This document shows positions 1 to 54,452 of a stretch of DNA of 54,452 nucleotides, in pieces. Within the stretch, counting starts at the first letter, position 1, and each line of letters starts with the position of its first letter. Under the pieces are notes generated by a model. The model had not been told where the DNA came from. It worked only from the letters and a program-made list of their open reading frames with translations, and ran no database searches. The position numbers and the translations under genes are program-made. Source of the stretch: Lachnospiraceae bacterium (GTDB taxonomy: Bacteria > Bacillota > Clostridia > Lachnospirales > Lachnospiraceae); the NCBI GenBank assembly GCA_021205385.1, contig JAJPXQ010000063.1:1-54452 (forward strand), written 5' to 3'.

Positions 1-61
1 ATCAACCACCTTCCTTGGAATTCCCTATACTTGAATTATACAGGAAGCTCCTTTCACATCA

Positions 62-871
62 TCAGACTGTCTTTGTCGTGGCAGACAGATAGGAGGCTAC
101 GCTCGCCGCGCTCTTTGTTGGCGGCCATCTTCTGGCGGCCTCCTCCATCTCCGCTTTGCGGGCCTCCGTTGCATGTCCCGCTGCGCTGCCATTGATTCCC
201 TTAAAGGCCTGGCCCGCATCCTGACTACTCAGCTCTTCCTCCGTCAGCACGCTTCTGGCCGAACCTCCATCGGCAAACATCCATTTCTTCGCCAGAGCCT
301 GCATGTCGCTCTTACCTGGCTCCGCCGCACCGCTCTTGCGGGCAGAACGCGTCCCGCTGCCTTCCTTGCTCGTTCCGTCAAAACTCCACGCATCCGCGGT
401 AATCCCCGCGAAGGGATTGTCAATGCAGAACATCTCCCGGTAGGCGATCGTCGTCGTCTCAACCAGGAGGGCGCTGCGCTCCGAATCAAGCTCCCCGAAA
501 TCCTTCGAAATCACCGTGCAGCCGGTGAACAGGTAGTAGCGCACGGTCTGATCGCTCCCGTAAGTCCGGTTCACCATCAGGATGACCGGCAGCACCAGGT
601 CGGTGCCGAGCGTCAGCGGATCGAGAAGATTCACGCCCACGTAGCGCTCCACCTGAAAGGTAAAGGGCTGCGAGATCGGCTTACGCAGCATATGTACATA
701 ATCGTTCAGGCCGCCCTCCTGGACGTACTCAAACTCGTTCGCCCTGTTGAAGGATTTGATGGATTTGCAGGGCAGATCGTACAGCGCCTCCACACGAAGC
801 ACAAAATTGAAGTTGACGAGCGGCTTGCGATCCAGATTCAGGCCGACATCGAAACTGAACAGATCTGACAT
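62..871 (-). CDS. CIS/phage-tail tube-like protein with long C-terminal extension
   Basis: A 269-residue protein. Residues 1-160 look like the gp19/Afp1-type tail tube fold (conserved phage tail region protein): an N-terminal F-x-V motif, a central VERYVG segment and a closing E-x-x-T-I-A-Y-R strand comparable to the IAYEELV end of the main tube protein at 1586-2080. The last ~100 residues are Ala, Lys, Glu and Ser rich with no recognisable domain. GGAGG lies 9 nt before the ATG. It is the last complete CIS gene in the window; the reverse complement of positions 1-61 ends in an AAGGAAGGTGG ribosome-binding-like stretch, so another gene probably starts just beyond the edge. In related systems extra tube paralogues join the inner tube to the spike or baseplate; that role is inferred here. 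Confidence 0.72.
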   Translation of the reverse strand: MSDLFSFDVGLNLDRKPLVNFNFVLRVEALYDLPCKSIKSFNRANEFEYVQEGGLNDYVHMLRKPISQPFTFQVERYVGVNLLDPLTLGTDLVLPVILMVNRTYGSDQTVRYYLFTGCTVISKDFGELDSERSALLVETTTIAYREMFCIDNPFAGITADAWSFDGTSKEGSGTRSARKSGAAEPGKSDMQALAKKWMFADGGSARSVLTEEELSSQDAGQAFKGINGSAAGHATEARKAEMEEAARRWPPTKSAASVASYLSATTKTV

Positions 872-885
872 GGCGTTTCACCTCC

Positions 886-1143
886 TTAGCGCGTCGGTTT
901 CATGTCAAGAATACTTTTCTCCTTCTTGTTTTTGGAGGGATTCAGGCTCTCGTTGATGCGGGAAATCTCACCGCACCATTTCCGCCTGGTCACGTGATCG
1001 AGCCCCATCACGTCCCCGCTGCCCCAGTGGAAGTAATAGGAAATAAAAGCCATCTCCTTATAAAGCTCCTCCTCGGGGTACAGCCTTATCCCTCCACGGT
1101 AAAATTTAGAGGAACCCGGAAAATCTTTCCGCAGTCCGGACAC
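886..1143 (-). CDS. small CIS protein, DUF6760-like
   Basis: An 85-residue protein carrying the pattern YPEEELYKEMAFISYYFHW followed by a basic MGLDHVTRRKW stretch. This matches my recollection of the DUF6760 family, small proteins found in phage-tail-like CIS loci between tail assembly and tube paralogue genes. The first ATG lies inside the upstream gene, giving a 58-nt overlap; no in-frame ATG, GTG or TTG exists between there and the motif, so the overlap is probably real and implies translational coupling. Its molecular role is not known to me. The family name is from memory and not verified. Confidence 0.65.
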   Translation of the reverse strand: MSGLRKDFPGSSKFYRGGIRLYPEEELYKEMAFISYYFHWGSGDVMGLDHVTRRKWCGEISRINESLNPSKNKKEKSILDMKPTR

Positions 1144-1448
1144 ACCGCCTCCATCGTAGGCGGCTCAATATCGTTGATCCGCTGATACATGTCCTGCAGA
1201 AAGGCCAGATCCGCGGTGAACAGCTTTTCGATCACGTTCGCACTCACCATCTCAAGTCCCTCCAGCTCTGTCACGACCTTGCCGAGGATCACGATCGTCA
1301 GGTAGGACGGATTGCTGAGCACGCGCGGATCCCGCGTCGCTCCGATCTCGTCTCCGGCGGTCGCCAGACGCATCTTTCCCTTCCGGTGCAGCTGTCCGCT
1401 GCCGTCCATATAGCCCTTCGGCAATGTAAAATCAAATACAGTCTCCAT
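1086..1448 (-). CDS. CIS tail assembly protein
   Basis: A 120-residue protein starting at an ATG preceded by AGGAG (a longer open frame extends upstream but has no ribosome binding site and runs through hairpins). The TLPKGYMDGSGQLHRKGKMR start, an RLATAGDE segment and DPRVLSNPSYLTIVILGKVV are typical of the short phage tail assembly proteins encoded next to tube genes in CIS and contractile phages. A C-terminal C-P-D-C pair may be half of a metal site. By analogy with tail assembly chaperones it may hold tube subunits or the tape measure before polymerisation; this is inference from position. Confidence 0.7.
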   Translation of the reverse strand: METVFDFTLPKGYMDGSGQLHRKGKMRLATAGDEIGATRDPRVLSNPSYLTIVILGKVVTELEGLEMVSANVIEKLFTADLAFLQDMYQRINDIEPPTMEAVCPDCGKIFRVPLNFTVEG

Positions 1449-1520
1449 ACATTTTCTCCTTTTTGTCTTGCTGATTATGATCCGGATACGGACCAGCCGC
1501 GGAAAGTCTCCGCACCTCGT

Positions 1521-1577
1521 CCCTGTCGGGATCGCCAACGCCCCTTGCGGGGCAGGTGACTGCTTCGCAGCCACCTG
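1521..1577 (-). promoter_or_regulatory. tandem RNA hairpins after the tube gene
   Basis: Immediately after the tube stop codon the minus-strand transcript can form a strong hairpin (1553-1577: 11-bp arms with one G-U pair and a GAA loop), then GCCCC-GCAA-type hairpin 1540-1553, then a small one at 1521-1531. There is no U tract, so they do not look like a full Rho-independent terminator. Their place after the most abundant structural subunit suggests a 3' stabiliser or processing site that raises tube mRNA over the downstream genes. Confidence 0.5.
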
Positions 1578-1585
1578 CTTATCGC

Positions 1586-2080
1586 CTAGTTCGGTATCAC
1601 CAGTTCCTCATACGCGATCTCGACGCTTTCAATCGCCACATCGCTGGTCTTTGCGTCCAAGTCAGGTGCATTGTACTTCGTCACCCAGGCGTTCGTCAGG
1701 ATCCAGACTCTGGTTCCGGTCACTGCCGTCGCGATGGTCTGCGGCGCACCGCCGTTGATATCGATCATCTCGATCTGCACATTGTTTCGCGGGATCTCGC
1801 CGCGAACCTCGCTGACACACTCCTGCACCCAGGTCTTGAACGCGCTGTCCAGGGTGTAGCCGAATTTCAGCGTCACATTGCCGTGCTTTACAAGGCCCGG
1901 GATCTTGACCGGCGCCAGGCTGTTCGCGTTGCCCTGGCGGAACTCGATCACATCCACGCTCGACTCGACTCCGGTCACCTCGCTGAAGGCCGCCGTTCCC
2001 GACACGCCGTCCACCGTGACCAGAAAATTCATCTTTGTCAAAGGATAGGAAAGTCCTTTACTGTTTTCATATGTCGCCAT
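1586..2080 (-). CDS. CIS inner tube protein (gp19/Afp1/Hcp-like)
   Basis: A 164-residue protein of the length expected for Hcp/gp19-type tube subunits. It shows the family layout: LTKMNFLVTVDGVSGTAAF near the start, the EVTGVESSVDVIEFRQGN segment, a KIPGLVKHGNVTLKFG strand and a final VAIESVEIAYEELVIPN strand. Subunits form stacked hexameric rings inside the contractile sheath. GGAG precedes the ATG by 9 nt. The gene directly follows the sheath gene, the usual sheath-tube order. Assignment to the fold is strong; the payload of this tube is not visible in the window. Confidence 0.9.
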   Translation of the reverse strand: MATYENSKGLSYPLTKMNFLVTVDGVSGTAAFSEVTGVESSVDVIEFRQGNANSLAPVKIPGLVKHGNVTLKFGYTLDSAFKTWVQECVSEVRGEIPRNNVQIEMIDINGGAPQTIATAVTGTRVWILTNAWVTKYNAPDLDAKTSDVAIESVEIAYEELVIPN

Positions 2081-2120
2081 CTTTTATCTCTCCTTTCTGT
2101 TCACTGACGCGTCCGCCTGT

Positions 2121-3818
2121 CTATTCTTCTCCTCCGCCGGACTCAGCCGTATGCTGGGTCACGCGGAAGATCACGAACTCGGCCGGACGGGACGGTGCGA
2201 TACCGATGTTGCAGATCAGCCTGCCGTTCATGATGTCGTCCTTGCTCATCGTGGACGGTCCGATTTCTACAAAATAACCCTCTGCCGGCGTGGAGCCTGC
2301 CAGCATGCCCTGTCTCCACATACTGTCGAGGAAGGACGAAATCGTCAGACTGACTCTCTGCCACAGCGTCGCGTCGTTCGGTTCGAAGACCACCCAGTTG
2401 GTGTTTGCCTTGATGCTCTCCTCCACATAGATAAACAGACGCCGCACGTTGACATACTTGAAGGCCGAATTGCTGCTGGCCGTCCTCGCGCCCCACACGC
2501 GGATGCCCTGTCCGGGAATCGCGCGGATCAGGTTGATACCCTCCGGATTCAGGATATCCTGCTCCGCCTTGGTGTAGTTCACCTTCAGGCCGGTGCAGAA
2601 CACGATCTCATTCGCCGGAGCCTTGTGCACGCCGCGGTTGATATCGGTGCGGGAGTAGACGCCCATGACCGCGCCCGAGGGCGGGATGAAATCGCTGCGG
2701 TTCGAGGAACGGTCGAAGACCTGGATCCACGGATGATACATCGCGGCGTAGGTCGAATCAATGATGCCGCGGTACTCGATCAGGTCTTTCGTCTTGTACG
2801 CGTCCTTCGGCATATCGAAGACCGCCACACGGCTCTTCAGGTTCTCGCAGTGCGCTACGAGAGACACAATCACCTCCGGATCAGTCACGCCGGGGATCGC
2901 CAGCATGCTGACCGTGCTGTTCTCGACGAAGGACTGGATACCCGTGCGCTTGCCGGGGCCGCCGTCCACGCCGATGAAGGTCGCCGCCGTCACCGCATCG
3001 ATGCTTCCGTCGGATCCGCCCTCCAGATTCAGCATGCCGCTGGTATTGCCCTCACCGAAGATCGCCTCGATCGGATTTCCGATCTTCTCCGGCTGGCCGA
3101 TGGAAACCTTCACCAGCTCGCTCAAAGCCAGTCTGGAACCGATATAGTTTGTCGCCTTCACGTTGAAGCTCAGATCGCCGTAGTTCTCGACCTCGTCGTT
3201 GTAACGGACGCTCACGTCCACACTCACAAGATAGAGAACCGTCTTCGGGATGATGCTGGTGTCCACCACCTCGCCGGTGAAGGGCTGCTCGAAGGTCACG
3301 GTATTGTCATAGATCGTCGCGATGCGGTTGTACTCGCCGTTCGCGTCCACCAGATCGCCCTCGCGGAAGCCGTCTACCGACTTCGCGATATAGCCGGTGC
3401 CGGACTGGGCGATGAGCTGCATCTTCTTCTTCTCAACAGTGTTGAAAGAAATCTGGATGCGATTGCCCCACTTTCCTTCATTCGCCGCCTCCACGGAGAG
3501 GATACCCTGCTCCTTTGACGCCGCCTTCGCGCCGTCCGGAATCACACGGGACACATAGCATCTGGTTCCGCCGTTGACGAAAAACTGCTCGACGCTGTTC
3601 GCCAGATAGCGATAATCGCCGTGGGTAAATTCACTTAAGAATCCACCGAACTGCTTGCTGAAGCTCTTGAAGCTCGTAACCAGGGAAGGAGCGCCGATCG
3701 CCGGCCCCTTCTCCGCAAAGCCGATGAATCCGGCTGTACTGGTTCCTACACCTTCGATGCTCCGCGGAGAATTATCATATTCTTCCACATAGACTCCGGG
3801 TGTAAAATATTCTGCCAT
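2121..3818 (-). CDS. CIS contractile tail sheath protein
   Basis: A 565-residue sheath subunit. I place the start at the ATG with AAAGGAG 7 nt upstream, giving an N-terminus of EYFTPGVYVEE, the signature opening of phage and CIS sheath proteins; the in-frame extension upstream lacks a ribosome binding site. The C-terminal domain has the conserved NWVVFEPNDATLW and the closing RPAEFVIFRV segment that exchanges strands with neighbouring subunits. The central region is the variable protruding domain. Only one sheath gene is seen in the window, whereas Afp/PVC particles use three. It is followed after 40 nt by the tube gene. Confidence 0.93.
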   Translation of the reverse strand: MAEYFTPGVYVEEYDNSPRSIEGVGTSTAGFIGFAEKGPAIGAPSLVTSFKSFSKQFGGFLSEFTHGDYRYLANSVEQFFVNGGTRCYVSRVIPDGAKAASKEQGILSVEAANEGKWGNRIQISFNTVEKKKMQLIAQSGTGYIAKSVDGFREGDLVDANGEYNRIATIYDNTVTFEQPFTGEVVDTSIIPKTVLYLVSVDVSVRYNDEVENYGDLSFNVKATNYIGSRLALSELVKVSIGQPEKIGNPIEAIFGEGNTSGMLNLEGGSDGSIDAVTAATFIGVDGGPGKRTGIQSFVENSTVSMLAIPGVTDPEVIVSLVAHCENLKSRVAVFDMPKDAYKTKDLIEYRGIIDSTYAAMYHPWIQVFDRSSNRSDFIPPSGAVMGVYSRTDINRGVHKAPANEIVFCTGLKVNYTKAEQDILNPEGINLIRAIPGQGIRVWGARTASSNSAFKYVNVRRLFIYVEESIKANTNWVVFEPNDATLWQRVSLTISSFLDSMWRQGMLAGSTPAEGYFVEIGPSTMSKDDIMNGRLICNIGIAPSRPAEFVIFRVTQHTAESGGGEE

Positions 3819-3852
3819 AATAGTAGTTCTCCTTTCGTTTTGTTTCCGATAA

Positions 3853-4236
3853 TCATGTGACCATAACCGTCGTCTGTCCCGGCGATACAATGCTGATGGA
3901 ACCGCCGTAGGCGCACATCAGTCTGCAGTCGCTGGTCAGACAGGATTTTCCACTTATCAGTACTGTCGGTTTGGTCGGTATCCAGGTTCCCGCCGGGACG
4001 AGTGCGCAGGGCTGCGGCGTCAGTACCCCGTTCGCCGCCGCTGTGGCGGCCGCCACCTGCGGATTGGCCAGGGAGGAACACATGCCAAAGGTGACATTGG
4101 CAGGCTGACAGTCCTGGATCGTGGCCGCCGGTCTTCCGCAGGCCAAACACATGGTCTGGGATGTCACATTGATCGTCCCCGGCGCTGCGCCGAACGTACA
4201 CATGGCGCTTCCGCCTGTCACTACAAGTTGTCCCAT
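3853..4236 (-). CDS. PAAR-like spike tip protein (DUF4280)
   Basis: A 127-residue DUF4280-type protein with MGQLVVTGGSAMCTFG at the start, a CLACGRPAATIQDCQP segment and a C-terminal CLTSDCRLMCAYGG. These Cys-rich PAAR-like proteins fold as a cone that caps the VgrG-like spike and can carry effectors. GGAGG lies 7 nt before the start. Its first 16 nt overlap the end of the upstream 255-residue gene, so the two are probably translationally coupled and may work together at the tip. No C-terminal toxin extension is present. Confidence 0.83.
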   Translation of the reverse strand: MGQLVVTGGSAMCTFGAAPGTINVTSQTMCLACGRPAATIQDCQPANVTFGMCSSLANPQVAAATAAANGVLTPQPCALVPAGTWIPTKPTVLISGKSCLTSDCRLMCAYGGSISIVSPGQTTVMVT

Positions 4237-4988
4237 ACGCTTTCCTCCTGTTCCAGTTTCCTTTCTCCGGCGCGATGGAAATCCACCGTCCGGAAAGCCG
4301 CCTTTCCTTCCGCCACGTAGCGAACCAGATAGACGAGATTTTCCGCGTCATCTCTGACCCGCAGAAGATAACTGCCATCCTCTGAGACGCTCCCGAATAC
4401 GATTCGGGCGACGGGCGCGTTCACTGTGAACGCCTCCGCGAGCGGCCGGCTGATCTTCACCGAGCCGTCCTGCAGCTCCTTCACGACCTCAAAGGGTTCA
4501 TAAGTCTGCTGCTGCGGATGTACCAGGCCATAGAAAATGTCGTCCATTCCCAGCCTGTGCGTTTTGAAGAGCTTCATAATCCGCTTACGCTCGTCAAAAC
4601 CGCTGATGCAGCACCCGGCATGGCCGGGGCTTACCGCCTGGATCTCCGTGATTCCCGGGAGTTTCCCTGAAAAGGTGATAACCGGCTGTCCCCCTGACGC
4701 GCTCTCCGACGGTATCAGGAACGCTTCCTTTGTCGGCATCCGGCTGTCCAGTTCCTCATAACGGATCGTCATCCGGCACGGCTCAAAGCCATACACCCTG
4801 ACGCTAAGCTCGCCGTCTGCCCTTCCGCAGTTCAGGAATACGTAATTTCCGCTTCCTCTGGGAATGGGGCGCACCGGGCGATCGTCTTTCCAGAATCGGA
4901 CGTTCCTCTCCTCCACCGTAAGACCTGTGGTCGTATCGATCAGTCTGACCAGCAGATCCAGACTGTGACGAATCTCAGATGCATCCAC
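4221..4988 (-). CDS. unknown CIS operon protein
   Basis: A 255-residue protein with a GTG start behind GAGGGAT. I do not recognise its family. The first ~120 residues look beta-rich, with repeated hydrophobic strands and a PRGSGNYVFLNCG segment, and could be a carboxypeptidase-regulatory or Ig-like fold; then follows a mixed region beginning KLFKTHRLGMDDIFYGLVHP. There is no signal peptide or membrane segment. It sits between the cap and PAAR-like tip genes and overlaps the tip gene by 16 nt. A tip adaptor or baseplate-associated role is a guess from position only. Confidence 0.6.
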   Translation of the reverse strand: MDASEIRHSLDLLVRLIDTTTGLTVEERNVRFWKDDRPVRPIPRGSGNYVFLNCGRADGELSVRVYGFEPCRMTIRYEELDSRMPTKEAFLIPSESASGGQPVITFSGKLPGITEIQAVSPGHAGCCISGFDERKRIMKLFKTHRLGMDDIFYGLVHPQQQTYEPFEVVKELQDGSVKISRPLAEAFTVNAPVARIVFGSVSEDGSYLLRVRDDAENLVYLVRYVAEGKAAFRTVDFHRAGERKLEQEESVWDNL

Positions 4989-4991
4989 CTG

Positions 4992-5588
4992 TTATCCCTC
5001 TCCTCCTTCCTCCCCGGTAATATGCAGTCCAAATGTCGCATCCACGACACGGGGGGTGTCGATGACAATCTCGCTGGATAAAAATACGGGCGCCGCCTTG
5101 TAGAACAGGCTGATCTGATAGGGCTTGTTAATCGCCTGCCACACCCTCACCTTCTCCTCCAGACTTATCTTCGCCTGAGACAGTACAATCGGAGGTTCCT
5201 GGGTATCCAGCCAGGACTGCAGCTGGTTCGGGAGGACGGAACTGTTGTCATTCACAATCTGTGCCACCCTTCCGATGATTTTCTGTATATCCGGCGCCTT
5301 GAGTCCCATCTGGGAGGAGCCGTTGATAAAGACCATATAGTAGAGACCATAGGGCCTTGGCGGTTTTTTTATCTGGACGCGTCCCTTCTGGATATAGGGC
5401 TGCTGCGTCACGTCACTCTCCTCGCGGATATCGTAGAGGTACAGTCCGAGAATGTAGTCCACGTCCTGATCCGCGGGGGAGGAAATCTCGATATTATTCG
5501 GAGACGGTATGGGCTCCGGGCACATCTTGCTGCGGAGTGTCCGCACGATATATGCGCTCACATCTGCAATAATCGGATAATCTGCCAT
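4992..5588 (-). CDS. CIS tail terminator/cap protein (DUF4255, Pvc16/Afp16-like)
   Basis: A 198-residue DUF4255 protein. The opening PIIADVSAYIVRTLRSKM, the LGLYLYDIREES segment and PRPYGLYYMVFINGSS are typical of the N-terminal domain of Afp16/Pvc16. In Afp this protein caps the distal end of the sheath-tube and fixes particle length. AAAGGAGG precedes the ATG. The protein lacks the longer C-terminal part seen in Afp16 (about 300 residues, from memory), which is common in other CIS lineages. Confidence 0.85.
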   Translation of the reverse strand: MADYPIIADVSAYIVRTLRSKMCPEPIPSPNNIEISSPADQDVDYILGLYLYDIREESDVTQQPYIQKGRVQIKKPPRPYGLYYMVFINGSSQMGLKAPDIQKIIGRVAQIVNDNSSVLPNQLQSWLDTQEPPIVLSQAKISLEEKVRVWQAINKPYQISLFYKAAPVFLSSEIVIDTPRVVDATFGLHITGEEGGEG

Positions 5589-5601
5589 ATCAGTCCTCCT
5601 T

Positions 5602-7383
5602 TTAATTTCCTATCGTGTCCGTCTGCCCGGCGTAGGGCGCTGTCGTGACGATACCGATCGGCTCTGTCGGGTCGAACGCGCACTCTCCCAGAAATGCCCC
5701 GTCTGCATCATAGAAACAGACCTTCACATCGGACATCCTCCAGGCGAGCAGCCGCCAGTGACGGATCTCCTCTGTGGTCGCCGTGCGCTCCCCCACCTGG
5801 AGGTTCCCGCACCAGAGCTCGTAATACGCAATCTCCTCGGAGTAAGCTCCCGGGACGGATACCCCAAAGGAAAATTCCTCCTCGGCCGAGTGCGACTTTA
5901 TGTAATAGACGACCTCCGCCTCTTCTGCATCAGCAGAGGATGTCGTGCCGGAGCTGACAAGACTGCTCTCAGATTCTTTGCCGGAAGTCCAGGCCGAATC
6001 GTTCCCGATCTCCTCCGTGAGCTCCTGAAGATACCCTCCGGTAACGCTGTCGAGCGCGTAATATGCTTTGAAATATTCGCCCTGCGCGTCGAGCAGCTCC
6101 ATCTCCAGCTCTTCATATTCGTCTGTCAGCGCATCATACTCCTCCCTGGAGAGCTCGCCGATGCGATAGCGCACCCGGTAAGTCTTCTGCTTCTTTTCAA
6201 GCGCCTCCAGTTCTTCCTGAATCTTCTCGATCTGCTCCTTCCGGTCCAGTAGATTCTCATAGCTTTCTTCTACACTCTCAGTCAGCGATTCCTCCTGGCT
6301 GTCCATGTCGATCACCAGATTCTGATATTTCAGCACATCGTCATACAGCGAATACGCGCCGTCGTCATCCGCCACCGGCTGCGCAAGGGCCGCGGCCCGC
6401 GCCTCCGCGTAGGCGTCATACTCCTCCTGAAACTCATCCGTGTCGATCGCCCATCCGGCGACTACCCGCAGCATATACTGCAAAATATTGTCCGGCACCT
6501 GATAATTCTCGGAGCGCGCCGTATATTCCTTCCAGAAGGCCCACAGCATGTTCTGCGCGCTCGCGCAGAACGCGAGATACGAACTGCTGTTTTCCAGCGT
6601 GCCCGCGATCAGCTCATCAAGTCTTCCCTCCCAGAGCTCGCTCTCCACCTCCAGCTCTGCAAAGCTGACATTCTCAGACAACTCTACGCCCATGGCTTCC
6701 GAGAGCTCCGCCTTCGCCTCCTCAAGTTCTTCCTGCTTTTCGCTCAGACTCTCTTCACGTGACCCGACCTCATCCTCCTGTGCGTCCACATCGTCCTGCG
6801 TGGCCTGCCCGGTCCGTAATAACGCCTTCATCTTCGTCAGCGAAGTCTTCTCCTCTGCAAGCCACTCCTCCTCCAGCTCTATCTTCTGCTGCAGCGTAAC
6901 GATGTCCGCGTACAGCCCCGCGATCTCCTCCTGCACGGACAGCCGCTCCTTCTCCAGCGCTGCCTCGGCAGTCTCGACGTCCATCTGCGCCAGCAGCGGC
7001 GCGATCAGGATGCTGTAGAGTTCTGAGAGGCTCTGCCCCTCAGAAGGCACTGCTTCCATAAAGGGCGACCACAGGTAAGTCTCTTCTTCCCCGGCCTCTT
7101 CCGCTGCCGTGTCGTCCTCCACCGCCGTCTCTTCTGCAGCTGTCTCCTCCCCGGAGTCCCCCTCTACATATGGGCTGGCCGCCAGAACCGCTTGCGCCAG
7201 ATCCACCCGTTTCATGGACAGCTCATTATTCAGTTCCGTATACTCCGAACTGTTCGCAAAGGCCTGCTCCACCGCAGTCTCGAGCTTCAGGGGCGTGCTC
7301 CCCGCGGCCAGAGCCGTAATGCCCGTCCCTTCGAGAAACAAAACCGCTGCAAGAATGGCTGCTGTTCGATTTCTTTTTCTCAT
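5602..7383 (-). CDS. secreted TolC-like coiled-coil protein of the CIS operon
   Basis: A 593-residue protein. The start is set at the ATG that gives a signal peptide (MRKRNR, hydrophobic stretch, cleavage near ALAAG), with AAGGCGG upstream. Residues ~33-70 (LKLETAVEQAFANSSEYTEL) and ~150-235 (long heptads around ALLRTGQATQDDVD, ending ELSEAMGVEL) resemble the helical repeats of TolC/OEP family proteins; a second coiled-coil set follows at ~380-480. Residues 77-104 are acidic. The C-terminal ~100 residues look beta-rich. TolC family proteins normally form outer membrane channels, but a Clostridia-type cell has no outer membrane, so this is probably an extracytoplasmic helical scaffold around or above the CIS. 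The assignment is by pattern only. Confidence 0.6.
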   Translation of the reverse strand: MRKRNRTAAILAAVLFLEGTGITALAAGSTPLKLETAVEQAFANSSEYTELNNELSMKRVDLAQAVLAASPYVEGDSGEETAAEETAVEDDTAAEEAGEEETYLWSPFMEAVPSEGQSLSELYSILIAPLLAQMDVETAEAALEKERLSVQEEIAGLYADIVTLQQKIELEEEWLAEEKTSLTKMKALLRTGQATQDDVDAQEDEVGSREESLSEKQEELEEAKAELSEAMGVELSENVSFAELEVESELWEGRLDELIAGTLENSSSYLAFCASAQNMLWAFWKEYTARSENYQVPDNILQYMLRVVAGWAIDTDEFQEEYDAYAEARAAALAQPVADDDGAYSLYDDVLKYQNLVIDMDSQEESLTESVEESYENLLDRKEQIEKIQEELEALEKKQKTYRVRYRIGELSREEYDALTDEYEELEMELLDAQGEYFKAYYALDSVTGGYLQELTEEIGNDSAWTSGKESESSLVSSGTTSSADAEEAEVVYYIKSHSAEEEFSFGVSVPGAYSEEIAYYELWCGNLQVGERTATTEEIRHWRLLAWRMSDVKVCFYDADGAFLGECAFDPTEPIGIVTTAPYAGQTDTIGN

Positions 7384-7399
7384 CTGTTCCGCCTTTCCC

Positions 7400-8596
7400 T
7401 TACTCCTGATACTGAATAATATAGAAGGAAAACGTACCGTCCGTCCCGGAGGATACAAAGGTGTAGCTTAAGCCGTCCCGGGTACCTGTAAAAGCCCTGG
7501 CGCTTCCGCCATATTCCTCCACTGTATAGTAGTCATCATATTCCTGTGAGAGCACCAGTTCCGTGTCCTCCGAATCAACACGGGCAAAGGCCACCGCCTC
7601 CGCCAGTGTGAGCTCCTTCGTCCGTATGAGCAGCTCCGCCCCAAAATAATTTTCAAGTTCCTCCCTTGTGCTGAGCTTCGTGCTGCCCGTGGAAAATTCA
7701 TCGCTTAATACAATCACCTGTCCGATCGTGATCTCCTCATCCAGCGCCGCGCTCTCCCCGTTATCGGCATAAACCACGTCAATATCATCCAGTACCACCG
7801 CGTAACTGTCATCCTGCTCATATACCGTCCGACTTCCGGAATAGCTCTCCGCCACTTCGGAGGCCTTCTGCCCCAGAATCTCGCTGTAGACAATACTGTC
7901 CTTGCTGAAGCTTCCTTCATAGACCAGATTCCCGCTTATATCATAGAGCTGGCCGGAACCATCCTTCATGCCGAGCGCGAAATCCCCCTCGTACTCCATC
8001 GTTCCATTCTCACGGTACAGCTTTCCCGTCCCGCTGAACGCATTTGCCTCAAATCCTCCCGTGTACATCATGGTTCCGTCATCGTAGTACCGTGTACCCG
8101 TTCCCTGATACTCGTTGTTTTCAAAATTTCCCTGATAGACAACGACCCCCTCGGCATTGTACAGAGTGCCGTAACCGGTGACCGCACCGGACGCCACCTC
8201 TCCCTCGTAGGCCAGGTAACCGCTCTTCGCTGTGATCTGTACCGTGCCGCTTGTAAAACGCAGCAACAGAGAATCATAGGAATATGTTTTCACCGTATCC
8301 GAATCCGAAGAAGGCAGAACACTGCGCACACAAAACAGATAGTAAACGCTGAGCACCCCCGCGACAATCACCAGCGCGAGCGCCAGACGGCGGCTCACAA
8401 GCCAGCCGAAGACCTCATAATAGTCCTTCTTGTGCCTGGGCCTGATGTCCAGGATCTTCGAAAAGAAATCCCGGATGGAGGAGATCAGTTTGGTACGGAT
8501 AAAGCTCCAGCTGGTCCAGTTCTTGAACTTTGTAACCAGCGGCGTAATCTTCGACTTGATCGTCGAGATCAGGGTACTGAACAGATTCGTTCCCAT
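7400..8596 (-). CDS. single-pass membrane MORN-repeat protein of the CIS operon
   Basis: A 398-residue protein. Residues 1-68 are basic and amphipathic, residues ~69-90 form one membrane helix, and residues ~127-232 hold about five MORN-type repeats (pattern YEGEVASGAVTGYGTLY, YQGNFENNEYQGTGTRYY). The remaining ~165 residues are acidic with no known domain. GGAGG lies 9 nt before the ATG. The topology suggests a short cytosolic N-terminus and an external C-terminal part. MORN repeats often bind lipids or proteins at membranes. It may help anchor the injection system to the cell envelope; this is inferred from the operon context. Confidence 0.72.
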   Translation of the reverse strand: MGTNLFSTLISTIKSKITPLVTKFKNWTSWSFIRTKLISSIRDFFSKILDIRPRHKKDYYEVFGWLVSRRLALALVIVAGVLSVYYLFCVRSVLPSSDSDTVKTYSYDSLLLRFTSGTVQITAKSGYLAYEGEVASGAVTGYGTLYNAEGVVVYQGNFENNEYQGTGTRYYDDGTMMYTGGFEANAFSGTGKLYRENGTMEYEGDFALGMKDGSGQLYDISGNLVYEGSFSKDSIVYSEILGQKASEVAESYSGSRTVYEQDDSYAVVLDDIDVVYADNGESAALDEEITIGQVIVLSDEFSTGSTKLSTREELENYFGAELLIRTKELTLAEAVAFARVDSEDTELVLSQEYDDYYTVEEYGGSARAFTGTRDGLSYTFVSSGTDGTFSFYIIQYQE

Positions 8597-8643
8597 ATCC
8601 GCGCTCCTCCTTTCTCAGGTAATCTTATACTGACTATATTCTG

Positions 8644-10896
8644 TCAATGATCATAACGCAGTCTGCAGATATCGCCCTCACACCAGGACTGATTCAGGTA
8701 TTTTTCGCAGGTAAACAGGTACCACCTGGCCATGCGGTCATCGGGATTGGCTTTCATGACGTCTGAAAAACCGCCGCGCGCCAGATAGAAATCATGCTGG
8801 TAAAACAGTTCCAGCGCTTTCCCGAACTTTTCCGCTGTATCCGTCTTCAGCCGCCTTTCCCCCTGCGGGCAGGCATCGAGCACCTCATAGAGATCAAGCC
8901 GCTTTCCGACCTTGTCGAGGAAAAGATAGCCCAGATAGCGATGTGTTCCCTGCGGCTTCTCCTGCTCCAGCACCTCTGCCGTAATAACCAGCCGAAGATC
9001 CATTCCCCGAAACCATGCTGCGAAGCGCTCAAGCTCTGCCTTTTCCTCCGAGAGCAGGAACGGAAAGCTCTGCCGCTCATTTCCGGCCACTCCATAAAGA
9101 AAGTCCGAACAGTGGATCAGAATCCCCGCCTGCAGGCTCTGAAGCACTGACTCCTCATAAAATTCCCGCAGAAAGGAAATACCAAATTCAACACTTCGCC
9201 CATTTCCCTCTGGAAACAACAGCTTCAGACTCGTCAGATCTGCGTTCCCGGATACAAAATATCCGCCGTTTTCTTCCTGATGCTGCTCCACCAGAGTGAC
9301 AAACCGATTCATCTGCTCCGCTGTCATTTCCTCCATACCAGACGGCTCAGCGGTTGTGATAAAAGCCACCATTCCATGCAATCGGACCGTATCTCCGCCC
9401 GCAACCTCTGTGATCGAATCGCGTCCGAACAGCTTTTCTATATTCTTCGGCGCGAAGCGATAGCAGGACTCAAAGATCCGATAACGCGTATAGTTGATCC
9501 TGTGGATCTTCTTCTGAATCTCCATGAGACTGTTCCACATGACCGCCGTATCGCGGCTGCGGATTCTCCCACCCGCGGATGCCTCCTGTCCGGCCGACAC
9601 CTGCAGCATGGCAGCTGAGAGCCTTTTAAGCTCTCTGCCCCGGATCAGCAGAAGCGCCACACATACTGCGCTCACTGTCAGGAACAGAATACCCGCGAAG
9701 ATCAGGTATCCGCGATTTGCCGCCTCCGAAAAGAGACTTCCATCATCCTCACCGCGAATCGCCGCCAGTGTATATACTGTCACTTTGTCAGCCGTGAAAT
9801 CCATCTCTAGGAGCTCCGCGTCCTGTCCATAAACCGTTGAAAGCGACGCTCCGTTCTTTCCGCTGGCACTCACCAGAATGCAGCCGTCCTCCGGCCTCAG
9901 GATACAGATATCCGCAAAGACATCCGCCGTTCCCTCATCGGAAATAAATCCTGACAGAAGGCTGAAAAGCTCCTCATAGGTATCACTCTGATAGAAAGCC
10001 TCCGCCTCAAAATCCTCCAGCGGCTGCATCGCCTTCATATCCGCGAGCAGCGCCTTCATATAATAAAGACTGTAGCACTCTGTCTCAGACTCGCTCGTGT
10101 TCTGACTGCTGCGCGTCGCCAGCATCACACCGGTCACCGTAATGACGAGAAGCAGCGCCTCAACGAGCACAATCGCATATACCGTATAACTTCGGTTCCG
10201 CAGCAGCCTCACAACCAGGAACCATATGACCCAACCGGCAAACAGAAGCACAAGATAACAGATCGTGCTGTGCTGGCGGATATTTGCCTCCTGCCCCATG
10301 TCCATGAGCATCTGCTCACAATCGGCCGCATCAGACACGGCCTGCTCGTAATACACTGCCCCGGTTCCATCGTCTTTCCAGGTGAGGAGCGTTCCGTCCA
10401 CATAACCGGCCCAGTTGATCCTGCGCCCATATCCCGCTTTTACGGAGCTCGCCAGCGCAAGGGAAAGAGGCTCCGGCGGCTCCTCCGCGGACAGATTTTC
10501 CGCGGAAAGGCTTTCGCTCTCCACAAAATAAAGACCCGCACTCTCTCCTCCGTCCAGGATCACCGCAAGATAAAAGCCCTCCGGGGTTACACGAAGAGCG
10601 CTCAGGCTTCCCCCGCTCTCCAGCTCCAGAACCGGGGTTACGGCCAGGGCCTCGCCGGTCTCACTTAAACTTACAATTCTCCGGCCTTCCCCGTCCTCCG
10701 ATGAGGACGGCGTCAGCACAGCATACAGCCCTTCCGAATAACACAGAGCTTCAAACTCACTTCCCTTTTCAAGGGCGTCGCTCAGATATACGGAGCGCGG
10801 CAGCTCACCGGGCCAGTCTCCTCCACAGGAGGCAGCAAGCCCGATCACAGCAAACAGCCAGAGAAAACCGATCAGAAGTGGTATTCTCCTCCTCAT
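8644..10896 (-). CDS. membrane protein with degenerate class III cyclase domain
   Basis: A 750-residue protein starting at the ATG with AGGGAGG 5 nt upstream (a GTG two codons earlier is closer to the site). It has an N-terminal membrane helix or signal (5-22), an extracytoplasmic beta-rich domain, two membrane helices (~211-232 and ~239-260), a second external domain and a fourth helix (~397-418), then a HAMP-like linker. Residues ~480-670 follow the class III adenylate cyclase order (FAPKNIEKLFG, then HGMVAFITT, ENGGYFVSGNAD, GVAGNERQSFPFLL, and a closing LDLYEVLD), with a TPR-like tail. The metal-binding Asp positions are not conserved (FITT where active enzymes have F-x-D-I). It is probably a pseudocyclase sensor. 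Confidence 0.68.
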   Translation of the reverse strand: MRRRIPLLIGFLWLFAVIGLAASCGGDWPGELPRSVYLSDALEKGSEFEALCYSEGLYAVLTPSSSEDGEGRRIVSLSETGEALAVTPVLELESGGSLSALRVTPEGFYLAVILDGGESAGLYFVESESLSAENLSAEEPPEPLSLALASSVKAGYGRRINWAGYVDGTLLTWKDDGTGAVYYEQAVSDAADCEQMLMDMGQEANIRQHSTICYLVLLFAGWVIWFLVVRLLRNRSYTVYAIVLVEALLLVITVTGVMLATRSSQNTSESETECYSLYYMKALLADMKAMQPLEDFEAEAFYQSDTYEELFSLLSGFISDEGTADVFADICILRPEDGCILVSASGKNGASLSTVYGQDAELLEMDFTADKVTVYTLAAIRGEDDGSLFSEAANRGYLIFAGILFLTVSAVCVALLLIRGRELKRLSAAMLQVSAGQEASAGGRIRSRDTAVMWNSLMEIQKKIHRINYTRYRIFESCYRFAPKNIEKLFGRDSITEVAGGDTVRLHGMVAFITTAEPSGMEEMTAEQMNRFVTLVEQHQEENGGYFVSGNADLTSLKLLFPEGNGRSVEFGISFLREFYEESVLQSLQAGILIHCSDFLYGVAGNERQSFPFLLSEEKAELERFAAWFRGMDLRLVITAEVLEQEKPQGTHRYLGYLFLDKVGKRLDLYEVLDACPQGERRLKTDTAEKFGKALELFYQHDFYLARGGFSDVMKANPDDRMARWYLFTCEKYLNQSWCEGDICRLRYDH

Positions 10897-10908
10897 AAGC
10901 ACCTCCCT

Positions 10909-11760
10909 TTATCCGGTCAACGATTCCGTACCGATCGTCTTAAATCCATTGAATAATAATCGCAGCCAGGGCACATCCCCGAAAATCAGCTGGCAGAGCA
11001 GCGACGCGAGAACGATCAGCACCAGCGCTGTACAGACAACCAGCAGGATGCGAAAGATCATATCCTGCCTGCGGGCAATCCAGGCCATCAGTCTCTTTCG
11101 GATGCCGCGCTTTTTTTTCGGCGCAGCCGCGATCTGAATATCCTTGTATAATTCCGTGAAAGAATCGTAGCTCTTCCTGCCGATCTTTTTCTCCAGAAGA
11201 CGATAGCTGTAAGCCTTTTGCGCCGCCTTCGCACTCAGAAGCTCCCTTAGAATCTGCGCGCATTCCACTGCACAGTCCCGCTCCGTCCTGCCAGAGTCCA
11301 GCTCGCTTAAGTCAATCTGCCACCCGAGATAGACGGTGTGATCCTTCGCCAGATTCAGCTGCCCCTGCCGCAGGGCGAGATAAAGCAGCGGATAAGGCAG
11401 TCCGGCCGTCATACAGGCGATGATGACGCTGCTGCAGATCGTCTCACACTCCGTAAGGGAGTAGAAACTGCCCGTATAAAAATCCTTCAATGGCCGTTCC
11501 TGCCTGTAGACAAATACCATACAGAACACACCCTGATCAGAGAAACTTTCCACGCAGGCTCTCTCTCCTGAGATACCGGCATGCCGGAAAGCCTCCAGGC
11601 AACGCCGCACCACAGCATGATCCTTGATGGCAAGCACCGTATACAGCGCTCCTGCGGAAGAATTCAGGTCACGGCATATCAGAATATCATTGACACTATT
11701 CGATTTTACAGTCCGAACGCAGGCGAGTCTCATCCGCTGCGACTGATAAATCTTATCCAC
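10909..11760 (-). CDS. membrane-anchored pseudokinase-like protein of the CIS operon
   Basis: A 283-residue protein with a GTG start behind GGAGG that lies inside the end of the upstream gene. Its outline resembles a shrunken protein kinase fold: a beta-rich N-lobe (ALYTVLAIKDH), a hinge-like VFVYRQERPLKDF comparable to the E-Y-x-x-G-x-x-L-x-x-F of kinases, and QGQLNLAKDHTVYLGWQIDL where kinases have N-I-L-x-x-x-x-G-x-x-K-L-x-D-F. No HRD or DFG residues remain, so catalysis is unlikely. A Lys/Arg-rich linker leads to one membrane helix at ~236-258. It probably acts as a cytosolic binding module tethered to the membrane. The kinase-fold reading is a pattern match that needs structural confirmation. 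Confidence 0.55.
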   Translation of the reverse strand: MDKIYQSQRMRLACVRTVKSNSVNDILICRDLNSSAGALYTVLAIKDHAVVRRCLEAFRHAGISGERACVESFSDQGVFCMVFVYRQERPLKDFYTGSFYSLTECETICSSVIIACMTAGLPYPLLYLALRQGQLNLAKDHTVYLGWQIDLSELDSGRTERDCAVECAQILRELLSAKAAQKAYSYRLLEKKIGRKSYDSFTELYKDIQIAAAPKKKRGIRKRLMAWIARRQDMIFRILLVVCTALVLIVLASLLCQLIFGDVPWLRLLFNGFKTIGTESLTG

Positions 11761-11763
11761 GGC

Positions 11764-13575
11764 TTACGGTTCCTCCGTCTCAGCTCCTGTTTTCTTCACA
11801 ATTGCATAGGCATAGGTACAGATCACCGGCATGTCCACGCAGTAGACGCGGATTTCATACACCCCCTCCTTCGCCGGTGAGGTATAGACGCCGTCCGAGG
11901 TAATCTCGCCGCTTCCGGGCTCTGTCAGCTCGTAAGCGATGCTGCAGGCCTCCATATTGTTGTAGCGCACATGGAAATAGAAATTCTCCCGCGTCCCCAT
12001 AACCACCGTCGGCGTATCCACGGAAATGCTCCTGTCACTGTAATTTTCGGTTCGATCCAGATCGTTCCCTGCCGGAAAACGGATCGCAACCCAGCGATAG
12101 GTAAGCACAAGATAATTCACATTTTCCAGAAGTTTTGCCGCCACGATAAAGCTTCCCTTGTCGTTCATGACCTTCACAGCCGTCTCCACGTCTACAGCGG
12201 TCAGCTGTTCGTCGCGAAACAGCTTCGGATTCCCATAGATTGTATTTCTGGAAGTGATGCCAAGCGCCGGATCCTCCGCTATATATTCGTAACCGATTTC
12301 CACATGTACGTTGCCCTTTCCAAGGCCATGCATGATCTCACCGGAATAGCGAACGTCTCCTCTTCTGGCATTCTCTCCCAGCGGAATCTCCAGCACACCG
12401 GATGCGGCCTCGATCGCACGCCCCTGCCAGGCAGCCGGCCCTGTTTCCCCTGCAGCGGGCCGGTTCGGCTCTCCGCTGCGGAAAATATCCGGGTCCTTTG
12501 AAAAATATTCCATGTACTGACTGCGCATCCTGCTCTGGGACGGAGCCATAATATAGTTCTTGATCCCCTTTTCCAGAACCTCTTCTATAATATAGGCATT
12601 CTCCGTGCGAACCAGCTTCAGATCTGCAAGACAGACGTAATCCTTCGCGCCGCCCATACTCTTCATCTCAAGGCTGATACGTCCAAGTTCCTGGCTGACC
12701 AGATCGCCCGGTTTCATATCCGTGAGCGCGATATTCAGTGCGCTGCCGGACGGAGCTTCCTTCGCCACGCCATCCACCGAGACATGGGCTGTTCCGCTCT
12801 CCACCAGAATGCTCGTATCAATCACCGGCGCCTCCTGCGTGTGCAGCCAGTAATCTTTTTTCAGTGTCTCGCCCTCCACAAGCGAAGCATCACGGATCTC
12901 TACCGATAATTCATGCGTTCCTTCCGACGTGAGAAATACGGGCGTCTGCAGAACCGCACGATAGGAGAGCTTCCGGTTCTGTGAAGAAAGTTTCTGTACG
13001 ATCAGTTCCAGCCGGACATTCTTTCCGCGGCAGACCGTAGCCGGCATAGACAGCTTCACCAGAAAATCCTCATCCTCAAAGAGAGTAAGACTCGTGAAAA
13101 ACTCACTCTCCATCTCATATTCTGCCGCATCATCCTCCCGATCCATCAGAAATAGCTGATAGGACTCGCTGATGCGATTGTATTCATACTCCTCACGGCC
13201 GTCCTCCCCGGTTCCCTGATTCACGGTGTAGACCGTATGAATCGGCTCCTCCCGGTAGCGCAGGCAGAGGCAGGCCTCGTCTGTCCGCAGGTTTTCGAAG
13301 CCCTCGATCGCAGAGAGCTTTTTCACCACGGAAGACTCCACAACAATCTCCCGTCCCAGCCCGTCAATCGCAACGCCGCTTTCCACAAGGAGCGACAGAT
13401 CATCGAGGCTGAACACACCACAGCCGCAGACCACACCCGAACCATACATCAGGTTGTTGACAAACCGACGCTTGTTGTTGAAATAAGTCTGCTCTGCCTG
13501 GAAGTCCGCGGACGTGAGCATCTTCCCGGCATAGTAACGATTTCTCTCAAAAGGATATAATTTTGTATTGTTCAT
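11764..13575 (-). CDS. CIS-associated protein with YYAGK/LT-DF N-terminal motif
   Basis: A 603-residue protein. Its N-terminus (FERNRYYAGKMLTSADFQAE, then NNLMYGSGVVCGCGV) is a motif I associate with CIS loci of many phyla, where the protein sits near baseplate or tape-measure genes. Residues ~100-400 are beta-rich, ~400-500 resemble a repeat of glycine-rich strands, and the last ~90 residues look like an Ig/Big-type domain (ITSDGVYTSPAKEGVYEIRV). There is no signal peptide or membrane helix. The AGGGGAGG site before the ATG is one of the strongest in the operon. It could be a large baseplate or fibre-like component; the function is not known to me. Confidence 0.65.
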   Translation of the reverse strand: MNNTKLYPFERNRYYAGKMLTSADFQAEQTYFNNKRRFVNNLMYGSGVVCGCGVFSLDDLSLLVESGVAIDGLGREIVVESSVVKKLSAIEGFENLRTDEACLCLRYREEPIHTVYTVNQGTGEDGREEYEYNRISESYQLFLMDREDDAAEYEMESEFFTSLTLFEDEDFLVKLSMPATVCRGKNVRLELIVQKLSSQNRKLSYRAVLQTPVFLTSEGTHELSVEIRDASLVEGETLKKDYWLHTQEAPVIDTSILVESGTAHVSVDGVAKEAPSGSALNIALTDMKPGDLVSQELGRISLEMKSMGGAKDYVCLADLKLVRTENAYIIEEVLEKGIKNYIMAPSQSRMRSQYMEYFSKDPDIFRSGEPNRPAAGETGPAAWQGRAIEAASGVLEIPLGENARRGDVRYSGEIMHGLGKGNVHVEIGYEYIAEDPALGITSRNTIYGNPKLFRDEQLTAVDVETAVKVMNDKGSFIVAAKLLENVNYLVLTYRWVAIRFPAGNDLDRTENYSDRSISVDTPTVVMGTRENFYFHVRYNNMEACSIAYELTEPGSGEITSDGVYTSPAKEGVYEIRVYCVDMPVICTYAYAIVKKTGAETEEP

Positions 13576-13615
13576 GGTATGGCCTCCCCTCCTGTTTCGC
13601 CACCTCTATAAGAAA

Positions 13616-13918
13616 TCACTTCTGCCTGCCAGCCCATAAGCGCTTTTCGTGGCGGCAGACACCCATCAACGTGTGCGGAGCTGCCGGCGTGTAGAACCTG
13701 CAGGAACCGCAGTCTATACACCGCTCCGGTTCATCCCATTCGCAGTAAGGACAGGCGTCTTCCACGCTGGCCATAACGGGATGCCCGTCCCGTGTCCACA
13801 CAGGATTCTCAATAAAATCCGGATATTCCTCTATATACATATCAGCCAGGCTGTCGTAATGCAGGGGGATATCCAGAACGACTCCCTCAAACTCGTAACG
13901 CCTTGATTTCCTCTCCAT
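13616..13918 (-). CDS. small Cys-rich, probably zinc-binding, first gene of the CIS operon
   Basis: A 100-residue protein; the ATG at 13918 lies 5 nt after AGAGG. Residues ~1-50 are charged without known motif; residues ~57-90 hold seven Cys (C-P-Y-C, C-I-D-C-G-S-C, and later C-R-F and V-C-R-H), a spacing that suits a zinc ribbon or a small Fe-S site. It is the first gene after the promoter region and is followed after 40 nt by the 603-residue CIS gene. I do not recognise its family. A regulatory or assembly role is possible but not shown. Confidence 0.6.
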   Translation of the reverse strand: MERKSRRYEFEGVVLDIPLHYDSLADMYIEEYPDFIENPVWTRDGHPVMASVEDACPYCEWDEPERCIDCGSCRFYTPAAPHTLMGVCRHEKRLWAGRQK

Positions 13919-13965
13919 TTTCACCTCTCCCGCGACATCATACCGAACGTAATTCCGCCTGTATC

Positions 13966-13976
13966 ATTGTAACAAT
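13966..13976 (-). promoter_or_regulatory. candidate CIS operon promoter/operator
   Basis: The 11-bp perfect palindrome ATTGTAACAAT includes a minus-strand -10-like TACAAT (13966-13971) about 48 nt before the first CIS gene. The expected -35 position is poor, which would fit activator-dependent transcription, for example by the LuxR-type protein encoded just upstream. No other good promoter is visible between the luxR terminator and the operon. Confidence 0.35.
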
Positions 13977-14024
13977 TATTCCAAAATCCGACACCTTCCG
14001 TTTTCAATCAAAAAAGTATGGGAA

Positions 14025-14070
14025 CAAAAAAACAGCGCCACATCCGTGAGAAATCACAGATATGACGCTG
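14025..14070 (-). terminator. Rho-independent terminator of the luxR-type gene
   Basis: On the minus strand a stem with CAGCG arms and inner pairs (14033-14070, capped by a small loop) is followed by eight residues of which seven are T. It lies 18 nt after the regulator stop codon and separates it from the CIS promoter. Confidence 0.8.
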
Positions 14071-14087
14071 CTTTCGCAGTCTCTTAT

Positions 14088-15104
14088 TTACCGAAGCATA
14101 TATTTTCTCAGATCGCTCCGCTTCGTAATCCCGAGCTTGCTCAGAACAACCGAAACGTACCATTTTACTGTATTCACGCTGATCCCCAGATGGTCGCTGA
14201 TTTCCTGATTCGTCCAGCTCCGCGCCGCAAGCATGGCGATGGCAAACTCCGTCGTCGTCAGGTTGTCCGCCACATCATGCCCCGTGTCCGGGTTGTGAAC
14301 CTTTCTCCATCCGCTGGAAAAGTTGTAGGTGATGCCGATGATCCTCTTAAAATCCTCCGGCCAGTCTTTCTTCAGTGTAGCCTCCAGAATACCGCCAAGA
14401 AGACCGTGATGCTCACCAAAAGCTTCGATCAGCCCATCCGGCCTTGCGAGTTCCCACGCCAGCAGCATCTGCTCCTTCGCCTTTTCCGTATCCTTCAGCC
14501 CCATGTAGTCCATAACAGCAACCAGGCGAAGATAGATACTCGGTATCGGATAGACCTGTGGCTGAAACGCCAGAGCCGTCTCCACAATTCCAAGACTCTT
14601 TCCATAATCGCCCTGCAGATACACATAATGCGCCTGCACGTAACAAAAGAAAAAGCGCAGCCCCGGCTCCAGCATCATCAGATTCACAGATTCAAAACGC
14701 ATATCATCCGGCAAGGGAAGATGAAGCAGCACCGAAGCAGTGATGGAAACAAAAGAAGACATGGTTTTCAACCGGGGCGACGCGTCCTCACGCACATTAT
14801 TACCTGCAAAAAAATTCTGCAGCTCCGTCAGAGCACGGCGGGCTAGCCGGATATGATCCGTGGCAAGATTTGCATAAGCGTAAACAAGACAGGCAGACAG
14901 GCGCAGCGACGTGTCCTCACTGAGCAGATACGGCTCCGCAGCCTTCGCGGCCTCCTCCGGCTGCCCGCTGAAATAATAATACTCCGCCATGGCGATGCCG
15001 CGCTGTCCGGCATCCTCCATCGCCTGCACAGTCTCCATACAATGCCCGGGAACAAATGCGCTGCCCAGAAGCGGCATAAGAACATGACTCTCTTGCTCTT
15101 TCAT
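14088..15104 (-). CDS. LuxR-type transcriptional regulator with helical-repeat N-terminus
   Basis: A 338-residue protein. Residues ~270-335 form a LuxR/GerE helix-turn-helix (LTTTEFAIAMLAARSWTNQE, ISDHLGISVNTVKWYVSVVL, SKLGI). Residues ~30-260 look like TPR-type helical hairpins, as in the C-terminal parts of MalT-family regulators, but the STAND ATPase domain is absent (338 residues instead of ~900). There is no receiver domain. It is encoded just upstream of the CIS operon in the same direction but has its own terminator. It is the obvious candidate to activate the CIS operon; that link is inference from position. The ribosome binding site is AGGAAAGAG. Confidence 0.83.
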   Translation of the reverse strand: MKEQESHVLMPLLGSAFVPGHCMETVQAMEDAGQRGIAMAEYYYFSGQPEEAAKAAEPYLLSEDTSLRLSACLVYAYANLATDHIRLARRALTELQNFFAGNNVREDASPRLKTMSSFVSITASVLLHLPLPDDMRFESVNLMMLEPGLRFFFCYVQAHYVYLQGDYGKSLGIVETALAFQPQVYPIPSIYLRLVAVMDYMGLKDTEKAKEQMLLAWELARPDGLIEAFGEHHGLLGGILEATLKKDWPEDFKRIIGITYNFSSGWRKVHNPDTGHDVADNLTTTEFAIAMLAARSWTNQEISDHLGISVNTVKWYVSVVLSKLGITKRSDLRKYMLR

Positions 15105-15132
15105 AATGTAATTCTCTTTCCTAATACCAGAA

Positions 15133-15174
15133 AATTAAAAAATAACCGGAAAGCCTGTCATGCAAGCTTTCCGG
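15133..15174 (-). terminator. terminator of tRNA-Pro
   Basis: Minus-strand hairpin (arms CCGGAAAGC and GCTTTCCGG, 15146-15174) followed by TTATTTTTT, 17 nt after the tRNA 3' end. Confidence 0.85.
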
Positions 15175-15190
15175 CGTCCTTATAAAGGAG

Positions 15191-15264
15191 TCGATGCGAC
15201 AGGATTTGAACCTGCGACCTCTGCGTCCCGAACGCAGCGCTCTACCAAACTGAGCCACGCATCG
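15191..15264 (-). tRNA. tRNA-Pro (CGG anticodon)
   Basis: A complete cloverleaf on the minus strand: 7-bp acceptor CGATGCG/CGCATCG with discriminator A, D arm GCTC...GAGC, anticodon stem CTGCG/CGCAG with loop TTCGGGA (anticodon CGG, reads CCG), and T arm GCAGG-TTCAAAT-CCTGT. CCA is not encoded. It has its own promoter and terminator. Confidence 0.95.
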
Positions 15265-15301
15265 AACTGTTAAATAACTGTTCTTGTCTGCGAACTTGTA
15301 C

Positions 15302-15330
15302 ATTATACAATGATTAATTTAATTTGTAAA
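15302..15330 (-). promoter_or_regulatory. sigma-A promoter of tRNA-Pro
   Basis: TTTACA (15325-15330) and TATAAT (15302-15307) on the minus strand with a 17-bp spacer, ending 37 nt before the tRNA. Confidence 0.85.
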
Positions 15331-15339
15331 GAGTTTTTT

Positions 15340-16710
15340 TTACTCATCTTCACTGTCTGCATCATCATTTTCAGAGTCCTCTTCTTCTTCCGAATCGTCG
15401 TCGCTGCTGCTCGATTCGGTCGTATAGCTCGTCCAGTAATAATAGAAGACATGATCCTTGATAATCCAGTACGGTACGTTATTGTTCTGCAGATTTGTGA
15501 TCAGGGACGGCACCGGCGCCCAGGTGCGGAAGAACAGAGAGTCCCCTACATTGCTTGTCCCGTTTATGACCGTTCTGGCCGCGCTCCAGCACGACTCCGT
15601 CACAATGTTCGTGATCGTATCATCCTGCTCCGCCTGCAGTACCAGATCGAAACGACCGGAGCTGACCGGTTCAAACTGCTTCGACTGACGCAATACCGCT
15701 TCCAGCGTGCTGGGATAGAGAGAGCTGCGCAGACGATTCATGATCACGTAGCCCACCGCGAGCTGGCCCTCCGTGCCCTGATTGCCCGCTTCGCAGTAAA
15801 TCATGACCGCCAGGAGCATGATCTCATAATCGCTCAGCGTAATCGTCTCCCTCGAAATATTCGCGTCGCCGACAATAACCGTACCGCTCATCGACGAAGC
15901 ATCACTCTGAGCTGCCGCAATCCTGGCCGCAGCTTCCTCTGCCTCCGCCTGCGCAATCAATTCGTTCAGAAGAGCTGTCTTCTGCTCGATCAGCTCATCA
16001 ATATCCGTGATTTCTTCCTCCAGAGCTGCCAGCTGACTATTGTAGGAACTGATCTTCGATCCCGTTGAGGCCTGCTGCGTCGCGACCTGCTGCTGCTTTT
16101 CCTCCGTCTCCGTCTTCAGCAGTTCCAGCGCCTCCTGCTCGTCCTGGAGCTCGGCATACTGCTGATCCAGAGCTTCTTTGGAAGCTTTGTAGTTTTCCAG
16201 CATATCGCGGTCATACTCATTGATACTTGCTGCGTATTCCACCTTATTCAGCATATCGGTGATCCCACCGGTCAGCAGCGCCAGTATATAGGAAAGTACT
16301 GTATTCTGATCGCTTTCATACATATACTGTATACGGGTCTTCATGTCCGCATACTGCTGTTCCAGCTCCGCTTCGGCCTCAGCGATCTCCTCCTCCTTCG
16401 CAGCCACCTCGGCTTCCTTCGTCTCGAGCTCCTCCTCGAGAAGCGCCACCTGCTCGTTCAGACTGTTTGCCTGAGAGGAGAGCTGAGCCAGATACTTCTC
16501 CATCTCCTCTTTTGCGTTGCTCAGGCTGCTCTGTTCCTCTTCCGCCGCCGCTTTTTCTTCCTCCGCCGCCGCCTTTTCTTCCTCCGTCTGGTCGATCTTG
16601 CTCTGCGTCTCGTCGCTCACCGCAAAGACAACGCACGAAGAAAAGCCCACGCAGAGCGCGAGCGCAAGGCAAAGCATTCTTTTGTACCATTTTCGCAGCG
16701 TATTTCTCAA
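15340..16710 (-). CDS. secreted coiled-coil protein with SleB-type cell wall hydrolase domain
   Basis: A 456-residue protein with a TTG start after GGAGGAAGG. Residues 1-30 are a signal peptide. Residues ~35-265 are coiled coil (E/A/K/Q heptads, broken near YMYESDQNTVLSYILALLTG), as in PcsB/CwlO-type regulators of peptidoglycan hydrolases. Residues ~285-420 are a Hydrolase_2/SleB domain (EIMLLAVMIYCEAGNQGTEG, then QLAVGYVIMNRL), including the catalytic-type Glu in the YCEA motif; SleB enzymes are lytic transglycosylases. The tail is a Ser/Asp/Glu-rich acidic run. Coiled coil plus SleB suggests a division- or growth-linked hydrolase rather than a spore germination enzyme, though either is possible. 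Confidence 0.85.
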   Translation of the reverse strand: MRNTLRKWYKRMLCLALALCVGFSSCVVFAVSDETQSKIDQTEEEKAAAEEEKAAAEEEQSSLSNAKEEMEKYLAQLSSQANSLNEQVALLEEELETKEAEVAAKEEEIAEAEAELEQQYADMKTRIQYMYESDQNTVLSYILALLTGGITDMLNKVEYAASINEYDRDMLENYKASKEALDQQYAELQDEQEALELLKTETEEKQQQVATQQASTGSKISSYNSQLAALEEEITDIDELIEQKTALLNELIAQAEAEEAAARIAAAQSDASSMSGTVIVGDANISRETITLSDYEIMLLAVMIYCEAGNQGTEGQLAVGYVIMNRLRSSLYPSTLEAVLRQSKQFEPVSSGRFDLVLQAEQDDTITNIVTESCWSAARTVINGTSNVGDSLFFRTWAPVPSLITNLQNNNVPYWIIKDHVFYYYWTSYTTESSSSDDDSEEEEDSENDDADSEDE

Positions 16711-16732
16711 CGGCCTTCCTCCAGCACGTCAG

Positions 16733-17230
16733 CTATTTCCACTCGTAGCGGGTCAGCTTTCCGGCAAGCTGCATCCCCCGGAAATTCTGCTGCCGCAGCG
16801 CCTCATACAGCACAATGGCGACCGAATTGGACAGATTCAGCGAGCGGATATCCGGATTCATCGGAATGCGAATTGCGCGCTCCTGATTATCACGGAGCAG
16901 CTCCTCCGGAAGTCCCGCGCTCTCCTTGCCGAACATGAGATAGCAGTCCGGTTCAAAATGAGTATCCGTGTATAAATTCGGGCCCTTCGTTGTAGCCATA
17001 TAGATCTTCGCGCCGGGATTGCGCGCCAGAAAATCCTCATAATCCAGATAGGTCGTCACGTCCAGATCTTTCCAGTAATCCATCCCGGCTCTTCTTAAGT
17101 CCTTCTCCCCGATCCGGAAGCCGAGCGGCTCGATCAGGTGAAGCCTGCTGCCCGTAGCCACACAGGTTCTCCCGATATTTCCCGTATTTGCCGGAATCTC
17201 CGGTTCATACAGCACAATATTCAGTGCCAT
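16733..17230 (-). CDS. trmL: tRNA (cytidine/uridine-34-2'-O)-methyltransferase TrmL
   Basis: A 165-residue SPOUT methyltransferase of the TrmL/CspR subfamily, which 2'-O-methylates the wobble base of tRNA-Leu isoacceptors using S-adenosylmethionine. Visible family motifs are LYEPEIPANTGNIGRTCVAT, then LHLIEPLGFR, and the C-terminal knot segment IPMNPDIRSLNLSNSVAIVL that binds the cofactor. Length is normal. GGAGA precedes the ATG. It follows the aminotransferase gene by 10 nt, so it is probably cotranscribed with the Lrp-aminotransferase pair. Confidence 0.93.
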   Translation of the reverse strand: MALNIVLYEPEIPANTGNIGRTCVATGSRLHLIEPLGFRIGEKDLRRAGMDYWKDLDVTTYLDYEDFLARNPGAKIYMATTKGPNLYTDTHFEPDCYLMFGKESAGLPEELLRDNQERAIRIPMNPDIRSLNLSNSVAIVLYEALRQQNFRGMQLAGKLTRYEWK

Positions 17231-17240
17231 AGCTTATCTC

Positions 17241-18413
17241 CTACGCCTTCTCAGCCCGCAGCCGCCCAATAAAGTCTTCCAGCCTGCCCAGAGCAATCTT
17301 CAGATTGTCGAGCGAATAGGCATAGGAAATACGCAGGAAGCCTTCTCCACAGTCGCCGAATGCGGTGCCCGGCACGACCGCCACCTTCTCCTCCTGCAGG
17401 AAACGGGCCGCGAATTCCTCCGATGTCATGCCAAATTCCTTAATGCACGGAAAAATATAAAAAGCTCCGTATGGCTCAAAACAGGTGAGTCCCATCTCCT
17501 TGAAGGCGTGCACCAGATAGCGTCGTCTCTGGTCATAGGCCTCGCGCATCATGGCCACATCCTCGTCCCCGTTCCGCAGGGCTTCCACCGCCGCGTACTG
17601 ACTCGTAGTCGGAGCACACATGATCGCAAACTGGTGGATCTTCGTCATCTGACTGATGATCTCAGCCGGGCCGCAGGCATAGCCAAGGCGCCAGCCGGTC
17701 ATCGCGTAAGCCTTGGAAAATCCGTTGATCAGGATCGTCCGCTCCCGCATACCGGGAATCGATGTGATCGACACATGCTCTCCCTTGTAGCTCAGTTCAC
17801 TGTAAATCTCATCCGTGAGGACGAAAATATCTTTTTCAATAATAACCTTCGCGATCGCCTCCAGATCCTCGCGCTCCATGATCGCGCCGGTCGGATTGTT
17901 CGGGAAAGGCAGGACGAGCAGCTTCGTCCGGTCGGTGAGCTTCTCCAGTATTTCCTCCGGGGTCAGCCGGAATTCATTTTCTGCCTTGAGTTCGATGATC
18001 ACAGGCTTTCCGCCCGCGAGCACCGCGCAGGGCTCATAGGAGACATAGCTTGGCTGCGGAATCAGCACCTCGTCTCCCGGATCAAGCATCGCGCGCATCG
18101 CGATATCGATACCCTCGCTGCCGCCCACGGTCACGAGCACCTCGTTCCGGTAATCGTAAGACACATGAATCCTGCGGGCCAGATAATTCGCGATCTCCTC
18201 CTTCAGCTCCTTCAGGCCGGCATTGGAAGTGTAGAAGGTGCGGCCTCGCTCGAGGGAATAGATACCCTCGTCACGGATATGCCACGGCGTATCGAAGTCC
18301 GGCTCTCCCACGCCGAGCGAGATGGCGTCCTCCATCTCACTGACCAGATCGAAAAATTTGCGGATACCGGAGGGTTTGATCTCTCTGATTGTACTGGAAA
18401 GCGGGTCTCTCAT
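17241..18413 (-). CDS. PLP-dependent aminotransferase, class I/II
   Basis: A 390-residue fold-type I aminotransferase. The N-terminal SLGVGEPDFDTPWHI, the FPNNPTGA motif and the NGFSKAYAMTGWRLGY segment with the Schiff-base Lys near residue 230 are clear, and the C-terminal FLRISYAYS holds the Arg that binds the substrate carboxylate. It resembles PatA/aspartate- or aromatic-type enzymes; the substrate cannot be told from sequence. Its start overlaps the Lrp stop (ATGA), so the two are coupled, and Lrp-type regulators often control the adjacent amino acid gene. Confidence 0.9.
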   Translation of the reverse strand: MRDPLSSTIREIKPSGIRKFFDLVSEMEDAISLGVGEPDFDTPWHIRDEGIYSLERGRTFYTSNAGLKELKEEIANYLARRIHVSYDYRNEVLVTVGGSEGIDIAMRAMLDPGDEVLIPQPSYVSYEPCAVLAGGKPVIIELKAENEFRLTPEEILEKLTDRTKLLVLPFPNNPTGAIMEREDLEAIAKVIIEKDIFVLTDEIYSELSYKGEHVSITSIPGMRERTILINGFSKAYAMTGWRLGYACGPAEIISQMTKIHQFAIMCAPTTSQYAAVEALRNGDEDVAMMREAYDQRRRYLVHAFKEMGLTCFEPYGAFYIFPCIKEFGMTSEEFAARFLQEEKVAVVPGTAFGDCGEGFLRISYAYSLDNLKIALGRLEDFIGRLRAEKA

Positions 18414-18892
18414 GGCGTCACCAGAATCCTTTCGTCTTTTGCATTGGGAACCATGATGGAACCATGATCCTTGTATTTTTTCAGTATAAAATGCGTAGCC
18501 GTACTTAAGACCGAATCCTGCGTTGACAGCTTCTCGGAGACAAACTGCGCCACGCCGCGCATCGTCTTTCCCTCGATCATGACCATGAAGTCAAAACCTC
18601 CGGAGATCAGATATACACAGTCCACCTCCGGGTAATTGTAAATGCGCTCGGCTATCTTATCAAAACCAAGGCCGCGCTGCGGCGTTACCTTCACTTCGAT
18701 CAGCGCCGTCACCTTCTCAGAACTGGTCTTATCCCAGTCAATCAGTGTATGGTAACCGCAGATCACGCCTTCCTTTTCCATGTCAGCGATCTCATTGGCA
18801 ATCGTCACCTCGTCCGTCCCGAGCATAATCGCCAGATCCTTCAGATCCACGCGGCTGTTGCGCTCCATGTAGGTTAAAATCTTCTCTCTCAT
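18410..18892 (-). CDS. Lrp/AsnC family transcriptional regulator
   Basis: A 160-residue protein with the Lrp/AsnC layout: an N-terminal winged helix (residues ~1-60, here LKDLAIMLGTDEVTIANEIA) and a C-terminal ligand-binding RAM domain (VTALIEVKVTPQRGLGFDKI, then VYLISGGFDFMVMIEG). Such proteins sense amino acids and form octamers. It overlaps the aminotransferase gene by 4 nt and follows the AIR-synthase-like gene by 11 nt. It probably controls this cluster. Confidence 0.9.
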   Translation of the reverse strand: MREKILTYMERNSRVDLKDLAIMLGTDEVTIANEIADMEKEGVICGYHTLIDWDKTSSEKVTALIEVKVTPQRGLGFDKIAERIYNYPEVDCVYLISGGFDFMVMIEGKTMRGVAQFVSEKLSTQDSVLSTATHFILKKYKDHGSIMVPNAKDERILVTP

Positions 18893-18903
18893 CCCATTAT
18901 CCT

Positions 18904-19890
18904 CTATTCATAGATTTTATATAGTTCATCTGTCTCCGGTCTGCCGAGGGCGATCGTGTCTTCCCCGCTTTGGATCGTCTTCGCCCCGCCTGCAACACAG
19001 CGTCCGACGATCGTCGCCCCGATACCCGCTTCCTCAAGCGCCTCCACAAGCCGGTGTCCGTCCGGCGCTGTCATCAGCATGGAACCGCTCGAAATCAAAC
19101 GATAGGGATCCAGATGAAAATATTCACAGAACTCCTCCGTCTCCCGACGGATCGGTATCTTCTCCTTCTCAATCGCCAATCCGACGCCCGACGCCTCCGC
19201 GAGCTCCCAGAGTGCGCCGTAAATGCCGCCCTCCGTCACATCGTGCATGGCGGTCACGCCATATTCCACAGCAATCATCGCTTCGGGCACTACAGACAGG
19301 AAACGGTCCAACTTTCCGGCCTCCTCCACAAGTGCCGCCGGAAAATGCTGCAGAAGCTCTTCCTTCTTTTCCTTCACCACAATCGAAGTGCCCTCGATAC
19401 CGATCCATTTCGTGACAATCACATCGTCGCCCACATGGGCGCCTCCGGTCGTGATCTGCCGTCCCTTCTTCGCCTTCCCGACTCCGGTGACGGAAAGCAC
19501 CGGCTGATTCACCACCGCCGTTACCTCCGTGTGACCGCCCATCACCTGTATATGCAGCTTTTCGCAGGCGCATTCCACCTCGCCCATCAGGCGGCGAATC
19601 AGCTCCTCATCCGCCGCCGGAGGCAGCAGCACAGTCAGAAGCATACCCACCGGTTCCGCTCCGGCGCTTGCCAGGTCATTGGCAGTGATCTGCACTGCCA
19701 GCGTCCCCATGTCCTTATCCGTTCCGGTGATCGGATCCGTGGACAGGACAAATACCTCATCCGGCGCAAGCTGCATGATTGCACAGTCCTCGCCGACCCC
19801 GGGGCCTGTCAGGATCTCATCCCGCTTCGTTCGGATCTGCTGAAAAACTGCCCTTTTCAAAACTGTCTCCGGTACTTTTCCTATTTCCAT
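18904..19890 (-). CDS. AIR synthase-related protein, HypE-like
   Basis: A 328-residue PurM/HypE-type ATP-binding protein: GPGVGEDCAIMQL at the start (the usual G-x-D-D/E segment), LSTDPITGTDKDMGTLAVQ, VMGGHTEVT and a C-terminal AIR synthase C domain (DVTEGGIYGALWELAEASG). HypE makes the cyanide ligand of NiFe hydrogenases, but the C-terminal Cys that HypE uses is not present here (the protein ends ELYKIYE) and no hyp genes are nearby, so it is more likely a paralogue of unknown substrate, as is common in Clostridia. Confidence 0.82.
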   Translation of the reverse strand: MEIGKVPETVLKRAVFQQIRTKRDEILTGPGVGEDCAIMQLAPDEVFVLSTDPITGTDKDMGTLAVQITANDLASAGAEPVGMLLTVLLPPAADEELIRRLMGEVECACEKLHIQVMGGHTEVTAVVNQPVLSVTGVGKAKKGRQITTGGAHVGDDVIVTKWIGIEGTSIVVKEKKEELLQHFPAALVEEAGKLDRFLSVVPEAMIAVEYGVTAMHDVTEGGIYGALWELAEASGVGLAIEKEKIPIRRETEEFCEYFHLDPYRLISSGSMLMTAPDGHRLVEALEEAGIGATIVGRCVAGGAKTIQSGEDTIALGRPETDELYKIYE

Positions 19891-19904
19891 GACCTTTGGC
19901 CCCG

Positions 19905-21365
19905 TTATTGCGCTGCCGCTTCTGCTGCTGCCGCATTGGCTGCCACGATGTCCGCGATATTGGCGTCCGCGAGCGCCTCATCCTGCAGTGCAATCGCCGC
20001 ACGCAGATTCTCCGAAATCGTCGCATCGCCCGCCGTGCCATAGGTTACCGTGCGGTTCGTCGCCTGATAGGTGCTCTTATTGACCCGAATACGCTCGGTC
20101 TCTACCCCGTCCACATAGACAATCTTGTACAGCTCCGCCACATAACCGGTCGATCCGGACGAAACTGACTTGTAACCAAGGCCCTGACTCGCATCGTCAA
20201 CCAGCACCGTCGTCGGCTCCGTCGTGCTGACAGTTACGCTCTCAAACTCAATCGTCCGGTTGCTGTCGCGCGTTTCCTTTCCATATATATTAAAGGTAAT
20301 CTTTTTATCTGAGGTCGTGTAAGCCTCTATGTAAATCGGATAATCCGTATCGTTCACGAATTTAAAATCCTTATACGTTCCTGCAATCGCGGCGTCCTCG
20401 GAAAGATCGACATAGTGTACCGTCATGGAGTGCGGCGAACGCTCCGTCACTTCCAGCTCCGCGCGCAGCACCGCATTATACAATGTCGAAGACACCTGAC
20501 AGATGCCGCCGCCCATGCTGTCAACCACCTCGCCGTTCAGGTAAGAACCCGCCATCGCATAGCCATTCTCCTCCGTAAACGGAGCTACCGTCTCATAAGT
20601 GGAAAATTCCTCGCCCGGATAAAGCACTGTCCCATCGATATGCGCCGCGCCGCTCTCCAGATTCTTGCAACGATCGGAACTCGAAGTCGAAAAACTGGTC
20701 GTATAAGTACCCAGGAGATCCTGCACATAGGCCAGATCATCCGCGCTCCCTTCCGGTTCCGTCACCTCCACGGAGAGCTCCAGTACATTCTCACCCGATG
20801 TCCAGCTGTTTTCCAGATAATCGATAATTCCGCTGACTGCGGCGTCCACATCGAGTTCCAGTCCCTCCGTTCCGGCCACAAAAGTAAAGCTGCCATTCTC
20901 GCGGGTCAGGGAGGCATTCTGCGCCTCTTGGTCGAACTGCGTGCAGTTTTCTTCCACATAGGTGCGCACCATATCCTCATCCGCCGTGCGGCTGAGCGTA
21001 TACTGCTTACCGCTGTACTGCAGATCCTTCTGATCCTTGTAGCGCTTCACGATATTTCCGCTGCGTCCGAGACTCAGAGCCTCGTCCACGACATCCTCAT
21101 TGGAATAGGTAACTCCAAAGGATGACAGCTCAGCTTCCAGCTCATTTCCGCCAATCTGAAGTGTAAGGCTCTCACCGCCCAGCTCCTCCTCGTATGTTTC
21201 CAGTGCTCTGAGCGCCTCGTCCCGCGTCATGCCGGACACGTCCACGTCCTCGATCATGACGCCGCTGAGAATCGTAGTCCCTGCTGCGCTGACCGTTATA
21301 CCCGGCAAAAACAGCAACAGGCCAATACCCAGAAGCATACCGCTTCCATATTTTTTCAACGTCAT
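19905..21365 (-). CDS. VanW family protein with PG-binding domain
   Basis: A 486-residue exported protein. The ATG at 21365 is preferred over the GTG two codons earlier because GGGAGG is then 9 nt upstream. A signal peptide or anchor (~residues 9-28) is followed by a YoaR-like/PG_binding_4 region (GVMIEDVDVSGMTRDEALRA and a second copy) and a VanW domain (~235-370: PGEEFSTYETVAPFTEENGY, then GGGICQVSSTLYNAVLRAEL). VanW proteins occur with vancomycin resistance clusters but are widespread in Clostridia, where the function is unknown; there are no other van genes here, so no resistance should be inferred. Confidence 0.87.
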   Translation of the reverse strand: MTLKKYGSGMLLGIGLLLFLPGITVSAAGTTILSGVMIEDVDVSGMTRDEALRALETYEEELGGESLTLQIGGNELEAELSSFGVTYSNEDVVDEALSLGRSGNIVKRYKDQKDLQYSGKQYTLSRTADEDMVRTYVEENCTQFDQEAQNASLTRENGSFTFVAGTEGLELDVDAAVSGIIDYLENSWTSGENVLELSVEVTEPEGSADDLAYVQDLLGTYTTSFSTSSSDRCKNLESGAAHIDGTVLYPGEEFSTYETVAPFTEENGYAMAGSYLNGEVVDSMGGGICQVSSTLYNAVLRAELEVTERSPHSMTVHYVDLSEDAAIAGTYKDFKFVNDTDYPIYIEAYTTSDKKITFNIYGKETRDSNRTIEFESVTVSTTEPTTVLVDDASQGLGYKSVSSGSTGYVAELYKIVYVDGVETERIRVNKSTYQATNRTVTYGTAGDATISENLRAAIALQDEALADANIADIVAANAAAAEAAAQ

Positions 21366-21384
21366 CTTCACTTTCCTCCCTTGC

Positions 21385-21486
21385 CTACAGTGCGTAGCTC
21401 AAAAGCGGCACCACCATGGCAAGCACGAGAATCACCACGATCACCGCCGCAAATCTTCTCCGGTTTTTATTACTATAGAAATTCAT
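21385..21486 (-). CDS. small 33-residue membrane protein upstream of vanW gene
   Basis: A 33-codon gene with AAAGGAAT 10 nt before the ATG. The product starts MNFYSNKNRRRF and then has a single hydrophobic helix (VIVVILVLAMVVPLL). The charged N-terminus and lone helix suggest a single-pass protein with cytosolic N-terminus. It is 19 nt ahead of the VanW gene and preceded by a promoter, so the two form an operon. I recall similar tiny proteins ahead of VanW genes in Lachnospiraceae, but no function. Confidence 0.7.
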   Translation of the reverse strand: MNFYSNKNRRRFAAVIVVILVLAMVVPLLSYAL

Positions 21487-21540
21487 ACTCTGTCCATTCC
21501 TTTCTTATATAAACATTCTCGCCTGGTAGCTTTGTTTTAC

Positions 21541-21568
21541 AGTTTAACATATTCCGTCCGGATTGCAA
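21541..21568 (-). promoter_or_regulatory. candidate promoter of the small protein-vanW operon
   Basis: Minus strand TTGCAA (21563-21568), 16-bp spacer, TAAACT (21541-21546), 54 nt before the small gene. Confidence 0.5.
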
Positions 21569-21603
21569 TGATTTTTAGAAATCCTTTATTTTCTTACCAC
21601 ACT

Positions 21604-21632
21604 TTGGTCACAATTTATTGCTATGATAATAC
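21604..21632 (+). promoter_or_regulatory. candidate promoter of plus-strand small RNA
   Basis: TTGGTC (21604-21609), 17-bp spacer, TAATAC (21627-21632). An alternative -10, GATAAT, lies 2 nt earlier. There is no plus-strand open frame downstream, but a textbook terminator follows at 21710-21729. Confidence 0.45.
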
Positions 21633-21638
21633 ACGTAA

Positions 21639-21729
21639 CAGGAACACATCAGTATTTCATTCATAACACTTTAGGGGACTCGCAAGAGTCCCCACTCCCT
21701 CGAAAGTTCAGGCCGCAAGGCCTTTTTTT
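21639..21729 (+). ncRNA. candidate small RNA of about 90 nt
   Basis: The stretch has no coding frame of note. On the plus strand it holds a perfect hairpin with 8-bp arms GGGGACTC/GAGTCCCC and a GCAA tetraloop (21674-21693), then a second GCAA-loop hairpin AGGCC/GGCCT directly followed by seven T (21710-21729). With the promoter-like boxes at 21604-21632 this makes a self-contained transcription unit of about 90 nt. I do not recognise it as a known RNA family. The rest of the 300-nt gap holds the vanW-side promoter and the tRNA-Gly terminator. Confidence 0.45.
21710..21729 (+). terminator. Rho-independent terminator, plus strand
   Basis: AGGCC-GCAA-GGCCT stem-loop followed by a run of T. No plus-strand protein gene precedes it, which is the main argument for a small RNA here. 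Confidence 0.75.
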
Positions 21730-21748
21730 ATTGTCTTCCTGACTGCAC

Positions 21749-21778
21749 GAAAAAAGCCAGGCATCTGATTACCTGACT
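21749..21778 (-). terminator. terminator of tRNA-Gly
   Basis: Minus-strand hairpin with arms AGTCAGG and CCTGGCT followed by five to six T, starting 9 nt after the tRNA end. Confidence 0.75.
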
Positions 21779-21786
21779 TTTTGAAG

Positions 21787-21859
21787 AGCGACAGACGGGG
21801 CTCGAACCCGCGACCTCCACCTTGGCAAGGTGGCGTACTACCAACTGTACTACTGTCGC
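21787..21859 (-). tRNA. tRNA-Gly (GCC anticodon)
   Basis: A complete minus-strand cloverleaf: acceptor GCGACAG/CTGTCGC, D arm GTAC...GTAC, anticodon stem CCACC/GGTGG with loop TTGCCAA (anticodon GCC) and T arm GCGGG-TTCGAGC-CCCGT. CCA is not encoded. It has its own promoter and terminator. Confidence 0.94.
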
Positions 21860-21864
21860 AAAAC

Positions 21865-21887
21865 ATTGTCGCTGCATCAGCGACAAT
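21865..21887 (-). promoter_or_regulatory. perfect hairpin in the tRNA-Gly leader
   Basis: Two 10-bp arms (ATTGTCGCTG and its complement) with a 3-nt loop, ending 5 nt before the mature tRNA. It lies between the -10 box and the tRNA, so it is transcribed. It may guide 5' processing or limit read-through. Confidence 0.6.
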
Positions 21888-21891
21888 AGTT

Positions 21892-21920
21892 ATAATAGCG
21901 GAATCATCCGCTTTTGTCAA
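21892..21920 (-). promoter_or_regulatory. sigma-A promoter of tRNA-Gly
   Basis: Consensus TTGACA (21915-21920), 17-bp spacer, TATTAT (21892-21897) on the minus strand. Confidence 0.85.
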
Positions 21921-21928
21921 CAGGTTTT

Positions 21929-22099
21929 TTACACAAATCGATTTAAATTTTTATCGTACTCATAGTTGATGCCCCGGAGCTTTTCGCCAAGCTCCTGTTC
22001 GCTCACTCCCTTATCTTCGCAAAAGCTGCGCAGATCCGGATAAAAATCGCGAAGCTCCGTATTCACATAACTCAAAAGCAGTATCGGATCCTCCGGCAT
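21929..22099 (-). CDS. DUF4250 small protein
   Basis: A 56-residue protein with GAGGAGGG 8 nt before the ATG. It has the DUF4250 pattern: M-P-x-D-P-I-L-L-L-S-Y-V-N-T-E-L-R-D-F-Y, a middle L-x-x-F-C-x-D segment, and the end Y-D-x-x-x-N-R-F. The family is common in Clostridia; function unknown, though the shape suggests a helical DNA- or protein-binding module. It starts 11 nt after the nitroreductase stop, so it belongs to the PepF-nitroreductase operon. Its end overlaps the tRNA-Gly promoter region. Confidence 0.85.
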   Translation of the reverse strand: MPEDPILLLSYVNTELRDFYPDLRSFCEDKGVSEQELGEKLRGINYEYDKNLNRFV

Positions 22100-22110
22100 C
22101 CTGTCCCTCC

Positions 22111-22875
22111 TCAGGCGTCCTGCATCAACAGGCTGCCCACATAAATATAATTCTGAAAATCTTTTTCCAGAATACTGTCAAGCTTCTGGTAGCTTAAGTC
22201 AAACCACTGCTCCTCCGCGGTGATCAGCATATGGGAGAACGCAATCCCTGCGTCGAATAAATTGTAGTTCTCCTGCGCACGCTTTTCAAGGCGTCCCGGC
22301 TTTTTGACAAATAAATGAATGCGATCATCCGCGGACACAAAGCGCCACGGCTGCAGGTTCATAGCGGAAGGTGCGAGCCTTGCGGCTTCGAGCAGCTTCT
22401 TCTGCACCGGTCCAAAGTTGCCATGGACTGTTACCAGCTTTTTCAGTTCGATACGCCGGAAGTCCTCGCGGCGTCTCTCGAGCGGCTCCGCCGGATAACC
22501 GAAGGCCATGATCATGACGAGCTCCATCCCCGGCTCGCCGGCTCCGCGAACCCGCGCGCCGCCCTGATAGCAGCTGCCGATCCCCTTCGTCAGCATCCAG
22601 AGGGAGAGCTGCTCCATCAGACAGCCCGCATTCCTGCGATAGTCCTCCAGCGCTTCGGAATAAATGGCAATGTAATAAGGGGCCTTCACCAGAAAGCGTC
22701 CCTTTACCAGGCGCTCCTGCGCACGATAAATCTTCCATTTTACCGGGATATCCGGCCTGATGCCGAGCGCATCCTCTCCGAAGTGCTCCATCTCTTCGAG
22801 TATCCCGCTGTCGATCTCATCCTGTCTGTACTTTCGAATCGATTTCCTCCGAAAAATCGCCTCATACAATGTCAT
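22111..22875 (-). CDS. nitroreductase family protein
   Basis: A 254-residue protein of the TM1586-type nitroreductase family (FMN-dependent, two half domains). The RRKSIRKYR start is the common FMN phosphate-binding motif, followed by the ARLAPSAMNLQPWRF motif and a C-terminal DAGIAFSHMLITAEE. Substrate is unknown; these enzymes reduce nitro groups, quinones or flavins with NAD(P)H. Its start overlaps the PepF stop by 4 nt. Confidence 0.87.
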   Translation of the reverse strand: MTLYEAIFRRKSIRKYRQDEIDSGILEEMEHFGEDALGIRPDIPVKWKIYRAQERLVKGRFLVKAPYYIAIYSEALEDYRRNAGCLMEQLSLWMLTKGIGSCYQGGARVRGAGEPGMELVMIMAFGYPAEPLERRREDFRRIELKKLVTVHGNFGPVQKKLLEAARLAPSAMNLQPWRFVSADDRIHLFVKKPGRLEKRAQENYNLFDAGIAFSHMLITAEEQWFDLSYQKLDSILEKDFQNYIYVGSLLMQDA

Positions 22876-24671
22876 TGCCCGGTCAATGCCTCCATCTCGT
22901 CCAGATAATCGTTAAATACTTCCAGCGCTTCCTCCACCGGCTCCTTCTTCTCCATGTCGACCCCCGCCATACGCAGCAGGTCAAGCGGATACTGTGAGCT
23001 GCCGCCTTTCAGGAAACGCTTATAATCTGCCACCGCGGGTTCTCCCTCCCGCAGGATGCGCGCAGACAGCGCCATCGCCGCAGAGAAGCCAGTCGCGTAC
23101 TGATATACATAGAACGGCGTGTAGAAATGCGGGATCCTTGCCCACTCCATCTCGATCTCGCAGTCGACGATCATCTCCTCCCCGAAATACTGACAGTTCA
23201 GATCGTAATAGATCTCGCAGAGCCGGTCAGCCGTCAGGGTCTCCCCTTGCTCCTCCAATCCATGTGTGATCTTCTCGAACTCCGCGAACATCGTCTGACG
23301 GTACAGCGTTGTGCGGAACTGCTCCAGCAGATAGTTGATGAGATATGCCTTGCGGGCCGGATCCTCCGCGTGGTCGATCATGTACCGGATCAGCAGCGCC
23401 TCATTGCAGGTCGAGGCCACCTCCGCCACAAAGATCCGATAGCCTGCGTAAATATAGGGCTGATTCTCATCGGAATACCAGGAGTGCAGCGCATGCCCCA
23501 TCTCGTGGACGAGCGTGAACACATCGTTCAGACTTTCCTGATAATTCATCAGTACATAGGGATGTGTCCCGTAAGCGCCCCAGGAGTACGCGCCGCTGCG
23601 CTTTCCCTGATTCTCGCAGACATCAATCCAGCCGTGCGTGAAGCCCTCGCGGAGCAGTCCCAGGTATTCCTCACCCAGAGGAGCAAGCCCCTCGAGCACC
23701 ATCTTCTTTGCCTCTTCAAAAGGAATCTTTTCGCCCGGATCCTCCGTCATCGGCACATAGACATCATAGAGATGCAGCTCCTCTACACCGAGCAGCTTCT
23801 TCCGCAGCTTCATATAGCGATGCAGAGACGGAAGCGCCCCATGAACGGCATCGATCAGATTGTCATAGACCGACACCGGGATATGGCTCCCGTCGAGCGC
23901 GGCCTCCAGATCCGAGCCATATTTCCGCGCTTTCGCGAAGAAGACCTCCTGCTTCACATTTGCACGGTAGGTCGCTGCCAGCGTATTGCGCCAGGCGGCA
24001 TAGGTGCCGTAAAGCGACTGGAACGCGCCCCGCCGCAGCTCGCGGTCGCGGCTCTGCATGAGCGTAATAAAGTTGCCATGCGTCACCTCGATCTGCTCCC
24101 CGTCCGCGCCGCAGGCCGACGGGAAGCGCAGGTCCGCGTTGTTGAACATGGAAAAAATATCCTTCGGGCTCTCCGCCACACCGCCGAGCGAGGCGAGCAA
24201 CGCCTCCTGCTCCTTCGGGAGGACATGTGCCTTCTGCCGGATGATATTTTCAAAATACTGCCGGTATACCGAAAGCTCCGGATTTTCCTGCAAATATGCC
24301 TCGATTGTTCCGTCCGGGAGCGCCAGAAGCTCCGGCTCTATCCAGGCGCAGGCTCCCGAGAGCTCCACCAGCAGTCCCTGTGAGAGACTCGCGAGGTTCT
24401 GGTATACGCCGTTATCCGTGTTCTCATGCAGCCGCTGGTTCGCGTAGACATAGACCTTCTCCGCAAGCATATTCAGCTCATCACAGGAACGCTGCATCGC
24501 GAGCAGCACGTCCGCGCCCTCGCCGATCCGCCCCTGATACTGCTGAAGCTCCGGGATCCCGGCCTTCAGCCGCTCGTAGTCCTCGCGCCAGCGCTCGTCA
24601 TTTTCATATAAGTCTTCAATCGCCCATTTATATTCGGAAGGGATTTCCTCTCTTGTCTTCACGTTTCGCAC
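22872..24671 (-). CDS. pepF: oligoendopeptidase F
   Basis: A 599-residue M3B metallopeptidase of normal length. The zinc-binding HEMGH motif lies in FTLVHEMGHALHSWYS near residue 390, with the downstream Glu ligand in FVAEVASTCNEALL. PepF cleaves short peptides in the cytosol. The start is a GTG with only a weak AACGG site; TTTACT/TATTAT with a 16-bp spacer at 24691-24718 could be its promoter. It leads an operon with the nitroreductase and the DUF4250 gene. Confidence 0.95.
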   Translation of the reverse strand: MRNVKTREEIPSEYKWAIEDLYENDERWREDYERLKAGIPELQQYQGRIGEGADVLLAMQRSCDELNMLAEKVYVYANQRLHENTDNGVYQNLASLSQGLLVELSGACAWIEPELLALPDGTIEAYLQENPELSVYRQYFENIIRQKAHVLPKEQEALLASLGGVAESPKDIFSMFNNADLRFPSACGADGEQIEVTHGNFITLMQSRDRELRRGAFQSLYGTYAAWRNTLAATYRANVKQEVFFAKARKYGSDLEAALDGSHIPVSVYDNLIDAVHGALPSLHRYMKLRKKLLGVEELHLYDVYVPMTEDPGEKIPFEEAKKMVLEGLAPLGEEYLGLLREGFTHGWIDVCENQGKRSGAYSWGAYGTHPYVLMNYQESLNDVFTLVHEMGHALHSWYSDENQPYIYAGYRIFVAEVASTCNEALLIRYMIDHAEDPARKAYLINYLLEQFRTTLYRQTMFAEFEKITHGLEEQGETLTADRLCEIYYDLNCQYFGEEMIVDCEIEMEWARIPHFYTPFYVYQYATGFSAAMALSARILREGEPAVADYKRFLKGGSSQYPLDLLRMAGVDMEKKEPVEEALEVFNDYLDEMEALTGQ

Positions 24672-24748
24672 CGCCGTTTTTGATTATCATAATAACATAT
24701 TTATCTCAAAAGTAAATGCGAAGTATGCAAAGTTTTTTCGACACCAGA

Positions 24749-26086
24749 TCATTCATTTCTTATCGCGGCCAGCGGACTTAAGCGCATCGCGCGCAGCGCC
24801 GGGAAGAGTCCGGCCAGCATGCCCACCAATACGGCAAAGACGAGCGCGACGCCGACGAGCCAGATCGGGATATAAGAAATACCTGAATAATAGCCGCCCG
24901 ACGCGCCCCCTGCCACCTGATTGATGATGAGGGAGATGATCCCGCTTAAAATCAGTCCGATGAGTCCGCCGAAAAAGCCGATAAATCCGGCCTCCATCAG
25001 GAACATCGTGCGAATGTCCTTCAAATCGCAGCCCAGAACCTTGATAATCCCGATCTCCTTCGTGCGCTCGTAAATCGACATCATCATCGTGTTCGCGATG
25101 CCGATCGCGGCGACAAAGAGCGAGACCGCGCCGATACCGCCCAGCACGAGCTGAATCATCGACATCTGCTGCTGCGTCTGCTCCATCCACTCCGCGTTGC
25201 TCGAGGCGGTATAGCCCATGTTCTGGATCTCTTCCATGACCTCGGACACATTGTTCATATCGTCCACGCGCACGTAGACCTCTTCATAATAAATGTCCTT
25301 GTAGGCCTTGCCGGACTTCGTGCTCGGCTGTCCGGGAATGACACTGTTTTTGAATACCTTTTTCAGCTGCGCTCTCAGTGCGTCGATATCCGCGAGCACA
25401 TAGTAGCAGTTATCCTTGTATTCGTCGACGCCTCCCGCCATAAGGCCGCTGGCGGGGACGAGATATTTCTTCGGCGCTGAGACGCTCGAATCATACTGAG
25501 AATTATAGTAGGCGTCCGTGTCAAAGATGAAGAAAATAGAGTCGTTCATCAGATCAACATCCGGCAGCTCGCCCGTCTCCCAGTAATATTCATAGGTCTT
25601 CGCCTTATAAAAATCCGTGATCACCTGATTCCCATAGAAAAACTCAAGCGTATCGCTGTCCGTCGGCAGGCTTCCTTCGCTGACTTCGATATCCATGCTC
25701 TGCAACGCCTCCTGTGACATGCCGCGCACCGTCAGCCAGGCCTCATAGCCGCCGAACTTCGCCATCACACTGACGCTTAAGATCGGCGAGGCAACCTCCA
25801 CATGCGGAATCGCTCCGATCGCCTCCACGACCTCGTCGTCGATCAGCGCATCCGTGTCCGTTTCAGACGAAGAATAGTAATCCGTCCAGTTGTACACATC
25901 GATCGTGGTCAGCCCGCCGTACTGCTCGATCTGCTCGAGCGAGCTCTTCTGAAGGCCGAGGCCCAGAGAAATCATGACCACGATGGACGCCGTCCCGATC
26001 AGCACGCCGAGCACAGTCAGTACCGTCCGCAGCTTTCGCCGAAGCAGATTGGAAGCGCTCATCCGCAGCAAATCCGAAAATTTCAT
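24749..26086 (-). CDS. ABC transporter permease, MacB/FtsX type
   Basis: A 445-residue permease with the type VII ABC layout: one N-terminal helix (~20-45), a large extracytoplasmic MacB-PCD domain (~46-310) and three C-terminal helices with the FtsX signature (GIGAVSLFVAAIGIANTMMM, then ERTKEIGIIKVLG). Such transporters do not pump through a pore but transmit force outside the membrane, e.g. to expel peptides or lipoproteins. The GGGAGG site is strong. It is the third gene of an ATPase-CARDB-permease operon. Confidence 0.92.
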   Translation of the reverse strand: MKFSDLLRMSASNLLRRKLRTVLTVLGVLIGTASIVVMISLGLGLQKSSLEQIEQYGGLTTIDVYNWTDYYSSSETDTDALIDDEVVEAIGAIPHVEVASPILSVSVMAKFGGYEAWLTVRGMSQEALQSMDIEVSEGSLPTDSDTLEFFYGNQVITDFYKAKTYEYYWETGELPDVDLMNDSIFFIFDTDAYYNSQYDSSVSAPKKYLVPASGLMAGGVDEYKDNCYYVLADIDALRAQLKKVFKNSVIPGQPSTKSGKAYKDIYYEEVYVRVDDMNNVSEVMEEIQNMGYTASSNAEWMEQTQQQMSMIQLVLGGIGAVSLFVAAIGIANTMMMSIYERTKEIGIIKVLGCDLKDIRTMFLMEAGFIGFFGGLIGLILSGIISLIINQVAGGASGGYYSGISYIPIWLVGVALVFAVLVGMLAGLFPALRAMRLSPLAAIRNE

Positions 26087-26101
26087 GCGACTTCCTCCCG
26101 C

Positions 26102-27592
26102 CTACAGCTCTGTATCGTCATCGTCCAGATCCAGGAGATCCTCCTCGAGCTTCTGCTGCTTTTTCTTCTTTTTCTTTTTCAGGACCAGGACGACCACAAT
26201 GGCTGCGACCAACAGCAGAACAATCACGACGATGACCGCGACCGGGCTGCCTCCCCCGCTCTCTGTCTCCATCTCTTCCATATCGAAATCGTCCATATAG
26301 TAGTCTTCATAGACCTCGCTCACATAGAGCTCGATCTCTTTCTCGATCACTGTGGCTTCACCGGACTCGTCCTCATAGGAAATCTCAAGCGTCACCAGAC
26401 CATCATCCATCGTGGCCTGCGCGCCGGTCAGATACATATCCACCGAGCCGGTCGCACCGGAGTCCAGATTGCCGATGAAGGCCTCGCCGCCGCTGACGGA
26501 ATCTGCCACCGCTTTAACCGTTACGTTGTAAAGCTTTGTCTTGCCAAGATTGTAGATCTCGAACATGACATTGGACTCGCTGCCCATCTCGATGCTGGTC
26601 GGCATCACCTCCGGCTCGCTCATATCGACGCGCGCCTCCTGCTTCACGGGAATCGAGACACTCGCCGTATTCGTGTAGGCGTTGACCTTCTCGTCCTCAT
26701 AACTCATATTTACATCGACCGCATAGGGCTTCTGCGCAAGGTCGGAGCGCGCCTCGAGCTCAATCTCGATATCCTTCGTGCCGTTCCGTTCTATTTTGTC
26801 CACAAAAATCGTGTTGGAACCGGCAGTCGGCAGGAAGGACTCATAGGTCGTATCCGAATCCGAGCCGGTCACGACCGCGGAAAATTCAAAGAGCATGTTG
26901 CTGACGCTCGTGGAGGTCGAAGTGTTTTTCAGATGCAGGGTCAGTACAAAGCTCTCACCGGCATGCACCGTCTCCGGATCCGTCTCAAAGCCGGTCACGA
27001 TCACACGCGGCGTGGACTGCGTGCCGTTTGCGCTGACGCCAGCCGTGCCGTTCGTCTGTATGTAAGTGTCGAGCGTCGTGCTCTGACTCGTCCCGTCGGA
27101 GGCAAAGTAGCGCACATCAAAGGATATTTTCTGATAACCGCTGCCCACGTCATCCCGCGTCGTCAGGTTCCAGGTCAGCTCCCGGCGCCGATCCATATCG
27201 GACATGCCGGTATTCGTGCCCGGCAGATCTGCGATCGTCTGCGAATAGCTCGACTGCGTGATCTCAAAAGGCCAGACTGTCGAGTCTGTGCTCAGCACCG
27301 GGGTCACGACCGCGTTACTGACATCCGTCTTGCCCATATTGACAACCGGAAGGACAATGCTCACAGTCTGTCCTGCATTCGCGACCGGCGTCACCCAGTC
27401 TCCGCCCACCATCAGGTAATGGTCGGCAGCCACGACGATCGTCTCTTCCTCCTCGTCGTCCTCATCCTCCTCTTCCGCATCCTCCGTGGCGGACACCAAA
27501 AGCGCCGCTCCCGGCAGCACTGCCACCGCCGTCAGCGTCAACACGCACGCACACAGCGCCATCAGCATCCTCTTCACACACTGTCTCCTCAT
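26102..27592 (-). CDS. membrane-anchored CARDB/COG1361-like exported protein
   Basis: A 496-residue protein with a signal peptide (~1-33), an acidic linker, several Ig-like CARDB-type domains (~60-425; e.g. SVNIL-type strands, SFVLTLHLKNTSTSTSVSNM) and a C-terminal membrane helix (~450-472) followed by a Lys run and an acidic end. The order signal-Ig domains-helix-KKKKK places the bulk outside. It lies between the ATPase and the permease of a MacB-type exporter and is probably its external partner, as in other COG1361-containing clusters. The real substrate is unknown. Confidence 0.82.
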   Translation of the reverse strand: MRRQCVKRMLMALCACVLTLTAVAVLPGAALLVSATEDAEEEDEDDEEEETIVVAADHYLMVGGDWVTPVANAGQTVSIVLPVVNMGKTDVSNAVVTPVLSTDSTVWPFEITQSSYSQTIADLPGTNTGMSDMDRRRELTWNLTTRDDVGSGYQKISFDVRYFASDGTSQSTTLDTYIQTNGTAGVSANGTQSTPRVIVTGFETDPETVHAGESFVLTLHLKNTSTSTSVSNMLFEFSAVVTGSDSDTTYESFLPTAGSNTIFVDKIERNGTKDIEIELEARSDLAQKPYAVDVNMSYEDEKVNAYTNTASVSIPVKQEARVDMSEPEVMPTSIEMGSESNVMFEIYNLGKTKLYNVTVKAVADSVSGGEAFIGNLDSGATGSVDMYLTGAQATMDDGLVTLEISYEDESGEATVIEKEIELYVSEVYEDYYMDDFDMEEMETESGGGSPVAVIVVIVLLLVAAIVVVLVLKKKKKKKQQKLEEDLLDLDDDDTEL

Positions 27593-28310
27593 TTCTCGTC
27601 CTCCCTGTATTCCTGGGTTCCTCTATCTTCACGATCTTTCCGTCGATAATATGGAAAATCCGGTCCGCAAAGCCGGCCAGATGCCGGTCGTGCGTGACCA
27701 TAACCATTGTCTGATTGTTCTCCTGCACGACCCTGCGCATGAGCCCCAGTACTTCCTCCGAGGTGCGCGAGTCCAGATTGCCGGTCGGCTCGTCGGCAAA
27801 GATGATCTCCGGGTCGAGCACGAGCGCCCGCGCCACGCCGACGCGCTGCTGCTGCCCGCCCGACATTTCAGTGGGCCGGTGCTTCACATGCGTCGAGAGC
27901 CCGACCAGCTTCAGCATCTTTTCCGCCTTCGCCTCGCGCGTCTTTTTGTCCACGCCGCGGAAGGTCAACGGCAGCGCCACATTCTCGACCGCATTCATCG
28001 TCGGCAGCAGATTGAAGGACTGGAAAATAAATCCCACCTTCTCCCGCCGGAAACGGACCAGCTCGTTCTCACTCATCCGCTCGAGATGCTCACCCGCCAC
28101 AATGACCTCGCCCTTCGTCGGCTTTTCAAGACCCGCCAGCATGTTCAGCATCGTCGATTTGCCGGAGCCGGAAGTGCCGACGATCGCGCAGAACTCGCCT
28201 CTGCGGATCGTCAGATCGACGCCGTTCAGCGCGCGCACCTTCTCGTCCCCAACGCGGAATATTTTATAGAGATTCTTCACCCGGATAACTGCCTGCGCGG
28301 AGCTGTCCAT
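27462..28310 (-). CDS. ABC transporter ATP-binding protein (MacB/LolD type)
   Basis: A 282-residue ATPase starting at the ATG with AGGAGGGAGGG upstream. Walker [10 protein letters not shown], the [16 protein letters not shown] segment, the signature MSGGQQQR, Walker [15 protein letters not shown] and the H-loop VTHDRHL are all intact. The C-terminal ~45 residues (after KIVKIEE) are low in homology, Gly/Ala/Asp-rich, and read through the first 131 nt of the next gene. In another frame the tail would read TQEYREDEK and stop in an ATGA overlap with the next start, so a small indel has probably altered the end; catalytic parts are unaffected. Confidence 0.9.
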
Positions 28311-28341
28311 CTGACGCCCTCCCTCCTTGTGTTCTGGACTC

Positions 28342-28347
28342 AGTATA
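28342..28347 (-). promoter_or_regulatory. -10 box of the ABC exporter operon
   Basis: TATACT on the minus strand with an extended TGC just upstream, 31 nt before the ATPase start. The -35 position is poor. Confidence 0.5.
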
Positions 28348-28398
28348 GCATAAATCCGGGCATACATTTCTTAAAATTCCTTAAGTTTATCTTCAGGC

Positions 28399-28433
28399 AA
28401 AAAAAGGACGCCCTGCCTGTCTGCAGAGCGTCC
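28399..28433 (-). terminator. terminator of the SCIFF-secDF operon
   Basis: Minus-strand hairpin with 11-bp arms (GGACGCTCTGC and its near complement) followed by seven T, 21 nt after the secDF stop. Confidence 0.87.
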
Positions 28434-28454
28434 CTCTCTCTGATTATAACGTCC

Positions 28455-30608
28455 TTATTCTTCGCTCTCCACGCCCTTGATCTTCGTCTTCATCAGATAC
28501 CACAGCGCCCCCGTGATGCACACGGACGAGTACGCGCCGCAGGCGATACCGACCATCAGCGGCAGCGCAAACTCCCGGATCGAAGCAACGCCCAGGATGA
28601 AAAGCACCGCCACCATGACGAAGGTGGTCAGCGAGGTGTAGATACTCCGGGTCAGCGTCTGGGTGATGCTGTTATTCACCAGATCTTCCAGACTGTCCTT
28701 CTTCTTCATCTCACCGAGGTTCTCGCGGATGCGGTCGAAGATGACGATCGTCGCGTTGATCGAGTAGCCCACGATCGTCAGCATGCAGGCAATGAAGGTA
28801 TTGCCTACAGAGATCCGCGCAACGCCGTAGAACACGAGCACGACCAGTACGTCGTGGAGCAGCGCCGCCACCGCGCTCGCCGCGAAGCGCAGATCCTTGA
28901 AGCGGATCCAGATGTAGAGCAGCATGCAGACCGTCGCCACGATGACCGAAATAATGGCATCGCTGCGCATCTCGCTGCTGATCACGCCGCTGATGCTCTC
29001 CGCGGTAATCGCATCGTCTGCCAGCTCAAACTCTTCCGTCAGCCGCTCATCCAGCTCAGTGCGCGTCTCCAGATTGAGCTCCGTTGTCTTGATCACGACC
29101 TGCGTGCTGCCGGAGACCTTCTGCGTCTGAATATCGTTATTTCCGACGACCTCGGCGACGAGCGGCACGACCTGCTCATCGATCTCCTCGATCGTCATAT
29201 CCTCGTTAAATTCCACCGTCGTCGAGGTGCCGCCCTGGAACTCCAGGCCGTAGGCAAGAAGTCCGTTTCCGGAGGCCGCGTTAAAGCCCATGTACCCGAT
29301 CCCAATGACAATGATCGCCAGCGAGACCGTGAAAAAGATCTTCCTCTTTCCGAGGAAGTTGACAGCTTTTCGCTCTTTCGCCGCGCCGTACCACTTCGCG
29401 TCGTGGATGCCCAGCCCGTAGAGCGCGTTCAGCACCAGCCGCGTCACGACGAGCGCCGTGAACATTGACACGACAATGCCGAGCGCCAGCGTCTGTGCAA
29501 AGCCCTTGACGCTGCCGGTCCCCATCACGGCCAGCACCGCCGCCGCGATCAGCGTCGTGATATTGCCGTCCACGATCGCGGACAGGGCTTTTTTAAAGCC
29601 AATCTTGATCGACGTGCGGACCGTCTTGCCCGTGGCGATCTCCTCCCGCACACGCGCAAAGATAATCACGTTCGCGTCCACCGCCATACCGATGGAAAGG
29701 ATAATACCGGCGATGCCCGGCAGGGTCAGCGTCATATCAAAGCCGTTCAGCAGCACCAGCACCAGAGCTACATAGGTCGTCAGGGCGACGCCCGCCGCAA
29801 GTCCCATGATGCGGTAGGCAATGAGCATAAAGAGGATGACCAGTCCGAAGCCGATCGCTCCGGCCAGCAGGCTCGTCTCGATCGCCTCCTCGCCGAGCTT
29901 CGCGCCGACCACATTCGAGCGCAGCTCCTCAAGTTCCAGGGAAAGCGAACCGATGCGGATCGTCGAGGCAAGCTGGTCGGCCTCCTCGTAGGTAAAACTG
30001 CCGGAAATCTGGCATCTGCCGTCGGTGATCGCCTCGTTGACGACCGGGGCGCTGATCACCTCGCCGTCGTAGACGATCGCGATCTGATAGCCCACATTGG
30101 CCGCCGTCGCCTCCGCGAATTTCTCCGCGCCCTCGTCCGTCAACGTCAGCTCCACGACATAGCTTTTATTTCCCATGCTGTCGGTCGTCGACCCGGCTTG
30201 CGCATTCGACACGTCGGTGCCTTCGAGGACGACCTCGCCGTCCGTCGTCTGGAATTCCAGCGAACCCGGCTGGCCGAGCTCGCTTAAAATCTCATTCGCG
30301 TCGCTCACGCCCGGAATCTCGATATTGATCCGGTCGGAGCCCTCCTGATAGACCTCCGCCTCCGTGCTGTAACTCTCGACACGCTTCTGCAGCTTGTAGA
30401 TCGTATCCGCCATATCCTCAGCGGACGGCTCCTCATCCCCCACTGCCTGGTAGGTGATGCTGACGCCACCGGCCAGATCCAACCCTAAGTTGATGTCCTT
30501 CGCCGCCCCGAAGCTGTTCTCTCCCACTCCATATGCTGCCATATAGAGCAGAAGACCTGTGATTCCGAGCGTCAGCAGCAGCGTGACGACTGCTTTTGAT
30601 TTTTTCAT
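28455..30608 (-). CDS. secDF: protein translocase subunit SecDF (fusion)
   Basis: A 717-residue fusion of SecD and SecF with 12 predicted membrane helices. SecD motifs: INLGLDLAGGVSITYQ, IEIPGV, and SIGMAVDANVIIFARVREE with the key Asp. SecF motifs: YGLEFQGGTSTTV and TIVGYSINATIVIFDRIREN. SecDF uses the proton or sodium gradient to pull proteins out of the SecYEG channel. The start is the ATG after AGGAGAGA and overlaps the ScfB stop (ATGA). It ends the TIGR04086-SCIFF-ScfB-SecDF operon, a conserved order in Clostridia; why SecDF travels with the SCIFF pair is not established. Confidence 0.95.
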   Translation of the reverse strand: MKKSKAVVTLLLTLGITGLLLYMAAYGVGENSFGAAKDINLGLDLAGGVSITYQAVGDEEPSAEDMADTIYKLQKRVESYSTEAEVYQEGSDRINIEIPGVSDANEILSELGQPGSLEFQTTDGEVVLEGTDVSNAQAGSTTDSMGNKSYVVELTLTDEGAEKFAEATAANVGYQIAIVYDGEVISAPVVNEAITDGRCQISGSFTYEEADQLASTIRIGSLSLELEELRSNVVGAKLGEEAIETSLLAGAIGFGLVILFMLIAYRIMGLAAGVALTTYVALVLVLLNGFDMTLTLPGIAGIILSIGMAVDANVIIFARVREEIATGKTVRTSIKIGFKKALSAIVDGNITTLIAAAVLAVMGTGSVKGFAQTLALGIVVSMFTALVVTRLVLNALYGLGIHDAKWYGAAKERKAVNFLGKRKIFFTVSLAIIVIGIGYMGFNAASGNGLLAYGLEFQGGTSTTVEFNEDMTIEEIDEQVVPLVAEVVGNNDIQTQKVSGSTQVVIKTTELNLETRTELDERLTEEFELADDAITAESISGVISSEMRSDAIISVIVATVCMLLYIWIRFKDLRFAASAVAALLHDVLVVLVFYGVARISVGNTFIACMLTIVGYSINATIVIFDRIRENLGEMKKKDSLEDLVNNSITQTLTRSIYTSLTTFVMVAVLFILGVASIREFALPLMVGIACGAYSSVCITGALWYLMKTKIKGVESEE

Positions 30609-31978
30609 TCTCTCTCCTCGTCTTTCTCCGCTTCCGCGGCCTTGATCATAATCGCACATTCCACGCGCTTGCGTTCCAGCTCGCAGCTCACATCATAAGC
30701 ATCGTTAATCGAGCCATGGAATTTATATGAGTTTGCCGCGCAGCCTCCGCTGCAGTAGAATTTTGCGAAACAGTTTCTGCATTTCTCCTTGGAATAGACA
30801 TTGCAGGACTTGAACTCCTCGCGAATATCCTCTCTCTTCAGCCCCTCGTCCACATTTCCCATGAGGAACTTCTCCTCGCCCACAAACTGATGGCAGGGAT
30901 AGAGATCGCCCCAGGGTGTGACCGCGAGATACTCCGTGCCGGAACCGCAGCCGGACAGCCGCTTCGCCACGCAGGGTCCGCCGGTCAGATCAAGCATAAA
31001 ATGAAAGAAGGTAAACTCCTTATCCGTGCCATGGCGCCGCACCATCTCTGCGGCCAGCTTATCGTACTCCGCGAAAATCTCCGGCAGATCTTCTTCGCGC
31101 AGCGCATAGTCCTCGTCCTCCGTACCCACGACCGGCTCGACGGAGATCTGCTTAAAGCCAAGGTCGGCCAGATGCAGCACATCCTTCGAGAAATCCTTAT
31201 TGTGACGGGTAAAGGTGCCGCGGACATAATATTTCTCCTGATTGCGGCTGTCCGCCAGCTTCTGGAACTTCGGCAGAATCAGATCATAGCTGCCGTGCCC
31301 GTTTCGGAAAGGACGCATGTAGTCGTGCACTTCCTTCCGGCCGTCGATGCTCAGCACGACATTGCCCATCTCGCGGTTGACGAATTCCTGCACCTCGTCA
31401 TTTAAAAGAACACCGTTCGTCGTCAGCGTGAAGCGGAAATTCTTGTCGTGCAGCTTCTCCTGCTCCCGCCCGTAGGCCACAAGATCCTTCACAACCTGCC
31501 AGTTCATCAGCGGCTCGCCGCCGAAAAAATCCACCTCAAGATTCCGGCGGTTCCCGGAATTCGCACTCAGGAAATCGAGCGCCTTTTTGCCGACCTCGTA
31601 GCTCATCAGCGCGCGGCGTCCGTGGTACTCGCCCTCCTCAGCGAAGCAGTAACGGCAGGCAAGATTGCAGTCGTGCGCGATGTGCAGACACAGCGCCTTG
31701 ACGACCGGCTTCCGGTTCGCCGCGATCTCCGCGATATAATTTTCGTAAATGTCCTCCGTGTAAAGCTTTCCTACCGCGATGAGCTCGTCAAGGTCCTCCG
31801 CCGCCTCGCGGATTTCCTCCTCGGGATAGCGATCCCGCAGAAGCTCCACGGTTCCCTCCAGTCCTTTTTCCTTATAATAAGGGATCATATCGTAGACCAG
31901 CTCGTCCACCACATGGACAGATCCGCTGTTCACATCCAGCAGAATGTTATAACCGTTGTTCTTATATCTGTGTACCAA
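30605..31978 (-). CDS. scfB: SCIFF peptide maturase, radical SAM/SPASM protein
   Basis: A 457-residue radical SAM enzyme. I use the TTG at 31978 because AGGGAGG is then 8 nt upstream and the product begins VHRYKNNGYNI, like other family members; the TTG two codons earlier is too close to the site. The radical SAM motif CNLACRYC binds a 4Fe-4S cluster, a GGEP motif follows, and the SPASM region (C-G-S-G, C-x-x-F, C-R-N-C-F-A-K-F-Y-C-S-G-G-C) holds two more clusters. The family makes thioether (sactionine-like) bonds in the SCIFF peptide. It is encoded right after the peptide gene. Confidence 0.95.
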   Translation of the reverse strand: MVHRYKNNGYNILLDVNSGSVHVVDELVYDMIPYYKEKGLEGTVELLRDRYPEEEIREAAEDLDELIAVGKLYTEDIYENYIAEIAANRKPVVKALCLHIAHDCNLACRYCFAEEGEYHGRRALMSYEVGKKALDFLSANSGNRRNLEVDFFGGEPLMNWQVVKDLVAYGREQEKLHDKNFRFTLTTNGVLLNDEVQEFVNREMGNVVLSIDGRKEVHDYMRPFRNGHGSYDLILPKFQKLADSRNQEKYYVRGTFTRHNKDFSKDVLHLADLGFKQISVEPVVGTEDEDYALREEDLPEIFAEYDKLAAEMVRRHGTDKEFTFFHFMLDLTGGPCVAKRLSGCGSGTEYLAVTPWGDLYPCHQFVGEEKFLMGNVDEGLKREDIREEFKSCNVYSKEKCRNCFAKFYCSGGCAANSYKFHGSINDAYDVSCELERKRVECAIMIKAAEAEKDEERE

Positions 31979-32024
31979 GTCCAAATCCTCCCTCGCCCGG
32001 CATAAAAAGAGTATATCATGAAAG

Positions 32025-32050
32025 AAGCAGCGGCGTTCATGCCGCTGCTT
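32025..32050 (-). terminator. attenuator-like hairpin between SCIFF and maturase genes
   Basis: Perfect 10-bp stem AAGCAGCGGC/GCCGCTGCTT with a 6-nt loop, 25 nt after the SCIFF stop and followed by a weak T-rich stretch. A partial terminator here would keep the peptide mRNA in excess of the enzyme mRNA. Confidence 0.6.
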
Positions 32051-32074
32051 GCTCCGTCATCTTCAATCAAAATC

Positions 32075-32218
32075 TTATTTGTGGTTCTCGCAGGTCTGAT
32101 TTCCCACTGTGCAGGACGTCTTACATGCGGACTGGCAGGATGTCTGGCACTCGCCGCAACCGCCCTTCTTCATCGTGTTCTGCAGGGTCTGCGTATTCAG
32201 AGTCTTCACATGCTTCAT
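32075..32218 (-). CDS. scfA: SCIFF ribosomal peptide precursor (six Cys in ~45 residues)
   Basis: A 47-residue peptide with AGGAGGG 9 nt before the ATG. It starts MKHVKTLNTQTLQNTMKKGG and has six Cys at 21, 24, 28, 32, 36 and 43 in the SCIFF spacing. The N-terminal half acts as leader; ScfB crosslinks a Cys to a Thr or other residue in the C-terminal part. The mature product and its role are unknown despite strong conservation in Clostridia. It has its own promoter and is followed by a partial terminator. Confidence 0.95.
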   Translation of the reverse strand: MKHVKTLNTQTLQNTMKKGGCGECQTSCQSACKTSCTVGNQTCENHK

Positions 32219-32262
32219 CTTGTATTCCCTCCTCTTAAGCGCTGATTCAAATGAACAGGGTA

Positions 32263-32292
32263 AGTATAGCACACTCCCTTGCGGCGCGTCAA
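32263..32292 (-). promoter_or_regulatory. promoter of the SCIFF gene
   Basis: Minus strand TTGACG (32287-32292), 18-bp spacer, TATACT (32263-32268), 44 nt before the peptide start. Confidence 0.7.
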
Positions 32293-32301
32293 GACACGAG
32301 T

Positions 32302-32676
32302 TCAGGACAGCATCCCGCCCAGCATTCCGCCGCCCATACACAACAGAAATGTTGTGACAAGACCTGAGCCGCTGCTCCCCGTCTCCCGGTTCACTGCGAG
32401 TGAAACCAGCGTCAGGATCGCAAAATACAACAAACCGAGCAATACTCCCCACAAGAATTTGCGGCTTTGCATCATCTTTCCGGCCAGGAATCCCCCGGCA
32501 AAACACGACAGGATATACGTGAAAATAATCGCAATCTGAACCTTCCCCTCATCAAGCTGGAAGCGATAAAGAAGCAATGCAGTCAGGAACAACAGCAATG
32601 CGGTCATGACATATGCCGCGAGCAGGGCCTTTACAATCCGCAGAGCCCGGCTGATATATTGTGCAGAATGTTTCAT
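32302..32676 (-). CDS. TIGR04086 family membrane protein
   Basis: A 124-residue protein with four predicted membrane helices (AAYVMTALLLFLTALLLY, IIFTYILSCFAGGFLAG, LWGVLLGLLYFAILTLVSLA, LLCMGGGMLGGML). The KALLAAYVMTALLL start and the GGFLAGK motif fit TIGR04086, found next to SCIFF genes in Clostridia. Its role is unknown; a link to export or processing of the SCIFF product is inference from neighbourhood. Confidence 0.85.
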   Translation of the reverse strand: MKHSAQYISRALRIVKALLAAYVMTALLLFLTALLLYRFQLDEGKVQIAIIFTYILSCFAGGFLAGKMMQSRKFLWGVLLGLLYFAILTLVSLAVNRETGSSGSGLVTTFLLCMGGGMLGGMLS

Positions 32677-32756
32677 CAGATAAACCTCATCCCGTGACGT
32701 ACTGAATTCTATGTGCTATCTATATGAGACGGGCCGGGCAATTATGTCAGAAAGTC

Positions 32757-32785
32757 TTGCTTTTATCACGAAAATAGCGTATATT
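32757..32785 (+). promoter_or_regulatory. promoter of the CNNM-leuDC operon
   Basis: TTGCTT (32757-32762), 17-bp spacer, TATATT (32780-32785), 29 nt before the TTG start. Confidence 0.6.
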
Positions 32786-32814
32786 TGTAACTATTCAGAA
32801 AGGAGTGAACTGTT

Positions 32815-34116
32815 TTGGACCCAAGCGACGCCATACAGGTGTTGATTCTCATTATTCTTGTGGCCTGTTCCGCGTTTTTCTCATCCTCAGAGACTGCCAT
32901 GACAACGGTCAGCCGCATCCGTGTGCGAAACCTTGTCGAGGAGGGCGACCGCCGTGCCGAGATTTTAAGCAGTCTGATCGAGGAGCCCGGCAAGATGCTG
33001 AGCGCCATTTTAATCGGTAACAATATTGTCAATATATCCGCCTCAGCCCTGGCTACGACACTGGCTACGAAGTGGCTGGGAGGCGTCGGCCCCGGCATAT
33101 CCACCGGCGCGCTGACTCTGATTATCCTCGTCTTCGCGGAGGTAACGCCGAAGACGAAAGCCACGATCCAGGCGGAAAAGATCGCACTTAAGAACGCGCG
33201 TCCCATCTACGTCTGGACTGTCATCGCTACTCCGCTGATTTTCATTATCAATAAGCTCTCCATCGCTCTGATGTTCCTCATGGGAGTCAATCCGAACGAG
33301 AAGACAGACTCCTACACGGAGCAGGAGATTCGCACGATCGTGGACGTGAGCCACGAGGAAGGCGTCACCTCACACGAAGAGCGCGAGATGATCAACAATG
33401 TCTTTGATTTCGGCGACTCCACGGCGAAGGACGTCATCGTCCCGAAGGTCGACATGGATTTTGTACAGGTCGACGCCACTTACCAGGAAGTCATCGATCT
33501 GTACCGGCAGAAGAAATATACCCGCTATCCGGTCTATGCAGACAATACCGACACGGTCATCGGCATGATCAATGTCAAGGACCTGCTGATCTATGAAGAT
33601 AAGGAGCACTTCAGCGTCCGCAACATTCTGCGCAGCGTGCTCTACACCCACGAACTGAAAAAAACTTCTGACCTGATGCTGCAGATGCGGAAAAGCTCGA
33701 TCAACCTTGCGATCGTGCTCGATGAATACGGCGTGACCTGCGGCATGGTCACGATCGAGGATCTGCTCGAGGAGATTGTCGGCGACATCCGCGATGAGTA
33801 TGATGATGATGAAGACGAGCTGATCCGCAAGCTCTCTGATCACGAATATATTGTAGACGGCGCCATGAGTCTGGACGATCTGAATGAGAAACTCGATCTT
33901 GAGGAAAAGGATCTGCTGCTTGAGTCCGAGGGTTACGATTCCGTCGGCGGCGTTCTTATCGAACTTCTGGACCATCTGCCGGCCGCCGGAGAGGAAGCAT
34001 CCACAGAGGGCGGCGTCCGTCTGCTCGCCGAAACCGTCGAACACAACCGGATCGCGCAGGTTCACATCTGGCTTCCGGATTCAGAAGAAACTACGGAACA
34101 ACAGGAGGATTCATAA
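32815..34116 (+). CDS. hemolysin-family CNNM/CorC membrane protein
   Basis: A 433-residue protein with a TTG start 9 nt after GAAAGGAG. Four membrane helices form a CNNM (DUF21) domain (residues ~5-190), followed by a CBS pair (~200-325, e.g. VPKVDMDFVQVD, YTRYPVYADNTDTVIGMINV) and a CorC_HlyC domain at the end (LDDLNEKLDLEEKDLLLES). Relatives such as MpfA export magnesium; despite the family name, hemolysis is not implied. Only 3 nt separate its stop from the leuD start, so it shares a transcript with the leucine genes. Confidence 0.92.
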   Translation: MDPSDAIQVLILIILVACSAFFSSSETAMTTVSRIRVRNLVEEGDRRAEILSSLIEEPGKMLSAILIGNNIVNISASALATTLATKWLGGVGPGISTGALTLIILVFAEVTPKTKATIQAEKIALKNARPIYVWTVIATPLIFIINKLSIALMFLMGVNPNEKTDSYTEQEIRTIVDVSHEEGVTSHEEREMINNVFDFGDSTAKDVIVPKVDMDFVQVDATYQEVIDLYRQKKYTRYPVYADNTDTVIGMINVKDLLIYEDKEHFSVRNILRSVLYTHELKKTSDLMLQMRKSSINLAIVLDEYGVTCGMVTIEDLLEEIVGDIRDEYDDDEDELIRKLSDHEYIVDGAMSLDDLNEKLDLEEKDLLLESEGYDSVGGVLIELLDHLPAAGEEASTEGGVRLLAETVEHNRIAQVHIWLPDSEETTEQQEDS

Positions 34117-34119
34117 CGT

Positions 34120-34596
34120 ATGGGAAACATCTTTTTATTTCACACGGACGTCGACACCGATCAGATCATCGCGTCCCAGTATCTGCTCTTCCCGACAATT
34201 GATGAGATGAAGTCGCACACCTTTGAGTCGCTTGACCCGGACTTCGCGTCGCGGGTGCGTCCCGGCGACTTTGTCGTTGCGGCGGAGAATTTTGGCTGCG
34301 GTTCTTCCAGAGAGCAGGCTCCGAGTGTACTCAAGGCGCTCGGCGTACAGGCGGTAGTCGCGAAATCCTTCGCGCGTATCTTCTACCGCAACGCGATCAA
34401 CATCGGTCTGCCGGTCATCGTCTGCAAGGATCTCTACGACCATGTAAAAGCCGGAGATGAGATGGAACTCTCGCTCACGGAGGGCGTCGCTACCGTGAAC
34501 GGACAGCAGTTTGCCTGCACGAAGCTTCCGCCCTACATGCAGGGCATCCTCGATCAGGGCGGCCTGATCGCATCGCTGAACAGGGAGGGAGAATGA
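34120..34596 (+). CDS. leuD: 3-isopropylmalate dehydratase small subunit
   Basis: A 158-residue LeuD-type swivel domain protein of the short (archaeal/clostridial) type: DTDQIIASQYLLFP, then FGCGSSREQAPSVLKALGVQ, then SFARIFYRNAINIGLPV. Together with LeuC it isomerises 2- and 3-isopropylmalate in leucine synthesis. The order small-before-large is the reverse of the usual leuCD. AGGAGG lies 11 nt before the ATG. Short-type members can also act on related substrates such as homoaconitate or 2,3-dimethylmalate. Confidence 0.92.
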   Translation: MGNIFLFHTDVDTDQIIASQYLLFPTIDEMKSHTFESLDPDFASRVRPGDFVVAAENFGCGSSREQAPSVLKALGVQAVVAKSFARIFYRNAINIGLPVIVCKDLYDHVKAGDEMELSLTEGVATVNGQQFACTKLPPYMQGILDQGGLIASLNREGE

Positions 34597-34597
34597 C

Positions 34598-35848
34598 ATG
34601 GGAATGACGATAGCGGAAAAGATTATCGCACGCGCCGCAGGCGTGGATTTTGTGAAGCCTGACGACATCCACACAGTGGAGCTCGACCAGCTCATGAGCA
34701 ATGACGGAACCACACACCTGACGATCGACATGTACAATAACAAACTGAAGCATCCTCACATCGCGGATGTGAGCAAGCTGGTCTGGATCGTGGACCACAA
34801 TGTTCCGGCTGACAGTCCCAAGACCGCCGCGTCTCAGAAAAAGATGCGTGATTTTGCGCGGGAACACGGCATTACCTTCTATGAGGGCAAGGGCGTCTGC
34901 CACCAGATCATGATGGAAAATCACGTCCGCCCCGGTGAGCTGATCTTCGGCGCGGACAGCCACACCTGCGCCTACGGCGCACTTGGCGCCTTCGGTACCG
35001 GCGTCGGCTGCACCGACTATCTCTACGCGATGGTTACCGGCAAATCCTGGGTGCTCGTACCGGAGACGCTTCGTTTCAACCTGCATGGAAAGCTGCCGGA
35101 GGGCGTCTATGCCCGTGACCTGATCCTGACCATTATCGGACAGATCGGCGCGAACGGCGCAAACTATAAAGCAATGGAATTCGCGGGAGACGGACTGAAA
35201 ACACTGACCATGAGCGACCGCATCGCGGTCTGCAATCTCTGTGTCGAGGCAGGGGCCAAAACTGCCCTCATGGAAGTCGACGAGATCGCGCTCGACTGGC
35301 TGCACGCGCGCGGCAGGGAGCCAAAGGCCTGCTTCACGAGCGATCCGGACGCGAATTTCGCCGCCGTCTACGACATCGACCTTGGCAGTATCGTCCCCAT
35401 CGTCGCGAAACCGCATTTCGTGGACAACGTCTGCCCGGCAAAGGAAGCCGCCGGCGTCAGAATCGATGAAGCTTTCCTCGGTTCCTGCAACAACGGACGT
35501 ATCGAAGATCTGCGCGTCGGTGCCGCGATTCTCAAAGGGAAAAAAGTGCATCCGCTCGTGCGTTTCCTCGTTGTTCCGGCTTCTATGAGCGTCTATGAAG
35601 AAGCGTTGAAGGAAGGCCTCCTGAAGATCTTCATGGATGCGGGCGCTATCGTCATGAATCCGAACTGCAGCGTCTGCTGGGGCAGCTGCCAGGGCGTCAT
35701 CGGTGAAGGCGAGACACTGATCAGCACCGGTACGCGGAACTTCAAGGGCCGCGCCGGACACAAGGATTCCTTCGTCTATCTCGCGAGCGCTGCGACGGTA
35801 ACGGCCTCCGCGATTGCGGGCGAGATCACGACGGCAGACGCATTATAA
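34598..35848 (+). CDS. leuC: 3-isopropylmalate dehydratase large subunit
   Basis: A 416-residue aconitase-type large subunit of the short LeuC2 class (the bacterial LeuC1 form is ~466). The 4Fe-4S ligands are visible in GSCNNGR and in CSVCWGSC. Substrate-binding segments ADSHTCAYGALGAFGTG and ISTGTRNFKGRAG are intact. It begins 1 nt after the leuD stop; GGAGGGAGAATGAC precedes the ATG. No leuA or leuB is in the window, so the exact substrate is by analogy. Confidence 0.92.
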   Translation: MGMTIAEKIIARAAGVDFVKPDDIHTVELDQLMSNDGTTHLTIDMYNNKLKHPHIADVSKLVWIVDHNVPADSPKTAASQKKMRDFAREHGITFYEGKGVCHQIMMENHVRPGELIFGADSHTCAYGALGAFGTGVGCTDYLYAMVTGKSWVLVPETLRFNLHGKLPEGVYARDLILTIIGQIGANGANYKAMEFAGDGLKTLTMSDRIAVCNLCVEAGAKTALMEVDEIALDWLHARGREPKACFTSDPDANFAAVYDIDLGSIVPIVAKPHFVDNVCPAKEAAGVRIDEAFLGSCNNGRIEDLRVGAAILKGKKVHPLVRFLVVPASMSVYEEALKEGLLKIFMDAGAIVMNPNCSVCWGSCQGVIGEGETLISTGTRNFKGRAGHKDSFVYLASAATVTASAIAGEITTADAL

Positions 35849-35889
35849 ATATTGATTGATGATTTTGACAGGAGGGAGGAAACTCCCTC

Positions 35890-35918
35890 TTGAAATCTCC
35901 TGCTGTATCGTGTATTCT
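35890..35918 (+). promoter_or_regulatory. promoter of pyrBI
   Basis: TTGAAA (35890-35895), 17-bp spacer, TATTCT (35913-35918). A GAGGGA/TCCCTC hairpin just upstream (about 35873-35890) may end the leuC transcript, though it lacks a T run. The 113-nt gap has no PyrR-binding anti-antiterminator that I can see. Confidence 0.65.
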
Positions 35919-35962
35919 TATTAACTAGAAAACGAAAATGTATACACATCCAGGAGGTATCT

Positions 35963-36880
35963 ATGCGACATCTGATGAGTCCTCTGGATTTCAGCGTCGA
36001 GGAGCTGGACGATCTGCTTGCACTCGCCCACGACATCGAACTGCATCCGGAGAAATACGCGCACGCTTGTGACGGAAAAAAGCTCGCGACCCTTTTCTAT
36101 GAGCCCAGTACCCGCACCCGTCTTAGTTTCGAAGCCGCCATGCTGAATCTCGGCGGCAATATCTTTGGTTTTTCTTCCGCGGCAAGCAGCTCCGCAGCCA
36201 AAGGTGAAAGTGTTTCCGATACCATTCGAATGATTTCCTGTTATGCCGATATATGTGCCATGCGTCACCCGAAGGAGGGTGCTCCGATGGTGGCGAGCCG
36301 CGTTTCCTCCATTCCGGTCATCAACGCCGGTGACGGCGGACACCAGCATCCCACGCAGACCCTGACCGATCTTCTGACCATCCGCTCCCTGAAAGGGCGC
36401 CTTGGGGACTTCACGATCGGCCTGTGCGGCGATCTGAAATTCGGACGTACTGTTCACTCACTCGTACGCGCACTGGCACGCTACAAAGGCGTGAACTTCA
36501 TCTTCATCTCTCCGGAAGAACTGCGCATTCCGGATTACATGAAGGAAATGCTCGATGAGAACGGACTGCCCTACCGCGAGGTGGAGCGCATCGAGGACGT
36601 CATGCCGGAGCTAGATATCCTCTACATGACCCGTGTACAGCGAGAGCGCTTCTTTAATGAAGAGGATTACGTCCGTCTGAAAGATTTCTACATACTGAAC
36701 AAGAAGAAAATGAACCTCGCGAAGGACGACATGATCGTCATGCATCCGCTTCCCCGGGTCAACGAGATCTCCGTGGAGGTGGACAGCGACCCGAGAGCCG
36801 TCTATTTCAAACAGGTACAATACGGCGTCTATGTGCGCATGGCTCTGATTCTCACACTTCTGGAGGTGAAAGTATGCTGA
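35963..36880 (+). CDS. pyrB: aspartate carbamoyltransferase catalytic chain
   Basis: A 305-residue ATCase catalytic subunit: the carbamoyl-phosphate loop [13 protein letters not shown], the swapped loop [23 protein letters not shown] and the aspartate-binding HPLPRVNEI are complete. It condenses carbamoyl phosphate with aspartate, the first committed pyrimidine step. CCAGGAGG lies 6 nt before the ATG. It overlaps pyrI by 7 nt. Confidence 0.96.
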
Positions 36881-37305
36881 ACATCGGAGGAATCCATGAA
36901 GGCTTCGTACTCGACCACATCGAAGCCGGACGGAGTATGGAGATCTACCACTATCTGAATCTTGACAAATTCGACGGCTGCGTCGCCATTATCAAAAACG
37001 CGCGCAGCAACAAGATGGGGAAGAAAGACATCATCAAAATCGAGTGTCCGACGGATGCGATTGATCTCGACGCACTGGGCTTCATCGACCACAACATCAC
37101 GGTCAACATTATCGAGAACGACGAAATTGTAAGAAAAGCGACCCTGTCTCTGCCAAAGGAAATCAAGAATATCGCACGCTGCACAAATCCGCGCTGCATC
37201 ACGTCTATCGAGCAGGAGCTTGACCACATCTTCGTCCTGACCGATGAAAAGCGCGAAATCTACCGCTGCAAGTACTGCGAGGAAAAATATCATCGCAAGA
37301 AATAG
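36874..37305 (+). CDS. pyrI: aspartate carbamoyltransferase regulatory chain
   Basis: A 143-residue PyrI with the nucleotide-binding N-terminal domain and a C-terminal zinc domain (CTNPRC and CKYC, spacing as in E. coli PyrI). It makes the class B (c6r6) holoenzyme, allosterically controlled by nucleotides. CTGGAGG precedes the ATG, which lies inside the pyrB end. Confidence 0.95.
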
Positions 37306-37308
37306 CTT

Positions 37309-38493
37309 TTATTTCTGCCTGTCCAGCCGATCACGCACCCAGCCGCTGAGAAGCTGATAAAAGAAGGCGAAGATCGGGGTGCCGATAACCATACCCACGA
37401 CTCCAAACAGGCCGCCAAACAACAGAATTGCGAAAAGTACCCAGAAGCTGCTCAGGTGTGTATTGTCACCGAGCAGCTTCGGTCCGAGAATATTTCCGTC
37501 AAACTGCTGCAGGATCAGAATAAAGATCACAAAATACACGAATTTGATCGGGCTGACTATCAGGATCAGGAGCGAGCAGGGTATCGCGCCAATAAACGGT
37601 CCAAAAAAGGGAATAATATTCGTCACGCCGATGACAACGCTGACCAGCGGCGCATAGGGCATATCGACAATCGCGGTGAAAACCATGCAGATCAGACCGA
37701 TGATCAGAGAATCCACCAGCTTCGCTTTCACAAAACCTCCGAGATAATCATTCAGAATACCTGCCTCCCGGATGATCCAGTCCGCGGGCTGCTCCTTCCC
37801 CTCTGTGAGATTCTTTTTAGGCGGAAACAGGGCATGCACCAGCATCTTGCTCTGCAGGACCAGATTTCTGCGACTGTTCAGAAGATAAACCGCCACGATC
37901 ACACCGATAATCAGGTTCTTCACAACTGTGACTGTATTCCAGAGGCCCGCATACACACCGCTTATAATACTGTTGATATTCGGCAGCACGTTTGTCCTTG
38001 CAAAATTCTGCAGGCTCTCCAGAATCGTATCAGAATACTCGTCCACATAGCTGAGCAGTATTGGATTGTCTTCCACCAGATGCTCCAGCCACTCGGTCGT
38101 CGACTCGATATAGCCCGGCATCGCATCGATCAGCGCGAGAACGCTGGCGATCAACTGCGGTATCACCATTGCAAGCAGCGTGTAGATAATCAGGAAGAAA
38201 AAAAGCAGGCCAAAAAGGATCGACAGCCCTTTCGCAAATCTGCGCAGCTTTTCGATCTTTTTATATTTTTCCGCCCACTCAATCAGCTTTGCCTCCACAC
38301 GGGCGCAGACCGGCGCGAGCAGGTAAGCAATCACTGCCCCATAAATAAAAGGCATCAGAATATTCACAATCAGCTTCGCATAATTCCGCAGTTCCTGGAA
38401 ACGGAATATTCCAAAGAAAAACAGAATACACATGGCCACCGTCAGGAAAACTGCCACGCCCTTGTATAAATAATCTCTCCACTTCTCATCCAT
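37309..38493 (-). CDS. AI-2E family transporter (PerM-like)
   Basis: A 394-residue protein starting at the ATG with AGAGGTG 6 nt upstream. It has about eight membrane helices in the 2-4-2 style of the family and the signature VIGVTNIIPFFGPFIGAIPC near residue 290. Members export autoinducer-2 or act as Na+/H+ or unknown exporters; the substrate here is unknown. It is convergent with pyrI, separated by 3 nt, with no terminator visible between. Confidence 0.88.
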   Translation of the reverse strand: MDEKWRDYLYKGVAVFLTVAMCILFFFGIFRFQELRNYAKLIVNILMPFIYGAVIAYLLAPVCARVEAKLIEWAEKYKKIEKLRRFAKGLSILFGLLFFFLIIYTLLAMVIPQLIASVLALIDAMPGYIESTTEWLEHLVEDNPILLSYVDEYSDTILESLQNFARTNVLPNINSIISGVYAGLWNTVTVVKNLIIGVIVAVYLLNSRRNLVLQSKMLVHALFPPKKNLTEGKEQPADWIIREAGILNDYLGGFVKAKLVDSLIIGLICMVFTAIVDMPYAPLVSVVIGVTNIIPFFGPFIGAIPCSLLILIVSPIKFVYFVIFILILQQFDGNILGPKLLGDNTHLSSFWVLFAILLFGGLFGVVGMVIGTPIFAFFYQLLSGWVRDRLDRQK

Positions 38494-38555
38494 ATCGGTC
38501 ACCTCTTACAACAGAGTAACACCTGAAAACGGCCTTGTCAAAAGGTGTTTAAACC

Positions 38556-38753
38556 TCATTTTTCCTTGTAGTAAAGCATGCAGTGGCAGAAGCCTTCAAA
38601 ATCAGGATCCGCAATCTGCTCCCTGAACTCTCTGCACATACATTTAGTATCCTCGGTTCTGTCCAGGCGGCAGGGACAATATCCGCCTTTTTCCTTCAGA
38701 CCCGCCTTTACCACCTTCACAATTTCTTCATCCGGATTCAGTTTGATCTTCAT
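38556..38753 (-). CDS. ferredoxin-thioredoxin reductase catalytic-like protein
   Basis: A 65-residue protein with the FtrB-type Cys pattern: YCPCRLD, then CMCREF, then FCHCMLY. In plants and cyanobacteria this subunit has a 4Fe-4S cluster next to a disulfide and reduces thioredoxin. The chloroplast variable chain is absent in anaerobes, which carry such solo proteins. The GGAGG site is strong. Its reductant and partner are unknown. Confidence 0.85.
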   Translation of the reverse strand: MKIKLNPDEEIVKVVKAGLKEKGGYCPCRLDRTEDTKCMCREFREQIADPDFEGFCHCMLYYKEK

Positions 38754-38789
38754 TGGAAGCCTCCATTCTGCTGCCTTTCACGCAGCTTG

Positions 38790-39773
38790 TCAATAACCGA
38801 TACACTCCAACACACTGTCCACAAGTCTGGCGTTCGCAATGGAAATTGTTTCCGTCACCACGGGAGGCTCTCCCTCTGCCACGCATCTTCCGAACTGTTC
38901 AATCTCCAGCATATAATTATTCGGAACTGCAACTGTCTTATACTCTGATGTGCCGTCAAAGCGCTCCACGTGATAGCTCAGCTCCCCCTTCCCATTAAAA
39001 GTGAAATTGTCTGAGCGCAGCGTTCCCTCCGTCCCCTGAATTTCAAATGAATCGGAACTCTTATTCTTCTCCGTGGCCATCACCATGCCCGTAGTCAGAA
39101 CAGCACGAACAGCATCCGGATACTCCAGCATAACGGTGGTCAGCTTATCGATATCATGGTCGTCAAAAGCGGCAACGGCCTGGATTTGCTCCGGACTTTC
39201 GCCGAGCAGCCGCAGAATCAGACTGGAAGCATAAACTCCGATATCGTACATGCTGCCTCCGAGCGTCTCCCTGCGCATCCGAATATTGCTCCTGTCATAG
39301 TCGGATGTGAGGAAATGTACGTGCATATACCGGACTCCCCCAATACTTCCTTTTTGAATCTCCTCCGCAACCGCCTTCACATAAGGACTCTGCAGATAAG
39401 CAAAGGCCTCCATCAGACAAACGCCGTTCTCCTTCGCCGCCGCAAACATTTCCGCGGCCTGCTGCTGCGAAGGAGCGAGCGGTTTCTCACAGAGCACCGG
39501 TTTCTTATGCTTCAGCGCCTCGATCGTCCACTCATAGTGCATCGTGTTGGGAAGCGGGATATAGACAGCCTCGACTTACGGATCCTCCAGCAGAGCCATA
39601 TAGCTGTCATAACCTTTCTCAAAGCCGTATTTTTCCACAAAAGTCTTCACCTTATCCGGATTTCGTCCCGCGATCGCATACAGTTCGCAGTTATTCGCCT
39701 TCCGCATCCCCGGAATGGTATCCCGCTCGCAGATATATGCTGTTCCCAACACGCCCCATTTGATTTTTCTCAT
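38790..39773 (-). pseudogene. Gfo/Idh/MocA oxidoreductase interrupted by one in-frame stop
   Basis: The frame starts at an ATG behind AAGGGAG and gives the NAD-binding start MRKIKWGVLGTAYICE. After LLEDP comes TAA (39576-39578); the same frame then continues VEAVYIPLPNTMHYEWTIEA, KPVLCEKPL and the full C-terminal domain to 38790. The total length (~327 residues) is normal for the family and there is no frameshift, so only one base change (e.g. GAA to TAA) separates it from an intact dehydrogenase. The remaining 250-residue open part would lack the nucleotide-binding domain. Family members oxidise sugars or related alcohols with NAD(P). Confidence 0.88.
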
Positions 39774-39804
39774 GATGATCTCCCTTCTTACCTCCATTTA
39801 TATA

Positions 39805-40590
39805 TTACCTGGAAGTCTCCGCACTGTATTCCTCTCCCAGATAAATCTCGTAATCCGCATACTCCCCGTAAGTGTCCAGAAGCAGCTGTTCAATCGCGTC
39901 CAGACTGTTCAGCAGATCTTCCTGATCTGCCTCCGACAGCTTACTGAACTTATAATCATACAGCAAAATGTCAATGTAGAATTCGTACAGATCCGTTTTC
40001 AGATACTGCTCAGCGGTAGATTCGTTCACATTAAACCAGTCCTGCCCGGCAAGCTGATCATAAAAGGATGGCGACGGATTCCCATTGTGATAGGAAATAT
40101 TGACGCGCAGGCATTCCGCCTGCTCTTCGCTCAACACTTTCGTCAGCAGATTATACTGGACTTCCTCTGCTGCGATATCACAGGATATCTCCATGAGCTC
40201 CAGGACAAGAGCCTGCTTCGCTGAATAACATTTAGGACTCAGGAAGCTGTATTTACTGTGATTAATCCTGTATGTGTGATCTGTGATGGTCCATATTTCC
40301 TCTTCCTCCCCGCCTGTATACAGCAGATACCACTTTGTATAAGTACCGGCACTGTCGTAATCGTACAGCCCGTCGGAAGAATAATGATGAACCGAGTACA
40401 TCTTACTCTCATTCGTCTCCGCGGAAATCTTTTCCCAGTTTCCCTCACCGAAAAAGGTATTCAGTTCCTTTTTAAAGCGCAGCGGCCAGGATCTCAATGT
40501 GAAATAAAGCCCTACGCCGGCAACCAGAGCAATAAGCAGAATGATAATGATTCCTGTGCTGATTACTTTATTCTTTCTCATGTTCCGCAT
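39805..40590 (-). CDS. unknown membrane-anchored protein
   Basis: A 261-residue protein. Two ATGs (40590 and 40581) are possible; AAAGGA lies 3 nt before the first and 12 nt before the second. A membrane helix (VISTGIIIILLIALVAGVGL) follows a short basic N-terminus, then ~225 external residues rich in Tyr, Ser and Glu with two Cys. I recognise no domain. It lies 31 nt upstream of the interrupted oxidoreductase. Confidence 0.6.
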   Translation of the reverse strand: MRNMRKNKVISTGIIIILLIALVAGVGLYFTLRSWPLRFKKELNTFFGEGNWEKISAETNESKMYSVHHYSSDGLYDYDSAGTYTKWYLLYTGGEEEEIWTITDHTYRINHSKYSFLSPKCYSAKQALVLELMEISCDIAAEEVQYNLLTKVLSEEQAECLRVNISYHNGNPSPSFYDQLAGQDWFNVNESTAEQYLKTDLYEFYIDILLYDYKFSKLSEADQEDLLNSLDAIEQLLLDTYGEYADYEIYLGEEYSAETSR

Positions 40591-40626
40591 CTGTCCTTTA
40601 TATAATGTCAATTCCATTTATCATTC

Positions 40627-40745
40627 TACTCTGGTTTTCTGAATCCGGCAAGACCTGCCTGACCTGTGGCTATCCATCTGGCAATGATAAATACCACAAG
40701 GAACACCACCATTTCCATCAGTAAAAAAACAGCAGCACACCCCAC
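40627..40745 (-). pseudogene. possible C-terminal scrap of a membrane protein
   Basis: Minus-strand frame with one hydrophobic helix (MEMVVFLVVFIIARWIATGQ) and a stop at 40627. No ribosome binding site. It abuts the sensor kinase scrap on the other strand. It could also be chance. Confidence 0.25.
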
Positions 40746-40748
40746 TAT

Positions 40749-40883
40749 ATGGCATGTGACAGCGATATCATAGGGCAGCGGTATGGCATGGGGCTACTGA
40801 TCGTCAGGCAAATCGCAGAGGCGCATAATGGAAAAACCGTGATCGGGCATAGCCGCTATGGCAGATTTTCTGTCAGGCTTGGC
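40749..40883 (+). pseudogene. C-terminal fragment of a sensor histidine kinase
   Basis: About 45 codons reading GQRYGMGLLIVRQIAEAHNG and then HSRYGRFSVRL, which match the G2 box and final strands of the HATPase_c domain (G-x-G-L-x-I-V-x-x-I...H-G-G). The rest of the kinase is missing and the frame runs on into the antisense of the next HTH gene. A deletion remnant. Confidence 0.68.
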
Positions 40884-41084
40884 TCATCGCTCGTCCGCCT
40901 CCTTGTGAATGTTTTCCGTCTGAATGTAATAGGCCAGCAGCCGGACCACATACTCCGGTGCGTGCCTATTGCCCAGCTCCCAATCTGTGACCGTTCTGTA
41001 AGGAATCTGAAAACACTCACAAAATTCCTTTCGATTCATACCTGTACTTTCTCTCAGCTCTCTGATTCTATTTTTAAATTCCAT
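40884..41084 (-). CDS. solo HTH (XRE-like) protein, copy 1
   Basis: A 66-residue protein that is almost only one helix-turn-helix: RELRESTGMNRKEFCECFQI, then PYRTVTDWELGNRHAPEYVV. TTGGAG precedes the ATG. It is a close paralogue of the protein at 45705-45899 (about 75% identical over 60 residues by eye). No partner gene is intact next to it. Such solo HTH proteins may be antitoxins or small regulators. Confidence 0.75.
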   Translation of the reverse strand: MEFKNRIRELRESTGMNRKEFCECFQIPYRTVTDWELGNRHAPEYVVRLLAYYIQTENIHKEADER

Positions 41085-41125
41085 GCTGTTTTCTCCAATT
41101 CTATGTTTCAGGACTTCTCACACTT

Positions 41126-41311
41126 TCACTTCCGGCTCTGGACAGGGAACCACCCACCATCTACGGAATAACCCCGGCGCACAGGCTCGTTATAAATGAT
41201 ATTCTCAATAATATGTCCTTGGTCGAACTGACGGTAATTAAACCTTGCATTACGCAACCCAGTAGAAAAAGCAAGTGTGCCATGTTGTATTCTTCCATCT
41301 TTGATGATATG
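41126..41311 (-). pseudogene. fragment of an AAA_14/DUF4143 ATPase
   Basis: Frame without a start but with clear family wording: TLAFSTGLRNARFNYRQFDQ, GHIIENIIYNE, RRGYSVD. This matches the start of the DUF4143 domain of the AAA_14 ATPases common in gut Firmicutes; the N-terminal ATPase domain and the nuclease-like end are missing. It is bounded by stops at both ends. Confidence 0.68.
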
Positions 41312-41369
41312 TTAATACCATCAAATTTAAGTTAAATGTGTAAGGCTACATTCAAGAAAGGGGCATTTC

Positions 41370-41894
41370 ATGCAATATATTAATCATTACCATTCTCCTC
41401 TTGGAGAAATCCTTCTGGCAGCGGATGAAATCGGGCTGACTGGCTTATGGTTTGAGAGGCAAAAGTATTTTGCACTACATCTGCACCATACGCACGAAGA
41501 AAAAGAACTGCCAGTTTTTGATCTGGCAAAACAATGGCTGGATATATATTTTTCCGGTCAAGAACCGGATTTTACATTGCCGCTGCATTTTACCGGAACG
41601 CCTTTTCAAAATGAGGTATGGGAAATACTTCGCACCATTCCTTACGGTAAGACAACCACATACGGAAAAATCGCAAAAGAGCTCGCCGTGAAAAAGGGGC
41701 GGCCCCATATGTCTGCGCAGGCTGTCGGAGGCGCAGTAGGACGAAACGCAATTTCTATTATCGTGCCCTGCCACAGAGTAGTGGGCGCAAACGGCAGTTT
41801 AACAGGCTACGCAGGCGGTATTGAAAAGAAAATTGCCCTGCTGCAACTGGAAAAAGTAAATATAACAGTGGGTTTTTCTTCGGTCATTCTTTAA
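41370..41894 (+). CDS. ogt: methylated-DNA-protein cysteine methyltransferase
   Basis: A 174-residue O6-alkylguanine-DNA alkyltransferase. The active site PCHRVVGANGSLTGYAGG and the DNA-binding FQNEVWEILRTIPYGKTTTY are intact. It transfers alkyl groups from guanine O6 to its own Cys (suicide enzyme). AAAGGGG lies 6 nt before the ATG. The last ~10 residues (VNITVGFSSVIL) are beyond the usual end and overlap the convergent MFS gene by 11 nt. Confidence 0.93.
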   Translation: MQYINHYHSPLGEILLAADEIGLTGLWFERQKYFALHLHHTHEEKELPVFDLAKQWLDIYFSGQEPDFTLPLHFTGTPFQNEVWEILRTIPYGKTTTYGKIAKELAVKKGRPHMSAQAVGGAVGRNAISIIVPCHRVVGANGSLTGYAGGIEKKIALLQLEKVNITVGFSSVIL

Positions 41895-43098
41895 TCATAT
41901 AGCTTGCACAGGCGGCCACAGTTGCAAGGCAAAGATTCGTAATCCATAGAGGCGCATAGCCCATGCCATTTTTTACAAAGATACCGCCCAGGAAAGAGCT
42001 CAGAAACGCGCCTACTTGATGACCGATCAGCGCAAAACCGTACAGTACCGCCATTTTTTCAGCGCCAAATCTCCTGCTTATGATGCCGGAGGTTGGCGGA
42101 ACGGTAGCGTCCCCGCACAGTCCAAGCATTGCCGTAGCTGTAAATGCAAACGCTACCGTCCTGGGGGCAAACAGAAAACCCAGAGAAATCACGATACGCA
42201 TAGCATACGCTGCGCTGAGAACATTTTTCATTTTCCATCGTGTCCCCAGATAACCGGACAGCACGGCCCCGGCCATGGTCGCGATTCCGTAAACAGTCAA
42301 TGTAAGAGAAGCAACTGCATTCTCAATTCCATAGGAAATATACTGAGAATACAGATGACTTTCAATAATGGACATATTAAAGCCGCAGGTGGAAAATCCG
42401 ATCAGAATCAGGCGATAGTCGCGGTCCTGAAACGCAGCCCGCAGCATCGCAGAAAGAGAAGTGTTCTCATTGGCATTTTCTTTGATTTCCGTTTTACGCT
42501 TCTTATTGACTGCTCCAAGCCAGACTACAACGGGTATCATGAGGACAAATGGGATAGCAGTAATACTCATTGCTGTCCGGATTCCGAAGTTGTCAGACAT
42601 GGTTTGCAATGCCGGAGACATAAGAGCATCACCAATTCCGGCGCTGGCCTGCACGATACCGGATACAATAGCCGCCCGTTTTTCTCCGAGGAAGGGGGTA
42701 ATGGCGCCCATGACAATACCGAAGCATAAACCAGTCGTGCCAAAGGGCAGTACAAGCCCGAAGAACAGGAGCATGGAAAACGGATCACGGCATAAAGGCG
42801 TGATCACTAGCCCCGCTACCGTAAATCCAATGCCCAGCAAAATCACAAATGCATTGGATTTTTTCAATGCCAGCATTCCTAAAAATGGCTGTGCAACCCC
42901 ATAAATCAGCGCACCCACTCCAATGCAGAAGCTGATGTATGCATAGCTGATTCCGGATGTTCCTGTGAGCCCCTGCATCATAATACCATAATTATCATGA
43001 ACGCCCTGCATAACGCCGTGTACAAGGCAGGCGGCCGCAACGAGAATCACGCATAGCACAACGCTCCCGGATTGTTTTTTTGTTTGCATCCTGTCCAT
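41884..43098 (-). CDS. MFS transporter
   Basis: A 404-residue major facilitator with 12 predicted helices in two sets of six and the middle loop near residue 200 (KKRKTEIKENANENT). The best match in style is the OFA/MCT-like group (GLVLPFGTTGLCFGIVMGAI, EKRAAIVSGIVQASAGIGDA). The substrate is unknown. It is divergent from a LysR gene across a 112-bp gap that holds a LysR-type palindrome, so it is likely the LysR target. Confidence 0.9.
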   Translation of the reverse strand: MDRMQTKKQSGSVVLCVILVAAACLVHGVMQGVHDNYGIMMQGLTGTSGISYAYISFCIGVGALIYGVAQPFLGMLALKKSNAFVILLGIGFTVAGLVITPLCRDPFSMLLFFGLVLPFGTTGLCFGIVMGAITPFLGEKRAAIVSGIVQASAGIGDALMSPALQTMSDNFGIRTAMSITAIPFVLMIPVVVWLGAVNKKRKTEIKENANENTSLSAMLRAAFQDRDYRLILIGFSTCGFNMSIIESHLYSQYISYGIENAVASLTLTVYGIATMAGAVLSGYLGTRWKMKNVLSAAYAMRIVISLGFLFAPRTVAFAFTATAMLGLCGDATVPPTSGIISRRFGAEKMAVLYGFALIGHQVGAFLSSFLGGIFVKNGMGYAPLWITNLCLATVAACASYMIKE

Positions 43099-43183
43099 TT
43101 TTCTGCACCTCTTGACAATTCTGATTTGTCTGATTATAATGCAGAAAAATGCTCAGATCAATTTGAAATATTTATATCTGTAT

Positions 43184-43198
43184 TTCAATTAAATTGAA
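43184..43198. promoter_or_regulatory. palindromic LysR-type operator
   Basis: Perfect TTCAATT-A-AATTGAA palindrome in the divergent MFS/LysR gap, 13 nt before the LysR start; a related half site (CAATTTGAAAT) lies about 20 bp upstream. The pairing fits one recall and one activation site of a LysR regulator. Confidence 0.6.
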
Positions 43199-43210
43199 GG
43201 ATAATGTGCT

Positions 43211-44092
43211 ATGGATCTTAAATATCTGACAACATTCAAAACAATCGTCGATGAAGGGAGTTTTACAGCGGCCGCTGAGAAACTGCATTATACCAATTCC
43301 ACCATCACATTTCAGATAGATCAGCTGGAACAGGAGCTGTCGGTAAAACTGTTTGAGAAGATCGGTCGGAAGATGGTACTGACCGATGCGGGTGAAAAAC
43401 TGATCCCCCATGTAAAAGAGGTATTTGAGGCGGTAGATAAGCTGCATTTCCTTGAGGAAGAGCTTTCCTCCTGCGAAGGAGAGCTTCATATTGGCGTGGC
43501 GGAAACGTATCTGTGCTATCGGCTGCCCAGGGTGCTGAAGACTTTCGTCGGCAAAGCACCGAAGGCAAGGCTTTATATCCGCTCCATGAACTGCTATGAT
43601 ATCAGAGATCAACTGATTGACGGTACCCTGGACGCGGGGATTTTTTACCAGGACGTTGGCGGGTTGGGGAACAGCCTGATGGTATATCCTCTGGAATCCT
43701 TCCCGGTGGTGCTGGTGGGTTCCCCGGACACAGCCTCCCGGTTTCAGGATTTTACCACGCCGAATCAGCAGCATAAAATACCGCTGATCATCAATGAACC
43801 GGATTGCATTTTCAGGCAGATTTTTGAAGAATATCTGAAGCACAACCACATTATCCTGGACCACACGATCGAGCTTGGCAGCATTGCCACTATAAAAAAT
43901 CTGGTTCAAAACGATGTGGGCGTTTCCTTCCTGCCCAGATTTGCTGTGGAAGAAGAACTGCAGAACGGCTCACTTACAGAGATCAAAACAAACATAACCC
44001 ATAAAAAGCTGACCATCGCCTGCGCTCATCATAAAAATAAGTGGATGAGCCCGCTTTTACAGCTCTTTTTAGACTGTTTATCCCAGGGGTAA
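43211..44092 (+). CDS. LysR family transcriptional regulator
   Basis: A 293-residue LysR protein: N-terminal winged HTH (residues 1-60: FKTIVDEGSFTAAAEKLHYT, NSTITFQIDQLEQEL) and a periplasmic-binding-like effector domain (~90-290). GAAGGA precedes the ATG. Divergent from the MFS transporter gene, which it probably controls in response to a small molecule. Confidence 0.92.
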   Translation: MDLKYLTTFKTIVDEGSFTAAAEKLHYTNSTITFQIDQLEQELSVKLFEKIGRKMVLTDAGEKLIPHVKEVFEAVDKLHFLEEELSSCEGELHIGVAETYLCYRLPRVLKTFVGKAPKARLYIRSMNCYDIRDQLIDGTLDAGIFYQDVGGLGNSLMVYPLESFPVVLVGSPDTASRFQDFTTPNQQHKIPLIINEPDCIFRQIFEEYLKHNHIILDHTIELGSIATIKNLVQNDVGVSFLPRFAVEEELQNGSLTEIKTNITHKKLTIACAHHKNKWMSPLLQLFLDCLSQG

Positions 44093-44136
44093 ATAAACTG
44101 TCGTTCTTTCCCTTTGCTATGGTTTACATGAAAATC

Positions 44137-44158
44137 TGCAAATGAATGCAAATAAAAT
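44137..44158 (+). repeat. 22-bp direct repeat, copy 1
   Basis: Begins TGCAAATGAATGCAAAT and ends in AAAT. The second copy is at 44224-44245 with one mismatch (A to G). Each copy itself holds two TGCAAAT units. It lies in the convergent gap between LysR and the AlbA-type gene; no other content is seen there. Confidence 0.7.
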
Positions 44159-44223
44159 TCTTTTTAAAAACATTTAAAAATCAAAGGATTCTCGCAAATA
44201 TATGGCCGTAAATACTTCCATTT

Positions 44224-44245
44224 TGCAAATGAGTGCAAATAAAAT
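44224..44245 (+). repeat. 22-bp direct repeat, copy 2
   Basis: Second copy of the unit at 44137-44158, 65 bp further on; its last base belongs to the stop codon of the AlbA-type gene. It could be a small slip duplication, or a protein binding site. Confidence 0.7.
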
Positions 44246-45672
44246 CACGCCCAATATGGAATATATTTCCTTGTCTTTTTCGCCCCACTTTCGTCTGCAA
44301 ATTTAATAAGACCGATGTCTACCGTTTCTTTTATAATCCGGGAAACAATATACATATTCTGAGCATTCACTCCAAAGCGCTCTCTTAATATTGCGTTCCC
44401 CACCGGTATTTCATTCACGTAATAGTAACAGGTCGCCAAGTAGCATGTCCGAACACGATCCTCTTTTTTCCAGTCTCTCAGATTCAGATACCAATACAGC
44501 TTTGTCCTGGTAAAATCATCGCCGGTCTCTACCTTCGGCGCAGGAATTTTCAGATCGCTCATGCCTTCTTCCATGCGGTCAAATCCACTCCCTCGTTCCT
44601 CGCAGATTCCCGCCATCCGCAGAAAAGATGCCATAGATTCATTCCGTGCATGCGGCGCTGTGTCAATAATCCGGTTTACATCCACCATCAGGCCGCCAGG
44701 ATTCGACGCTTCTATTTTTGTATCGAAGATTTCCATCATCGGCCCGGCTCCGCGCACATCCAGCTGCTGATGAATAATCAGGTTGCTGACCATTTCACGG
44801 ATTGCTTTCTCAGGGAACATCCGGTGTTCAATTCTGGAACCTGATTCAATTTCTTCGCTCTGCGGGACAAGCGTATTGATATAATCACAGATATCATCAA
44901 ACTCCACGGCATATCCTTTGGTAAACACTTTTTCACGAAGCGCATGGGTCCTTCCATTTCCTTTGTACTGAATAACGCGTATAGCCTTTCGCTTCAGATT
45001 TCTGAAATCATTCAGGTTCTTCGCCAGAAGCAACGCTCCCTTATTTGTAACTTCATAATTTCCATTATCCATCTCGCGGATAAATTCTTCGTCCAGCATG
45101 TTGTGGATAATGCCGGAGCGGTTTGTCGGCAGTGGCAACTTCAATAATGTATAATAAGCGGCACAGTCAAGGAGCGCTGTCACATCTTCCTCTGTAACAT
45201 TCGATACCGCCACGCGAAGTTCATATGCTGTAGTTTCAAACGATCTCCAAAGCGCGCGTTCTTTCTCCGGAAATTCTTTCAGTTTTTTCTTATAAGACCC
45301 GATCCGGATATATTCCGTACCGCCAAAGCTTACCGGCCTTACCGTTGCTTTTGGTATTTCTAGGATAACCACCTTCTTATCTTCAATCGTAACTTCTGTA
45401 AAAGCAAAATCCAGATTGGGAGAAGTCAAACCTGCCAGCCAGTTTTCCAGTTCCTGATTACCTTTCTTTGTTTTCGCCGGGGAAAACTCCGTTCCGATCA
45501 CTTTATGCGTGGCATCGTCAATGCCCCACAAAACGTAAGCCGTCTCTTTCTCTTTCAGAGCGGCAGAATTGCTCATCGCCGAAATATATTCCCCAATCAT
45601 CTGGACATTCTCATTATTACACTTAAACTCCACCCATTCAGTCTCTGTGGGAAGCTTTCTCAAACTTTCCAC
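44245..45672 (-). CDS. AlbA/Schlafen-type ATP-binding protein, start uncertain
   Basis: A 475-residue protein with an N-terminal AlbA_2 domain (ETEWVEFKCNN, SNSAALKEKETAYVLWGIDD, EYIRIGSYKKKL), a central ATPase-like HATPase_c_4 region (EKAIREMVSNLIIHQ, EERGSGFDRM) and a C-terminal winged helix. Relatives are DNA-binding regulators. The listed start is a GTG without a good site. The ATG at 45708, well spaced from GAGG and overlapping the HTH stop as ATGA, is in the same frame but is followed by ATT and then TGA (45700-45702). So either initiation moved to the GTG or the gene is dead. Confidence 0.78.
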   Translation of the reverse strand: MESLRKLPTETEWVEFKCNNENVQMIGEYISAMSNSAALKEKETAYVLWGIDDATHKVIGTEFSPAKTKKGNQELENWLAGLTSPNLDFAFTEVTIEDKKVVILEIPKATVRPVSFGGTEYIRIGSYKKKLKEFPEKERALWRSFETTAYELRVAVSNVTEEDVTALLDCAAYYTLLKLPLPTNRSGIIHNMLDEEFIREMDNGNYEVTNKGALLLAKNLNDFRNLKRKAIRVIQYKGNGRTHALREKVFTKGYAVEFDDICDYINTLVPQSEEIESGSRIEHRMFPEKAIREMVSNLIIHQQLDVRGAGPMMEIFDTKIEASNPGGLMVDVNRIIDTAPHARNESMASFLRMAGICEERGSGFDRMEEGMSDLKIPAPKVETGDDFTRTKLYWYLNLRDWKKEDRVRTCYLATCYYYVNEIPVGNAILRERFGVNAQNMYIVSRIIKETVDIGLIKFADESGAKKTRKYIPYWA

Positions 45673-45704
45673 CAGACTTTTATAATAATCTTCTGAAGCT
45701 CAAA

Positions 45705-45899
45705 TCATGATTTTTCCTCATCCATCTTTTCCATTCGGATATAATACTCCAACAGCCGCAGTACATAATCCGGCGCATGCCTGTTACCCAGTTCCCACTC
45801 CGTTACGGTTCGATAGGGAATCTGAAAGTATTCGCAAAACTCCTTACGATTCATACCTGTACATTCCCGAAGCTCTTTTATTTTGTCTTTGCACTCCAT
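45705..45899 (-). CDS. solo HTH (XRE-like) protein, copy 2
   Basis: A 64-residue HTH protein (CTGMNRKEFCEYFQI, PYRTVTEWELGNRHAPDYVL) with GGAGG 6 nt before the ATG. It is a close paralogue of the gene at 40884-41084. It lies directly upstream of the AlbA-type gene, with an ATGA junction, and probably regulated it. Confidence 0.75.
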   Translation of the reverse strand: MECKDKIKELRECTGMNRKEFCEYFQIPYRTVTEWELGNRHAPDYVLRLLEYYIRMEKMDEEKS

Positions 45900-45921
45900 A
45901 ATCATTCCTCCTGCATGCCGA

Positions 45922-46158
45922 TCAACGCATTGTGTAATTATCATAACACACCCCTTCTAAATACGCAACGTGTAAGTTTTGATTTGCCTGCTGGAAAAGA
46001 GGTGACTCACTTTTAACCGTTTCGAATTGCACACGGTTATTTAGCCCCGCCGGGCCTTTAAACCCGTCGAATTCGATGGATTTAAAATGCAGATTAGAGA
46101 CTTGCGCCGCCAGGCGCACTAAAAAAGAGCCATACCGCTTCAAAACGGTATCGCCCAT
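45922..46158 (-). other. 78-codon open frame of doubtful coding status
   Basis: The frame (MGDTVLKRYGSFLVRLAAQ, then FKGPAGLNN and SPLFQQANQNLHVAYL) has no clear ribosome binding site and coincides almost exactly with the hairpin cluster at 46015-46150. It may be a protein-like reading of a dispersed repeat. I have a vague memory of similar short hypothetical proteins in gut Firmicutes, which I cannot verify. Confidence 0.3.
46015..46150. repeat. hairpin-rich element, possible dispersed repeat or structured RNA
   Basis: Five inverted repeats lie close together: AACCGT/ACGGTT (46015-46038), GCCC/GGGC (46043-46054), a 30-bp near-perfect palindrome with TTTAAA ends and TCGAATTCGA at its centre (46058-46087), TGCGCC/GGCGCA (46103-46118), and ATACCG/CGGTAT (46131-46150). 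Such density is not expected by chance. No U-tract marks it as a terminator. Confidence 0.5.
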
Positions 46159-46212
46159 AATTTCTTCCCTGACATATTTCTGCTCTTTTTATGTTTCCGA
46201 TAATTCCTGCTT

Positions 46213-47526
46213 TCATTCTGCCACCTCCAGATTTTTATTTTCCATGATATCCAATATCACTTGGTCCATCTGCTTCATTCCCCCTGCTCCTATCCGCGCA
46301 AGATTGGAGATACATTCTTCCGGAGTAACCGCACAGATGCCGTCTGTCGGACGAAGTCCCACATCAGAAACAGCCAGCATCGCACTGAGCATCGCCGTAT
46401 AGGTAGCGGTTGACAGCTTCAACGCACAGCCCACTTTGCCGCCATCACAGATCATACCGGCGATACTTCCCGTCATATTGCGGATTGCAAAGCCAATCTG
46501 TTCATCGGTTCCGCCCATCAGCCAGGTCACAGCCGCGCTCGCTGCCGTGCAGGATGCAATGGCACAGGTGCAGACAGGCGCCAGTTTCCCGATTTTCCGG
46601 TTAATGTACTCATTCAGAAGATGACCAAAGGCCAGAGCGTGGAGAAGCTTTGATCGGCTGGCTTTGATTTCATTTGCTGTTTCCACAATGGGCAGAATCA
46701 CGGCAATTCCCTTACTGCCGCTTCCCGCGCTGCTCATGGTACTGTAAGGACATCCTTCCAGTCTGGCCTCCGTTGCCGCTGTAACTTTATTTACGGCACG
46801 TTCAATCAGGCTGTTGCCCCATATATCTCCACCAGATTCCATGTGCAGCACACCGGCGATGCCAATGCCCGGATTGTGGGTGAATCCATATTCGGCCAGA
46901 GCGTGATTCATATTGACGCCATCCATAAGGAAGTCCAGTTCTTCATCGGAAGCACGGGAAACAATTTCCTTTATATGAGAAACCGAACTATCCTGTAGTA
47001 ACTGCAAAAGATCATCATCGGATACCGTAGCTTCTGTGGCCTTTTCAAAAATTGTATTTCCATTCACCGTTCTCTTTACAATGTTGGTATGCGCTCCGCT
47101 GATGATACTTTCTCCGTACCCTGCAGAAGTTGTAACGGTACAATGGGCATAGACCCCGGAAGCCTTCGAATCAATCATTACCTTCACATTTCCACCACCA
47201 ACCAATTCCTTTGCCTTTTGGGCAATGGATGGCGTGATGAATTTCATAATCTCCAGACCGGCCTGCGGTTTGGCAATCAACGCTCCCAATGCAGCCGCAT
47301 AATTGAGGCCAACCTGATCAAAGCCTGCAATTCCTACGGAACAGCCATTTTTATAAAGCCCCGGGCTTGTTTTTAACATAACGGAGTATATTTCTCCGCC
47401 GACCGAAGCTGCCGCATCGGCTGCCGCAATCGCTGCGCAAACCGGCTCTGTGCAGCCAAGCGCTGGAACCACATTTCTATGTAGCAGCTCCAACATACCC
47501 TGTTTGTCAAAATTCTTTCTCTCCAT
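46213..47526 (-). CDS. cyuA: L-cysteine desulfidase / L-serine ammonia-lyase family protein (UPF0597)
   Basis: A 437-residue protein starting at the ATG with AGAGGAAC 6 nt upstream. The N-terminal VPALGCTEPVCAAIAAADAA with Cys pair, GKLAPVCTCAIASCTAAS and GMICDGGKVGCALK supply the Cys that bind an oxygen-sensitive 4Fe-4S cluster. The family breaks L-cysteine to pyruvate, ammonia and sulfide, or L-serine to pyruvate and ammonia. It is divergent from a TetR gene and has a consensus promoter. Confidence 0.88.
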   Translation of the reverse strand: MERKNFDKQGMLELLHRNVVPALGCTEPVCAAIAAADAAASVGGEIYSVMLKTSPGLYKNGCSVGIAGFDQVGLNYAAALGALIAKPQAGLEIMKFITPSIAQKAKELVGGGNVKVMIDSKASGVYAHCTVTTSAGYGESIISGAHTNIVKRTVNGNTIFEKATEATVSDDDLLQLLQDSSVSHIKEIVSRASDEELDFLMDGVNMNHALAEYGFTHNPGIGIAGVLHMESGGDIWGNSLIERAVNKVTAATEARLEGCPYSTMSSAGSGSKGIAVILPIVETANEIKASRSKLLHALAFGHLLNEYINRKIGKLAPVCTCAIASCTAASAAVTWLMGGTDEQIGFAIRNMTGSIAGMICDGGKVGCALKLSTATYTAMLSAMLAVSDVGLRPTDGICAVTPEECISNLARIGAGGMKQMDQVILDIMENKNLEVAE

Positions 47527-47664
47527 AACCGTTCCTCTGATTAAAGCGACATTTTTATAGTTCATCTTTTCCCAACCCAGATGATAATAGTAAACAACCT
47601 TCTGCATTTTCCTGTCCAGGCATACAAATGTATTATATTTGACATCTGTCTGACTTTGTGATAT

Positions 47665-47693
47665 AGTATACGCAAAGAGCGAGGGAAAGTCAA
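47665..47693 (-). promoter_or_regulatory. promoter of cyuA, with possible TetR operator
   Basis: TTGACT (47688-47693), 17-bp spacer, TATACT (47665-47670) on the minus strand. The -35 box is the left half of an inverted repeat GTCAA-N16-TTGAC that ends near 47715, just ahead of the TetR gene; a second TTTGAC follows about 20 bp later. These are candidates for a shared TetR operator. Confidence 0.7.
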
Positions 47694-47760
47694 TACGCGT
47701 CACGTAAGTTTGACAAAACCTCTTTTGTGTTTGACTTTTCAATGGATATGGAGGTAACGC

Positions 47761-48309
47761 ATGTATAAGGGAAACAATCCATCTGCCCTGCGGTCAAGGA
47801 AGGAAATCGTCCAGAGTTTTCTGGAACAGCTTAAGTACACGGACCTGGAAGCACTTTCGATCAAACAGATTATGGACGCTACCGATTTGTCGAGGCAGAC
47901 TTTTTATCAGATTTTCGATTCTAAAGATGAAATTATAGAATACTGCCTGGATACGCTTTTTTCTGAGTTTATTTCCCATACAAAGGAGATGACCATAGAG
48001 ACTTTATGCGACGCCGCCAGTCTTTTCTTCAACTTTTTTGATATACACAGGGATACGTTGGCTCTCTTCATCAAAAACGGAAAAAGCTGCGTCGTGCAGC
48101 GCAAGTGCCGGGAATACTTGCAGGACAGCCGATATATTCATTATGAATTACATGGGGTTCATTCTGAGCAGGACAAAGAATATGCCACTACCTTTGTGGT
48201 GAGTGGCATGGTTGCAATGCTGGAACAGTGGATAAAAGGGACATCCGAACCCATATTGAATGCGCAGGAACTGGCACAGTTGGTCTGCCGTATTACGGGG
48301 AGTGAATGA
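47761..48309 (+). CDS. TetR family transcriptional regulator
   Basis: A 182-residue TetR-type protein: N-terminal HTH (LSIKQIMDATDLSRQTFYQI, FDSKDEIIEYCLDTLF) and a C-terminal TetR_C_8/DhaS-like ligand domain. ATGGAGG lies 6 nt before the ATG. Divergent from cyuA, so it probably controls cysteine/serine breakdown; the inducer is unknown. Confidence 0.88.
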   Translation: MYKGNNPSALRSRKEIVQSFLEQLKYTDLEALSIKQIMDATDLSRQTFYQIFDSKDEIIEYCLDTLFSEFISHTKEMTIETLCDAASLFFNFFDIHRDTLALFIKNGKSCVVQRKCREYLQDSRYIHYELHGVHSEQDKEYATTFVVSGMVAMLEQWIKGTSEPILNAQELAQLVCRITGSE

Positions 48310-48539
48310 GTTTTGAGGCATCATCCTGCGGACTCACTCCTGTATATTCACCCGTGCCGTTTTCACGAACAATCTGATAAATTTCTGACCACAACTTATT
48401 TGCCTGCGTCATGTATTTGTCCGCAATCGCCACGAAAAAACTTTTGCGATTTTGTGCGCGTGACCCCCACACCGTTCCCTGGGAGAAGCCGAACAGAGAT
48501 TTGCACCGCCCCTGGGTTCCAATAAACATCAGAAATAGG
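48310..48539. other. 230-bp gap without recognised gene
   Basis: Only a 78-codon minus-strand frame (48293-48529) without a ribosome binding site or known motif is open here. I see no terminator after the TetR gene. Confidence 0.5.
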
Positions 48540-48576
48540 TTGAATTTCTCCTAAAAATTGCATATACTAACAGTAT
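48540..48576 (+). promoter_or_regulatory. promoter and operator of the Phd antitoxin gene
   Basis: TTGAAT (48540-48545), 17-bp spacer, TATACT (48563-48568). The -10 overlaps the inverted repeat ATACT-AAC-AGTAT (48564-48576), the right place for autoregulation by a Phd/YefM protein. Confidence 0.75.
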
Positions 48577-48597
48577 CACATAAAGGAGGTCCTACAC

Positions 48598-48840
48598 ATG
48601 AATGTAAATACCAGTAATCTTGTCTCCATCACGGAGGCTAACCAGAACTTCTCACGAGTCGCTCGCATGGTTGATGAAAGTGGAGCAGTTGTTATTTTAA
48701 AGAATAACACTCCGCGTTATCTGCTTATCGAGTTTAGTTCTGCTGAAGCAGAGCAGACCGCAAGCGATGAGGATGTTCTTTCTATATCCAGACGGCTGCT
48801 TGCAAAAAATCATGAGGCATACGAGGTACTGGCCAAATGA
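48598..48840 (+). CDS. Phd/YefM family antitoxin
   Basis: An 80-residue antitoxin: NTSNLVSITEANQNFSRVAR at the start, then AVVILKNNTPRYLLIEF, as in Phd. The N-terminal half binds DNA and represses the operon, the C-terminal helix blocks the Doc toxin. AAAGGAGG lies 8 nt before the ATG. Its stop overlaps the ATG of the decayed toxin gene. Confidence 0.9.
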   Translation: MNVNTSNLVSITEANQNFSRVARMVDESGAVVILKNNTPRYLLIEFSSAEAEQTASDEDVLSISRRLLAKNHEAYEVLAK

Positions 48841-49075
48841 TTATTCCCTCTATTACTGCACACACAGCTTTGAAAATACAGATGTGTATCCATCCATTCA
48901 GCAAAAGGCAGCCCGATTAGGTTATGGCCTTGTAAAGAACCACGCTTTTGTCGATGGAAACAAACGCATCGGTGCTCATGCGATGCTTGTATGTCAGTTT
49001 CTCGTCGGAATTGCGGAGCCAGCGAACCTTCTCTGGGCTTTTTTTCACAGCCCCCTTGCAAAAAATATCTCATAG
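48837..49075 (+). pseudogene. decayed Doc (Fic-fold) toxin
   Basis: The ATG overlaps the antitoxin stop (ATGA), but its frame soon differs from the homologous one. In the second frame the Doc core reads SFENTDVYPSIQQKAARLGY, GLVKNHAFVDGNKRIGAHAM with the intact catalytic motif H-x-F-x-D-G-N-K-R. About 40-45 N-terminal residues are deleted and the homology stops after MLVCQF, followed by unrelated residues. So the toxin is broken at both ends, while the antitoxin is intact. Confidence 0.85.
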
Positions 49076-49246
49076 AAATCCCTCAAGTTTTTTCTTTCTC
49101 ACCGGGTGTGCAAGTTTCGTCAAAGCTTTCTTCTCAATTTGGCGTATCCGTTCCCTTGTTACACCAAACATTTTCTTGTCTTTGATAAGACACTTTGACA
49201 TTTCATAGGATTTCTGCTCATTTTCCTCAATTGCTCTTATCTCATT
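49070..49246 (-). pseudogene. fragment of a sigma-70 region 4
   Basis: Minus-strand frame ending at 49070 that reads [20 protein letters not shown], then [14 protein letters not shown], the region 4.2 helix-turn-helix of RpoD/SigA-type factors. The segment before it ([15 protein letters not shown]) is less typical. No start or ribosome binding site is present. Such scraps often come from mobile elements or from a recombined sigma gene. Confidence 0.7.
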
Positions 49247-49284
49247 TGAAGGTCAATGTACTTCGACACTGTAGTCTGTTCAAA

Positions 49285-49328
49285 GCAAGAAAAAAGCAAG
49301 ATTTGCACATTGCTTTCTATGCTATAAT
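49285..49328 (+). promoter_or_regulatory. promoter and direct-repeat operator of the first mgtA-type gene
   Basis: GCAAG at 49285-49289 and 49296-49300 (period 11), then TTGCTTT at 49310-49316 and TATAAT at 49323-49328. The -35 position is poor. The same elements precede the second ATPase gene at 52555-52609. The 11-bp period suits tandem binding of an OmpR/PhoB-type winged helix. Confidence 0.6.
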
Positions 49329-49366
49329 GAAAGCATCAAGGCTTGCGCAGCACGGAGGCTTTACCT

Positions 49367-52012
49367 ATGAAAGAGAGAGTTCATCCCCGAATACGGGAAT
49401 ACGCTTGCGTTTCCTGTTCGACTGTCACCAGGAAAACCCATTCCGGAGAAAAGGGCTTAACCCAGGAGCAGGTGCGCCAGTATCGGAAAAAATATGGCGG
49501 AAATGAACAGACAGTAAGCAACAAAAAAGAAAATACTATCCCGCACTGCATCCGCAGAGCATTTGTCAACCCGTTCACAGTGATTCTTTTCCTGTTGGCT
49601 GTTATCCTGTTATTCACAGATATTCTGATGCCGGAGCAATATGGGCAAGGGCTTTCTTCAGTCCTTATCATCAGCCTGATGCTGGTTCTGAGCGGTATCA
49701 TACGGCTGATTCAGGAGCTTCGGGCAAAGCGTGTTGCCGATCGCCTGACCCAACTGGTACAAACCACTGTCTCTGTCTGTCGGGACGGCATCTGGCAGGA
49801 AGTGTGTTCGGATGATCTGGTGGTTGGCGACCTTGTTCGTATGGAAGCCGGAGACCGGGTTCCTGCAGATATACGCCTGACGGATGCAACTGACTTCTTT
49901 GTTTCCCAATCTGTCATCACCGGAGAAAGCAGAATTCTGGAAAAGAACACCCTGCCGCTGGCAGAAGCTCCGACCAAAATCAGCGAGTACAGTAACACTG
50001 TCTTCCAGGGAACGACCGTCACCGGAGGCCGGGGAACCGGCATCGTTCTGGCCGTCGGAGCCGATACCGTTTACGGAAATTTTTCTGCAACGCCCTCAAA
50101 CCGAAAAGAGGAATTTGACCGTGGGTCAGCGTCCATCGCCTGGGTGCTGATCAAGTTCATGGTGATTCTGGTTCCGGTCGTCTTTCTCGCCAGCGGGCTG
50201 ACCAAGGGCAACTGGCTGGAGGCATTTCTGTTTGCCCTGTCTGTTGCGGTGGGGCTGACGCCGGAGATGCTGCCGATGGTGGTCAACGCCTGTCTGGCTA
50301 AGGGCAGCTTTTCCATGGGGCAAAAGCAAACGGTGGTAAAAAACATCAACGCCATGCAGTCCCTGGGCAGCATGGATCTGCTCTGTGTGGATAAGACAGG
50401 CACCCTGACCGAAGATACCGTTACACTGGAATATTTCATGGATGTTCTGGGAAATGAGAGCGAAACGGTTCTGGATTATGCCTTTCTGAACAGCTACTAT
50501 CACAGCGGCGTGAAAAATCACCTGGATACGGCGATTTTGAATTGCAGGGAGATGCCCGGCATGGAAGCACATTTTGAAACGCTTTCTAAAAGCAGCACCC
50601 TTCTGGATGAGCAACCCTTTGATTACACACACAAGTTCGTTGGCATCCTGCTGAAAGGTGAAACGGAAAATCTGCATATCATCAAGGGCAATGTAGAGCA
50701 GGTTGTATCAAGGTGCCAGTATGTCCAGTTTAAGGGAGAGCAAATTCCGATTCAGGGGAATTCCGTTCAGGATGCCCACGCCATCGTGGACGAGATGACC
50801 GAGGACGGTATGAAAGTCCTTGCCGTTGCCTGCCGGAGAACGAACGCTTCTGTTCTGAGCGGAGAGGAATCAGACTTCATCCTTCTGGGGTATCTCGGCT
50901 TTTTTGATGCGCCGAAGAAAAGCGCTGCGGAGGCCATGGAACGTCTGAAAAAACTGAAGGTGGATGTTCGTGTTTTGACCGGGGACGACCAGAACACAGC
51001 TGTCTCCATCTGTTCCCGCCTCGGCATAGAGACTGACCATATCCTGACCGGTGCCAGGCTGGAGCGGATCTCTGAAAACGAGCTTCCTTTGCTTATCGAG
51101 CAGACCACCGTATTTGCGGAACTGTCTCCCAGGCAGAAGGCCCAGATCGTGGAGCTTTTACAACAAAACGGCCACAGTGTCGGCTTCCTGGGGGACGGAA
51201 TGAACGATCTGCCCGCAGAGCTGGCCGCGGGCGTGGGCATTTCCGTGGATACGGCGGCGGAGGCCGTCAAGGAGAGCGCCGATGTTATTCTGCTCAGAAA
51301 GGATTTGAATGTGCTGGAGCAGGGCATTCTGGAGGGACGCCGGGCATTTGCGAACATGGCAAAATATATCAAAATCACGGCATCCTCCAACTTCGGGAAT
51401 ATCTGCGCTGTCGTCGTTGCCAGCGTCCTGCTACCCTTCTTTCCCATGACCTCGCTCCAGCTGCTGCTCTTAAATCTTCTATATGATACGTTGTGCCTGA
51501 TCTTGCCATGGGACAATGTGGATGCGGAACAGTTGGAGGCTCCGATTCACTGGACAGGGAAACATCTGGGGCGATTTATGTGCAGGTTCGGCCCGATCAG
51601 CTCCGTCTTTGATGTGCTGACCTTCGCATTCCTGTATTTCGTTCTCTGCCCTTCTCTTTGCGGGGGCAGTTTTGCCGGACTGGATCCGTCTGGACAGGCG
51701 GCCTTTATTTCCCTGTTTCAGACCGGGTGGTTTTTGGAATCCATGTGGACGCAGGTGCTGATCCTACATCTGCTGCGTACCAGCAAAATTCCGTTCCTCC
51801 AGAGCAAGCCCTCTCATGCGGTCTTTCTGGTCACGATCCTGGGAGTCGTCCTGTTTACGATATTTACTGTCACGCCAGTGGGCGGTAATCTGGGACTGAC
51901 TGCTCTTCCGGCAGGCTATTATGGTTTTCTGCTGCTTGATGTGATCTGCTATCTGCTTGCCATCAGCGGCGCAAAGTACTTCTACTTTAAGAAGCACCAG
52001 GAGCTGCTGTAA
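49367..52012 (+). CDS. magnesium-type P-type ATPase (P3B, MgtA-like), first copy
   Basis: An 881-residue P-type ATPase starting at the ATG with GGAGG 8 nt upstream (a TTG further upstream is unlikely). Motifs: TGES near 184, the phosphorylation site DKTGTLTED near 342, LTGDDQNTAV, and GDGMNDLPAE near 610 (usually GDGINDAPAL in MgtA). The [13 protein letters not shown] helix and ESADVILLRKDLNVLEQGIL are typical of the P3B group that imports Mg2+. The N-terminus has a C-V-S-C pair not common in MgtA. The gene is followed 11 nt later by the winged-helix regulator. Confidence 0.9.
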   Translation: MKERVHPRIREYACVSCSTVTRKTHSGEKGLTQEQVRQYRKKYGGNEQTVSNKKENTIPHCIRRAFVNPFTVILFLLAVILLFTDILMPEQYGQGLSSVLIISLMLVLSGIIRLIQELRAKRVADRLTQLVQTTVSVCRDGIWQEVCSDDLVVGDLVRMEAGDRVPADIRLTDATDFFVSQSVITGESRILEKNTLPLAEAPTKISEYSNTVFQGTTVTGGRGTGIVLAVGADTVYGNFSATPSNRKEEFDRGSASIAWVLIKFMVILVPVVFLASGLTKGNWLEAFLFALSVAVGLTPEMLPMVVNACLAKGSFSMGQKQTVVKNINAMQSLGSMDLLCVDKTGTLTEDTVTLEYFMDVLGNESETVLDYAFLNSYYHSGVKNHLDTAILNCREMPGMEAHFETLSKSSTLLDEQPFDYTHKFVGILLKGETENLHIIKGNVEQVVSRCQYVQFKGEQIPIQGNSVQDAHAIVDEMTEDGMKVLAVACRRTNASVLSGEESDFILLGYLGFFDAPKKSAAEAMERLKKLKVDVRVLTGDDQNTAVSICSRLGIETDHILTGARLERISENELPLLIEQTTVFAELSPRQKAQIVELLQQNGHSVGFLGDGMNDLPAELAAGVGISVDTAAEAVKESADVILLRKDLNVLEQGILEGRRAFANMAKYIKITASSNFGNICAVVVASVLLPFFPMTSLQLLLLNLLYDTLCLILPWDNVDAEQLEAPIHWTGKHLGRFMCRFGPISSVFDVLTFAFLYFVLCPSLCGGSFAGLDPSGQAAFISLFQTGWFLESMWTQVLILHLLRTSKIPFLQSKPSHAVFLVTILGVVLFTIFTVTPVGGNLGLTALPAGYYGFLLLDVICYLLAISGAKYFYFKKHQELL

Positions 52013-52023
52013 GGAGGTGTTCC

Positions 52024-52518
52024 ATGAAGAAAAGAATTGGTTTTGTCAGCCTGGATTCCTTTACGGTTTCCTGGCTGCATGAGAGACTGAAAACAGCGCC
52101 AGTGGATGCCGCAGGCGCACAGGAGCTACTGGAAGCGCTCTCCGATTTGGTACAGGGAAACAGTCAGACATTGATGCTGGAGCTGGGTGATACCGGCAGC
52201 GTGTCAAATGCTTCTGAAATCATCTGCGGCGAGCTGCATATCTACCCCGCTGCACGGCGCGTGAAAATGGGGCAGAATGAGATTTCATTGACGCCGAAGG
52301 AGTTTGATATTCTGTTGTTTCTGGCGAAAAATCGAGGTGAGGTTTTCACCAAAGAACAGATCTATCAGGCGGTCTGGGACGGTGAGTATCTGATGGACGA
52401 CAGCAATATCATGGCGTTTATCCGGAAGCTGCGGAAGAAGATCGAACCTCATCCCGACGCACCGGAGTACATCCTGACCATCTGGGGCATCGGTTACAAA
52501 TTCAGCGACAGGATTTAA
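52024..52518 (+). CDS. winged-helix regulator without a receiver domain
   Basis: A 164-residue protein with an OmpR/PhoB-type trans_reg_C domain (~75-163: RRVKMGQNEISLTPKEFDIL, VFTKEQIYQAVWDGEY, IRKLRKKIEPHP, YILTIWGIGYKF). The first ~65 residues are too short for a receiver and lack the phospho-acceptor Asp setting. AAGGAGG precedes the ATG. It lies between two Mg-type ATPase genes; both promoters carry the same direct repeat, so it is probably the shared regulator. The input signal is not apparent. Confidence 0.85.
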   Translation: MKKRIGFVSLDSFTVSWLHERLKTAPVDAAGAQELLEALSDLVQGNSQTLMLELGDTGSVSNASEIICGELHIYPAARRVKMGQNEISLTPKEFDILLFLAKNRGEVFTKEQIYQAVWDGEYLMDDSNIMAFIRKLRKKIEPHPDAPEYILTIWGIGYKFSDRI

Positions 52519-52554
52519 GTGTCGCTGCCGAACAATGATAATTCTTGTCAAAAA

Positions 52555-52609
52555 GCAAGGAAATCGCAAGGTTTTGACCATGTGATCTTTCTTGCTTTTT
52601 TTGTAGAAT
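52555..52609 (+). promoter_or_regulatory. promoter and direct-repeat operator of the second mgtA-type gene
   Basis: GCAAG at 52555-52559 and 52566-52570 (period 11), TTGCTTT at 52592-52598, -10 TAGAAT at 52604-52609. The AAAAAGCAAG...CTTGCTTTTT arms could also form an A/T-rich terminator for the regulator gene, so the site may serve both roles. The gap between the repeats and TTGCTTT is 21 nt here and 9 nt in the first copy, close to one helical turn apart. Confidence 0.55.
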
Positions 52610-52639
52610 CACAACAGGACGAAAAAGGAGGGAAAGCCA

Positions 52640-54452
52640 ATGAACAGGAAAATAACCCGCGAGGCTCTGCATCAGATGGCGGAAAAGGCCGTGATCCGAG
52701 ATGAGCAGAACAGCCGCATCACATTTGCGGCAACGAATTCGACCCTATCCGTTCTGGCACAGCTGCATACTGCACTGACCGGACTGGATGAGGAGGCCGT
52801 CGTAACCAGCCGCAGCATAAACGGCTCTAATCATGTGACAAAGGAAAAGAAGAAATCGCTGGTGCAGCGCCTGGCCGGAGCATTTGTCAACCCTTTCACG
52901 GCGATCCTCTTTTGCCTGGCCGTCGTCTCCACGATCACAGACATGATTTTGCCATACTATTCTCTGTTTGGCTGTGAACCGGAGGATTTTGACTGCTTAA
53001 CAGTCGTCATTATCCTGACGATGGTTCTGATTTCCGGTACGCTTCGCTTTGTACAGGAATCCAGGAGCGGCAATGCAGCGGAAAAACTGCTGGCCATGAT
53101 CACCACCACCTGCACTGTCACTCGTAAAGGCACCCCTAAGTCGGAGCTTCCACTGGATGAGGTGGTCGTAGGGGATATTGTACACCTGTCTGCCGGGGAC
53201 ATGATCCCCGCCGATGTGCGGATTCTGGAGGCAAAGGATTTGTTTGTCAGTCAGGCCAGTCTGACCGGTGAGAGCGAGCCAATCGAGAAAACGCCTCTCG
53301 TAGCGGAACCGGCGGACACCGTGACTGACTATTCCAATATTGCCTTTATGGGCAGCAATGTTATTTCCGGAAGCGCCACCGCTGTGGTCGTCTGTGTCGG
53401 CGACAATACACTGTTCGGCTCTATGGCGTCGGCAGTGGCTGAAGAAGCGGTGGAGACCAGCTTTACCAAAGGCGTCAATGCTGTCTCCTGGGTGTTGATC
53501 CGGTTTATGATGGTCATGGTACCGCTGGTATTTGTCATCAATGGTCTGACAAAGGGAAACTGGCTGTCCGCATTCCTGTTCGCCATTTCTATCGCAGTGG
53601 GTCTGACGCCGGAAATGTTGCCCATGATTGTCACGACCTGCCTGGCGAAAGGCGCAGTCTCCATGAGTAAAAAACAGACCATCGTAAAAAATCTGAACTC
53701 CATTCAGAATTTTGGCGCAATCGACATCCTCTGCACAGACAAGACAGGCACGCTCACTCAGGACAGGGTGGTGCTGGAGTATCACCTGAACGTGAACGGC
53801 GAGGAGGACAGCCGGGTGCTGCGCCACGCATACCTGAACAGCTATTTCCAGACCGGATATAAAAACCTGATGGATCTGGCAATCATACAGAAGACCGAGG
53901 AGGAAGAACGGGAGAATCCACAGCTGACAGATTTGTCGGAGCATTATGGGAAGGTGGATGAAATTCCCTTCGATTTCGCTCGTCGCCGCCTGACCACGGT
54001 AGTACAGGATAAGACCGGAAAAACGCAGATGATCACCAAGGGCGCAGTGGAAGAAATGCTCTCCGTCTGTTCCTTTGCGGAGCTGGACGGCGAGGTGAAG
54101 CCACTGAGTGAAGATGTGCGTCAAAGAATCCTGCAAACGGCAGATGAGCTGAATGAGAAGGGGTTGCGGGTCCTGTGCATCGCCCATAAAACCAATCCAT
54201 CCTCTGTTGATGTTTTCAGCGCAAAGGATGAGACAGATATGGTGCTGATCGGTTACCTTGCTTTCCTCGACCCGCCCAAGGAATCGACTGCCGATGCGAT
54301 TCAGGCTCTGGCAGCCCACGGGGTCCACACGAAAATCCTGACCGGCGATAACGATAAGGTCACCCGCACCATCTGCGCTCAGGTAGGGCTGAAGGTGCGA
54401 GGTATGCTTCTGGGTTCTGACCTGGAACACATGACAGATGAGGAGCTTGCCA
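52640..54452 (+). CDS. magnesium-type P-type ATPase (P3B, MgtA-like), second copy, cut by window end
   Basis: 604 codons of an open frame that runs off the right edge; AAAGGAGGG lies 7 nt before the ATG. Motifs: [10 protein letters not shown] helix, [11 protein letters not shown] near 208, [23 protein letters not shown] near 367 and [20 protein letters not shown] near the end. It is a diverged paralogue of the ATPase at 49367-52012 and fits canonical MgtA better at the N-terminus. The pair may differ in affinity or induction. The C-terminal hinge and helices are outside the window. Confidence 0.93.

Follow-up and report, generated by a model that had tools for sequence, protein, structure and literature searches.

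Contractile injection systems (CIS) that are anchored to, or otherwise linked with, a membrane are already described in archaea, cyanobacterial thylakoids and Streptomyces. The archaeal T6SS of Halogeometricum borinquense (CIS clade IIa) was seen bound to the cytoplasmic membrane, and the sections of that report on which we draw place the closest relatives of its Cis11 in Bacillota. A putative membrane anchor gene, Hbor_38620, lies upstream of its core cluster and encodes six helices plus a cytoplasmic domain of about 150 residues; the cluster is without Cis19, the envelope is archaeal with an S-layer, and those sections mention no pseudo-enzymes (PMC11566945). The tCIS of Anabaena is anchored via baseplate and fibre parts: as far as the excerpted descriptions go, the anchor is made up of a Cis13 transmembrane helix and a Cis12 extension in the thylakoid membrane, not of a separate receptor-like complex. 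In Streptomyces, a Gram-positive with a type IId CIS, part of the published account describes the membrane protein CisA as required for contraction and absent from the particles; CisA, a single protein whose gene follows the baseplate genes, has one helix and an outer domain of substrate-binding-like type (PMC12237407).

Here we describe a CIS operon of a Lachnospiraceae bacterium that is headed by a block of membrane and exported proteins. A sequence-only reading of this DNA had suggested an undescribed anchored subtype. Since anchored CIS as such are known, the novelty is confined to this membrane module and its host group. In the texts that our literature search covered there was no description of the module, nor of Butyrivibrio together with 'contractile injection', and the one co-mention of Lachnospiraceae was in a reference list; the main text of a metagenome CIS survey (PMC12210884) is without Lachnospir-, Firmicutes, Bacillota and Clostridi-.

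Results

A membrane block heads the CIS operon

The window (the whole stretch of DNA analysed, 54,452 nucleotides of contig JAJPXQ010000063.1) carries the operon and its leading block at 62-13918 on the minus strand. The proposal that the CIS genes are preceded, in one operon, by a pseudokinase, a four-helix pseudocyclase, a membrane MORN protein and an exported TolC-like protein was borne out, all four being present on that strand. The features are as follows.

15340-16710: cell wall hydrolase gene
14088..15104, minus: LuxR/GerE regulator, possible operon regulator (PF00196, 1.4e-9)
13616..13924, minus: small Cys-rich protein (weak Fer4_2, 0.0016; 3/11 relatives)
11764..13575, minus: g603, CIS-linked, Cis19-like N-terminus (10/11 relatives; tail-fibre position in four other CIS)
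10909..11760, minus: pKin, apparent cytoplasmic pseudokinase, one C-terminal membrane helix and short outer tail (predicted)
8644..10902, minus: pCyc, four-helix receptor-like protein with HAMP-like segment, class III pseudocyclase domain (apparently inactive) and TPR-like tail
7400..8596, minus: MORN-repeat protein, basic N-terminus, one helix, repeats predicted outside (PF02493, 1.3e-7)
5602..7383, minus: exported TolC/OEP-like protein with signal peptide (OEP, PF02321, 1e-13)
4992..5588, minus: cap/terminator Pvc16_N (PF14065, E 1.5e-28)
4221..4988, minus: p255, conserved, adjoins cap (11/11 relatives; no Pfam match)
3853..4236, minus: PAAR-like spike tip DUF4280 (PF14107, 1.1e-26)
2121..3815, minus: contractile sheath (PF17482, 4.1e-16; PF04984)
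1586..2080, minus: inner tube protein T4_gp19 (PF06841, 8.3e-31)
1086..1448, minus: small CIS assembly protein (11/11 relatives; start inferred from 120-aa homologues, ORF reaches 1574)
886..1143, minus: DUF6760 protein, start uncertain (PF20546, 1.8e-16)
62..871, minus: second tube protein, tube2 (gp19 weak, 0.0062)
1..54, no strand: contig-end repeat, common to 6 other contig ends

Genes in the operon overlap or are separated by 3-47 bases, the one exception being a gap of about 137 bases upstream of the small assembly gene, should that gene start at 1448. Membrane helices were called from Kyte-Doolittle hydropathy, not with a trained predictor, and all topology given here is predicted.

The remaining CIS genes are on another contig, C43, where the next CIS gene begins at base 61; the repeat at 1-54 is likely the end of a mobile element lying between tube2 and that gene. 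The core set is complete (sheath, tube, cap, PAAR/spike, LysM-type tube proteins, gp25, baseplate J, Tail_P2_I and AAA ATPase), as judged by Pfam for the window genes and for the continuation in the relative G013, and by profile for C43. The nearest solved sheath is that of the archaeal T6SS (9ezm, E 6.9e-106), and the Streptomyces sheath also matches (8bky/9gtp, same sequence, E 3.7e-95). The locus appears, from gene content, to be a complete chromosomal CIS, and its nearest solved sheaths, used in place of a tree, would assign it to lineage II. Its tube2 is 52-65% identical to those of G010, G016, G009, G040 and G022, and 22-31% to those of the farther relatives G012, G002, G014, G005 and G006.

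The block is conserved beside CIS genes

The same gene order was looked for in relatives, where its absence beside CIS genes would have spoken against the sequence-only reading; it proved to be conserved. Ten of 11 fetched relatives keep the order g603-pKin-pCyc-MORN, and the contig of the 11th is too short. We then took the best 80 of 422 stretches encoding g603 relatives in a collection of 84,980 species genomes. Wherever these 80 named loci have enough DNA downstream of g603, pKin (76/76), pCyc (68/68) and MORN (63/63) follow, at median gaps of 3, 14 and 21 bases, and the predicted topology is constant: a C-terminal helix in pKin (76/76), at least four helices in pCyc (64/64), one in MORN (63/63) and a signal peptide in the TolC-like protein (55/56). 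The latter is present in 57 of 58 of these loci with enough DNA, one of them (L190) having other ORFs after MORN where it is expected; it is found in 6 of the 11 fetched relatives and absent from a second clade formed by the other five. Most relatives also encode an exported protein of 930 aa. The dN/dS of the block, 0.05-0.18 against G016, indicates purifying selection.

Genes at the edge of the operon behave otherwise. The LuxR regulator is found in 2 of the 11 relatives and in 3 of 67 named loci (best 80 of 422) with more than 2 kb upstream of g603, which places it outside the conserved core, and the cell wall hydrolase is matched only in G013 and G016 among the 11. Together with the Cys-rich protein, both were rejected as core parts because they are rare in relatives.

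In a sample of the family Lachnospiraceae, g603 was detected in 42 of 397 genomes, one of them a marginal match. A sample of the class (391 genomes, 15 with CIS and 376 CIS-negative) had pCyc beside CIS in 9 of the 15, and in further families of the class pCyc and MORN again stand next to CIS genes, differently arranged. The pKin profile gave no detection in G302, G374 and G065; as the TolC-like protein is moreover missing from the second clade, only pCyc and MORN are constant beyond the family.

pKin and pCyc have lost catalytic residues

Pfam gave no kinase match in 34 pKin members and no cyclase match in 31 Lachnospiraceae pCyc (HAMP in 2, NHL in 2), so that a model fold was used for the former and distant members for the latter. 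The pKin profile had no PDB match up to E 10. The structure model supports a kinase fold. HRD and DFG are the kinase motifs used as yardstick, and both are absent when the columns of the 34-sequence alignment are read against the model strands. An Asp three residues past the expected DFG place is kept in 30 of 34, so nucleotide or metal binding may persist. pKin, with its predicted membrane helix at 238-256, thus seems to be a pseudokinase, as had been suggested.

pCyc has predicted helices at 7-25, 213-231, 243-261 and 400-418. Its profile matched only FKBP51 and 8a3k in the PDB (E 0.009-0.015), and TssO matched weakly (0.048) in 1 of 31 members. Distant CIS-linked members match PF00211 (G065, 4.4e-12; G240, 1.7e-6), and the homology is also seen via PDB 2w01 (6.7e-10); the window protein is tied to cyclases through alignment with these members, with no direct Pfam cyclase match. 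The first catalytic metal-binding Asp is present in 1 of 82 CIS-linked rows, the second in 27 and both in 1, namely L164, where the alignment looks shifted. By contrast, the first Asp is kept in all five relatives read from CIS-less genomes (G209, G323, G084, G238, G124), none of which lies beside CIS genes. These are class III adenylate cyclases that resemble the inner half of pCyc, from the HAMP region to the cyclase; those of G209, G323 and G084 also align with its TPR-like tail. Such cyclase-type relatives occur in 10 of 376 CIS-negative genomes at E <= 4e-12; at E <= 0.001, 88 of the 391 class-sample genomes match pCyc, many over the HAMP stretch alone. The distant members bear out the cyclase identity, and pCyc looks like a catalytically inactive class III cyclase. 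Active second-messenger signalling by pCyc was rejected, the first Asp being found in 1/82 only.

The MORN protein has a helix at about 66-95, and its repeats are predicted to lie outside the cell. Among the proteins scanned (window, G013 continuation and block-gene members), no Pfam family of TssJ, TssL or TssM, the trans-envelope complex of T6SS subtypes i-iii, was found.

g603 stands in the tail-fibre position in other CIS

In four other CIS (G240, G302, G065b and G374), g603 stands after the baseplate gene tailI, which is the tail-fibre position, and in G240 it is followed by pKin. Two CIS that lack the block carry large proteins in the fibre position: that of G175 matches g603, and that of G065a shares the N-terminal motif by eye. 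Compared with the PDB, one fibre-position protein of G175 gave only kinase matches (E 0.52-0.54). The g603 profile had a single PDB match, a weak one to the tCIS crown protein Cis19 (7b5h All3314, E 0.0077 and 0.013), restricted to the N-terminal 60-65 residues. The structure model was poor (pLDDT 69, pTM 0.38), and Foldseek with it was uninformative. The sequence-only reading had given g603 (11764-13575) no role; the gene proves important.

The region after tailI

For a 1015-aa baseplate protein of G013, the one strong match in the PDB is to Streptomyces 9gtp (E 3.1e-15), with 9qgl (0.0081) listed besides. Between tailI and the AAA gene, G013 encodes STAS-, ABC ATPase- and HATPase-type ORFs and one of 74 aa, none of the four with a membrane helix (hydropathy maximum 1.10); a transmembrane protein just after the baseplate genes, as in the CisA arrangement, is thus not found there. 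In this interval, the only one inspected for it, no fibre-like gene was seen either. Partner-switch type genes also follow tailI in G009 (ABC ATPase and HATPase) and in G126 (STAS, followed by a two-helix protein of histidine-kinase type).

Discussion

We consider it somewhat likely that this CIS is membrane-docked and signal-gated, coupled to the cytoplasmic membrane of its producer. Particles would assemble in the cytoplasm with g603, a crown or fibre-position protein, on the baseplate, where it would bind pKin, pCyc and MORN, joined in a complex in the membrane. As the receptor, pCyc would sense a signal with its two outer domains and relay it through the HAMP-like segment to the pseudocyclase-TPR domain. 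Because both pCyc and pKin have lost catalytic residues, the signal would travel through contacts between proteins instead of cAMP or phosphorylation, and would set off contraction of the sheath towards the membrane and on through it. The outer face, or a route across the wall, may be shaped by the exported proteins: MORN, TolC-like and, in most relatives, the one of 930 aa. The sequence-only reading had likewise suggested a CIS held at, or sensed through, the membrane. This fits the predicted topology, the kinship of g603 with fibre-position proteins and the affinity of the sheath to 9ezm, while docking, sensing, firing and its direction are steps that we infer. Compared with the described systems, the block lies upstream of the core genes as the putative archaeal anchor does, and differs from that six-helix protein in its make-up.

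A different account, possible but in our view rather unlikely, is that the CIS is free in the cytoplasm and that under stress the membrane block acts as a checkpoint which recruits particles to the membrane and fires them, at the cost of the producer's life, as has been proposed for CisA. The behaviour of CisA itself, needed for contraction yet not in the particles in the part of that study cited above (PMC12237407), speaks for it, as do the Streptomyces match of the G013 baseplate protein and the partner-switch type genes of G013, G009 and G126. Against this, CisA is smaller than the module, which also comprises exported proteins (TolC-like, 930-aa), and the four G013 ORFs after tailI are without a membrane helix.

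A bolder form of the docked CIS is doubtful: a trans-envelope, T6SS-like weapon of thick-walled monoderms, seated on the cytoplasmic membrane and gated by pseudokinase and pseudocyclase, in which TolC-like hairpins and the 930-aa protein would provide the wall passage, so that a cell fires at its neighbours and survives.

It is improbable that the particles are ordinary released extracellular CIS and that the block senses conditions and controls only expression or lysis. The upstream LuxR regulator and the cell wall hydrolase gene would suit such control, and GerE regulators adjoin 25.8% of eCIS loci according to part of a published survey (PMC8213781); but both genes are rare in relatives, as counted above, both candidate signalling enzymes look inactive, and the tailI-AAA interval of G013 showed no fibre-like gene. 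That the leading genes are mere neighbours with no functional link to the CIS is hardly credible: cyclase relatives do occur without CIS, but chance neighbourhood is rejected by the unbroken presence of pKin, pCyc and MORN in the named loci with enough DNA (best 80 of 422), their median gaps of 3, 14 and 21 bases, and the reappearance of block genes, differently arranged, in further families.

Whether a CIS serves as a released toxin particle, a suicide device or a reusable weapon depends on its placement and mode of firing. The large conserved membrane module next to the CIS in many Lachnospiraceae of rumen and gut is a testable candidate for a CIS-firing receptor in monoderms. How a trigger may be relayed by contact through two catalytically dead signalling domains is a question for structural work, and among the hosts are genomes that resemble cultured strains, Butyrivibrio sp. 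AE3009 for one.

Operon layout and a contig break

The contractile injection system (CIS) of the window is encoded on the minus strand by a single operon of about 13.9 kb reaching the contig end, in the order small Cys-rich protein, g603, pseudokinase (pKin), pseudocyclase (pCyc), MORN protein, TolC-like protein, cap (Pvc16_N), p255, PAAR-like tip, sheath, tube, small assembly protein, DUF6760 and second tube protein (tube2). The leading block comprises:

11764..13575, minus strand, g603
10909..11760, minus strand, pKin
8644..10902, minus strand, pCyc
7400..8596, minus strand, MORN protein
5602..7383, minus strand, TolC-like protein

Genes in the operon overlap or lie 3-47 bases apart, except for about 137 bases ahead of the assembly gene, if its start is at 1448. 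The genome (3.1 Mb) is split into 167 contigs, the window being contig C124. In the near-identical relative G013 (97-100% identity over the compared proteins, 94% for TolC) the operon runs on unbroken past tube2 with a 940-aa protein, two CIS_tube (LysM-type) proteins, a 374-aa protein, spike (Phage_base_V), gp25, a 1015-aa baseplate protein, Baseplate_J, Tail_P2_I and an AAA protein, and contig C43 of the window's own genome begins with these genes (96% identity over 17.6 kb). Positions 1-54, the end of C124, are a repeat common to six other contig ends (noted for window 1-54 and L216 1-60); G013 is uninterrupted at this place. The start of C43 does not bear the repeat. On the simplest reading, the repeat is probably one end of a mobile element that entered after tube2, ahead of the gene for the 940-aa protein.

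Past Tail_P2_I, G013 carries STAS-, ABC ATPase- and HATPase_c_2-type ORFs, the ATPase having no permease at its side. These were recognised by reading; the family scores come from the copies in G009 and G126. A row of such ORFs has these coordinates:

L028:13533-14931, STAS-, ABC ATPase- and HATPase_c_2-type ORFs, consecutive, within the CIS operon

The set resembles a partner switch and could have a role in setting expression or readiness. Also downstream of the CIS genes of G013 (L040:5422-10461) are a GH3-family protein, a multi-helix protein, a HATPase-like protein and a SpoIIE phosphatase with two hydrophobic segments.

Conservation of the leading block

With the window's own genome counted, 12 of the 41 genomes in a first set of relatives have a CIS, as judged by the cap family PF14065. 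Eleven relative loci were fetched and searched with profiles of the block genes; g603, pKin, pCyc and MORN were found in ten, in the same order and with either the cap gene or the genes for TolC and a 930-aa exported protein downstream, and the eleventh (G022) lies on a contig too short to show the block. Among nine compared, the farthest have pCyc proteins only 18-23% identical to the window's, with gene order still kept. A scan of the genome collection yielded 479 pattern matches and from these 422 g603 relatives, of which the best 80 were retained. Close named matches are Lachnospiraceae MAGs such as L128 (92% identity), and on this ground the family of the window was taken as Lachnospiraceae and the class as Clostridia. 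Counting those of the best 80 of 422 with sufficient DNA downstream of g603, pKin was present in 76/76, pCyc in 68/68, MORN in 63/63, the TolC-like protein in 57/58 and the 930-aa protein in 53/57. Of 52 such loci among the best 80, 33 showed the cap; in 18 of the 19 misses the sequence ends at most 177 bases beyond the last gene, and in the other, L190, different ORFs stand after MORN. Within a family sample, 42 of 397 genomes had a g603 match, one of them marginal (G785, 5.6e-4, 45 positions).

Across the class, PF14065 was found in 15 of 391 genomes and g603-type matches in 13, every one among those 15; in five of the 13 (G175, G239, G280, G331 and G403) the match is limited to short N-terminal stretches. 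Nine of the 15 have a CIS-linked pCyc (the window's own, G040, G126, G261, G240, G374, G065, G302 and G357). MORN mapped to the CIS cluster in all nine, and pKin was recognised in the first five. Where no pKin was recognised, g603 is followed by an unclassified ORF (G302 and G065) or by an exported substrate-binding-like protein (PF04392; G374), and the G357 contig stops within MORN. In G374 (L094:3867-7410) this protein is joined by a many-helix protein, an arrangement that recalls the outer domain described for CisA, the Streptomyces membrane protein tied to CIS firing. For the six CIS genomes without a CIS-linked pCyc, the gene maps read were those of G175 and part of G237. None of the block genes was seen in the 20 kb of a second CIS of G065 (G065a, L097), and seven CIS-less congeners showed no pCyc, only HAMP-region matches with E 4.5e-7 or weaker.

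Relative to G016, dN/dS of the block is 0.05-0.18, and dS is 0.82-1.02 for the block (5602-13575 against L022), 0.27-0.43 for cap, sheath, tube, LuxR and hydrolase, and 0.46 for p255; dS against G009 was near or past saturation and was left out. Since block dS exceeds that of most flanking genes about two- to fourfold, the block seems to have been exchanged as a unit, like a cassette; codon usage bias is an alternative account of the raised values.

A putative pseudocyclase and a likely baseplate-side protein

We aligned 82 CIS-linked pCyc rows with five relatives taken from genomes that lack CIS. The first catalytic Asp is present in 5/5 of the relatives vs 1/82 CIS-linked rows (L164, where the alignment is apparently shifted), and the second in 3/5 (Glu in the other two) vs 27/82. 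CIS-linked pCyc therefore reads, from sequence, as a pseudocyclase, whereas its CIS-less kin look catalytically competent. Among distant CIS-linked members scanned with Pfam, Guanylate_cyc matched above cut-off in G065 (4.4e-12) and G240 (1.7e-6), below it in G374 (0.0092), and not in G302 or G357; HAMP was above cut-off in G065, G240 and G374 and just below in G302. The G065 protein matches adenylate cyclase 2w01 (6.7e-10) with both metal positions altered. Four helices are predicted in 63 of 64 pCyc proteins from the best 80 of 422 loci and five in one, so that two domains are predicted to lie outside and the HAMP-like, cyclase-like and TPR-like part inside. HAMP-cyclase-TPR relatives whose catalytic residues look intact occur in L212, L213 and L217, from CIS-negative genomes of small size (0.8-1.2 Mb).

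In G240, G302, G065b and G374, g603 directly follows Tail_P2_I. According to PMC12237407, the slot just past the baseplate genes holds tail fibres in conventional eCIS and CisA in Streptomyces. Three proteins of 873-1923 aa with an N-terminal g603 match occupy the corresponding place in G175. Against the PDB, the g603 profile hit a single chain, All3314 of Anabaena, with E 0.0077 and 0.013 over its residues 18-85 and 19-81. This protein is named Cis19 in the work on thylakoid-anchored CIS, where it forms the crown surrounding the spike cage (PMC8894136). We infer that g603 is a putative baseplate-side adaptor, the similarity being weak and the structure model poor.

Exported and accessory proteins

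With Lachnospiraceae regarded as monoderm, the TolC-like protein must be something other than a usual channel of the outer membrane. It matches OEP in the window and in both further members scanned, one of these under the curated cut-off. Of 37 copies of the 930-aa protein from the best 80 of 422 loci, 36 begin with a hydrophobic segment at the N-terminus, and three of four scanned match Cu_amine_oxidN1, all below cut-off; profile searches of the relative loci did not find the protein in the three relatives closest to the window, G010, G013 and G016. TolC is missing from a second clade (G002, G005, G006, G012 and G014), whose members have large proteins immediately upstream of g603; in G012 (L031:3177-12073) these are two proteins, 1942 and 999 aa long, both bearing Fn3-associated/CHB_HEX repeats and hydrophobic at the C-terminal end. 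Downstream of AAA, proteins at L028:17497-19623 and L041:8745-10988 weakly match ADP-ribosyltransferase, below cut-off (0.0039 and 4.9e-5), and are possible CIS cargo. As read from its ORFs, a separate cluster at window positions 24749-28367 encodes an FtsX/MacB-like permease, an exported protein with a C-terminal helix and an ABC ATPase.

Relation to known systems

Membrane-linked CIS are already known in cyanobacteria (PMC8894136), archaea (PMC11566945) and Streptomyces (PMC12237407). Our literature search, with all preprint servers and most subscription papers outside its scope, returned no account of such a module, nor of any CIS in these bacteria. The nearest solved relative of the sheath is that of an archaeal T6SS (9ezm), which stands on the cytoplasmic membrane and serves contact antagonism against neighbours (PMC11566945). 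Next come the sheaths of Streptomyces, where firing depends on a membrane protein (PMC12237407). Recruitment as by CisA, coupled to a cell-death mode, is a less likely account of the operon, and it is improbable that the CIS is of the ordinary released kind and the operon sensory. We favour, with moderate confidence, a docked, receptor-gated CIS, because apparently dead domains adjoin the likely adaptor, the nearest sheath belongs to a membrane-bound system and the next ones need a membrane protein to fire. Since the two apparently dead signalling domains are on the inner face and next to the likely baseplate adaptor, the trigger would be passed by contact.
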